Origin: Arthrobacter crystallopoietes BAB-32 | GTDB taxonomy: Bacteria; Actinomycetota; Actinomycetes; Actinomycetales; Micrococcaceae | Direction of reading: 5' to 3' | Length of the DNA stretch: 42,469 bases | NCBI RefSeq assembly: GCF_000328305.2 | Contig: NZ_ANPE02000074.1 | Coordinates: 1 to 42,469, forward strand | Shown: positions 1-42,469 of the stretch, in pieces | Numbering within the stretch: the stretch's first letter is position 1 | Layout of the letters: the number at the start of each line of letters is the position of its first letter | Notes under the pieces: model-generated | The model's input: only the letters and a program-made list of their open reading frames with translations | What the model was told of the DNA's origin: nothing | Database searches by the model: none | Translations under genes and position numbers: made by a program

Positions 1-3000
1 GCAGTAACAACAGCGCTGAAGGCTTCTTGCACGAGTCGGTTGTCGAGTTCTTGAAATGAGCCGACTAGCTGATCTCGGTTATCGGCACGGTAGGACTTGA
101 GTCGTTCGTCGACCCCGATGACGGATTCGGCCCAGGGCTCCAATGCAGCGCGTTCGACGGCGTCGCAAACTTCGGCTGCGGGTGCGGCTTTAGCCTCTAA
201 CGCCGAAATGACGTCCGACATGCCTTCCCTGGCCATGACGTTGGTAAGGCGGCTGAATTCGAACCAGACGTCAATGTCCGTGGCTGCGCTGTCCGCCATC
301 TCCTCGAGCAACGCATGCGCAGAGGACAACGAATCGTTAAGCGCGTTCTCGAGTTCATTCCGTTGAACCGGCACGAAAAAATACAGCAGATTATCCTTCG
401 CGGCCCGCCATGTGTCCACAAGTCCAACCAACGAATGGTCCTCCGGACGGAATTCTTCCAAAAAGGGCACCGCTGTGGCGTCGAGCGGCGCCTTCACGAC
501 GTCGCGTACCTCGCGACACCATTTCCGGTCGGCGTCGATCTCGTCCCAGTCTGTCTCGAACCGCTGGTAGCGGGAGCCGATAAGCTCCGCATCGTCCGTA
601 GCGGCAGCCTCAACTGCTACTTCCAGTTCGTGCAGCATGCCGATCTTGCCGATTCCCTCGACACAAGCATGCAGTGTAAGGCTTGAACCGCCCATCTCTT
701 CCAGCCGCTCGCGTTCCGCTGAGGAGTTGGACAAGCGTTCCGCCACCTGTCCTAGAAGGGTCAAGACCTCGGGCAGCGGCAGAATGTAGAGCGCACTCGC
801 GTACTCAGAATGCAGAAGTGACCGGACTTCTTCACGGACGCTGCTCAGTTGCTTTTCAGCGCGGTCCGCGGTGGGGATGAGGTCGAACTCAGGCTCAGTG
901 CCCCTGGCGATTTGAGAAGCCAGAGCGCCTGGCGCAATGTCTTGGCCAGCCAACCGGATAGCTTCCCGTGCAACTTCGAGGGCGGCGCTCAGCCGGCCGA
1001 AATCCGTACTAGTTCCTTGATAATACTCGCCTAGACGTGGCGAATACTCCGTTTCACCACTGCTCAAGTCCCGTTGTGCCTGCTGCCAGGCCAAGGCTTC
1101 GTCCAACCTCGCAACGATTTCCTTGCCGGCGCCGCCGCTCTGCGTCACTCCCCGCAGCGTCTTCTTGTCCTCCCGCGCTTGTTTGCTCCAAACCTTGAAG
1201 CCCTTGCGGTCGGCGAAGCGGACCTTCAAACCTATCAAGTCGAGGTCCAATACTTCCGGCTTGAAAACGGAATTCAGAGTCTCTTCGCGTTCGCGCACCA
1301 TGGCAGTCAAATTGTCGAGGACTCGGGCGCTCTCGTCCAGCGCTCCCTGCACACCCGGAATCAACCAGTTGGCCTCCGGCAGATTCCCCGACTGGGACAA
1401 CCGTGCCAAGGCGATCAAAGCTTGCAGTCTGCCCATCGAAACAGTGTCAGGATCCACCTTGAACAGCTTGCCGAGCTTTCCTGCTACCTTGGCCAGCTGA
1501 CCAAAATTCTGAATGAGCTCGCGGAGGTTGCCTGCGGCTTCTTTGATGTTGACGACTGTCATGTCGCCCAATGCTTCGGGGAATACATTCGGGTCCGCGG
1601 CCATCGCGCTTTTCAGAGTATCGAAAAGTTGACGGTCCTCTGACCTCCACGCAGCCCTGAAATTCGCGGAAATCTCTTCGATCGCAGTTAGCCGTTCATT
1701 GGTGATCCGGCGCAGCTCCATGACCCGACGGTCCAACTCATCGAGTTGATCAATGGTCCACCAAGAAGCAGGAACGAAACGTCCTATGCCATAGACCTTG
1801 AGCACTTCGAGGCGTTGCCGAAGTCCGTCGTCATTCAGATCGAAGTCCCTGAACGGCAGAGACGAGTCGAAAAACTGTGCCGCGTCTACCACACCGCGGA
1901 CGGCCTTTGCGGCCGCAAGAGCAGTATCCTCGGCATTCTTGCGCTCGCTCATCGACATCGATTCGCCTCGCAGCCCGCGCCATAGGAAGGCATCGCCCTC
2001 TTCTGCGGGTCGCCACACGCCCTCAAGCTGGGCCGCGTGTTCCAAAAGCATGGCAAGCTGCTCAGCGCTCAGCTCGGAGAACGCATCTTTATCACCCGTG
2101 GGATAGTTCTCGACGCCGGTGAGCTGGGACAGTCGGCCGAGTGCGTCATGCAGTGATCTTCCCAGCGGTCGACGAATCTCGTTCATGGCCTGTGCGTATG
2201 CGCTCAACTCTGAACGCGTCTGCCCGAGCCGTTTCTGCTCCACGGCTCCGAACGATTCGCGAGCAACGGGTTTTTTGAGTAGTTCCGCATGTAAGGTCTG
2301 AACGACCTGTTTGCGGGTTGCCTTGTGACTGTGCAGCTCGAGCAGGAAGGGATCCAGGTTCCGGGCTGCAAGGCGGTCACGCACCACGTCAAGGGCCGCT
2401 GCTTTCTCGGACACGAACAGCACGCTCTTTCCGGTAGCCATTAGCTCAGCAATGATGTTCGCGATTGTCTGGCTCTTCCCCGTACCAGGAGGACCGTCCA
2501 TGACAAAGCTACTGCCGTCGCGTGCTGCAATCACACAACGACGCTGGCTGCCGTCTGCGTCCAGAATACTGTGGAGATTCTCGGGGGCGATGACAGTATC
2601 GAGCTGCTCATCAGACGGTGGCTCGTAGGCGAAGGAACCGGCGCTCGGCGCCTCGGGACCGAGAGAGAGCAGCTGGATGAGGTTACTGCCGATAATCGTG
2701 TCTTCGTTCTGCTCCAGGTCCTTATACATCGCCTCTTTGTGGAAGCTGAAGGGCATAAGGATGGCCCGCGATTCCACTGTCCAAGTCGGCTGGCCACTGG
2801 TGGCCTGTAAGACACGCTCTGCTACGTCGGCGATCGCAACGTCGTCGTCGTCAAAGTCCGGCAGCTCAATTCCGAAGTCCCGGCTCATTTTTAACGACAG
2901 AGCTGTATTGAGGAAGGGCTCGTCGTCCGTGCGCCCGAGGACATACACCTGCCCGGCCTTGGTGAGGCGGACAGGCACCATCAGGAGGGGGCTGCTGACC

Positions 3001-3446
3001 TTCTTTTTGTCGGCCGGATCAACCCAGGTAAGCATGCCGAGTCCCAGATAAAGAACCCAGATGCCTTTGTCTGCGTACTCCTGTTCCGACCGTTGGTGCA
3101 GCCGCTTGCACGTCGATACGATCTGCTGGTTGGTTTTGCTGCGGACACGAAAGACTCGGTTCTCGTCGATCGCCGGGAGTCCAAGTTCGGCTGCAGTGTC
3201 GCCGTCGCCCTCCCCTGATTCCTCCGACTCCTCCGCACGCAAATGTACGGCACCGGCACGAATTAACTGCTCAATGCCCACCATGTCTGGCTCAACGATT
3301 TCAAACGACCCGCTCTTGGGGTGTGAAAAGTAGACAAGCTTCTGACGCCTGTCGATAGACAGCAAGTCCTCCCGCCATGCCCGCATTTGGGCAATGAGTT
3401 TCTTGCGAGCATCGGTGCTCAATTGAGCACTTGGCGCTGACCCCAC
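1..3446 (-). CDS. DUF4011-type superfamily 1 helicase, N-terminal part (runs off left edge)
   Basis: One frame is open on the minus strand from a GTG at 3446 to the window edge, giving about 1148 residues without a stop; the C-terminus is missing. The GTG is preceded by a GGGGGA Shine-Dalgarno six bases upstream, and an in-frame TAG lies just before it. The N-terminus (WREDLLSIDRRQKLVYF) resembles the DUF4011 opening. A Walker A motif, GPPGTGKSQT, lies near residue 313 and is followed by SVLFVSEKAAALDVV, typical of SF1 (Upf1/AAA_11-like) helicases. A long helical insertion of more than 700 residues follows, as is usual here. Family members often end in a Vsr-like nuclease and some are reported as single-gene anti-phage systems (Hhe type). 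The nuclease would lie outside the window, so that part is inference. It follows brxL by about 200 bases on the same strand, so it is either a BREX accessory or an adjacent independent defence gene. Confidence 0.85.
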   Translation of the reverse strand, partial: MGSAPSAQLSTDARKKLIAQMRAWREDLLSIDRRQKLVYFSHPKSGSFEIVEPDMVGIEQLIRAGAVHLRAEESEESGEGDGDTAAELGLPAIDENRVFRVRSKTNQQIVSTCKRLHQRSEQEYADKGIWVLYLGLGMLTWVDPADKKKVSSPLLMVPVRLTKAGQVYVLGRTDDEPFLNTALSLKMSRDFGIELPDFDDDDVAIADVAERVLQATSGQPTWTVESRAILMPFSFHKEAMYKDLEQNEDTIIGSNLIQLLSLGPEAPSAGSFAYEPPSDEQLDTVIAPENLHSILDADGSQRRCVIAARDGSSFVMDGPPGTGKSQTIANIIAELMATGKSVLFVSEKAAALDVVRDRLAARNLDPFLLELHSHKATRKQVVQTLHAELLKKPVARESFGAVEQKRLGQTRSELSAYAQAMNEIRRPLGRSLHDALGRLSQLTGVENYPTGDKDAFSELSAEQLAMLLEHAAQLEGVWRPAEEGDAFLWRGLRGESMSMSERKNAEDTALAAAKAVRGVVDAAQFFDSSLPFRDFDLNDDGLRQRLEVLKVYGIGRFVPASWWTIDQLDELDRRVMELRRITNERLTAIEEISANFRAAWRSEDRQLFDTLKSAMAADPNVFPEALGDMTVVNIKEAAGNLRELIQNFGQLAKVAGKLGKLFKVDPDTVSMGRLQALIALARLSQSGNLPEANWLIPGVQGALDESARVLDNLTAMVREREETLNSVFKPEVLDLDLIGLKVRFADRKGFKVWSKQAREDKKTLRGVTQSGGAGKEIVARLDEALAWQQAQRDLSSGETEYSPRLGEYYQGTSTDFGRLSAALEVAREAIRLAGQDIAPGALASQIARGTEPEFDLIPTADRAEKQLSSVREEVRSLLHSEYASALYILPLPEVLTLLGQVAERLSNSSAERERLEEMGGSSLTLHACVEGIGKIGMLHELEVAVEAAATDDAELIGSRYQRFETDWDEIDADRKWCREVRDVVKAPLDATAVPFLEEFRPEDHSLVGLVDTWRAAKDNLLYFFVPVQRNELENALNDSLSSAHALLEEMADSAATDIDVWFEFSRLTNVMAREGMSDVISALEAKAAPAAEVCDAVERAALEPWAESVIGVDERLKSYRADNRDQLVGSFQELDNRLVQEAFSAVVT

Positions 3447-3643
3447 AGCCTATCCCCCAACACCTAATACACTTTCCGTCGAATCTTACCTCGAATGGGC
3501 AAAGGTTTAAACAGCCAAAGCGGGGTTGGGGTTCTACCGCTGGTGCCTGAACCATCTGTACGATCTTTCCCTTGCACTCCAATGTCGTGTTCAGTCCCAG
3601 TGCCAGTCTGAATGGGAACTCATATTTGGGCGCTGAAGCGAGG

Positions 3644-5689
3644 CTAGTTGTCTATGGCTTTGATGAGAGCGTCTTGCGCATCAGTGTAAAAAATGAAGGA
3701 GACTTTGGCCGCGACCTCGTCTGAAACTTCAATCATCTGGCGGCGCGCCGACACAGGTAGCAGTAGCGCAGTCGCCCCTTTCTCCATAGCTAGCTCTGCA
3801 AGCTGGCCGGCGTTGGCTACGGGTTCTATGCCACCACCGAGAGTCAAGCTGCCTGCGGCGATAAGACCGCCGCGCACATTGCGTTGGAGCAGGCTGCTTG
3901 CCAATGCAAGCAGGACGGGGATGCCCAGTCCTTGTCCGGACTTCGCTGCGTCGAGGGCGCGCGCCTGGACCGTGAATTCATGTTCCCGTGGATCTTTGTC
4001 TCCCACGAGGAGACGAGCTTGGGATATGAGATTTTGTTCGGCGACCTTGACGCTTTCACGCAGGGACGCAGGGGCCGCCTGATTGAGTAGGCGTACGCCG
4101 GTGCCCGCCATTTCAGTCACATCGATCCGGTAAAGCCCCGGTCCGACATCTGCACTGCCTTCCGCCAATCCCCAGACCTGCCCGGGCGGCAACGGGTCCA
4201 AGCCGATGGTGTCCGGGCTTCGGAGCTCGGGAGTCGACACAAACTGCTCGATGCCCTCACCGATGCGGTATCCGAAGTGCGTGTTTCGGAACTCGGCGGC
4301 TCCGATGCGCCGTTGTTGTTCCTTCACACGCCGGCGGCATTCCAGCGCCAATTTGACGGACCATTCGAGGTCTTCGTCCGAGACTTCGGATGTGGCAGCA
4401 GGGTAGAGCAGCTTGAGCAGCCCGTCGATGGTCTTGTTCACGGCCGTGAGATCGCGTCCGGACAGAGCATCCCCGAAATGGACGCGTCCCTGAATTGCGG
4501 GTAGCCGGGATTGGTCCCTCAACCGAGCCCAGCATTCGGAGAGGAAGTCGCTGACCAGACCGAAATGTGCTGTGAAGTAGGACGGGTCGAGCTTGGGGAC
4601 GTCCCAGCCGGGTAGGTACGCGTGGAGACGGTCCATGAAGGCCGTGTCGTCGCGCATTTCCTTTGGCAAGGGTGACAACAGGTGGCCAATACGCTGTTGG
4701 TGGGCGACGTCGACGTCGAAGTTGCCAACGAGAGCAATCGAGCCGTCGGCGCGGATGGACTCGCGTCCGCGGGAGAATTCTCCCGACTCCATGTAGCCCT
4801 TCATGATGTTCACGCCATCCTTCTGATCGAAGGAAACGCCCGAAACCTCATCGAAGCATACGACGTCGTACTGTGCGACAAGTCCGCGCTGACCGGTCGC
4901 ATTGTTAACGAACATACGGGCCACTGTGGCTTTACCACCGGAGATTAGGTGTGCATACGGGGATACCTGCTGGTACAAATGGGATTTTCCGGTGCCACGC
5001 GGGCCGAGTTCGACGAGGTTATAGTTCCGGACAACGAAGGGCACCATGCGCAGCAGGAGCACATCCTGGGCCCTGTCATTGAGGCGCTCCGCTTCGAAGC
5101 CGACGGATCTGAGAAGCAATTGCTTCCATTGTTCGGTTGTAAATTGCTGCCTGCCGAGGGCCAAATGACTCAGTGAGTCCCTAGTCGATAGCTGAATGGG
5201 CCGAAGATTGGCAACGCCGAAGGGACGTCCTCCCTTTTCCTCAGCGATTGACGGGTCGTACTCCAGGTCTACCTCCGCATAAAAGCCTCCGGTAAGCATC
5301 CGTTCGTTAGCAGCGACTAGGGAATCCGAAATGCGTGCATCCTTGATCTGAAGGCTGGGAAGCTCGGCAAAGTATGAGTTGGACTTGGCATCAAGGCGAG
5401 CCTTCATAAGCTCGATGAGTTTGACCGCTCCCCGTTCGCGCGCACGTGATTTGAAGAGCTCCTCCTCGCCAGCGCGAACCGTTCGGTCGTCCATCAGCTT
5501 CCTGACAACTTCGAGCCCCTCACCGATCTCTTCGTCATCTGTGGTAGCGCAGTAGCGGCCCAGCAAGAACTCGCCCACGTACGTGGGTACTGGATAGGCC
5601 CCCTTGAACTTCTGAGCAAGGTCCTTGCGGACCACGTACCCTTCGAATGACTCTGCAGCAAGCTTGTCGGTTACATCCATCGCGCTCAT
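3644..5689 (-). CDS. brxL: BREX protein BrxL (AAA+ with Lon-like C-terminal domain)
   Basis: 681 residues, normal for BrxL, the AAA+ DNA-binding factor that marks type 1 and type 4 BREX and is needed for phage exclusion but not for host methylation. The N-terminal 220 residues carry the conserved BrxL region. Walker A is GPRGTGKS at about 229-236 and Walker B is VVCFDE ending near 281. The C-terminal ~110 residues match the Lon proteolytic fold (SLTLGGGIEPVANAGQLAEL). Where active Lon has PSAG this protein reads GQGLGIP, and where Lon has its lysine it reads NAGQLAEL, so both dyad residues are absent; peptidase activity is unlikely. The ATG overlaps the pglZ stop in ATGA, implying translational coupling. 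It is the last gene of the operon before a ~200-base gap to the helicase gene. Confidence 0.93.
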   Translation of the reverse strand: MSAMDVTDKLAAESFEGYVVRKDLAQKFKGAYPVPTYVGEFLLGRYCATTDDEEIGEGLEVVRKLMDDRTVRAGEEELFKSRARERGAVKLIELMKARLDAKSNSYFAELPSLQIKDARISDSLVAANERMLTGGFYAEVDLEYDPSIAEEKGGRPFGVANLRPIQLSTRDSLSHLALGRQQFTTEQWKQLLLRSVGFEAERLNDRAQDVLLLRMVPFVVRNYNLVELGPRGTGKSHLYQQVSPYAHLISGGKATVARMFVNNATGQRGLVAQYDVVCFDEVSGVSFDQKDGVNIMKGYMESGEFSRGRESIRADGSIALVGNFDVDVAHQQRIGHLLSPLPKEMRDDTAFMDRLHAYLPGWDVPKLDPSYFTAHFGLVSDFLSECWARLRDQSRLPAIQGRVHFGDALSGRDLTAVNKTIDGLLKLLYPAATSEVSDEDLEWSVKLALECRRRVKEQQRRIGAAEFRNTHFGYRIGEGIEQFVSTPELRSPDTIGLDPLPPGQVWGLAEGSADVGPGLYRIDVTEMAGTGVRLLNQAAPASLRESVKVAEQNLISQARLLVGDKDPREHEFTVQARALDAAKSGQGLGIPVLLALASSLLQRNVRGGLIAAGSLTLGGGIEPVANAGQLAELAMEKGATALLLPVSARRQMIEVSDEVAAKVSFIFYTDAQDALIKAIDN

Positions 5690-8012
5690 GCTTCGCCTCC
5701 CACCGCTGTCTTGGCTTGACCAACAATTTTGCCGGCCGGATCCAGGAGCACCACGAACACCGGCTGGTTGAGTAATCCATCATCAGCGACAAGAAGCTTG
5801 GCCTCGCCATCCCGGAGCAGTTTCGGTCCAGCTACGCTGCTGGCCGCGTCACCCGACGCAGTGCGAATTTCAACGCTCATTCCTTCGACGGCATCAGCTA
5901 CGTCAATCCGGCAGCGCATACCCGTCCACTTCAACGCTTCCAGCTTGGCCTCGAACGTCGCTTTACCGGCTCCCGTTGCAGATAGAACGGGAATGACACA
6001 TTCCTGGAGGCTAAGACCTCCGTGGGTATATACGACTCCTGTCTCGAACGATCCCGTGCCCGGGGCAGACGTCATGGACACGGAGCTGTCCCACGTCCAG
6101 GGAACCGTTGGATATGTGCTCCCCGAAGCGGCTGTGGACAGCCGAGCCACACGGTCCTTCCGGCTCTTCTCCCCCTCTGTCAAATGCATCGGAACGGGTT
6201 CGACCTTCCGGAGAACCTGCGGAGCCAATAACCATCCATGGTCCGTGACGGTGACGACGCGTTTCCAACCGGCTTCGAGCAATACTTGGATACGGTCGGC
6301 AACGAGTGTAATCTCCGCGTCAATCCGGTCCACAAGCTTGTGCCCGTGTGAATGCCCGGACGAATCTAGGTCACCGATTTCGGTCCATCCTCGTCCTGAC
6401 GGATCACCGAGCGCATCATTGGGCACCTTTTGGACTGCCGAAGCTTCCAAAGCCTTCTGAAATGCTGTTCCTTCGAGTCCTATACCGTTCTCGTTGCCGG
6501 CGGCGAACCCCGGTCCGGAACCAATGTTGATCGTCAAAGGTGCGACGGCGGGCTTGCCAGTCGGCGTGACGGTGGGAAAGGCAGCCAGACGATAATCGAT
6601 ACCGGTCTCGATTCCCCGGGCCGCAAGTTCCGATTGCAGCCGCTGACCGATGTCCATCCGGAGTCCGTCGACAAATATCACACAAGTGCCACTATGGACT
6701 TCCAGCCCCGTCTGGCCCTGATAACCGCTCGACACTGCCGCATTCTGGAATCTGGATGCCATGTCTTCCAGCCATGTCCCGTATAGCGACGTTAGTGCCG
6801 CCGCAACCGCGGTACGGTCTGCTGTCGTTCGGGCGGACGCCAACGCTCTGACCGCTGCGTCATCGATAGTCCAGCCGGAAGTGAAATACCATGCTGCCTG
6901 GTCATCCACTGAGCCGCTGGAGGCACCCGTTTCGGTCTGGAGGACGATGTCCATCAGAAACTCCAGAGCCTGAGCCAAGGGGCTCAGCCCTAAGGCGCTC
7001 CAGACCCAGTCTCGTCGCTGTCCGTGTATGGATTCGAGCGCGCGGATGGCATCGGCTGCTTCAGCAGCGGTCTCGGCGCCCAGGTCGGCGAGGCGACTGC
7101 GAAGAAGCTGCTCAGCGTCCTGGTTGTCAGAAGGCCACGAATCCGGATACCCGCCCATTTCAAAGAGAGTCCCACTATTAGATTTCGACTGATCCAACAA
7201 CTCGGGAACGTGCGGGAACTTCTTCGGATTCTCCACGAAGCGTGCCCATACATGCTTCCAGTTTCCTTCCCGAGCTCCCAATAGGGCGCCGGCGGTCAGC
7301 ACCGAGTCCTTGCGGGGATCGACGCCATATTGTGAAGCGGCCAGTCCGCAGAACGCGTTCCACCGGGAAAGCGCCATGGACTTCTCGACGGCTTCGGGAT
7401 CATCCATCCATCGTAGGATGCCAGCACGTCATCAGGCAGAATCAGTTGCTGTATTCGCCCTGCATCAATCCGGCCAACTGATGTGAGCTCCTCAATGGAG
7501 TAATCCAGCATTTCAACCAGGCCGTCCTGCAAGGCTGCAAGAGTCGCCCCGTCTTTCGCCACGGACAGGTCTGCACCTTGAGGGCTGCCCAAAAACGCCA
7601 GCGGAGTCCATGGCTGCCCGTTCTGCTGCTGCCACCACTGCGCCCGATACTGCAGCTCCGCCAGCGGCTGCAGTGCTACAGGAGCCGTCTCCACGCCGCG
7701 GACATCGGAGCGGGACCAGTCCGGTAGATAGATGATCCAAGGAATCTTGCTATGCGGCTTAGCGAACTCTTCAGGGACACTGACGCCACCGGCAAGCAAT
7801 GCGCGTATCCAAATCGCGGGTCCTTGCAGGCGCTCAGGTTCCCACTCGCCAAGAATGCAAACGGGAACCGCTTCCTGCAGGCTGGGGATGACCTGCTCCC
7901 AGAGCCGCTCGGGGTCGGGCCAAAGAACGCCTACCGGTGCGATCTGGCCGTTGCTGTTGTGCCGTGCCGCTGCCCGTAGGGACGCGGCAATCGCTGCCCT
8001 GAGCTTCGTCAT
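5686..8012 (-). pseudogene. pglZ: BREX phosphatase-superfamily protein PglZ, split by a one-base frameshift
   Basis: PglZ is the alkaline-phosphatase-superfamily core protein of every BREX type. The gene starts at ATG 8012, 24 bases after pglX. It reads about 198 residues in one frame and continues in another for about 573 residues to the stop at 5686. The frames join at 7416-7417: inserting one C on the coding strand gives VLASLRWMDDPEAVEK, which fits the family. The repaired product would be about 775 residues, close to normal. The downstream part has the metal-site core (CVIFVDGLRMDIGQRL) and VTVTDHGWLLAP, both intact. No long homopolymer suggestive of phase variation is present at the break. 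Either the gene is truly broken, which would be expected to disable BREX, or a base is missing from the sequence. The stop overlaps the brxL start. Confidence 0.88.
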
Positions 8013-8036
8013 GCCGTGGTATCTCCGACCACGATA

Positions 8037-11000
8037 TTAGCTACGTGTCGCATGCTTCTCCTGAAGGGTGAGGTGAAGGTCGTTGATCCTGTCGGAACCG
8101 TCGGCGTTCTTGCCTCTGTCCTTTTCCCATTTGACCCCGACCTTCGAGCGCAGGACCCCGGCGGTGACAAACGGACGGATGTTGATCCTGACGCCGTCAT
8201 CCAGGTCCGGATCCCAGCCAACCGGCTGGTCCTTGAGATCCTTCCAGCGGACAAAAATGTCATAGGGGGCATCACCTTCAAGGATCAACTTGAGCTTGTT
8301 CTGGAGCCCCTCGGCAGCGCGCAGCCGATCCTCGGCACCGGCCACCCCGGAGGACACGTCCTCCCGCTGTCGGGAAATCCAAGTACCCAGAATTGTGTAG
8401 GTGAGCTTTTCCAACGTGGCCCGTGTCAGCCGGTGGTAATTCAGCAGAGCAGAGAAACCGTCCCGGCGCCCGTCCCACACCTGCCAGATAAACGGCCGGT
8501 TCTGAAATACCTTCACGTGATGCGCGAAGAACTTATCCCGCAGCCACCCCTCAACCTTCCCCGCCTGGCCTCCAGCGGCCGTCAATAAGCCATCCCGCAG
8601 CCCCGGCGACCACTCATTCCCGTAGGCGGCCGCGAGTACGTCCAGCAGTCTCTCGGCCGCACTTCGCTCCCCCGCCACCGCCGGAATGCAGACAATGCCG
8701 TCCGTATCCACCAGGTCGCCCAAACCATCGTCGGCCTGCTCCGGCCAGGCATACCCCAGCAACCGGCCGACAGCGACCTGCAACGGCTCGGCAGAACCGG
8801 CGATCCGCCCGGAGAACAGCCACTGGGTCGGGTCATCCGACCCCGGCTCGGGCAGCGGCCCGGTCGCTTCGGCAACCGCCCGCCAATGCTCCACATCGAA
8901 CGGCACCTTCACCAAGGTGGAATTCGTCACCTTCATGACATCATCGATTTCCCTAACGGCCTCGTTGAACTCGGGGCTGGAGCAGAACGCCCAGATGGCC
9001 AGCAGGTCCTTGTCGTTCTTCGGCAGAATGACGGCGGTGTTGTTGTCGAACAGTTCCCCTGTATAGAGGGATACGGGCAGCTTGCCCATCTGGGAAACAG
9101 CCACTCCGCGCTTACCCCATGCGTTTTTGCCGCGCACGTAGGCGCCAGGTTCTTCGCTTAGCGCCCCTGCCCCTTTCTCCCACCAAATAATGTGCTCCCG
9201 GCCTCCATAGGGAGCAGTTTCTCGCACCGTGCTTTGCTGGTAAGCCCAATCGGGGTGAGGAAGTGTCCGCTCCCAGAAGAAACGGCCGAAGCGAGGGTAA
9301 TCGGCGGTCGCAATGCCTTGAAGCCCATCTGCCTTAGCACCAAGCAAAGCAGACTTGTCGAGCAACGAGACGGTGATTCGCTGGTCGGGGTTGGCAAGTT
9401 GAGTTTCCTGCTCCAGGACCACCAACGGACCTTGGGACAGCATGAGCGCCTTCGCGTCGGGTCCAAGCGAAGATTGGGCCCGAAGACCCATGAAGCGGTG
9501 CTGTGCTGCGGCCCGGCCCGTTTGAATGATGGTAAGTACAACCTTCACCACTTCGCCGGTGATCTGCCGGAAGGCTCCATGTCCAAGACGCGCGACCGCG
9601 TGGAGTGTGCGGTTGTCCAGCAAGTCCTTGCGGAAGCGCGTGTAGGTGGTCAGCAGGGTCCAGTTTTGCGGGGAAACCGTGACCACCAGGCCGTTTTTGC
9701 CTGCAAAATCGAAACACCGCTCGAGGAAGGCGGTCGCCAGATCCCCCTTGGCGGCAGGATGATGTGCGTCGATGTAGGACTGCAAGTCGGCTGACATGAA
9801 CGTCCGCATCAGGTACGGCGGATTGGTGACAACCAATGAGTACTGCCGGCTGAGCAGCTGTGCTGCCCTAGCGACGTCGTTCACGGTGTCGCCTAGGACC
9901 GTGCCACTGTCTTCTTCCTCCGCGACTGCGGTGCGGAGGGCGTTCCTAACCTTGTCCCAGTCGGTGCTTTCGAGTGTTCCGGTGCGCCCCAGCAGCGCGC
10001 CCTGTTTGGGACCGCTGACAGGATTAATGAGCGAGCCGAGGGTGTCGGCGTTGCGGAACTGGGAATGCAGCCGGGCCAAGGATCCCCGCAGGGCCTGGTC
10101 ATCACCGGCAAGATCCTCCCACTCCGATCCTGCAGCGCGGACCGGGATGCCGGAGCAAGCCACGTTAGGGGTGGGCAGCTGGCGGTATCCGCCCTGTTTC
10201 CAAGCCTCGAGAACGAGGTTGAAGGTGGCCAGCTGGGTGCAGCGCGGATCGAGCTCCAGCCCAAAAAGGTTGTCGCGCAGTACCGCGTCCTGCGCTTGGG
10301 CCGGCGTCAGGGACTCCTGCTCGGCGCGCATCCGCCAGAGCATACCGAAAGCAGCAACCAGGAAGTGCCCCGAGCCGCAGCAGGGGTCCAGGACGGTCAC
10401 GTCGGATGCCGCCGCCGGCCAGCTTTCGTAGGTTCCGGCGGCAGGTTCCCCATCGTCGGTCCGCCGCAGGTACTCCCATCCGTCAAGCAACGGTGACCCG
10501 GGGTTTCCGGCCGCCCACCAGGCACCCAAGGAGTTTTCCAGCAGGAAACGGACCATATAGTTTTCAGTAAAGAGCTGGGTAACAGGTGAGAGGTCCGCAC
10601 CGCCGACCTTGTTCCCGGCGTCATTGACCTGCTTTTTGCGTTTGGTCTGCCAGAACTGGTAGACCCACCCCAGCGCATCCTCACACCGGAAAATGTCTTC
10701 GGGCAGCCCCATGATGATCTGTTCCAGCTTCTGGCTATCCTCCGGGGCGAAGCTGATACAAACGCACGGATCGGTGAGCCGGAACACCCCGGGAAGGGTC
10801 TCGCTGGCGAACCGGGCGGCTACCGCCCACGCGTCCGGCTCGGCCAGTTCGGGCGCGAGTTCCGCACATTCCTCGAGTGTCACGGCCATCCCGATGCCCG
10901 GATGGATCAGCAAAGCGTTGACCTCCAGGAACCGCGCAAAAAGCAAGCGGTGCCACTGCTCGTAGGCGACCTCACCCATGAGCAGAGGCAGCGGGCTGTC

Positions 11001-11228
11001 CCCGCCCACCCGGTCCCCGAGCTGGCGGGCCTTGGCCCTGAGCTCGCGCCGGAGGGCGCGCTCGCCGGCGTTCAGGTATGCCGGAGCCTTGTCCTGGGAC
11101 ACCCCCAGACGCACCACTTCGTGACGGGCGGCGGACTCTGCCGTCTCGCGTCCGGCAAGGACCGCGGCTTCGAGCAACCGCCGCTCGGAAGCCGACAGAA
11201 CGCGGCCGGGAGCTGTTTGTGTCGTCAA
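8037..11228 (-). CDS. pglX: BREX adenine-specific DNA methyltransferase PglX
   Basis: 1063 residues, slightly short for PglX, which is usually near 1200. PglX methylates the N6 of an adenine in a non-palindromic site and marks host DNA as self. The SAM-binding motif I, DPCCGSGHFLVAAF, lies near residue 285, and the catalytic motif IV, VVTNPPYLMRTF, near 470, as expected of a gamma-type N6-adenine methyltransferase. The C-terminal half, with target-recognition and helical regions, has no breaks. Translation likely starts at TTG 11228, with GAGGT a few bases upstream, seven bases after the brxC stop. The recognition site cannot be predicted from sequence alone. Confidence 0.95.
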   Translation of the reverse strand: MTTQTAPGRVLSASERRLLEAAVLAGRETAESAARHEVVRLGVSQDKAPAYLNAGERALRRELRAKARQLGDRVGGDSPLPLLMGEVAYEQWHRLLFARFLEVNALLIHPGIGMAVTLEECAELAPELAEPDAWAVAARFASETLPGVFRLTDPCVCISFAPEDSQKLEQIIMGLPEDIFRCEDALGWVYQFWQTKRKKQVNDAGNKVGGADLSPVTQLFTENYMVRFLLENSLGAWWAAGNPGSPLLDGWEYLRRTDDGEPAAGTYESWPAAASDVTVLDPCCGSGHFLVAAFGMLWRMRAEQESLTPAQAQDAVLRDNLFGLELDPRCTQLATFNLVLEAWKQGGYRQLPTPNVACSGIPVRAAGSEWEDLAGDDQALRGSLARLHSQFRNADTLGSLINPVSGPKQGALLGRTGTLESTDWDKVRNALRTAVAEEEDSGTVLGDTVNDVARAAQLLSRQYSLVVTNPPYLMRTFMSADLQSYIDAHHPAAKGDLATAFLERCFDFAGKNGLVVTVSPQNWTLLTTYTRFRKDLLDNRTLHAVARLGHGAFRQITGEVVKVVLTIIQTGRAAAQHRFMGLRAQSSLGPDAKALMLSQGPLVVLEQETQLANPDQRITVSLLDKSALLGAKADGLQGIATADYPRFGRFFWERTLPHPDWAYQQSTVRETAPYGGREHIIWWEKGAGALSEEPGAYVRGKNAWGKRGVAVSQMGKLPVSLYTGELFDNNTAVILPKNDKDLLAIWAFCSSPEFNEAVREIDDVMKVTNSTLVKVPFDVEHWRAVAEATGPLPEPGSDDPTQWLFSGRIAGSAEPLQVAVGRLLGYAWPEQADDGLGDLVDTDGIVCIPAVAGERSAAERLLDVLAAAYGNEWSPGLRDGLLTAAGGQAGKVEGWLRDKFFAHHVKVFQNRPFIWQVWDGRRDGFSALLNYHRLTRATLEKLTYTILGTWISRQREDVSSGVAGAEDRLRAAEGLQNKLKLILEGDAPYDIFVRWKDLKDQPVGWDPDLDDGVRINIRPFVTAGVLRSKVGVKWEKDRGKNADGSDRINDLHLTLQEKHATRS

Positions 11229-11235
11229 GCTAACC

Positions 11236-14200
11236 TCAAATCACAATCGAAGAATGGGCGCCCAGCTCTGCGAGCAGGTACTCCCGCAGCCGCTGCATGT
11301 AGGCATCGACGTCCTCCTGTGTTGCCAGCGTCGCACCGGGGACCGACACCTTCTTCGCCTGCGGAATCAACACCCTGACAGCTTCCGCCCTGGCGTTAGA
11401 GAACCGTCCGGAGAGGGCCGCGGCCCGGTCCTGCCAATTGGCGACGGACGTGGAGTCTAGTTCATCTGCTATCTCATGCGGAGTGCCCACTGCCGGTTCA
11501 GGCTGACGTAGGAGCTGATTGTCGGCCAGTATTTGCTGTGCCGCGGCGGCGTCGAGCGACTTCCAAGTCGGGTCCGCTACCAAGGCGTTCATACCCTGTT
11601 CAAATTCAGCCGCATACCCGGCATACGCCAGTTTCACGGCGTCACGCAACCTATCCGCCAGCTCACCCACGACCGGGCCGACAAGGTCCTGATCATCCAG
11701 CAGCGACCGGTTGTCACGGATGGCCTCTAAGTGGCCGACCGCGGAAGGCACGTCGGCCAATGCTGCGGCATGGCGGGACAATCGTTCGGCTAGCAGCCAT
11801 CTGCCCAGCCGGTCAGCACGCCGACCTTCAAGTTCGTCCAACAGCCCGACGAAGACCGCCACTGCTTCTGTTGACTTTGACAAGGCGGAAATGAGCTCGT
11901 TTCCCTGCAAGCCCGCCAGCCCAGCAACAGGGGCTGGCAGATGTACCGAGGGCAACGGTGCTTCCCCAGATACAGAGGCGGCACGCGACGTCAGCCGTTC
12001 GACCAGAACGGGAGCTTTGGCCGATTCCTCACCCGATACACAGCTGATCCCTGCGAGTTGGAGGGTCTTGCGGGCAGCGATCCGCTCCTGCACCCCCACA
12101 GAAACCGCTTCTCTCAAATAGCTTGCGGCGCCAACGCCGGTGCTCGGGATAGCCGACGCGATTACGTCCTTCCCGCCGACCTGCGCCCGGAGGTCACCTG
12201 AGGCCAGAAGAGCGAGCAGCGCACCATGGATAGGATCCTTCGTCCACCCGTACGGGGCTTTGGAAAACTTGGAAACAATCGACGAACCTACGGTCCACGC
12301 TGAGTTCAAGCTTTCAAGCACGAGCTTCGCAACAGGGTGCATGTTGGTTTCCCCCGTATGCCCCACTGCTTCCAGCGGCGCAGTGTTGCCGCTGCGCGCA
12401 CGTTCGACGACCTTAGCCCAGGCCGGGTTATCTGCAAGTGCAAACTGCGGAAACATCCGGTCAGCGGAACGCAACGCTGCGGCTTCGACGCGGGCCTTCA
12501 ACGTGGTTCCCTCAGCCACGAACCCGCCAGCTTGGACCACACTGGCCGCGCCGACGACTTCGTCCACCAGCGCATTCAGCCTGTCCTTGGCCGAGTCCCG
12601 CACGGACTCGATCGAACGCCTAGCGAGGCGCCCTTCGTCCGTGCTCGGTTGCGGACGCACTTCCACGGCCTCCTTTGCCGCGTGATAGGTGGAAAGCGCG
12701 TCCCGAAAATCCTCCGGACTAATCTGGGGCAGGTAGACTCCGACTACAGGCGATTCGGTGCCTAGGCCTTTCAGTTCATCGTGGAACTGCTTCTCAGTCA
12801 TGGCCCAGCCAGTGACCACGCCTACGGGAATTGCGTCGTCACCCGCTTCAGGCAATTCACCGCGTGAAACAGCAAGCTGTCTCGGGGCCTTGGTTTGCCC
12901 CTGCATTACTCGCACGGGAACGACGGCAGAAATGGCCTCGGTCAATGCGTCCTCGCGCAGCATGGAGACTCGGCCGGAGTCACCGATCAGCGCCGCCTTC
13001 CGTGCTCGGTAGTCCTGGTCCCATTCCTGACCCTCCGGAGTCTGGATCCGGTACTCCCCGCTGATTTCCTGCAGTTTGCCTTCCTCCACCAAGATCGCCA
13101 AGATCCGGGGGACGTCCTTGCGGAGCCAGGTCCCAGACGAGGAGAGGCCCTCAACCAGCAGGTCGGCGATATGGTCGGCAGTGGGGCGTACGCCGGTGTC
13201 CTGTAACCCAGTAGCCGGCAGCAGACCGATCAGGAACACCGTTGCCAAGACACGGGCCCTAAGCGGACCGTCGTCGGAATTCAGACGTTCGTCCTCAATA
13301 AGGTTTTGGGTATCCCGAAGCAGGACCCCGCTGGACTGCATCGACCCGGAGTTAGCCTCGTAAATGTAGTCGGCACCCACGACGGTTCCCAACGGCTGGT
13401 CGGCAACGTGCTGGTTGGCCTCGTTGATTACGCGAAGCTGGGAGCGCAACTGCCCGCCCTTGCCCGATGTGTCCGCGTTCCGCAGGACTTCCGCCCAGAA
13501 CTGACGCCGCGACGGCAGCAGGGGATAGTCCAGGACCAGCGAAGCATTGTCAGACTCGCGGTGCTGGATCTTTGCCCCTGCAAGCTCCCGGCTGATTTCC
13601 CCGCTGACCTCGTCCAAGGCTGCCTTGATTTCACTTGTGCGAGCCGGATCCTTCTTTAGAACGACCTGCCGCACGACGGTGTCGACGTCCTGGGTCTTGA
13701 GCTCAATCTGCACGTTGAACCTGTCGACGATCTTCTGCAGAATCTGATTGCCGGTCATCGCCGACTGCCCAGTAGCAACAACCAGCAGCTTCGAGTCAAA
13801 ACGGGAGGAACAGGCTTCGACCAAATGCTGGACCCGCAGCGCCTTCCCGGCATCATCATTGATGTATTGCTGGAGTTCATCAAGAACAACCAGAGTTAGG
13901 GGAATGGCGTCCTTCTGCCCGGAAACGGTTTCAAGCACTTCGTGGACCTGGTCCACGAGTTCATCGACGGCAAGGGCCGCCTTGTCCGGAAAACTCTCCC
14001 GCAGCTGCTTCAGAAGCTCGGTTGCATCGGACGCCTGCCCCGGGTTATGCGCCAGGATCGCTCCGGCCAATGGACGCGAAACATACAAATTCCTCAGTTC
14101 AGACTCAATATCCCGGCCGTGGCTCGCCAAGGTTTCGGCGACGGCTTCGTAAAGCCCCTCCGACTTCAGCCACAGGGCACATCTGGCAGGACCAATCTTC

Positions 14201-14691
14201 GTCGGCAATCCCGCAGCCTGATAAAGGATAGCCAAAAAACTCAGTTCGATTTCCTCCGCCGCCCCGGCGCCCAACGTCCCGGCCGCAGACCACAGCGGGA
14301 CCCCGGACCGTTTTGCCGCTGTCGTCAGTTCCGTCAGGTGGTTCGCGATCTGCGGCGAGACATGGGCCAGACCACGTGGACTGGCGCCGTCGGGCAACTC
14401 CTGGTTCGTCCACAGGTATTCAAGAACTCGAACCAAGTGCGATTTGCCGCTTCCAAAGAAGCCGCTGACCCACACGGCCGGCTGTTCAGCACGGTCCAGA
14501 TGCTCCAGGTAGCCGCCCAGGATCCGATCCAGTCCTCGTTCATATTCGCCTTCACAAACGAAGCTGGTCAGCTCATATCGCAGGACACCCCACTCTGCCT
14601 CCGATTTCGGCGGCAGCAGCTTGGAGACTCCTGTGTTCGGAATGTCGCTAGTCCTTGGATCCTTGGCAAATACCTCATAGTTAACGGTCAC
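11236..14691 (-). CDS. brxC: BREX ATPase BrxC
   Basis: BrxC is a large P-loop ATPase of the BREX core complex. I place the start at GTG 14691, whose last two bases begin the TGA of brxB (GTGA overlap) and which has a G-rich Shine-Dalgarno (GGGGGAAGGGAAG). The product begins VTVNYEVFAKDP and has 1151 residues, typical for BrxC. An upstream ATG at 14736 is in frame but would overlap brxB by 49 bases. Walker A is GFFGSGKSHL near residue 80, and Walker B is LVVLDELQQYI near 275, followed by LLVVATGQSAMTGN, a sensor-like segment. The remainder is mostly helical. No frame disruption is seen. Confidence 0.94.
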   Translation of the reverse strand: MTVNYEVFAKDPRTSDIPNTGVSKLLPPKSEAEWGVLRYELTSFVCEGEYERGLDRILGGYLEHLDRAEQPAVWVSGFFGSGKSHLVRVLEYLWTNQELPDGASPRGLAHVSPQIANHLTELTTAAKRSGVPLWSAAGTLGAGAAEEIELSFLAILYQAAGLPTKIGPARCALWLKSEGLYEAVAETLASHGRDIESELRNLYVSRPLAGAILAHNPGQASDATELLKQLRESFPDKAALAVDELVDQVHEVLETVSGQKDAIPLTLVVLDELQQYINDDAGKALRVQHLVEACSSRFDSKLLVVATGQSAMTGNQILQKIVDRFNVQIELKTQDVDTVVRQVVLKKDPARTSEIKAALDEVSGEISRELAGAKIQHRESDNASLVLDYPLLPSRRQFWAEVLRNADTSGKGGQLRSQLRVINEANQHVADQPLGTVVGADYIYEANSGSMQSSGVLLRDTQNLIEDERLNSDDGPLRARVLATVFLIGLLPATGLQDTGVRPTADHIADLLVEGLSSSGTWLRKDVPRILAILVEEGKLQEISGEYRIQTPEGQEWDQDYRARKAALIGDSGRVSMLREDALTEAISAVVPVRVMQGQTKAPRQLAVSRGELPEAGDDAIPVGVVTGWAMTEKQFHDELKGLGTESPVVGVYLPQISPEDFRDALSTYHAAKEAVEVRPQPSTDEGRLARRSIESVRDSAKDRLNALVDEVVGAASVVQAGGFVAEGTTLKARVEAAALRSADRMFPQFALADNPAWAKVVERARSGNTAPLEAVGHTGETNMHPVAKLVLESLNSAWTVGSSIVSKFSKAPYGWTKDPIHGALLALLASGDLRAQVGGKDVIASAIPSTGVGAASYLREAVSVGVQERIAARKTLQLAGISCVSGEESAKAPVLVERLTSRAASVSGEAPLPSVHLPAPVAGLAGLQGNELISALSKSTEAVAVFVGLLDELEGRRADRLGRWLLAERLSRHAAALADVPSAVGHLEAIRDNRSLLDDQDLVGPVVGELADRLRDAVKLAYAGYAAEFEQGMNALVADPTWKSLDAAAAQQILADNQLLRQPEPAVGTPHEIADELDSTSVANWQDRAAALSGRFSNARAEAVRVLIPQAKKVSVPGATLATQEDVDAYMQRLREYLLAELGAHSSIVI

Positions 14692-15245
14692 AGTGCTTCC
14701 CTTCCCCCAGTAATTGGAATAGCCCGGTAATTCCACCCGTCCCTGGCATCTAGCAGACGATAGTTCGAGCCGGAATGGTGGCCCGGAAAGAAAACGACCA
14801 GACGTCCCCGTACAGCCGATTCCGCCGACTCTATAACCCTGCTCGCGCGGGTAAACGGGAACAACGCGCCCGCCCCCAGGACGGCGACCACGGTGTCGTC
14901 ATCGACGCCCTCGCTCGTCAGGGCAGCGGTCAGCCTAGCCGTGACAAACTCATCAAAATCCTCAAGGGCCGAGCCAGACAGCAACTCCGGCTCGGCAAAG
15001 AACGCATCTGCGTACTCATGCTCGGCCATCCACTCCCCGAAGACATCCGCTAGGTCCAGGTCTACCCAGGCGTGGCCACTCTTGATCGCGCGGTGCTGGA
15101 ACTCGCCCAGCTGCGCGCGGAGACGGCGTTCAATCTCCGGCTCGTAAACTACAAGCCACACCCGTTCCGCGGGGGAAATATTCCGCTTCCACGGCAGACG
15201 CACCTGACGCTCGAAAGCATCGGCGATATCCATAATGACGCTCAT
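14688..15245 (-). CDS. brxB: BREX protein BrxB (DUF1788)
   Basis: 185 residues, the usual length of BrxB, a small core BREX protein without known enzymatic activity. The diagnostic block is AVLGAGALFPFTRASRVIES, then RLVVFFPGHHSGSNYRLLD and a C-terminal NYRAIPI, matching the DUF1788 pattern of GALFPF...R.S followed by FYPG and a YRA ending. The start ATG overlaps the brxA stop (ATGA) and the stop overlaps the proposed brxC start (GTGA), so brxA, brxB and brxC are probably translationally coupled. Confidence 0.92.
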   Translation of the reverse strand: MSVIMDIADAFERQVRLPWKRNISPAERVWLVVYEPEIERRLRAQLGEFQHRAIKSGHAWVDLDLADVFGEWMAEHEYADAFFAEPELLSGSALEDFDEFVTARLTAALTSEGVDDDTVVAVLGAGALFPFTRASRVIESAESAVRGRLVVFFPGHHSGSNYRLLDARDGWNYRAIPITGGREAL

Positions 15246-16000
15246 CGGTCCCGCCCCTCATCGCCCCGCATAAGATGCGAAAATTCAAGCTCGTCAACCC
15301 CGCCTGCCGATCGTAGCTCCAAGTAGCCCAGCCGAGACGCATCCTCCGCCATAAACCGCACATGCTCCACACTAGTGTCCAGAAGTGCCGTCCATGGCGT
15401 ATTCAACAGCAGAGTGCCGCGCACCCCGGACAAGTGTCCAAGAAAGAGTGCGTACGCGGTCGCCGCCGGACGAATCTGAGCCCTTGTGCGCACCTTCCCC
15501 GACTTCCCGGAGAGGTGCCCAATTTGTTGCCATGACGATGCAGTGTTCCGGCCAACCTTGGCCAGCGTTGCAGGGCTCAAAACCTGCGGAAATACCATGC
15601 CCACCGCGTGAGCGAGATCCCCAGGTGTAACTAGTTCACCCGAGTTGCAGTCACGGACGGCGGAAAAAGAAGCTCTTAGGAACTCGTCGCGGGAGAAAGC
15701 GAGCAGCCCTGCCAACAGAGGCCGCGACTGACTGTCTTCGCCCCACAAGTCACGCATGGCACGAAACGGCAGGCAACCAACGTCAAGGGAATAGACCTCT
15801 CGGAGATGCCGGTAAACCCGGCGACGGCCCGACTCTGTCGCCCTCCCCAGCACATTGTCTTCAATGACGAGCTCAGCATAGTCGTCGACAGATGCCCTGA
15901 CCGGCGCAACATTCAACAGTTCAGTCAAGTAGGAAAGACCAATGGTGTGACTCGCCGTCGTCCTGAGGTGCCGCCACACTGCATCACTGCAGTCGCCCAT
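15242..16000 (-). CDS. brxA: BREX protein BrxA (DUF1819)
   Basis: 252 residues from ATG 16000 (MGDCSDAVW). A longer form from TTG 16051 adds 17 residues. AGGAAGG lies upstream of the ATG, at a somewhat long spacing of 12 bases. The DUF1819 signature is clear: NVLGRATESGRRRVYRHL in the first third, RPLLAGLLAFSRDEFLRASF in the middle, then SSWQQIGHLSGKSGKVRTRA and YALFLGHLSGVRGTLLL towards the end. Characterised BrxA proteins bind DNA. At the head of the operon, its presence together with BrxB and BrxL assigns this BREX locus to type 1. No WYL-domain BrxR-type regulator gene lies upstream; an IS remnant occupies that position. Confidence 0.9.
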   Translation of the reverse strand: MGDCSDAVWRHLRTTASHTIGLSYLTELLNVAPVRASVDDYAELVIEDNVLGRATESGRRRVYRHLREVYSLDVGCLPFRAMRDLWGEDSQSRPLLAGLLAFSRDEFLRASFSAVRDCNSGELVTPGDLAHAVGMVFPQVLSPATLAKVGRNTASSWQQIGHLSGKSGKVRTRAQIRPAATAYALFLGHLSGVRGTLLLNTPWTALLDTSVEHVRFMAEDASRLGYLELRSAGGVDELEFSHLMRGDEGRDR

Positions 16001-16059
16001 TACCCATTTGCGCCTTCCTACAATCGCTCCGCATGCGCGCGGTGAATTCAAAATCCAAT

Positions 16060-16077
16060 GATATCGAGAAGGATATC
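16060..16077. promoter_or_regulatory. Paired GATATC motifs upstream of brxA
   Basis: GATATC occurs twice with a six-base spacer (GAGAAG), about 60-77 bases upstream of the proposed brxA ATG. Each copy is itself palindromic, so the site has dyad character and could be bound by a dimeric regulator. A TAGAAT that could serve as a -10 element sits further upstream on the minus strand at 16118-16113, but I see no convincing -35. Function is inference only. Confidence 0.25.
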
Positions 16078-16554
16078 GGCTATCTGCCGACGATCACCCC
16101 CAACATCTAGTCATTCTAGAGCGTGCTTCCGACACTTTTGGCCCCGACCCATGTCCGGGGCCAGCCACGGAGGTTCGTAGGACTAAGTTGCATGGTCGGT
16201 CAACCTGCTTCCTGGCCCTTCCGTGAATGTCCGCCGACACACAGAGCCCGTGATCCGTTTCGGAACCGAATTCCGCGTCACTCAACATGCCACCGCGCTT
16301 ACCCGTTCGCCACCCTGGATGCTTACTGCGGCTGCTCCTTTAAATTGGCTTGTCCGGGCGAAGCTAGTCACCGCCAAGGAATGAATCAATAACTGCAGCT
16401 TCTACCCACTCGATCCATCATTGCGCTGAATTGGCACCACCGCTCGTTGCGAGTTCTTCATCGTCCATACTGTTGATGAGGTTGATGAGCTAGTCGCGAA
16501 GGGAAAACTCTAGCGGCGTCAGTGCCTGCTTGTACTCAGCGGCGAGGAAATAGG
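16078..16554. other. Gene-poor stretch between brxA and the IS256 remnant
   Basis: Short open frames exist on both strands (for example 16123-16392 plus and 16094-16288 minus), but none resembles a known family or has a persuasive start. On the minus strand a short segment reading YFLAAEYKQALTPLEFSLRD before a stop near 16494 could be the tail of a lost gene or IS debris. The BREX promoter probably lies at the brxA-proximal end. Confidence 0.5.
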
Positions 16555-16559
16555 AATGG

Positions 16560-16830
16560 CTGTCCGGAGATCTCGGTTCTTGATCTCCGTCAGCACCTCA
16601 AGCCAGAACTTCGCGCCCGCGGCGCCGTCACCGGCCCACAGCCCGAGGATGTCGCGTTCCCCCGCAGTGGTGGTGACCCGATCGCCACGTAGACCGGCCG
16701 GTTTGTGACCTGCCCGGCCCGGACCTTGACGTGGATCGCGTCGATAAACACCACCGGGTAAACGCGGTCAAGAGGCCGGTTCTGCCACTCTGTCATCTCG
16801 CCGATGACCTCCAACAGTCGGCTCATCGTG
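16560..16830 (-). mobile_element. IS256-family transposase remnant
   Basis: The minus strand encodes EVIGEMTEWQNRPLDRVYPV, then VVFIDAIHVKVRAGQV and RPVYVAIG, the strongly conserved centre of IS256/Mutator-family transposases around the second catalytic aspartate (VVFIDAI). One missing base near 16680, in a GGG run, shifts the frame. The repaired continuation reads TTTAGERDILGLWAG, then GAKFWLEVLTEIKNRDL, before the similarity stops. Only about 90 of roughly 400 residues remain, without either end of the element, and no terminal inverted repeats are seen. The fragment abuts the 3' end of the NrtR-like gene and separates BREX from the ADP-ribose cassette. Confidence 0.85.
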
Positions 16831-17503
16831 GCCGACGGAACAACCTCGAAGGGCGGCCGCGGGCCCCGTCCGTCATTTCGCCGGTCGGAACGAGTTGGGG
16901 TTCCATGAGTCGGCGGAACGTGTCGCGCTGTAGTTCTTCGCCCATGACGGCTTGGTGCACCATGCGCAGGTCGCGGAGGGTGAAGGCTCCTGTGAGCAGG
17001 CCACCGGGATCCGGCTCTGACCTATAGGCGGCGCGGGCGCGTTCCATGGCCTTGGCGATGATAGCGGGATGGTCGTAGGGCAGGTCGGGGACACGGGCGG
17101 CCACGGGCAGGAGTTTGACGCCGTCGGTGGCGAGGGCCTGCTCGAGTTCCTCAAGTGGCACGACATCCACGTGGGCGACGGACAGGACCCAGCCGCGGGG
17201 ATCGCGCCGGGGTTCATCAAAGACGTGCAGTTGCTTAGGCTGGCGCCCGGAGACGTGAGCTTTTTCGCGAAGCGAGCGGAGCACGGCGTCGGCCAGCCGC
17301 TCCCCCTCGTGCAGGAATGTCCCGGGGAGCGCCCAATCGTAGCCAGGCGCCTTGTAATGGGCGACGACCAAGATGCACAGCTCGTCTCCGGAAACTGTCA
17401 GTACCGCGGTGTCTACTGCTACCGAAGGGCGAGGGTAGTCGCTCAGGCGCTTGCCGGCGTCGTTAGTGATTGCCACAATTTCAATTAACTCATAGTTGCG
17501 CAA
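16823..17503 (-). CDS. NrtR-like Nudix/winged-helix transcriptional regulator
   Basis: 226 residues. The N-terminal ~140 residues form a Nudix fold (YPRPSVAVDTAVLTV, then WALPGTFLHEGERLADAVL). In the Nudix box, the position normally glycine is Thr, and two metal-binding glutamates appear as Ser and Lys (LRSLREKAHV), so hydrolysis is unlikely and ligand sensing more likely. The C-terminal ~60 residues (FTLRDLRMVHQAVMGE, then FRRLMEPQLVPTGE and GRPSRLFR) match the winged-helix of NrtR, the ADP-ribose-responsive repressor of NAD metabolism. It is divergent from the ARPP-1-like and ARG genes, which it probably controls. The start is a TTG at 17503, or GTG 17476. The last few residues run into the IS256 remnant, so the extreme C-terminus may not be original, although the family normally ends near this point. 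Confidence 0.85.
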   Translation of the reverse strand: MRNYELIEIVAITNDAGKRLSDYPRPSVAVDTAVLTVSGDELCILVVAHYKAPGYDWALPGTFLHEGERLADAVLRSLREKAHVSGRQPKQLHVFDEPRRDPRGWVLSVAHVDVVPLEELEQALATDGVKLLPVAARVPDLPYDHPAIIAKAMERARAAYRSEPDPGGLLTGAFTLRDLRMVHQAVMGEELQRDTFRRLMEPQLVPTGEMTDGARGRPSRLFRRPR

Positions 17504-17525
17504 AGCCGCAAACTGCCCTACTCTC

Positions 17526-17548
17526 TATTTTGAGCAAAGACGCTCTAA
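17526..17548. promoter_or_regulatory. Candidate operator between the NrtR-like gene and the ARPP-1-like gene
   Basis: The 108-base divergent spacer contains GAGC-N6-GCTC (arms at 17530-17533 and 17540-17543) flanked by T-rich and A-rich arms (TTTTGAGC and GCTCTAAA), an imperfect dyad of about 20 bases. NrtR proteins bind palindromes of about this size in such spacers. The assignment is by position and symmetry only. Confidence 0.35.
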
Positions 17549-17611
17549 AGATTCGCCGCAGGGAATGAACCTCGAAGCTGAGGTGCAAGCCGGCGGCAGA
17601 TTGGGGGAATC

Positions 17612-18499
17612 ATGAAGATCAGCACTCTGCACATCGGGGCCGGCACGCAGCTCGGCCCGCTCACGCTCTTCCCGCTCTGGACTGAGGGCCGTGGCGCTGT
17701 CGGCCTCACGACGGGAGCGGCCGCCAACCTCCAGGTGACGGAGCTGGCCTCCGGCCCGCAGGTTTCCAAGCTGACCGTCACGAACCGCGACACCAAGCCG
17801 GTGCTGCTGCTCGAGGGCGAGCTGCTGGAGGGCGGCCACCAGCACCGGGTCTGCGCACGGGACGCGATCCTGGCGCCAGGCGAAACCCGCGACATCGACA
17901 CGTACTGCGTGGAGCAGGGCCGCTGGGGCGGAGCCTCAGTCCACGGCCGGTCCGCCCGGCGGGCGCCGCTGAATGTCCGGGCGGAGCTGAACCGTGCCGC
18001 CCGCGGACAGCAAACGCAGGGCCGGGTCTGGCAGCGGGTGGCTCGCTACCAGGGCCTGCACACGATCTCCGGTTCCGGCTCGCTGGTTGAGCATCTGGAT
18101 GCCGGCACGCGCCACGCAGGTCTCGACCTGGCCAAGCTGCCGCGCCCGATCGAAGGCCAGCGCGGCGTCGTCGTTGGTTTTGGCGGCAAGGCCCTGATGC
18201 TGGAGCTCTTCGGCAGCCACAAGCTGTTTGTGCAGCACTACCGGTCGCTGGTGGAAGCGGCGTGGCTGGACATCCAGCTCTTCGCCGGCAATGTACCCAG
18301 CATCAAGACACCGGCACAGTCCGCCCGCGACCTCGCGGTCCGGCTGGCCGAGCTCGGCACCCGGCTGGACGGCACGGCCATCACCACAGGCGACGGCCGT
18401 GTGACCGCGAGCGGCATCGCCTGGGCGCCGCCGAAGCGGATGCCGGCGCTGGCGCACCTGAGCAGCTGGGACACGCACCATCCCATGATGGCGATCTGA
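17612..18499 (+). CDS. ARPP-1-like protein (ARG- and phosphatase-associated domain)
   Basis: 295 residues from ATG 17612 with GGGGGAA upstream. The sequence matches the ARPP-1 domain, named for its gene association with ADP-ribosylglycohydrolases and rhodanese-phosphatase-like proteins. Recognisable blocks are LTVTNRDTKPVLLLEGELLE, GGHQHRVCARDAILAPGE, and a C-terminal segment with VVGFGGKALMLELFGSHKLF. No signal peptide or membrane segment is seen, so it is probably cytoplasmic. The biochemical activity of the family is not established, as far as I know. The downstream neighbour is the ARG-phosphatase fusion, 62 bases away, and the divergent gene is NrtR-like, a combination predicted by comparative genomics to act in NAD/ADP-ribose metabolism. 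Confidence 0.8.
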   Translation: MKISTLHIGAGTQLGPLTLFPLWTEGRGAVGLTTGAAANLQVTELASGPQVSKLTVTNRDTKPVLLLEGELLEGGHQHRVCARDAILAPGETRDIDTYCVEQGRWGGASVHGRSARRAPLNVRAELNRAARGQQTQGRVWQRVARYQGLHTISGSGSLVEHLDAGTRHAGLDLAKLPRPIEGQRGVVVGFGGKALMLELFGSHKLFVQHYRSLVEAAWLDIQLFAGNVPSIKTPAQSARDLAVRLAELGTRLDGTAITTGDGRVTASGIAWAPPKRMPALAHLSSWDTHHPMMAI

Positions 18500-18561
18500 C
18501 CGCCGCCGCTCCACCTCATCCGCAATACTTCACTCATCACTTCGCGCCCCTTGGAGGCCTT

Positions 18562-20040
18562 ATGAACCTGAACTCTTTGCAGAATGACCGCGCCGCCGGC
18601 GTCCTCGTCACCCTTGCCGCCGGCGATGCCCTCGGTGCCGGCTACGAATTCGGCCCGGCCCTGCCGGACACCGCCGACGTCAGTATGAAGGGCGGCGGAC
18701 CGTTCGGCTTCGCCCCCGCCGAGTGGACGGACGATACGTCCATGGCGATCGTCATCGCCGAAGCCCTGCTCGAGGCCGCCGGCGAGGGCCGGAGCCTGGA
18801 TGAACGGACCAAGGGTGCGATGGCGCAGGCATGGTCCGACTGGGCACGCGGCGCGAAGGACGTTGGCGTGCAGACTCGTGCCGTGCTGGGGCGGGCCGGC
18901 GCCGCCGTTACCGCGGAGGGACGGAGTACGATCACGGCGGCGGATGCCTACGCCGCGTCCGAACAGGTGCACCGCTCCACCGGACGCTCCGGCGGCAACG
19001 GCTCGCTCATGCGCACCGCTCCCCTGGCGCTGGCCTACCTCGGCCGGCCCGAGCGGGATCTGTTCGACGCCGCCCTGGAGGTCAGCGCCCTGACCCACTT
19101 CGACCCCGAGGCCGGCGAGGCCTGCGCGCTCTGGTGCCTGGCCATCCGTCACGCCGTGCTTACCGGCGAACTCGATGTCCGTGCCGGGCTGCCGTTTCTG
19201 ACAAAGGAGCGGGCCGCAGTGTGGGCCGTGCGAATCGAGACAGCCGAGGCCAAGCTCCCGCGGGACTTTTCCCACAACGGCTGGGTGGTCGAGGCATTCC
19301 AAGCAGCGTGGTCGGCAATTACGACGACGGCGGGCGCGGCTTCCGGTCCGGCGCACCTGCGTGCCGCTTTGGAAGCGGCTGTCCGTGGCGGCAACGATAC
19401 CGATACCGTCGCCTCGATCGCCGGCGGGCTGCTCGGTGCTGCGTACGGCTTTACCGCTGTGCCGTTCGAATGGCGGCGGAAGCTGCACGGCTGGCCCGGG
19501 TACAAGGCGCGTGATCTGCAGCGGCTGGCCCTGCAGCTGGCCCGCGGCGAAGGGCGAACCGAAGGCCACTGGCCGGACCTGCCGGTCTTCGACAACTCCA
19601 CGTACATCAGCCCGACGCGGACCGACGTCGTCGAGCACCCGCTCGATTCCGACGTGCTCCTCGGCGGGGCCCCGGCCCTGTCCCGGAACGACTACGACGC
19701 CGTCGTATCCCTCTCCCGCGTCGGCACCGCCGAAACGCACGTCGACGCATCTGACCACGCTGCCTTCTGGCTGCTGGACGAAGCCGGCGCTGAATCCAAC
19801 GCGCATCTGGAATACGTGCTCCAGGAAGCCGCTGCCGCCGTCGCGCTCTTCCGCTCCGAAGGCAAGCGCGTGCTGCTGCACTGCGTCCGGATGGAAAGCC
19901 GCACCCCCACCGTCGCCGCCCTCTACGGCGCGCTCCTCACTGGCATGACTCCAGAGGAAGCCCTCGACAAGGTCCGCGAGGTCCTCCCGCACGCCAACCC
20001 GAACCCCGGCTTCCGCCAAGCGCTGCGCCGCCTCTCGTGA
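18562..20040 (+). CDS. ADP-ribosylglycohydrolase fused to a Cys-based phosphatase domain
   Basis: 492 residues from ATG 18562, with GGAGG five bases upstream; the frame is open further upstream but that part lies inside the ARPP-1-like gene. Residues 1-300 form an ADP-ribosylglycohydrolase (DraG/ARH family) with the metal ligands in place: GDALGAGYEF near 21, WTDDTS near 55-60 and GGNDTDTVASIAGG near 277-289. Residues ~345-492 form a dual-specificity/rhodanese-like phosphatase with the active-site loop HCVRMESRTPT (C441, R447; the Cx5R signature) and a potential general acid in the preceding loops. Both sites look competent. The fusion suggests a two-step removal or recycling of ADP-ribose or an ADP-ribose phosphate, under control of the NrtR-like gene. 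The true substrate is unknown. Confidence 0.9.
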   Translation: MNLNSLQNDRAAGVLVTLAAGDALGAGYEFGPALPDTADVSMKGGGPFGFAPAEWTDDTSMAIVIAEALLEAAGEGRSLDERTKGAMAQAWSDWARGAKDVGVQTRAVLGRAGAAVTAEGRSTITAADAYAASEQVHRSTGRSGGNGSLMRTAPLALAYLGRPERDLFDAALEVSALTHFDPEAGEACALWCLAIRHAVLTGELDVRAGLPFLTKERAAVWAVRIETAEAKLPRDFSHNGWVVEAFQAAWSAITTTAGAASGPAHLRAALEAAVRGGNDTDTVASIAGGLLGAAYGFTAVPFEWRRKLHGWPGYKARDLQRLALQLARGEGRTEGHWPDLPVFDNSTYISPTRTDVVEHPLDSDVLLGGAPALSRNDYDAVVSLSRVGTAETHVDASDHAAFWLLDEAGAESNAHLEYVLQEAAAAVALFRSEGKRVLLHCVRMESRTPTVAALYGALLTGMTPEEALDKVREVLPHANPNPGFRQALRRLS

Positions 20041-20169
20041 GTTGGGCAATGACTCGATCGACTTGCGGCGGGCGGTACGCGGCGCGGTGTTCAGCGTAAG
20101 AATTTATACCCCGCTAAAGTGCTCAAAGGGCTCTCGTTATCACAAATAGTGAAATCGGTCGCACTGTTC

Positions 20170-20198
20170 GGCGGCGCGCTTGCCGCCTTCCGTATACT
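20170..20198. promoter_or_regulatory. Inverted repeat next to a -10-like element upstream of ecsC-like gene
   Basis: GGCGGC (20170-20175) and GCCGCC (20182-20187) form a six-base-pair dyad immediately before TATACT (20193-20198), a good -10 match 25 bases upstream of the EcsC-family ATG. No -35 with normal spacing is evident; the dyad covers the expected position. It may be an operator or simple GC-rich chance. Confidence 0.3.
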
Positions 20199-20222
20199 CG
20201 CAAGATTTAGAGAGGGGTAGCT

Positions 20223-21017
20223 ATGGCTAACACGACCGATGAGACGACGCCTACCGCTGAGGAGACGCCGCCCGTCGAAGCAGAGGAGACGGCGAGCACT
20301 GTTGGGGATACGCGACACGCTGACGAGACACCCACCACTGCCACAGAGAAGGCGTCCGCACAGCTACTGAAGCTGGTTGACAACGTGATCGACAAGGGTG
20401 TTGGTCCATTGACGGGATCGATTGCATGGGCGGAGGATCGACTCTCCCGCATACAAGGGGACCGGTATGAACCCAGCGCCGACCCAACACGGAAAATCCG
20501 GCCGGACGAGCAAGAGGATATCGAAAAGGCCATCAAGAGGCTGATCGTCGAATCCGTTGAGGCTGCCGGTGTCAACGGCTTTGTGACCGGGCTCGGTGGG
20601 TTCATTGCAATGCCGGTGACAGTACCCGCTAATATGGCGGGCGCACTCGTGATCAATGCACGGCTCGCCGCCGCGATCGCCTACCTACGTGGATATGATC
20701 CCAAGGATCCGCACGTACGAACCGTGGCCACGCTCATCGCGGTGGGCTCGAACGCCCAGCAAATCGGGAAGGTAATCGGCATCAAGGTTGGCCAGAAGGT
20801 GGCCATGCAGGCAATCAAGAGGCTCCCGATCGTGGTGATTCGCGAGATCAATAAGAAGGCCGGTTTCATGCTCTTGGCCAAGTACGGCTCGAAGCGTGCG
20901 CTCGTTACCTTAGCGAAGGGCGTACCGCTGGTCGGAGGGGTGATCGGCGGTGCTGTGGACGCGACCATGACGAGCGTGATCGGCCGCACTGCGAGAGCGA
21001 TGTTCCCCGTCGACTGA
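20223..21017 (+). CDS. EcsC-family protein
   Basis: 264 residues from ATG 20223, preceded by GAGAGGGG. Residues 1-45 are acidic and Thr/Glu-rich, probably disordered. The rest matches the EcsC domain: VNGFVTGLGGFIAMPVTVPA near 118, AAAIAYLRGYDPKDPHVRTV near 147, then INKKAGFMLLAKYG and VPLVGGVIGGAVDATMTSVI at the end. Several hydrophobic, glycine-rich stretches suggest membrane association. EcsC-family proteins are widespread but their molecular role is unclear; the name comes from the Bacillus ecs operon. The gene has its own upstream -10-like element and is followed by hairpins, so it may be a single transcription unit. Confidence 0.85.
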   Translation: MANTTDETTPTAEETPPVEAEETASTVGDTRHADETPTTATEKASAQLLKLVDNVIDKGVGPLTGSIAWAEDRLSRIQGDRYEPSADPTRKIRPDEQEDIEKAIKRLIVESVEAAGVNGFVTGLGGFIAMPVTVPANMAGALVINARLAAAIAYLRGYDPKDPHVRTVATLIAVGSNAQQIGKVIGIKVGQKVAMQAIKRLPIVVIREINKKAGFMLLAKYGSKRALVTLAKGVPLVGGVIGGAVDATMTSVIGRTARAMFPVD

Positions 21018-21340
21018 CGGTTCGCTTTAGGGCAGCCACCATCGCCCATGCGCCACGCGTCCCGGCTACTCGGCAGTCTCAGGTAGCCGGGGCGAGGCCC
21101 CGCGCCCTCTAAAGATCGGGGTCTTCCGGCATAGACATGCTCGTACTTACCATCTGAAGACCCAGGCCTGACCGAGCGGCGTATCTCCGGAATCCGACCC
21201 AGGGCTGAAGTCGCACTACTCGAGCGAGTCTCCATTTACCGTGGCCAACTGCAAAAACTGTCAGAGGCAACCTCTACCGTAAAAAGTGGGGGCAGGCATC
21301 CGCTGCCACGACTGAATTGCGGACATTCTTGGGGGGAATT
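21018..21340. other. Intergenic region with several potential hairpins (terminator and leader)
   Basis: CCCGGCTAC (21061-21069) pairs with GTAGCCGGG (21083-21091) across 13 bases. GGGGC (21089-21093) pairs with GCCCC (21097-21101) across GAG, so the two hairpins are mutually exclusive at their junction. GGGTCTTC (21119-21126) can pair with GAAGACCC (21156-21163), ACTCG with CGAGT near 21220, and AGAGG with CCTCT near 21265. The first is probably an ecsC-like terminator without a U tract. The remainder could be a structured leader or small RNA for the downstream operon. No open frame of interest was seen. Confidence 0.45.
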
Positions 21341-21601
21341 ATGAGCGACGGTTACGCCATCTTCGATACGGGTAACGAGCAGCGGGACCCGGTCCGGCTC
21401 CGGCTAGGACACAGCAAGAAGATGGAAATCATCCGAGGCCTGCGCGCAGCTGGCCTGCGGTCCAAGGGAGCCGTGCTGGACTTCCTGATGAAGACCACCG
21501 GGCGGCCGATCGCAAACCTGACCGAGCTCTATGACATCGAGGCGGCCAAGATTCTGACTGAACTTCATCGGATCAGCCGCCGGACAACTTTGCATATCTA
21601 A
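21341..21601 (+). CDS. Uncharacterised 86-residue basic protein, first gene of the unknown operon
   Basis: I choose ATG 21341 (MSDGYAIFD) because GGGGGGAA lies four bases upstream; an in-frame ATG at 21317 lacks such a site. The protein is small and basic. RLRLGHSKKMEIIRGLRAAG is followed by SKGAVLDFLMKTTGRPIANL and a helical end, TELYDIEAAKILTELHRI. The pattern 'TGR..x..L...EA..IL..L' resembles a small helical DNA- or protein-binding module seen at the ends of some phage recombination proteins, but this is weak. It lies 48 bases before the RNase H-like gene on the same strand. Confidence 0.7.
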   Translation: MSDGYAIFDTGNEQRDPVRLRLGHSKKMEIIRGLRAAGLRSKGAVLDFLMKTTGRPIANLTELYDIEAAKILTELHRISRRTTLHI

Positions 21602-21649
21602 CAAGGGAGCACCACAACCAACACCAATTACCAGGCCGAGGAGGTCGTT

Positions 21650-22576
21650 ATGCAGTTTCCAGTTCCAGTTCCACCCGTCCGACGCTTCATCAGCGCTGCC
21701 GACGCACTCACCAGCCGTAGCGGAATCTCCGTCCACACGGAGTACCGCCGAGGCCACTTCCTCTGGGCAGCCGTCCGGACAGCGGGCGAACATGTCGCCG
21801 GAATCCGCTCCGGGTCGGTCATTACCGAGTCTGTCAACGGCAGCCAACATGCGCTGCTGAAGGCAATTTGCGACGCCGTTCGGCAGCTTCAGTGCGGCAC
21901 CTCCGCCGACGTTTTCTGCCTCAGTGAGGATCAGGCGGAATCACTGCGACTGCTCGGCATCGACGTTTCGGCTCTGTATCCTCCGGCGCCTGCTGTCTTG
22001 GCGTTGCAGGAGGCAATCAATGCGCGGGTCCAGGAGCTCTTCGCCAGGCTGGAGATCGCGACTGATGCCTCCCGCGGCCAGCGTTCCCGCTGGGTTGGGC
22101 ATGGCTGGGTCCTAGTGTTTCCGGATGGAATGAAGCCGTCCCTCGGACACAAGGCCATGGATGGTGGCAGTGTGTTGGAGGGCGAGCTCCGGGCTATCCG
22201 ACTGGCCCTGCTTGCGGCCCGAAATATTTACGTAGGCGCCTTGGACGGACGCAGCGCCGTCACCGTCAGCTCGGACAGCCAGCTTGCGCTGCGTATGATC
22301 AACCAGCCCGGCTTCGAGCCACCCTCCGCCAACGGGCGCTGCGCCAACGAAGTCCTGCGCATCCGAGGACTCGTCCGCTGCGCCAACGTGGATTTCAGAT
22401 GGGTCAAGGGCCACGCCGACAACATGCCCAACATCTACGCGGACCGCTTGGCTGTGCTCTCGAGGCGCTGCCAGGAAGCCGGCCTCTCCGACGAAGAGAC
22501 GTCACGGCTAGCGGCCGGAGTACGCGAAGAAGCCCGCAACCAGCTGCTCGGCTCAGCCCTGGCCTTGGCCGCCTAG
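21650..22576 (+). CDS. RNase HI-fold protein with a second, degenerate N-terminal copy
   Basis: 308 residues from ATG 21650, with GAGGAGG upstream. Residues ~133-275 carry a complete RNase HI-type active site: IATDAS (D139), LEGELRAIRLAL (E179), VSSDSQLAL (D209) and WVKGHADNM with IYADRLA (H255, D265). Such enzymes cut the RNA strand of RNA-DNA hybrids. Residues ~35-105 look like a worn second copy: FLWAAVRTAGEHVAG, then SQHALLKAICDAVRQL aligned with the E179 helix, and VFCLSEDQAESLRLLG aligned with the D209 strand-helix, with catalytic positions changed. I see no extra hybrid-binding domain or signal peptide. It is not housekeeping RNase HI by length or context. Its substrate in this operon is unknown. 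Confidence 0.8.
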   Translation: MQFPVPVPPVRRFISAADALTSRSGISVHTEYRRGHFLWAAVRTAGEHVAGIRSGSVITESVNGSQHALLKAICDAVRQLQCGTSADVFCLSEDQAESLRLLGIDVSALYPPAPAVLALQEAINARVQELFARLEIATDASRGQRSRWVGHGWVLVFPDGMKPSLGHKAMDGGSVLEGELRAIRLALLAARNIYVGALDGRSAVTVSSDSQLALRMINQPGFEPPSANGRCANEVLRIRGLVRCANVDFRWVKGHADNMPNIYADRLAVLSRRCQEAGLSDEETSRLAAGVREEARNQLLGSALALAA

Positions 22577-22693
22577 AAAGAACCACTGCTTGCAGGCCTC
22601 ACGAATCCTGTCGGAGCCGGCTGATAAATAGTCCTCATGGAACGGCCGGCAGCCGCTGCCCTTTCAACCTTATTCCCGACTTTAGGAGAATAG

Positions 22694-23779
22694 ATGACCC
22701 TAACCCTTCCGCCGGCATTGACCGGCGCAGCCGGCTCAAAGCCGGTTGCAGCTACAGTACCGCAGCAGCAGCTCACCCAGGACGAGCGCAACGCACTCTG
22801 GGTCGAGCGGTACATCGATGGCGAGACATTGGAAGCCATTGGCATTGATTACGGCGTTACCCGCGAACGCGTCCGGCAGGTAATCACGAAACTCGGCGGT
22901 AGCCTTGCACAGGAATCCCGGCAGAAACGGATCGAAGCACGGCAGGCACATGCACAGGCCCGTGCCGATGAGTTCATCGGACGATACGGCGACATTGCGC
23001 GGCAGATTGCAGCCCAAGGCTGCACACGTTCCCAGACCATCAACCGGCTGAAGTACGTCTTCCCAGAAATGGACGAGGATTTCGCTGAGACCGTGCTCCG
23101 CGAATCCGACATCGTGTTCGACCATGGCGCTCAAAACATCTTCTCGGATGCCATTATCAAGGCCGGTGTCTACTATCTCGTCGGTGCCGAACTCGGGCTG
23201 GCGCCGGAACCGGAATACACCGCGGTCCATCTGGACCTTGAGCTCATGGAGGAGCTCGCCGGGATCCTACAGGGCGGCACAGCCAGCGACGAGGACATAG
23301 CGACAATCCTCGGGGTCATTGGTGCCGCACATCGCCACGTCGCAGAGAATCCAACGACGACGATCACCGGCGCGCGCTATGAAGAGTTGCGCGACGAGCT
23401 GGTACCCGCGCTCGGCTGGGAGTCCCGCAAAGGCTCGACGCCTTGGCCTCCCACTCGCCAGACACTGATGGGCCGATACAAACTGTGGAACACAGCGCTC
23501 GAGTCCATGGGACTCGCAACCGCCGCGCTCGGCCGCGCACCCGGACTGGTCAAGTTCGACGAGGAGGATTACCAAGCGGCCATCGACTCGTTCGCGCAAG
23601 CCATGCACAACCAGGGTCTGCATCCGAGCATTGAGCGATACGAGAACTGGCTAGCCGCTACCAAATCCTCCGGAGTGGAGCGCCCTTCCGGTTCATCGGT
23701 CCGCAACTTCTTCGGCGGCTGGTCGGCGGCTGTTCGCGCTGCTGCGGTCGAGCTGTCTAAACATGGGAAGGAGAACTGA
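22694..23779 (+). CDS. Sigma-70 region 4-like HTH protein of unknown function
   Basis: 361 residues from ATG 22694, preceded by AGGAGA. Residues ~43-66 (GETLEAIGIDYGVTRERVRQ) are a very good match to sigma-70 region 4 HTH, the part that contacts -35 DNA, but no sigma region 2 is present, so it is not a complete sigma factor. A basic helical segment (QKRIEARQAHAQARADEFI) follows. The C-terminal ~60 residues contain a conserved-looking repeat, LHPSIERYENWL and SSVRNFFGGWSAAVRAAAVE, similar in pattern to small DNA-binding repeats associated with homing endonucleases (GSW..A...A). It is probably a multi-module DNA-binding protein. The stop and the next ATG overlap (TGATG). Confidence 0.75.
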   Translation: MTLTLPPALTGAAGSKPVAATVPQQQLTQDERNALWVERYIDGETLEAIGIDYGVTRERVRQVITKLGGSLAQESRQKRIEARQAHAQARADEFIGRYGDIARQIAAQGCTRSQTINRLKYVFPEMDEDFAETVLRESDIVFDHGAQNIFSDAIIKAGVYYLVGAELGLAPEPEYTAVHLDLELMEELAGILQGGTASDEDIATILGVIGAAHRHVAENPTTTITGARYEELRDELVPALGWESRKGSTPWPPTRQTLMGRYKLWNTALESMGLATAALGRAPGLVKFDEEDYQAAIDSFAQAMHNQGLHPSIERYENWLAATKSSGVERPSGSSVRNFFGGWSAAVRAAAVELSKHGKEN

Positions 23780-24285
23780 TGAACGGCGATTTGAGGAACA
23801 GTCCCATATGGCAGTGCGTCATCGAACTGCATCGTCAGGGCGTTTCCCTAGATCGAGTTTCAAAGGCGCTGCGCATTCCTGCGGAGGAAATTGCTCGAGC
23901 CATAGGCACGTGGACGGGAGTGGAGTGCAAACGTCCCAAGGTAGCGAAGGACGGCACAACGATCTGCCCCCGCTGCGCCAAAGAAGCCTGGCCGGTTCGC
24001 TTCGGCATGTGGATCCCAGAGCGGGACAAGCCGGCGCCGAAAGCCGTCATGGCAGGATGCGTCATCGGTCCTGACGCCCCCGAATGGGCCTGCCAAAACG
24101 ACGGCTGCGGCTACAACTGGCGCGTCGACACGCACAGCACGACGGGCATTCCTGATCGCCTCGCCCTAATGCAACTGCGCCATGAGGGCTTGTCGCTCGA
24201 GGACATCGCCGAACTATACGACGTCGAGCTGACGGCAGTGAATGCTGCTCTGCACGACTCACCGGGATTGGAACACGGCCAATAG
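23779..24285 (+). CDS. Zinc-ribbon protein flanked by two HTH-like segments
   Basis: 168 residues from ATG 23779, overlapping the previous stop by one base and preceded by GGAAGGAG. The centre has two Cys pairs, CPRC (C63, C66) and CQNDGC (C105, C110), a treble-clef or zinc-ribbon arrangement. HTH-like segments lie on both sides: HRQGVSLDRVSKALRIPAEE near 18-37 and RHEGLSLEDIAELYDVELTA near 132-155. No known family is recognised. A broken paralogue of the ribbon lies about 1.3 kb downstream, showing that this module was once duplicated here. Confidence 0.75.
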   Translation: MNGDLRNSPIWQCVIELHRQGVSLDRVSKALRIPAEEIARAIGTWTGVECKRPKVAKDGTTICPRCAKEAWPVRFGMWIPERDKPAPKAVMAGCVIGPDAPEWACQNDGCGYNWRVDTHSTTGIPDRLALMQLRHEGLSLEDIAELYDVELTAVNAALHDSPGLEHGQ

Positions 24286-24308
24286 AAATCTGCAGTTGGG
24301 GGAACTGA

Positions 24309-24830
24309 ATGGCAGGCCATCAACCGGACGTAAACAACTATGCGGAAACGCGGCAGCGGCTGGATTCCGCTTTAGAGTCCATCGAGCATTCAGCGGAAAG
24401 TCTCGGGCCAGCGCTGGACATCGCGCTGAAGGTCTCGCAGCACTATCGGGAGATTGTCGCCGGCTACCAGGACTGCCTTCACAAATTGCTCGCTGCCAAC
24501 ACTTCCGATCCGCGCGTCACCGGTCTCATCGAAACCGGTAAGGCGATGCTGGCTACAGCTGAGCGGAATCGGGACTACTGGAAGACGCAACTCCGCCGCG
24601 AACAGGGACGCCAGAACAAACTCAACGCCGTACGCAATGAGCTAGTCCAAGCCAGGAACCGTCTCGACGTAGCTCAGAAGCTCATGGAGGGACAAGCCCA
24701 TTTGGCTTCGCTCGCAGCACTCGGCGAACCGCTGCCCACCGCACAGGCGCGGGAGATGCCAGAGTTTCGCGAAGCCTTGCAGTTGGCCCGCGAGGCAGAG
24801 GCCCTAGCTGAGTTAAAGGAGTGGCGATGA
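24309..24830 (+). CDS. Uncharacterised helical, possibly coiled-coil protein
   Basis: 173 residues from ATG 24309, with GGGGGAA seven bases upstream. The composition is strongly helical throughout, rich in Ala, Leu, Glu, Gln and Arg, with likely coiled-coil between about 95 and 140 (REQGRQNKLNAVRNELVQAR) and a charged C-terminus. No enzymatic motif, signal peptide or membrane segment is visible. It could be a structural partner of the following membrane protein, with which it overlaps by four bases (ATGA). Confidence 0.7.
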   Translation: MAGHQPDVNNYAETRQRLDSALESIEHSAESLGPALDIALKVSQHYREIVAGYQDCLHKLLAANTSDPRVTGLIETGKAMLATAERNRDYWKTQLRREQGRQNKLNAVRNELVQARNRLDVAQKLMEGQAHLASLAALGEPLPTAQAREMPEFREALQLAREAEALAELKEWR

Positions 24831-25342
24831 CGAAGAGCGCCGGCAGTAGCGGTGAGCGGTCCTGCGACTCTTCCATTAATGTCGAAGTGACGAAACGGAC
24901 CACGGGCGGCTGCCTATTGGGGTTCGCCGTGCTGACTTCCCTGTTATGGCTGATCATCGCCTCCGTGAGCGGCGGCAACTCCGGCGCAGCCCTTGCCGTA
25001 TTCCTGCTCGTGCTGCTGTCCTCGGTTCCAATCCGCCTCGCGCTACGCCGGAAATCCATTGACCGAATCCAAGCGGCCGTCAACGATGCCCTGGCCCGGG
25101 AATTGCACACCCACGTGCGAGTCAGCCGAAAGCAGGCGGACAGGCTACACGACTGCCTGGTCACGAAGATCGAAGACGGCAACCAGAGCTACAAGTTCGT
25201 AGCGAAGGATCCACAGCCTGGAACCGCGGACAGTAACGCCATCAGCACAGACTTCGTCGTGACCATCACCGCGAAACACGGCGATCTCGGCCTGGCTGCC
25301 TATCAGGACATGGCCCGAGCCGTGCTGGAATCCCTCAGATAG
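24827..25342 (+). CDS. Uncharacterised small membrane protein with two TM segments
   Basis: 171 residues. I choose ATG 24827, which overlaps the upstream stop (ATGA) and has AAAGGAG upstream; GTG 24821 is also in frame. Two adjacent hydrophobic segments, GCLLGFAVLTSLLWLIIASV (about 29-48) and ALAVFLLVLLSSVPIRLAL (about 55-75), form a hairpin in the membrane. The C-terminal ~95 residues are soluble, with mixed helix and strand (VRVSRKQADRLHDCLVTKI, then TDFVVTITAKHGDLGLAAYQ), and by the positive-inside rule (RRK after TM2) probably cytoplasmic. No family is recognised. Confidence 0.7.
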   Translation: MTKSAGSSGERSCDSSINVEVTKRTTGGCLLGFAVLTSLLWLIIASVSGGNSGAALAVFLLVLLSSVPIRLALRRKSIDRIQAAVNDALARELHTHVRVSRKQADRLHDCLVTKIEDGNQSYKFVAKDPQPGTADSNAISTDFVVTITAKHGDLGLAAYQDMARAVLESLR

Positions 25343-25368
25343 ACCAGACCCTTGGCCCGAGGTTGTGA

Positions 25369-25530
25369 TGGAACGGGTGCGCCCTGCCGAGGTCATGGAC
25401 GGGATCGTCTCCTTCCCGCGGTGTGGTCAGGAGGCATGGCCGGATGCGTCGTCGGAGGCGACGACCCGGAGTAGATCTGCATGAATGAGGACTGTGGCTA
25501 CGAATGGCGAGTGCAGACAGCCGATGACTA
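25369..25530 (+). pseudogene. Decayed paralogue of the zinc-ribbon gene
   Basis: Two short segments in different frames match the zinc-ribbon protein encoded at 23779-24285. The first, DGIVSFPRCGQEAWP, corresponds to DGTTICPRCAKEAWP, with the first Cys changed to Phe. The second, CMNEDCGYEWRV, corresponds to CQNDGCGYNWRV, with both Cys kept. About 70 bases of the linker are changed or lost, and the frame is broken between them. The sequence ends at a TAG near 25528. It fills most of the 233-base gap between the two-TM gene and the 89-residue gene. Confidence 0.75.
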
Positions 25531-25575
25531 GGGTCGGGACGCGAGCGTACTCCTGTACCTTGCGAAAGGAATCAA

Positions 25576-25845
25576 GTGACCGACAATCTAAATCATCCGG
25601 GCGATGCATTCATGTCCCGGGAGGAAGAGACCGAAATCGAGACTCTCGCCGTCCTAGGGCATGCGGAGACGACGACAGACCAGCTGCTCGAAAAGTACGG
25701 GCTCCTGCTGGAGCTCCAGAAAACCCGCCCTCAGGACGTTCCTCCTGGCGCGCACAACGCGCTCAATGAGAAGCTCCAAGAGCACGTCGAATGGATGAAG
25801 CCATACAGGCTGGTCCCCGACGAGGACGCTCCCCGCCCGAGCTGA
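25576..25845 (+). CDS. Uncharacterised 89-residue acidic protein
   Basis: Starts at GTG 25576 with AAAGGA seven bases upstream. The protein is acidic and helical (REEETEIETLAVLGHAETTT, then QLLEKYGLLLELQKTRPQDV), with a proline-rich, charged tail. No motif or family is recognised. It is the last gene of the unfamiliar run and lies 113 bases before the NERD helicase gene on the same strand. Confidence 0.65.
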   Translation: MTDNLNHPGDAFMSREEETEIETLAVLGHAETTTDQLLEKYGLLLELQKTRPQDVPPGAHNALNEKLQEHVEWMKPYRLVPDEDAPRPS

Positions 25846-25958
25846 TGCGCCACCGCCTCCGGACTGCGTGGCCTGCCTGGAGCAAGGAGCGGGCCACGGT
25901 ACGGTGGAAGCACATGAGCCGGGCTGGACTTCCGGCCGTCAGGAGCGGGGGGTCGAAA

Positions 25959-27662
25959 ATGCGGTGCATTCCGGAGGAGCCGGAGTTCAGCGAGGGGCAG
26001 ACGGCGGAGAAGGCCGTCTGGGAGAAGCTGCGCCGTTGTCTGCCTGACGGCGTCATCCTGGCCCACTCGGTGCAGGTCCGGCACGGACGGGCCGAGCACG
26101 AGATCGACCTGCTTGTGCTGTGGCCCGGAGTCGGGCTGGCCGCGGTCGAAGTCAAAGGCGGGCTCGTCAGCATCGAAAACGGGCAGTGGTACCAGTCCGG
26201 TGGCAAGGAAGGCAGGCGCCGGATCCAGAGTCCGGTCGCCCAGTCGCAGAGTTCGGCCCACGCCTTCAAGGCGTGGATTGGCGACCAACTCGGCACTCCC
26301 CTGACCAGCCGCTTCGCCTACATGGTGTGCCTGCCCTACACGCACGTGCCCGCAGACTGGACCATGGCCGGGTGCCCGCGCTCCCTAATTCTGGACGAAA
26401 GAGATCTGACTGACCCTGCCGAACAAATCCGGCGCGCCATCGAGCAGGAAGGCAGCGGCGCCAGCCAGCTGACGCCGTCGTACGCCAACCGCGTGGCCGC
26501 CAAGCTCTCCGGCACGCTGCAGCCCGACGACGGACCGCGCCTGAGCAGCCAGGAGCAGGAAGACGATCAGGAGCGCCTGACTGCACAGCAGGCAGTTCTG
26601 CTATCGGCTACGAGGGACATTCCGCGCATCCGGTTCTCCGGCGGGGCAGGCAGTGGCAAAACCTGGTTGGCGGTGGAGAAGGCCCGGCGGTTGTGCCGCC
26701 AGGGCAAGCGCGTAGGCCTCTTTTGCTACAACAAGGGCCTCGGCCAGTACCTCCAGCACCAGGTGTCCGGTTGGCGGCATGCCAAGCCGGTGTTCACCGG
26801 CGAGTTCCACGAATATGTCCGCTCTCTTGGAGTTCCGGACGGCCAGGGCCAAGCCTACTTCGACGAGGAGATGCCGCGCCTGCTCAGGGAAGCCGCCGCC
26901 CTGCTGCCGGAACGGGACAAGCTCGACGCCGTCGTCGTCGATGAAGCCCAGGATTTCGCACCGCTGTGGTGGGAGGCGTTGCTGGCCTGCCTGAATGATC
27001 CTGCGTCCGGCGAGGTCTACGCCTTCATGGACGACCAGCAGGATGTCTACCGGCGCTGGGACGAGGCCGCCGTCGGCGCCGCCTTGGGCGCGGTGGATCT
27101 GGTGCCGATCCGGATCGACGACAATCTGCGCAACACCCGGCGCATCGCGGAAACCTTCGGCGTGTTCGTCGGCGAGTCCTTCAAGCCAAAGGGAAGCACC
27201 GGACTACCAGTGCGGTTCGTCAGCTGCGCTACCGAGGACGCGCTGGATGTGGCCGGGGACTGCGTGGACGCGCTCATCGGCGAGGGCTGGGCCAACAACC
27301 AGATCGCCCTGCTGACCACCCGGAGCCGGCATCCCGAGCACCAACGGCATTTCGACGATGGGACCGTCCCCGAGTACTGGAGGGAATTCCATGCCAACGA
27401 GGCCGAGTTCTACGGGCACGTGCTGGGGTTCAAGGGTTTGGAACGCTCGGTGGTTGTCCTATGCGTCAACGGGTTCAAGGAAGCCGCCCGCGCGCCGGAG
27501 CAGCTGTATGTCGGGCTCTCCCGGGCGCGCAGCCTGCTGGTCGTCGTCGGCGACCCGGCCCTGCTCGAGAAGGCAGGTGGAGCGCGGCTCGCCGCCGAAC
27601 TGAAGCGCGCCGAGGACTGGGACCCACATATGGAACCCGCTGCCGACATGGCGGCCGGGTAG
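25959..27662 (+). CDS. NERD-domain superfamily 1 (UvrD-like) helicase
   Basis: 567 residues from ATG 25959 (MRCIPEEPEFSEGQTAEKAV), where family members normally begin; a G-rich Shine-Dalgarno precedes it. Upstream in-frame starts at 25791 and 25914 would add residues that do not look like the family. Residues ~10-130 form a NERD nuclease-related domain with PD-(D/E)XK-type residues (HEIDLLVL, AVEVKGG). The helicase motifs are intact: Walker A FSGGAGSGKTWLAV near 223, Walker B AVVVDEAQDF near 325, YAFMDDQQDVYRR (motif III), DDNLRNTRRIA (motif IV), GFKGLERSVVVLCV (motif V) and YVGLSRARSLLVVV (motif VI). It probably unwinds and possibly cuts DNA. Genes of this type are frequent in defence islands, but a specific target is not known. 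Confidence 0.88.
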   Translation: MRCIPEEPEFSEGQTAEKAVWEKLRRCLPDGVILAHSVQVRHGRAEHEIDLLVLWPGVGLAAVEVKGGLVSIENGQWYQSGGKEGRRRIQSPVAQSQSSAHAFKAWIGDQLGTPLTSRFAYMVCLPYTHVPADWTMAGCPRSLILDERDLTDPAEQIRRAIEQEGSGASQLTPSYANRVAAKLSGTLQPDDGPRLSSQEQEDDQERLTAQQAVLLSATRDIPRIRFSGGAGSGKTWLAVEKARRLCRQGKRVGLFCYNKGLGQYLQHQVSGWRHAKPVFTGEFHEYVRSLGVPDGQGQAYFDEEMPRLLREAAALLPERDKLDAVVVDEAQDFAPLWWEALLACLNDPASGEVYAFMDDQQDVYRRWDEAAVGAALGAVDLVPIRIDDNLRNTRRIAETFGVFVGESFKPKGSTGLPVRFVSCATEDALDVAGDCVDALIGEGWANNQIALLTTRSRHPEHQRHFDDGTVPEYWREFHANEAEFYGHVLGFKGLERSVVVLCVNGFKEAARAPEQLYVGLSRARSLLVVVGDPALLEKAGGARLAAELKRAEDWDPHMEPAADMAAG

Positions 27663-27869
27663 GAGCAGGCGGCCCTCAGCGGTTATCCGGTGGCTGAGCT
27701 GCCGGTTGAGGTGAAGCAGGAATTTCGTCCGGGCCGAGGTGCGCACCACGGCGCGAACGTTTTCCGAGATTTCGCGATCACTGACCGTCGTGTCGCAGGC
27801 CGTCAAAGACCATGGCGGCTGCCGCAAGCGCATAGAGTTAGTGATCTGGCCGATTTTTTTGGGGGGAAG

Positions 27870-30724
27870 TTGGGGAACCGCACGCTGCTGTCCGTGCCCG
27901 AGGCGCTAGCCGAGCTCACTGAGATGGTGGGAACAGCCCAGGCAGAGAATCCGTTCGCACCTGTCACCGTCGTCGTCCCGTCCCATGCCTCCGGCCTGGA
28001 CGTGGAACACTACTTGGGCCGCACGCTCAACGACGGTCGCGGCAGCGTGTCGGTCCGCACGTTCACCCTCCGGGACCTTGCCCTAGAGCTGATCGCCTTG
28101 GGCAACTTGGCCGATGGCCGCATTCCGCTGCCGCCGATGCTGCGTGAAGGAGCCATCAGCTCCGTCCTGGCCGTCGACCCGGGACTCTTCGCCGACGTCG
28201 CGGACCAGCCCGCCACTGCACGTGCTATTGCGCGCACCGCCATGGTCCTCGACGCCGTCGATGAGCCGGGTGACATCAAACTTCCCGCTCTTGTCAATGA
28301 AGTGCTGCGGGTGCACGGAAAGGCCGCGGCCGCCTTGACCACCGGCTGGCTGACCGGCAACGAGCTCTTCGCCCTGGCGCAGAAGGCCCTGCTGGACCCG
28401 GCAGTCATCCGCCGGTTCGGCGTCGTCGTCGGGTTCATGCTGCCGCCGGAAGATGATCCGGCCGGCGGGCAGTTTGGGGCCATGTTGGAGGAACGAACCG
28501 GGATGGCGGTCCTGCGGGCTGCTGGTGCACTGACTCCGGATACCACCGTCTATACGACCTCTGATGCCGATGACGAGGCACGGGCCGTAGTGCGGCTGGT
28601 CGCCGAACGGATTAACTCCGAAACGCCGGGGCACCGCATCGGCATCTTCTACTCCGCGGCCGACCCCTACCGCGGGTTGCTCGCCCAGCGTCTGACCGAG
28701 GCCGGAATTACCTACGTTGGCGCCGACGCTCACCAGCTGAGCGATACACCCATGGCCCGCGGTCTGCTGCGGTTGCTGAGACTCGATCCGCTCGATCCGG
28801 ACCTGCGGCTGATCCTCAACGTTCTCGCCGAAGGAACGCTGGTGTGGAAGGACAGGACGCTTCCAAGCAGCGCCACGTGCGAAAGGCTGTACACCGCTCC
28901 ACCGGATGAGGATGGGGATCCCGACGCTGAGCCGCCAAGCCACCTCCTTCGGCAACGCGAGAACCTGCTACTTTTCCGCGAGTTCGTGTCGGAGCTATCC
29001 GATCAGGTGGACCGGATCTTCCTGGCCGAATCATGGACAGAGGCTGCGGCAAAGCTGGAAGAGCTGATCGACGGATTCATGGGGCCGCGCTCTGAGCAAG
29101 AACGCCCGGAACTCAGCGCCGCCCGCGGGCAGGTCTCCGATATCGTCGGGGAACTGAAACTCCTGCAGGGCATTGCGCCCGCACCTTCTGCCGCGTCGCT
29201 CCGAAGCGTCCTGGAGGGAGCCATCGCCGCCAAGGGCGGTTGGAAGGGTAGGAGCGGCACCGGCGTTGTGCTGGGCGCGTACGCGGACGGCATCGGCCGG
29301 GACCTGGACGCGGTCTATATCGTCGGCGCTGCCGAAGGATTGGCTCCGGCGCGGATCAAGGAGGATCCGCTGCTCCCAGACTCGGTCCGGCGGCAACTCG
29401 GTCCGGGCCTGCCCACCGTCGAAGACCGGGCGGTCACGAAAAAGGAACAGTTCTTCGCTCTTCTGGCCACCGGCGCGGAACAGGTCATCACCAGTCCCCG
29501 CGGAAACCTGCGCGGCGGAGGAGCCTACCAGCTCTCCCGCTGGATCACCACCGATGTGCCGGAAGGCTGGCGACCGACGGCGCTACCTTCGTACGCCCAT
29601 GGCGTCGCCACCGGTGCGCCGACTGTGGGCGGCCTGGTGCCGACTGCGCAGGAATGGCGGCTCCGCCGCTGCCTGGAGTCCAACGCCGGACCTGGCATGC
29701 TCGCCGACGATGCGGTGCTGCTCGGCTCACTTGAGGTCCGCCGGCACCGCCGCGACGGGGTGTTCTCCCGGTTCAATGGCAATCTGTCCGGCCGCACAGG
29801 CCTCGTGGATCCGGACAAGGCCATGTCCCCCACGCGGCTGGAGGACTGGGTGGACAGCCCGCTGGCCTATTTCCTGCGCCGCATCCTCAAGGTTGAGCTC
29901 TTCGAGGATGTGGCCCTTGAGGTCCAGATCGGCAGGTTGCAGAGGGGAACACTGCTGCACGCCGTGCTCGAGGACTTCGTGGGCGAGGCTACGAGCGGCG
30001 GCTTGGTGCCGTCGTCAGCCCGGCTTATGGAACTGGCGCAGGCCGCGTTCGAACGGGAGGCCAATCCGGCGTGGCTGGGCTATCTCTGGGAGCGGGACAT
30101 GGCCGCCATGCGGCAGAACCTGCTCGCCGTCTTCACCGCCGATCAGGATCGGCAGTCCGCAGGCTGGAAATATTTAGCCGCGGAGGCGAGCTTCGGCCCG
30201 CAGGAACACGGGCACGCCTATCCCCCAGCGGAGCTTGAGTTGGCGGATGGCTCGACCGTGCGGTTCCTCGGCAAGGTGGACCGCATTGACCGCGACGCCA
30301 ACGGCCGGATCAAGGTCATTGACTACAAGTCCGGCAGCGATAAGAAGTACGGAGACCTGAGCCCGACCAACCCGACTGCCGGGGAACCCGCTTCCAGCTT
30401 CCCGTGTACGGTCTCTTTGCCCGACGGCTGAGCGAAATCCCAGCCGTCGAGGTTGAAGCCGAATATTGGTTCATCTCCCTGCCCTTCGGAGAAACCAGGA
30501 GAGGCTATGCCGTTACTAACGAGGTCATTGAGACCCTCCGCGCGGACGCTACGCGTGTCATCACCGCGATGCGCCGAGGATACTTCCCGCCCAAGCCGGA
30601 ATCGGGCCAGTTCGCCAGCTTCTCGACGATGATGGGCCGGGACGGGATGCAGCAGGCCTGGCACGGTGTGTCTGGCGCGGAGGAACTGCGGGACATCGCC
30701 GCACTGCTTGGGGGAGAGAAATGA
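27870..30724 (+). pseudogene. AddB-like PD-(D/E)XK nuclease, split by a one-base frameshift
   Basis: The most likely start is TTG 27870, just after GGGGGGAAG, although the spacing is tight; the frame is open back to 27690. The first frame runs about 850 residues to a stop at 30431. Adding one G to the GGGG run at 30381-30384 joins it to the second frame (TRFQLPVYGLFARRL), which ends at 30724, giving about 951 residues. The N-terminal portion resembles inactive-helicase AddB (APVTVVVPSHASGLDVEHYL) with no Walker A. The nuclease motifs are intact: GTLLHAVLEDF, FLGKVDRID and VIDYKSG. I do not see the four Cys of a Fe-S cluster. It probably pairs with the downstream AddA/RecB-like protein. The break removes about 100 C-terminal residues after the catalytic motif, unless it is a sequencing error. 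Confidence 0.82.
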
Positions 30725-33700
30725 TGAATACTGTGGATGTCCCAGCGCTGATTGATCAGCCAAGCCGGGACCTGATTGTGTCCGGGCTGGACTCCACCGT
30801 CTTCGTGGAGGCCGGCGCCGGCAGCGGGAAGACGCGCGAAATGGTCGAACGCATCATCGCGCTGGTGGACAGCGGCGTCGAGCTCAAGAATCTGGCCGCG
30901 ATAACCTTCACGGAAAAGGCAGCCGGCGAGCTCCGGGACCGTGTCCACAAACGGCTCCGCGAAGCCGAGCCAACCGACCTCCGGCAAGCGGCGCTGGACC
31001 AGCTCGACACGGCAGCTATCGGCACCATCCATTCCTTCGCGGCCAGGATCCTAAGTGAGCATCCGATCGAGGCCGGGGTTCCTCCGCTGATCACCGTGGT
31101 GGACGAGCTGCGGTCGCAGATCGCCTTCACCCAGCGTTGGGAGAAAGCCCGGAAACTGATCTTCGACCAGCCCGAGACCGAGCGGGCGCTGCGGGTGCTC
31201 TTGGCCGGTGGGCTCAGCCTAGATGGCCTGAGAAACGTTGCGAAGCAGCTGGATGCCAACTGGGATCGGTTGGAAGACAACCCGCCGCAGCGCCGGCACG
31301 TCCCGCAGTTGGACGTCACCGGGATTCTGCGGCAGGCCGGGGAAATCGTCATGGCCAAGTCCTCCTGCAGCGACCCCAACGACGGGTTGTTCATCCGGCT
31401 TGCCGGATTGGAGGACTGGCACCGGCGGCTGGCCCACGCCACTGAGCTGGATGTTCAGCAACTGCAGCTGGCCGTGCTGGACGATCTGCCATCCACCAAA
31501 GTCTCGAGGACGGGCAACAAGGGCAACTGGCCGGACGTCGGCAGTCTCCGCGCTTCCATCATCGAACTCGGCGAAGCCGTGACCGAAACCCGCGAAAGGC
31601 TCATCTCCCCCGCGGCCGAGACCGTGGCCGCTGCCATTGCTGAGGCGTTGCTCGTCGCGGCGAGGGAACGCCAGCGCACGGGTGAACTGGAGTACAGCGA
31701 TCTGCTGGTCCATGCCCGGGACCTGCTCATCGGCGAGGACAAGCGGGAGGTCCAGGCCGCCCTCCATGACCGCTACCGCGTCATCATGCTCGACGAGTTC
31801 CAGGACACGGACCCCATCCAGGCGGAAATCGCGGTGCGAATCGCGGCCTCCGAGGTCTGCGGCCGCCAAGGCTGGGAGTCATTGACGGTACCGCCCGGCC
31901 GGCTGTTCATGGTTGGGGACCCGAAGCAGTCGATCTACCGCTTCCGCCGCGCCGATATTGCCACCTATTTGCAATCTCTGGGACGGGCGAAGTCGGATCC
32001 CGGTTCAAAGATCTCCGAGTTGAAGACGAACTTCCGGTCCACCGGAAAACTCCTGGACTGGGTGAACGCCACCTTCAGCAAGCTGATCGAGGCCAACGGG
32101 ACCTTGCAGCCGGACTACTCCAGCCTTGTGCCCGACCCTGCACGGCCGGAATGGCAGGATGGGCACGGACCCGCCGTCGCCGTCGTCGGCCGCGATGGCG
32201 CTGTCCCCGGTGCGGATGGCAAGGCCAGCCCCAACGAAGTCCGCCGGCAAGAAGCAGAGGCGGTCGCCGGAGCCATCCTGGTGGCGACGGGCCAAACGGA
32301 TTCGCCTGGCTGGCTGAAGCAGGCGGGTCGTGGCGGGCAGTTCGCCATGTCCGCGGTTGAGCTGAAGGACGTCTGCATCCTCCTTCCCACCCGCACTCCC
32401 CTTCCGGCCATCGAGGATGCCTTGGACCGGGCCGGTATTGAGTACCGCGCGGAGGCCTCCTCGCTGGTCTACTCCACACAGGAGGTCACAGACCTGCTGC
32501 TCGCGCTGCAGGCCTTGGCCAACACCGCAGACGAGGCCGCTCTGGTGCTGACCCTGCGCACCCCGTTGTTCGCCTGCGGCGACGATGACCTCTTCGACTG
32601 GAAGCAGGCCGGCGGGGCGTGGAACATCTTCGCCCCCGCGCCCGAAACCCAGAAGGACACCCCCGTTGCGCGGGCCATGCAATACCTATCGGCGCTGGCC
32701 CGGGAGCTTCCTCTGCTGTCCCCGGGCGAATTGCTCGACCGCTTGGTGATCGACCGCAGGGTCCTGGAGGCGGCAACGGACACGCCCCGTTACCGGGACG
32801 TCTGGCGCCGTATCCGTTTTGTCATCGACCAGGCCCGGGCATGGAGTGAGGCCACCCATGGAGGTCTGCGGGACTACTTAGTTTGGACCACTGCCCAGCT
32901 GGAGGAGAACTCGCGCGTCAAGGAATCAGTGGTCCCGGAGACGGACGCACAGGCCGTGCGGATCATGACGATCCATGCCTCCAAGGGCCTGGAGTTTCCG
33001 GTGGTCATTCTGGCCGGCGCCGGGCACCAGCCAAAATCCGACACGTTTCCTGCCGTCTGGGACGCCGCTGGGGCTCCTCATGTCAGTTTCGGGGCGGGGC
33101 TCGCATCTGCCGGCCATTTCGAGGCCGCTGAGGCGGAGAAAGAATTCCTGGCAGAGGAGAAGCTGCGCCTGCTCTACGTGGCCTGTACCCGGGCCGAGAG
33201 CCACTTGGTCGTGTCACTATTTACGTCAGGAAAAAGACACGGCCTGATAGTCCCGCTGGCCAAGCTGGAAGAAGCCCGGGCAACGCCGGACCTTCGCCTG
33301 CCCGACGAGATTTTCACAGGGGCGGAAATCAAGGTCGAGGTTACCGGCGTCGACTCTTTCGAAGAATGGAAGCTGGAATCGAGGCGGTGGCAGGAGCTCT
33401 CCGCTCTCCAGTCCCGCACTTCCGTGACTGCGCTGGCCAAGTCCGCCGGCAGCACGATGCCTGTCGGGTACGGACTGGAGAAAATACCGCTGTATGTCGC
33501 GGTGGAGGACGAGGGCGACCGGCCCCTTGGTTTTGCAGGAGCCCTAGGCGAGCACGGCACGGAGTTCGGCTCGGCGCTCCACCGGTTGCTCGAGCTCAGC
33601 GGTCTGCAGGAAACCGAGTCTTTCGGCCAGCTCGCCGAGCAGACCGCTGCGCTGTATGGTATGGAGGATGCCCTGGGTCTGGCCGACCGGGCGCGGTCGG

Positions 33701-34014
33701 CGCTGAACAGCGAGCCGGTCCGGTCCGCTTCCACGCGCGAACACTGGCTGGAGCTGCCTGTCGTTTACCCCAGCGGTTCGATGACCGTCGAAGGCATCAT
33801 CGACCTGATGTACCGCAAAGACGACGGCAAGCTGGTCATCGCGGATTTCAAGACCGATCTGGGAGTCACGGAAGAACGGCTGGCTGCCTATTGGAACCAG
33901 CTGACGACTTATGCGGCCATGATCAATAAGATCACCGGCGAGAAAGTCAGCGACCTTGCACTAATATTCTGCCGTTCCAGTGAAGCCGATGTTCGGAAAA
34001 GGTTGCTGGCATAA
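30721..34014 (+). CDS. AddA/RecB-like UvrD-family helicase-nuclease
   Basis: 1097 residues from ATG 30721, overlapping the upstream stop (ATGA); ATG 30724 is the alternative. All SF1A helicase motifs are present: Walker A VEAGAGSGKTREMV near 29-42, Ia AITFTEKAAGELRDRV, GTIHSFAARIL, Walker B VIMLDEFQDTDPIQ near 357, III MVGDPKQSIYRFRRADI, IV LKTNFRSTGKLLD, V IMTIHASKGLEFPVVILAG near 748 and VI LLYVACTRAESHLVV. A RecB-type nuclease domain closes the protein (GSALHRLLEL, VEGIIDLMY, LVIADFKTD). Together with the AddB-like gene it would form a double-strand-end processing complex. Actinobacteria usually use AdnAB or RecBCD for housekeeping recombination, so an accessory, possibly defensive, role is plausible but inferred. 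Confidence 0.9.
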   Translation: MMNTVDVPALIDQPSRDLIVSGLDSTVFVEAGAGSGKTREMVERIIALVDSGVELKNLAAITFTEKAAGELRDRVHKRLREAEPTDLRQAALDQLDTAAIGTIHSFAARILSEHPIEAGVPPLITVVDELRSQIAFTQRWEKARKLIFDQPETERALRVLLAGGLSLDGLRNVAKQLDANWDRLEDNPPQRRHVPQLDVTGILRQAGEIVMAKSSCSDPNDGLFIRLAGLEDWHRRLAHATELDVQQLQLAVLDDLPSTKVSRTGNKGNWPDVGSLRASIIELGEAVTETRERLISPAAETVAAAIAEALLVAARERQRTGELEYSDLLVHARDLLIGEDKREVQAALHDRYRVIMLDEFQDTDPIQAEIAVRIAASEVCGRQGWESLTVPPGRLFMVGDPKQSIYRFRRADIATYLQSLGRAKSDPGSKISELKTNFRSTGKLLDWVNATFSKLIEANGTLQPDYSSLVPDPARPEWQDGHGPAVAVVGRDGAVPGADGKASPNEVRRQEAEAVAGAILVATGQTDSPGWLKQAGRGGQFAMSAVELKDVCILLPTRTPLPAIEDALDRAGIEYRAEASSLVYSTQEVTDLLLALQALANTADEAALVLTLRTPLFACGDDDLFDWKQAGGAWNIFAPAPETQKDTPVARAMQYLSALARELPLLSPGELLDRLVIDRRVLEAATDTPRYRDVWRRIRFVIDQARAWSEATHGGLRDYLVWTTAQLEENSRVKESVVPETDAQAVRIMTIHASKGLEFPVVILAGAGHQPKSDTFPAVWDAAGAPHVSFGAGLASAGHFEAAEAEKEFLAEEKLRLLYVACTRAESHLVVSLFTSGKRHGLIVPLAKLEEARATPDLRLPDEIFTGAEIKVEVTGVDSFEEWKLESRRWQELSALQSRTSVTALAKSAGSTMPVGYGLEKIPLYVAVEDEGDRPLGFAGALGEHGTEFGSALHRLLELSGLQETESFGQLAEQTAALYGMEDALGLADRARSALNSEPVRSASTREHWLELPVVYPSGSMTVEGIIDLMYRKDDGKLVIADFKTDLGVTEERLAAYWNQLTTYAAMINKITGEKVSDLALIFCRSSEADVRKRLLA

Positions 34015-34085
34015 CTCGGCGTGACTATATGGCGGAAGTAGATCTCCTGGTTTCTGCCGCAATCTCTTTCGCGATGAACCCCGAT

Positions 34086-34114
34086 GGCAGGGCTGGGCCA
34101 CGTCCAGCCCTGCC
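34086..34114 (+). terminator. Strong hairpin after the AddA/RecB-like gene
   Basis: GGCAGGGCTGG (34086-34096) and CCAGCCCTGCC (34104-34114) form a perfect 11-base-pair stem with a seven-base loop, 72 bases past the stop. There is no U tract, as is common in actinobacteria. It probably ends the NERD/AddB/AddA transcription unit and could equally act on minus-strand transcription. Confidence 0.65.
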
Positions 34115-34300
34115 AGGAGCGGCGACGATGCTGCCGGTCGAATAATACTTGGTGCCGTTCATGCGGAAGCCGCCGGTGCTGAGTTCAAATCCGGGGTGAC
34201 CTTGATGATGACGTCACAGATCTTGGAGCTGCCGACCTCGGTCCACGAGTTGCCGGCAATTTCCCCTATGACGAAACGCTCCAGCCAGACCGCGCGCTGC
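34115..34300 (-). pseudogene. Fragment of an acyl-CoA dehydrogenase-family (SfnB/DszC-like) gene
   Basis: The minus strand encodes QRAVWLERFVIGEIAGNSW, then TEVGSSKICDVIIKVTPD, and after a one-base shift (a T appears missing near 34187) STGGFRMNGTKYYSTGSI. This is the flavin-binding centre of the SfnB/DszC-like branch, which acts on sulfur compounds or related substrates. Only about 65 of ~400 residues remain. The N-terminal part would overlap the XRE-TetR gene and is missing, and the C-terminal part stops at the hairpin. It is a relic from a rearrangement at the junction between the island and the carnitine operon. Confidence 0.75.
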
Positions 34301-34359
34301 GGGCCCAAAGAAACCAACTCCCTCCGGCAAGGCCGGAATGGATTTGCCAGGTGACCCAC

Positions 34360-34426
34360 TTGCGAATCGCAAACTTCTGACTTCGAGTTAAAAGTGCTTG
34401 CCACAATCGCAAACAGCAGCTAACTT
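34360..34426 (+). promoter_or_regulatory. Candidate leaderless promoter with repeated operator motif
   Basis: TTGCCA (34398-34403) and TAACTT (34421-34426) are separated by exactly 17 bases and match the actinobacterial -35 and TANNNT -10 patterns. Six bases further is the A of the ATG at 34433, with no Shine-Dalgarno, so the mRNA would be leaderless. AATCGCAAAC occurs at 34365-34374 and again at 34405-34414 inside the promoter spacer, 40 bases (about four helical turns) apart. The first copy lies within a perfect palindrome, TTGCGA-A-TCGCAA (34360-34372), and the second within TTGC-N7-GCAA (34398-34412). This suggests autoregulation by the XRE-TetR protein. Confidence 0.6.
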
Positions 34427-34432
34427 CGACGC

Positions 34433-35302
34433 ATGGCAGGAAATGAGACGGGCGTCACAGAACGGGTCCGGACTTCGATCCGGAACTCGGGGATGGCCCA
34501 GCGCGAGATCGCGCACCACATGGGGTTGGACGAGACGAAGCTGTCCAAGGCGCTGAACGGGACGCGGCGGTTCCACCCCGAGGAACTGACCAGCCTGGCG
34601 GACATCACCGGGGTGACGGTGAACTGGCTGCTGTCAGGTTCGGACGAGACGCACGGTCCGTCGGTCCCGCCGCCGCCGATGGTGCTGCCGACCCGGCACC
34701 CGGAGAACAACGAGCATGCCCAGAAGCGGCGGGCCATCACTGAGGCTGCCTGGTGGCTGTTCGCGCGCCGCGGCTACTCGGCCGTCCGGATCGCCGACAT
34801 CGCATACGCCTGCAATCTCAGCACGGCCGCCATCCATTACTACTTCTCCGGCAAGCGCGAGATCTTCGCCGAGGCGCTGCGCTACTCGATCAAGCTGGCC
34901 TTCGACCGGCAGATCGCCGAGCTGCTTCCCATCAGTGACCCGGTGCGCCGGCTCAAGCGGCTGATCGAGCTGCAGCTCCCCGCCGGCGAGCGCGGCAGCG
35001 CCGAGTTCTCCATCTGGCTGCAGACCTGGGCGGACGTCGCCGTCGAAGGCTCGGGCAAGGAGAACCACGCGCAGGGCTACCGGCGCTGGTTCAAGACCGT
35101 GGAGGACGCGATCGTGCAGGGCCAGGAGGCCGGCGCCTTTGTAGTGGTCCCATCCGACCAGCTCGCCATGGAGCTCACCAGCCTGATCGACGGCCTCGGC
35201 ATCAAAGTCCTGACGGGCATGCTGACTTCGGATCAGATGCACCGTCATATCGAAAGTTTCATCGACCGCAATATCGTCATTGAGCAAGGGAGCCCTGCAT
35301 GA
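34433..35302 (+). CDS. Double-HTH transcriptional regulator (XRE plus TetR)
   Basis: 289 residues from ATG 34433. Residues ~10-68 are an XRE/Cro-type HTH ([20 protein letters not shown], then [20 protein letters not shown]). A Pro-rich linker ([14 protein letters not shown]) follows. Residues ~95-289 are a TetR-family regulator, with its HTH ([20 protein letters not shown], then [13 protein letters not shown]) and a BetI-like helical ligand-binding domain. The gene overlaps the BKACE gene by four bases (ATGA), so regulator and pathway share a transcript. The likely ligand is carnitine or a breakdown product. Known carnitine regulators in Pseudomonas (CdhR) belong to a different, AraC-type family. 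Confidence 0.9.
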
Positions 35303-36186
35303 ACCGCAAGGTCATCGTCACTTGTGCCCTCACCGGCGCCGGCGACACCACCGGCAAGAGCGAGCATGTGCCCGTCACCCCGGAGCAGATCGCCAATGAC
35401 GCGATCGCCGCGGCCCGGGCCGGCGCGTCGGTGGTGCACATCCACGTCCGCGACGTCGAGACGGGCCAGGGGTCGCGCGAAGTGGCGCTGTACCGCGAGG
35501 TTGTCCGGCTGGTCCGCGAGAGCGATGTGGACCCGGTCATCAACCTGACCGCTGGCATGGGCGGCGACCTCATCCTGGATCCGGGCCAGCCGACCAAGCA
35601 GCTGCCGGGCACGGACCTGGTCAACGCCCTCGAGCGGCTCGCCCACGTGGAGGAACTGCGCCCGGAGATCTGCACCATCGACTGCGGCTCGCTGAACTTC
35701 GGCGAGGGCAGCCAGGTCTACATCAGCACGCCGGACATGCTCCGCGAGGGCGCCGAACGCATCAAGGAACTCGGGGTCAAGCCGGAGATGGAAATCTTCG
35801 ATACCGGCAACCTCTGGTTCGCCAACATCATGGTGGAAGAGGGGCTCATCGCTCCCCCGCCGCTCTACCAGCTCTGCATGGGCATCCCCTACGGCGCCCC
35901 GGTCAACGCGGGCCTGCTGCAGGCCATGGTGAACATGCTCCCGGCGGGCGCCCAGTGGACGTCCTTCGCCATCGGCCGCGACCAGCTCCCGTGGGTCGCC
36001 CAGTCCGTCCTGCTCGGCGGCCACGTCCGCGTGGGCCTCGAGGACAACCTCTACCTCAGCAAGGGCGTCAAGGCGACCAACGCCCAGCTCACCGAGCGCG
36101 CCATCCAGATCATCCACGACCTCGGGTCCTCCGTCGCGACTCCGGACGAGGCCCGCGAAATCCTCCAGCTCGAGAAGAAAGCATGA
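35299..36186 (+). CDS. BKACE-family beta-keto acid cleavage enzyme, probable 3-dehydrocarnitine cleavage
   Basis: 295 residues. The DUF849/BKACE fold begins [19 protein letters not shown], with the zinc-binding HIHVRD near 47-52, [12 protein letters not shown] near 80-91, [12 protein letters not shown] near 130 and [20 protein letters not shown] near 220-240, then HVRVGLEDN (zinc-site Glu). BKACE enzymes transfer the keto-acid part to acetyl-CoA. Next to a carnitine dehydrogenase and a hotdog thioesterase, the probable reaction is 3-dehydrocarnitine plus acetyl-CoA to betainyl-CoA plus acetoacetate, as for CdhC of Pseudomonas. Family and zinc motif are seen; the substrate is inferred from context. 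Confidence 0.88.
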
Positions 36187-37154
36187 CCATGACCGAAGAC
36201 TTCACTCCCCTGGACATGAACGACGTCGACACGATCGCCTGCGTGGGCATCGGCACCATCGGCGGGGGCTGGGCCGCGTACTTCCTGGCCCGCGGCTACC
36301 GCGTCAAGGCGTGGGACCCGTCGCCCGACGCCGAGCCGAAGCTCCGTCGGCTGATCGACGCTGCCTGGCCGGCGCTGACCAAGCTCGGGCTGGCGCCAAA
36401 CGCGTCGAAGGACAACATCACCGTCCACACGGACCTGGCCGAAGCGGTGGACGGCGTCGGTTTCGTGCAGGAGAGCGCGCCGGAGGTTCTGGAACTCAAG
36501 CAGAATCTGCTGGCGCAGATTGACGCGGTGACGGCCCCCGACGTCGTTATTGCCTCCTCCACCTCCGGGTACGGGATGACGGAAATGGCGACCGAAGCCG
36601 CCAATCCGTCCCGCCTGGTGGTGGGCCACCCGTTCAACCCGCCGTACCTTATCCCGCTGGTCGAGGTGGTGGGCGGCGAGCAGACCTCGGCCGCCGCCGT
36701 GAAGTGGGCGTCCGCGTGGTACGAGCTGATCGGCAAGTCCGTCATCACCATGGACCGCGAGGTTCCCGGCTTCATCGCCAACCGGCTGCAGGAGGCGCTG
36801 TGGCGCGAGGCCCTGCACATGGTGGACAACGGCGAGGCGACGGTGGAGCAGATCGACCTGGCCATCACCGACGGTCCGGGCCTGCGCTGGCCGATCCAGG
36901 GGCCGATGCTCACCTTCCACCTGGCCGGCGGCGAGGGCGGGATGGCGCACATGCTGGACCACTTCGGTCCGTCGCTGCTCTCACCGTGGACCCGGCTCGA
37001 TGCCCCGGAACTGACGCCCGAGCTGCGCAACGCGGTGATCGCGGGCTGCGACGAGGAAGCGGCCGGGCGGTCCGTCGTCGAGCTGGTGGCCGAGCGCGAC
37101 GAGGCTATCATCGCGATCCGCAATGCGATTGCCAAGGTCAAGGGCGGCGCATGA
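36183..37154 (+). CDS. L-carnitine dehydrogenase-like 3-hydroxyacyl-CoA dehydrogenase family protein
   Basis: 323 residues from ATG 36183, overlapping the BKACE stop (ATGA); the long upstream extension of the frame lies inside the BKACE gene. The N-terminal Rossmann fold binds NAD through [19 protein letters not shown] near 16-34. [20 protein letters not shown] near 148-167 carries the conserved His of the family, and [20 protein letters not shown] near 200 begins the helical C-terminal domain. It would oxidise L-carnitine to 3-dehydrocarnitine. Length and motifs fit L-carnitine dehydrogenase, and its neighbours are the next two enzymes of that route. Confidence 0.88.
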
Positions 37155-37621
37155 GTGCCCTCGCAGCCGGCACGCTGCAGGAGTACCGGTGCCGGGTGCA
37201 ACCCGAGTGGATCGACTACAACGGCCACATGTCCGAAGCCTTCTACGTCCTGGTCTTCGGCTACGCCACGGACCAGGTGATGGAGCAGCTGGGGCTCGAT
37301 GACGAGTACCGCCGTTCCAGCGGGTGCTCGCTCTACACCGTGGAGGCGCACATCCGCTACCTGGCGGAGACGGGCGTGGACGCCGAGCTCAGCGTGGTTT
37401 CCCGGATTGTCGGCGCCGGGGCGAAGAAGCTGCATCTGGCCCACGAGATGCGGTCCGGAGAAACGCTGATCGCCACCGAGGAACTGCTGGCGCTCCATGT
37501 GGACCAGCAGTCCGGACGCAGCACCGCATTCACACCGTCCGTCATGGACACCATCACAGGTTTCCTGCCGGCTCAGGGGGAGCCGGCACCGGAATGGACC
37601 GGCAGGAAAGTCAGTTCCTAG
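37151..37621 (+). CDS. Hotdog-fold thioesterase, probable betainyl-CoA thioesterase
   Basis: 156 residues from ATG 37151, overlapping the dehydrogenase stop (ATGA). It is a 4HBT-type hotdog domain with the active-site strand-helix WIDYNGHMSEAFYVLVFGYA near 20-39 (the D-x-N-x-H pattern) and TVEAHIRYLAE, in the position of the central strand, near 71. It should release glycine betaine from betainyl-CoA, as CdhB does. No signal peptide. It completes the three-enzyme set carnitine to 3-dehydrocarnitine to betainyl-CoA to glycine betaine; the betaine demethylation genes are not in the window. Confidence 0.87.
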   Translation: MSALAAGTLQEYRCRVQPEWIDYNGHMSEAFYVLVFGYATDQVMEQLGLDDEYRRSSGCSLYTVEAHIRYLAETGVDAELSVVSRIVGAGAKKLHLAHEMRSGETLIATEELLALHVDQQSGRSTAFTPSVMDTITGFLPAQGEPAPEWTGRKVSS

Positions 37622-37648
37622 CCGTCCCTTTTTCAGAAAGAAGGACCA

Positions 37649-39253
37649 GTGGAAAGATCTTCTGTTCTTCGCGGGCAACTGCCCGATAGACCGGCACTGC
37701 CGCCGACCCGGCGCCGCGTGCTCGGGATGGCCCTGGCCCTCGGGCTGGGCGGCTTCCTGACCGCGTGCGGCGCAAGCCAGGCCGCGGTGCTGTCCGCTCC
37801 AAGCGGTCCGCCTCAGCGTGGAGGCCGGCTGCGGGTGGGCCTGGCCGGCGGCGGCGCTGCGGACAGCCTGGACGCCCACTCCTCCGTCAGCACCACCGAC
37901 ATCGCCCGCGTGGTGAACCTGTACGAGTCCCTCGTCTACCGGGACGAGAACTACGAGCTCAAGCCGCTGCTGGCCACCAAGGTCACGCCGTCGCCCGACG
38001 CGCTGGTCTGGACCGTGGACCTGCGGCAGGACGTGCTGTTCCATGACGGCCGCCCGATGACCGGCAAGGACGTCGCCGCCAGCTTCAAGCGGATCGTCAA
38101 CCCGGACGACCCCAAGAGCGGCGCGGCCGCGCTGGCGATCCTGGACGAGGTGGCCGTGGTGAACGACCACCGGGTGGAGTTCCGCCTCAACAGTCCCAGC
38201 GCCACCTTCGACGATTCGCTGGGGCAGTACACGCTGGGCATTGTGCCGGCCGACTACGATCCGGCGAACCCGGTGGGGACGGGCCCCTTCAAGTACCGGT
38301 CCTTTGCCCCGGGCCGGAACAGCGTCTTCGTCCGCAACGAGGACTACTGGCGGGACGGCGAACCGTACCTGGACGAGCTGGAGATCCTGAATTTCAACGA
38401 CGACGACGCACTGATCAACGCGCTGCTGTCCTCCCAGGTCGACGCCATCGGCCAGATTCCGCTGGCGCTGCTCGAAGTGATCGACGCCGACCCGCGGATC
38501 AGCATCCTCTCGGCCGAGACCGGCGCCTGGATGCCGTTCACCATGCGGGTGGACCGGCCGCCCTTCGACGACAACCGCGTCCGCGAGGCGTTCCGGCTGG
38601 TGGTGGACCGCGAGCAGATGATCGAACAGGTCCTCAGCGGCAACGGCAGCCTCGGCAACGACATGTACTCGCCGTTCGACCCGGGCTATCCCAAACATCT
38701 CCCGCAGCGCAAGCAGGACATCGCGCGGGCGAAGGAGCTGCTGGCCGAGGCCGGCTATCCCGACGGGCTCACCGTGGAGCTGGTCACCGCTCCCATCCAG
38801 TCCGGTGCAGTGGAGGCCGCCCAGGTCTTCGCGCAGCAGGCGGCCGCGGCCGGGATCATGGTCAAGATCCGCCAGGTGGACACCACCACGTTCTTCGGCG
38901 ACAGCTACCTCAAGTGGGACTTCGCGCAAGATTTCTACTACACCCGCAACTACCTGCCGCAGGTCAACGCGAGCACCCTTCCGACGTCGCCGTTCAACGA
39001 GACGCACTGGGACCACCCGGAGTTCACCGCCCTGGTGAAGAAGGCCACCGGGACCGTGGATCCCGAGGAGCGCAACGCCTTGATCGCGAAGGCCATGGAG
39101 ATCGAATACAACGAAGGCGGCTACATCATCTGGGGCCACGCGAACCAGGCGGACGCGTACCAGCAGTACGTTGCCGGCCTCGTGCCCAGCCGGACCGGGC
39201 TCGCCCTGTCCGGTTTCGAATTCCGCCGCGTCTGGCTAGGAGTCGCATCATGA
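37649..39253 (+). CDS. Family 5 substrate-binding lipoprotein of a peptide-type ABC transporter
   Basis: 534 residues from GTG 37649, 27 bases after the thioesterase, with AAGGA upstream. The N-terminus has a twin-arginine-like start (TRRRVLGMALALGLGGFL) and a lipobox, LTAC, with the lipidated Cys at position 40, so it is probably a Tat-exported lipoprotein. The mature domain matches the DppA/OppA family (LRVGLAGGGAADSLDAHSSV, then VWTVDLRQDVLFHDGRPMTG and LLAEAGYPDGLTVELVTAPI). Ligands of the family are peptides, nickel, opines and others. The operon context suggests a carnitine-related compound, but this is inference. Confidence 0.9.
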   Translation: MERSSVLRGQLPDRPALPPTRRRVLGMALALGLGGFLTACGASQAAVLSAPSGPPQRGGRLRVGLAGGGAADSLDAHSSVSTTDIARVVNLYESLVYRDENYELKPLLATKVTPSPDALVWTVDLRQDVLFHDGRPMTGKDVAASFKRIVNPDDPKSGAAALAILDEVAVVNDHRVEFRLNSPSATFDDSLGQYTLGIVPADYDPANPVGTGPFKYRSFAPGRNSVFVRNEDYWRDGEPYLDELEILNFNDDDALINALLSSQVDAIGQIPLALLEVIDADPRISILSAETGAWMPFTMRVDRPPFDDNRVREAFRLVVDREQMIEQVLSGNGSLGNDMYSPFDPGYPKHLPQRKQDIARAKELLAEAGYPDGLTVELVTAPIQSGAVEAAQVFAQQAAAAGIMVKIRQVDTTTFFGDSYLKWDFAQDFYYTRNYLPQVNASTLPTSPFNETHWDHPEFTALVKKATGTVDPEERNALIAKAMEIEYNEGGYIIWGHANQADAYQQYVAGLVPSRTGLALSGFEFRRVWLGVAS

Positions 39254-40206
39254 TGCCCATCATCCTGCGCAGGCTCGCGACGAGCGTGCTGATCCTGCTG
39301 GCCGTCTCCGTGCTGGTCTTCGTCGCCACGCTGCTGCTGCCCGGCGATCCGGCGCAGGCCATCCTGGGCCAGCAGGCCACGCCGGAACGGCTGGCCGCGC
39401 TGCGCGAGCAAATGAACCTCAACGACCCGGTCTGGCAACGCTACCTGACCTGGCTGGGCGGCCTCTTCGTGGGCGACTTCGGCGTCTCCGCAGCCTCCGG
39501 CGGACCGGTCAGCGCCCTGCTGGGCGAGCGGATCGGCGCCTCGCTGGTCCTCCTGGCCGCGGCGGGCATCATCAGCATCCCGGTGGGCCTGCTGGTGGGA
39601 ACCTACAGTGCGCTGCGCCGCGGCCGGGCCGGCGACCACATCGCCACCGGCACCAGCCTGGTGCTCGCCGCGTTGCCGGAGTTCGTCATCGGCATCGCGC
39701 TGGTCACGCTGTTTTCGACGACGGTGTTCACCATCCTGCCGTCAGTCACCATGGCGCCTCCCGGGGAAGCGGTGTGGAACTACCCGCTGCAGCTCATCCT
39801 GCCGACGCTGACGCTGGTCCTCGTGGTCACGCCGTACATCATCCGGATGATGCGGGCCACGATGCTGGAGGTCCTGGAGTCCGGCTACGTGGAGATGGCC
39901 CGGCTGAAGGGAGTGCCCGAGCGGCAGGTCATCCTGAAGCACGCCCTTCCGCACGCCCTCTCCCCCGTGGCCCAGGTGGTCGCGATCCAGCTGGCGTGGA
40001 TGGCCGGCGGCGTCGTTGTCGTCGAATTCCTGTTCCGCTACCCCGGCGTCGGCCAGGCCCTCGTGGACGCCGTCACCAACCGGGACGTGCAGGTGGTCCA
40101 GGTCCTCGCCATCCTGATCGCCGCCGTCTACATCGTGGTCAACCTGCTGGCCGACGTCGTCGGCATCGTGACCAATCCCAAACTACGCACCGGGGGTGCC
40201 CGATGA
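39250..40206 (+). CDS. ABC transporter permease, DppB-type
   Basis: 318 residues from ATG 39250, overlapping the binding-protein stop (ATGA). The protein starts MMPIILRRLATSVLILLAVS, with six predicted TM segments, the typical extracytoplasmic loop after TM1 (PGDPAQAILGQQATPERLAA) and the ATPase-contacting EAA loop near residue 220 (YVEMARLKGVPERQVILKHA). It pairs with the DppC-type permease that follows. Confidence 0.92.
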   Translation: MMPIILRRLATSVLILLAVSVLVFVATLLLPGDPAQAILGQQATPERLAALREQMNLNDPVWQRYLTWLGGLFVGDFGVSAASGGPVSALLGERIGASLVLLAAAGIISIPVGLLVGTYSALRRGRAGDHIATGTSLVLAALPEFVIGIALVTLFSTTVFTILPSVTMAPPGEAVWNYPLQLILPTLTLVLVVTPYIIRMMRATMLEVLESGYVEMARLKGVPERQVILKHALPHALSPVAQVVAIQLAWMAGGVVVVEFLFRYPGVGQALVDAVTNRDVQVVQVLAILIAAVYIVVNLLADVVGIVTNPKLRTGGAR

Positions 40207-41086
40207 CCGCCATTGATTCGCCCCAGCTCGTCATCCAGGAAACCAAGGCCCCGCCCGGGCTGCTCCGCCGGCTGGTGGCACAGCGCCAGGCGAAGGTCGG
40301 GATCGGGCTGACCGCCGCCGTCGTACTTTTGGCCCTGCTGGGACCGGTGCTGCTGCCGCTGGTCACGGGCTTCACCAGCACCGAATTCACCGGGCGGCCG
40401 TTCCAGCCGGACGGGCTGTTCGGCACCGACAATCTGGGCCGGGACGTGCTGTCGCGCTTCCTCGACGGCGGGCTGCGCCTGCTGGCCTACGCCGCACTGG
40501 CGACGCTGCTGGGCATGGTGCTCGGCGTGCTGGCCGGGATGACCGCGGCGTACGCGGGCGGCCAGGTGGACAGCCTGATCATGCGCAGCAACGACGTCCT
40601 GCTGGCCCTGCCCTCGCTGGTGTTCGCGCTGCTGGCCATCACGGTCCTCGGGCCGGAGGGCTGGGTGCTGGTGGCCGTCATCGGCATCACGCACGCGCCC
40701 CGGATTGCCCGGGTGACGCGCTCGGCCACCGTGGATGTCATCACCGAGGACTTCATCCGGGCCGCCGAAATGTACGCGGTGCCGCGGTGGAAGATCCTGG
40801 TCCAGGACGTGCTACCGAACATCACCGGTCCGCTCATGGTGGAGCTGGGCCTGCGCATGACCTACTCGATTGGCGCCGTGGCGTCCCTGTCCTTCCTGGG
40901 CCTGGGCATGCAGCCGCCGACCGCGGACTGGGGGCTGATGATCAACGAGAACCGGATCGCGCTGGTCATCCAGCCGTGGGGCGTCATCCTGCCGGTCCTC
41001 GCCATCGCCGTCCTGACCGTCGGCATCAACCTGATCACCGATTCGCTGGCCCGTGCGGCTGCGAACGCGAACGTGGGAGCAAGCAA

Positions 41087-41090
<4 letters not shown>
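40203..41090 (+). CDS. ABC transporter permease, DppC-type
   Basis: 295 residues from ATG 40203, overlapping the previous stop (ATGA). An N-terminal cytoplasmic segment and the first TM (VGIGLTAAVVLLALLGPVLL) are followed by FGTDNLGRDVLSRFLDGGLR, diagnostic of the DppC/OppC family, and the EAA loop DFIRAAEMYAVPRWKILVQD near 180. The end overlaps the ATPase gene by four bases. Confidence 0.92.

Positions 41091-42469
<1,379 letters not shown>

Follow-up and report, generated by a model that had tools for sequence, protein, structure and literature searches.

Gene content and setting of the locus

The window, i.e., the whole 42,469-nucleotide stretch of the soil bacterium Arthrobacter crystallopoietes BAB-32 analyzed here (contig NZ_ANPE02000074.1), carries seven plus-strand open reading frames whose coordinates bear out the gaps and overlaps given in a first-pass annotation of this DNA. 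They encode A86 (21341..21601), a small protein with no family match at E ≤ 1; RNH (21650..22576), with an RNase HI domain (residues ~135-270) behind a 130-aa N-terminal domain of unknown fold; SIG4 (22694..23779), with a sigma region 4 helix-turn-helix (HTH; residues 25-65), a helical middle, and C-terminal homing-endonuclease-associated repeat(s); ZNR (23779..24285), a zinc ribbon flanked by two HTH-like segments; HEL (24309..24830), a helical protein and the first gene of a separable pair; TM (24827..25342), its second gene, with two hydrophobic segments read directly from the sequence and a C-terminal domain; and S89 (25576..25845), a small protein that accompanies NERD/ZNR. Gaps of 48 nt (A86-RNH), 117 nt (RNH-SIG4), 23 nt (ZNR-HEL), and 233 nt (TM-S89) separate these genes, while SIG4-ZNR share a 1-nt TGATG overlap and HEL-TM a 4-nt ATGA overlap. 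The pseudogene announced in the 233-nt gap is the remnant of a second ZNR gene (25362..25513, plus strand), detected with stops by tblastn using the ZNR of genome G004, in two pieces (25362-25442 and 25436-25513), the latter 85% identical to that ZNR over 26 aa. No Rfam match was found between 16000 and 27700, promoter and terminator scans gave no excess over shuffles, and the match to the MzaA model was restricted to the HTH stretch (20.9 of 800 bits), far from a full-length MzaA.

The setting is a defence island, as had been proposed. BREX genes (BrxA, BrxB, BrxC, PglX, PglZ in two frames, and BrxL) occupy 3644-16051, followed by an EcsC-family gene that is PADLOC candidate PDC-S29 (20223..21017, plus strand; PF12787 E=6.4e-12; PDLC04988 E=1.2e-68) and, downstream of S89, by a NERD nuclease-helicase gene (25959..27662, plus strand; PF08378 E=2.1e-13; RTasNERD-Hel E=6e-27). 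Since NERD and AddB/AddA-like genes are found repeatedly in this neighborhood, one could envisage a DNA-repair cluster in which RNH would clear R-loops, working together with the NERD helicase and AddAB-like proteins, and next to which the ADP-ribose genes described below would lie by chance. We consider this improbable, since NERD resembles defence helicases, PLD-helicase genes also lie at the site beside BREX and EcsC/PDC-S29, congeners differ in gene content, and the AddB gene of the window shifts frame.

The seven genes do not form a single system

The seven genes had been read as one system, possibly a nucleic-acid-sensing nuclease with a membrane partner, but their distribution differs gene by gene across 10 genomes of the genus. 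HEL occurs in four of these, adjoining TM in each, and in two (G001 and G003) the pair stands without a match to RNH, SIG4, or ZNR; TM was found in 5 of 295 Micrococcaceae genomes (E ≤ 1e-3), once with a weak match. In tblastn searches of the SIG4 and RNH loci examined, HEL/TM turned up only in the window and G009. S89, present in 3/10 genus genomes, precedes NERD in G009 and in G004 is flanked by ZNR and a NERD fragment; neither of these two genomes has a SIG4 match. A86 (6/295 genomes at E ≤ 1e-3) lies upstream of RNH in G000, G002, and G009, and G009 carries A86-RNH-ZNR-HEL-TM without SIG4. A membrane-linked sensing nuclease made of all seven genes is therefore unsupported and, despite the tight spacing and the HEL-TM overlap, highly improbable.

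Signs of decay are also present. Besides the second ZNR pseudogene, the G009 ZNR has in-frame stops, its A86 has a stop inside the matched stretch, a duplicated ARG (ADP-ribosylglycohydrolase) tail lies beside the G009 module, and RNH is split between frames in G216. These features would fit decaying mobile cargo gathered as a mosaic at an insertion hot spot, devoid of joint function. However, pairwise dN/dS against copies from the same genus was 0.09-0.34 for all seven genes, and the RNH-SIG4 spacing is kept at 61-133 bp in six of the seven genomes with both genes, across three genera, which makes such a mosaic quite unlikely.

An ADP-ribose cassette with a conserved bipartite repeat

Upstream of EcsC lie genes for an NrtR-type regulator (16823..17503, minus strand; NUDIX plus NrtR_WHD; PF21906 E=2.9e-12; PF00293 E=1.1e-7), ARPP-1 (17612..18499, plus strand; PF20208 E=2e-58), and ARG-RPase (18559..20040, plus strand), an ADP-ribosylglycohydrolase (PF03747 E=3.6e-49) fused to a dual-specificity phosphatase whose match (DSPc, PF00782 E=4.8e-8) falls 0.2 bits below its cut-off. 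The window thus combines an ARG domain without a coupled ART or sirtuin, a fused phosphatase, a NUDIX repressor-type protein, and ARPP-1; no ART or sirtuin match was found among the larger neighboring genes scanned (the BREX genes by PADLOC only). TY-Chap3, absent from the window, occurs in SIG4 paralogues and in G002, where its gene lies between ARG and A86, the place that the EcsC gene and a 323-bp gap take in the window. By its domain content, the cassette is one of the "ARG-centric" conflict systems that Iyer et al. 2022 (PMC9503650) predicted.

Before ARPP-1 we found a bipartite inverted repeat, TTGCGCAAA-N24-TTTGAGCAA (17496..17537), a presumed NrtR operator whose copy in the window is degenerate (3 mismatches). 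The scan took in the window and all loci in the ranges L031-L089 and L163-L178, and the repeat was present in 30 of 36 rows with an NrtR gene, i.e., in 27 of 32 distinct loci once same genomes were merged (L035/L074, L039/L077, L041/L081, and L073/L175). It was found in 1/35 loci with neither NrtR nor ARG/ARPP-1 (L036, 5.8 kb from RNH), in none of five loci with ARG and no NrtR match, and in 3 of 135 Markov shuffles. The NrtR loci without it are L059, L087, L165, L167, and L178, with L165 carrying a copy with a 38-bp spacer, and in L173 the repeat stands before ARG, not beside NrtR. The palindrome is thus probably the NrtR operator, to which NrtR would bind. NrtR might likewise control the A86-RNH-SIG4-ZNR module; a control shared by cassette and module is not supported, since in seven loci scanned with 4 mismatches allowed no operator copy lay close to where RNH begins, and the window had no second copy elsewhere.

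RNH has a complete RNase HI active site

RNH matches PF00075 above its cut-off (E=4.5e-7) and phrog_531 (E=1.4e-15), and residues D139, E179, D209, H255, and D265 are identical in 20/20 aligned relatives, confirming the full active site read at first pass. With its PF00075 match and DEDD active site, RNH qualifies as a ribonuclease HI of predicted activity; its score with the NCBIfam ribonuclease HI equivalog model (21 of 160 bits) lies far under the cut-off, and Foldseek of its low-confidence model, built on a 4-row alignment, gave RNase H as best match. The N-terminal domain, conserved in the family, matches no recognized domain. Low-confidence secondary structure hinted at a degenerate RNase H fold in this part, which we rejected after hhalign of the N- and C-terminal halves (0.2% probability).

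The catalytic half is 35-36% identical to Arthrobacter phage RNases, and RNH is 32-33% identical to plasmid RNase H proteins, suggesting that RNH may be of phage or plasmid origin. Related proteins are encoded in other contexts, on genus g22 chromosomes (read at two loci) and, next to VWA-like/MoxR genes, on large plasmids of the Arthrobacter group (read in two regions). Here, no gene identified next to RNH was of phage or plasmid type. Viral scans returned two weak matches for RNH and at least 71 loci for SIG4, mostly short HTH matches, with two (L118 and L120) matching its C-terminal part. From searches with RNH, SIG4, ZNR, and TM, we rejected a prophage, plasmid, or ICE module as an explanation: SIG4 matched nothing in either the phage or the plasmid collection, and ZNR and TM matched nothing in the plasmid collection.

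SIG4 carries a sigma-type recognition helix

The recognition helix of sigma region 4.2 reads the -35 element. SIG4 matches PF04545 above its cut-off (E=2e-6), and among 18 SIG4 members PF04545 was found in all and PF18780 in 16, while no Sigma70_r2 was listed at E ≤ 0.01, in agreement with the first-pass description of a region 4-like HTH without region 2. Compared with solved structures, SIG4 matches the primary sigma region 4 family; its AF2 model (pLDDT 81) is essentially all helical and gave no Foldseek match at E ≤ 0.001. In the sigma-4 helix, T56, R57, E58, and R61 are invariant and R59, V60, and Q62 near-invariant in the 18 proteins. A sigma factor was considered and rejected: with no region 2 match, and with a remainder made of a helical domain and homing-endonuclease repeats, SIG4 should not act as one. 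The zinc ribbon described in ZNR was recovered from its cysteine pattern, read directly, and the flanking HTH-like segments match weakly, the best being HTH_23 (E=2.2e-5, 0.1 bit below cut-off). SIG4 and ZNR lie in one open frame in G271 and G264.

SIG4 is also found beside other defence genes: 77 bp from a convergent BrxHII-BrxD-PglZ in L084 (Cryobacterium), between PglW on one side and PDC-S37, a VWA gene, and a gene that by eye is XRE-like on the other in L085 (Microbacterium mitrae), and adjoining PDC-S37 in L086. Being thus untied from ARG or RNH, and bearing a recognition helix of the primary-sigma type, SIG4 could be a general transcription regulator of defence islands whose sigma-4-like head recognizes -35 elements and turns neighboring defence operons off or on, RNH being independent cargo; WYL regulators of BREX and diverse defence systems offer a precedent in the available parts of their reports (PMC9122589, PMC9122601). 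Against this, a scan of a contig collection with two peptide patterns, which misses relatives lacking both, gave 17 SIG4 loci, in nine of which SIG4 lies ~100 bp behind ARG, downstream of its operon. SIG4-like paralogues follow SIG4 in eight of these nine, and the two scanned by Pfam (L039 and L051) end in TY-Chap3; these paralogues and the zinc-ribbon fusion suggest more than a simple repressor. We regard this alternative as serious, though rather unlikely. Given its places beside BREX and PDC-S37 genes, SIG4 may act more generally in actinobacterial defence islands, as a regulator or as a targeting factor.

RNH and SIG4 are linked to the ADP-ribose cassette

In 295 Micrococcaceae genomes, strong cut-offs (E<1e-50 for RNH, E<1e-90 for SIG4) excluded the weaker matches of 35/48 genomes for RNH and 62/72 for SIG4, the latter mostly relatives aligned from about residue 85 on, without the sigma-4 head, or bare HTHs. 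RNH was retained in 13 genomes, in 12 of which it lies within 12.4 kb of ARG (7 of these within 1.7 kb), and SIG4 in 10, with 8 within 11.3 kb of ARG. Both genes occur together in 7/295 genomes (hypergeometric p=5e-9, kinship ignored), and RNH accompanies a two-domain ARG in 11/13 (p=2e-11, kinship ignored), the two-domain set being 26 of the 43 genomes above the 1e-60 cut, judged from query span and omitting G038, whose ARG match is shorter with one stop. RNH-SIG4 stand 10-12 kb from ARG in G264, G271, and G182, as does RNH in G009 (12 kb). Adding the window, G002, G264, and G226 to the 17 contig-collection loci gave 21 distinct full-length SIG4 loci, of which 16 are ARG-linked and 7 contain RNH; three of the five without ARG adjoin BREX or PADLOC-candidate genes. 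RNH occurs without a full-length SIG4 match in G004, G009, G038, G126, G240, and G254, and G017, G259, and G240 have SIG4-like pieces, divergent or broken, at their ARG locus.

The expected conserved neighborhood thus exists for RNH and SIG4 and not for all seven genes, and the ADP-ribose cassette, taken at first pass as the left boundary, is in fact linked to both. As the area is a defence island, this linkage may also reflect a shared insertion site.

A model for the A86-RNH-SIG4-ZNR module

Altogether, rather than one seven-gene machine, we seem to have a predicted defence system with a previously undescribed extension, the RNH/SIG4 set. We tentatively propose, with somewhat less than even confidence, that the predicted anti-phage locus NrtR/ARPP-1/ARG-RPase has in A86-RNH-SIG4-ZNR an accessory arm for processing nucleic acids, and that HEL-TM and S89 are separate cargo. 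Domain content, ARG linkage, gene fusion, low dN/dS, and the cassette repeat are what our data show. The loci where RNH or SIG4 stands without the other, the RNH relatives in other contexts, the SIG4 loci without ARG, and the distance of 10-12 kb from ARG in some genomes speak against this reading. NrtR would repress the cassette from the bipartite operator before ARPP-1 until ADP-ribose freed during infection lifts the repression, as the model of Iyer et al. 2022 suggests, and ARG-RPase would strip the ADP-ribose put by a phage enzyme on host proteins, e.g., RNA polymerase. To bind DNA, SIG4 would use both its C-terminal repeats and the RpoD-like helix that reads -35 elements, with ZNR as a likely partner, as supported by the SIG4-ZNR fusions. 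SIG4 could then position RNH to cut the RNA of RNA:DNA hybrids in phage transcription or replication, RNase H activity being predicted from the conserved active site; the DNA target, the RNH-SIG4 partnership, and the anti-phage effect are postulates of this model. A more specific and unlikely version is a promoter-directed RNase H, SIG4-RNH(-ZNR), in which the housekeeping-type sigma-4 head would find -35-type promoters, RNA:DNA hybrids there would be destroyed, and the ADP-ribose signal that betrays phage modification of RNA polymerase would also switch this arm on.

Comparison with known systems

As the first-pass annotation had supposed, no described system or paper with this gene composition was found in the literature searched. 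The closest relatives are the ARG-centric loci, proposed as the first host systems countering phage ADP-ribosylation of host molecules, protection being a prediction, and from which the TY-Chap3 family was described (PMC9503650). In the portion of that article available, they share with our loci the ARG-phosphatase fusion, ARPP-1, a NUDIX-HTH repressor, TY-Chap3 in relatives, and variable nuclease/helicase genes around a conserved core; they differ in that the accessories of its section 3.8 are REase-fold and helicase proteins, and its main text does not contain "RNase H," "sigma," or "zinc ribbon." Our study thus adds to these loci a conserved repeat, testable as an operator, and two accessory families not found in the literature searched, one of which, SIG4, bears the promoter-reading helix of the main sigma factor.

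SIG4 shares the region 4.2 recognition helix TRERVRQ with RpoD/SigA but has no region 2 match, its remainder being a helical domain and homing-endonuclease repeats. RNH shares its catalytic domain and DEDD residues with RNase HI and actinophage RNase H (phrog_531) and differs from them by its conserved 130-aa N-terminal domain. Like BrxR/CapW, as far as the accessible text on these WYL regulators goes, SIG4 is a DNA-binding protein beside several unrelated defence systems, but it combines sigma-4 with homing-endonuclease repeats and no WYL domain was found in it. The TOTE systems, said in the accessible part of their description to often include RNase H domains (PMC12458937), also use a DNA-binding protein of the basal transcription type (TBP, as against sigma-4 in our locus); no TPR, OB, or TBP component was recognized in our locus, and the comparison is one of design. 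If the promoter-directed RNase H proved true, it would be a bacterial design counterpart of these TBP/RNase H systems.

Results

The seven genes A86, RNH (RNase HI), SIG4 (sigma region 4-like), ZNR (zinc ribbon), HEL, TM and S89 (21341 to 25845, forward strand) are present with every gap as the first-pass annotation described. Its claim of a defence island was also borne out, as BREX genes, an EcsC/PDC-S29 gene, an ADP-ribose cassette and a NERD helicase surround them. Left of the cassette, on the minus strand, lies the set BrxA-BrxB-BrxC-PglX-PglZ-BrxL (3644 to 16051), which we take from its gene order to be BREX Type I; PglZ occupies two overlapping frames (5686 to 7407 and 7296 to 8012) and is therefore frameshifted or mis-sequenced. 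To the right of BREX follow NrtR (NUDIX and WHD), ARPP-1, the ADP-ribosylglycohydrolase-phosphatase fusion (ARG) and an EcsC-family protein (20223 to 21017; PADLOC candidate PDC-S29, E = 1e-68), in whose place G002, a genome of the same genus, has a TY-Chap3 gene. The right flank carries the NERD helicase and AddB/AddA-like proteins, so labelled by appearance; the AddA-like protein matches UvrD-type helicases in PADLOC and the AddB-like protein has no PADLOC match. The AddB-like gene shifts frame near its C terminus (30365 to 30431), with four relatives aligning over both frames, which is either a draft-genome sequencing error or a real lesion.

Pairwise dN/dS against same-genus copies (Nei-Gojobori, with synonymous sites near saturation in some pairs) was 0.09 to 0.13 for A86 (first 80 codons), 0.16 to 0.27 for RNH, 0.09 for SIG4, 0.11 to 0.18 for ZNR (first 113 to 120 codons), 0.12 for HEL, 0.21 for TM and 0.22 to 0.34 for S89.

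The proposed unity of the seven genes as one operon did not hold, their distributions over the 10 genomes of the genus differing gene by gene. Full-length ARG and RNH occur in the same four genomes (G000, which is that of the window, G002, G004 and G009), SIG4 in two (G000 and G002), A86 in three (G000, G002 and G009), S89 in three (G000, G004 and G009), and ZNR in G000, G002, G004 and G009 with broken pieces in G006. HEL and TM are found in G000, G009, G001 and G003, the last two of which lack full-length ARG, RNH, SIG4 and ZNR. G009 reads ARG-(TY-Chap3 fragment)-S89-NERD in one place and, ~12 kb further, has the gene row A86-RNH-ZNR-HEL-TM, lacking SIG4, behind an ARG tail; ZNR and A86 of G009 contain stops within the matched stretch. 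The order in G004 is ARG-RNH-ZNR-S89-NERD fragment, and the ZNR remnant directly before S89 in the window matches that order. Thus, the seven-gene set is a mosaic of A86-RNH-SIG4-ZNR, HEL-TM and ZNR remnant-S89-NERD. A86-like small genes also lie between SIG4 paralogues and NERD in L077, L082, L083, L088 and L040 (genome G226), away from or without RNH, and A86 is therefore not tied to RNH.

Among 295 Micrococcaceae genomes (cut-offs E<1e-50 for RNH, E<1e-90 for SIG4 and 1e-60 for ARG), RNH was present in 13, with ARG 117 bp to 12.3 kb away in 12; the exception, G254, has no ARG match at that threshold. SIG4 was present in 10, with ARG 79 bp to 11.2 kb away in 8 and no ARG match in G101 and G238. 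Both genes occur together in seven genomes. The distance between them is 61 to 133 bp in six of these and 5.7 kb in G216, whose RNH is divided between frames. Hypergeometric p values, uncorrected for relatedness, were 5e-9 for RNH with SIG4, 2e-11 for RNH with two-domain ARG (11/13) and 5e-8 for SIG4 with ARG (8/10).

A SIG4 profile scan of genome_contigs (one genome for each of 84,980 species) returned 17 loci in Arthrobacter, Paenarthrobacter, Pseudarthrobacter, Sinomonas, Cryobacterium and Microbacterium, six of them on contigs already in the analysis. In nine of the 17, SIG4 follows ARG in the same orientation after ~100 bp, making co-transcription plausible there; in the window, EcsC and two larger gaps separate the two genes. 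All nine of these loci but L081 have one or two SIG4-like paralogues next (fragmented in L079), and the two that were Pfam-scanned, from L039 (the L077 locus) and L051, carry TY-Chap3, that of L039 with an HNH repeat besides. With the window, G002, G264 and G226 added, ARG lies within 12.4 kb in 16 of 21 distinct full-length SIG4 loci, the weakest case being L087 (41 to 43% identity to ARG, 5.6 kb). In L078, L080 and L082 the ARG alignment falls into two pieces, suggesting a frameshift or deletion in several relatives.

Among the five SIG4 loci without ARG, SIG4 is convergent with and 77 bp from BrxHII-BrxD-PglZ in L084 and adjoins PDC-S37 in L086. In L085 it is flanked by PglW and, on the opposite side, by PDC-S37, a VWA gene and a gene judged XRE-like by eye. 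SIG4 lies between relatives of PLD-helicase and NERD in L076 and close to a 2159-aa protein in L089. The BREX and PDC-S37 neighbours favour the strongest rival to a role within the ARG locus, in which SIG4 would serve several defence loci as a regulator and RNH would be independent cargo. The giant proteins matching PDC-S37 (~2200 aa; L085:1273-7905 and L086:2983-9609) contain DUF4011, an AAA helicase and an MTES_1575 REase, with HEPN_Swt1 in L086.

All 18 SIG4 members have the region 4 HTH, and 16 have an HNH_repeat at E<=0.01, that of the window being 2 bits under the cut-off. In the recognition helix, T56, R57, E58 and R61 are invariant and R59, V60 and Q62 nearly so; these residues are equivalent to those through which sigma70 reads the -35 element. 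Comparison with solved structures pointed to primary sigma region 4 (e.g., 7kuf, 4g6d and 6ono) as the matching family, with one designed repeat protein heading the list. No match to sigma region 2 was found in SIG4, which is therefore not a sigma factor. Its AF2 model (pLDDT 81, pTM 0.46) is essentially all helical and had no structural match at E<=0.001. SIG4 and ZNR form a single open frame in G271 and G264, a broken version of this arrangement is present in G182, and a divergent SIG4-like protein carries the zinc ribbon in G240.

RNH joins a 130-aa N-terminal domain to an RNase HI domain, whose residues D139, E179, D209, H255 and D265 do not vary across 20 aligned relatives. AF2 modelled RNH poorly (pLDDT 53.8 from four sequences), and Foldseek nonetheless returns RNases H. 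Relatives of RNH are also found elsewhere, on chromosomes in genus g22 (two loci were read) and on Arthrobacter-group plasmids, alongside VWA-like and MoxR or ATP-binding genes (two regions read).

Helical SIG4-like proteins without the sigma-4 head occur as single genes in L042-L049 and L052 (genera g3, g6 and g12); of three scanned, L042 and L046 have TY-Chap3 and L048 a weak HNH repeat. An unusual fusion of an SF2 helicase to sigma-70 regions 1.2, 2, 3 and 4 (L040:15806-18211) is matched in L073, L080, L082, L083 and L088, with a similar fusion in L060; it lies near a NERD gene in L040, L080, L082, L083 and L088, its helicase half resembling PbeA and its sigma half MzaA.

Aligned NrtR/ARPP-1 intergenic regions revealed the repeat TTGCGCTAA-N-TTAGCGCAA, with a 24- to 28-bp spacer. 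Allowing up to 3 mismatches, it occurs at a single site in 27 of 32 distinct NrtR-gene loci (30 of 36 rows when duplicates are counted separately). The site adjoins NrtR in 26 of these 27 loci and precedes ARG in L173; the repeat is absent from L059, L087, L165, L167 and L178. It was found in 0 of 5 loci with an ARG or ARPP-1 match and no NrtR match, 1 of 35 with neither NrtR nor ARG/ARPP-1, and 3 of 135 shuffled loci. With 3 mismatches, the copy in the window is degenerate; G009, whose ARG is most closely related to that of the window, lacks the repeat at that tolerance. In L078, CATACT lies 17 bp after the left half-site TTGCGC, a spacing at which the half-site may overlap a -35 element. Seven loci checked around the start of RNH had no copy of the repeat (<=4 mismatches).

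Discussion

Linkage to ARG, SIG4-ZNR fusion, domain content and low dN/dS are established by the sequence data. The reading we favour is that RNH, SIG4 and ZNR serve the ARG locus as an accessory arm acting on nucleic acids. We infer that SIG4 and ZNR would bind DNA or RNA polymerase, that RNH would cut RNA in hybrids and that ARG would reverse ADP-ribosylation. The first-pass observation was correct and the island is real. The free-standing seven-gene system that it proposed gives way to an accessory module belonging to a system already predicted.

In the accessible text of Iyer et al. (2022, PMC9503650), the NrtR/ARPP-1/ARG set is the core of predicted ARG-centric conflict systems, proposed to reverse phage-imposed ADP-ribosylation and to gain or shed variable modules around this core. 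A search of the accessible literature found no accessory combining RNase H with sigma-4 at ARG or BREX loci. The SIGMA-HTH-like domain reported in BrxL (PMC12839542, accessible text) belongs to a protein different from SIG4. The ARG-centric system is already known as a prediction, and its accessory module is apparently undescribed in these sources.
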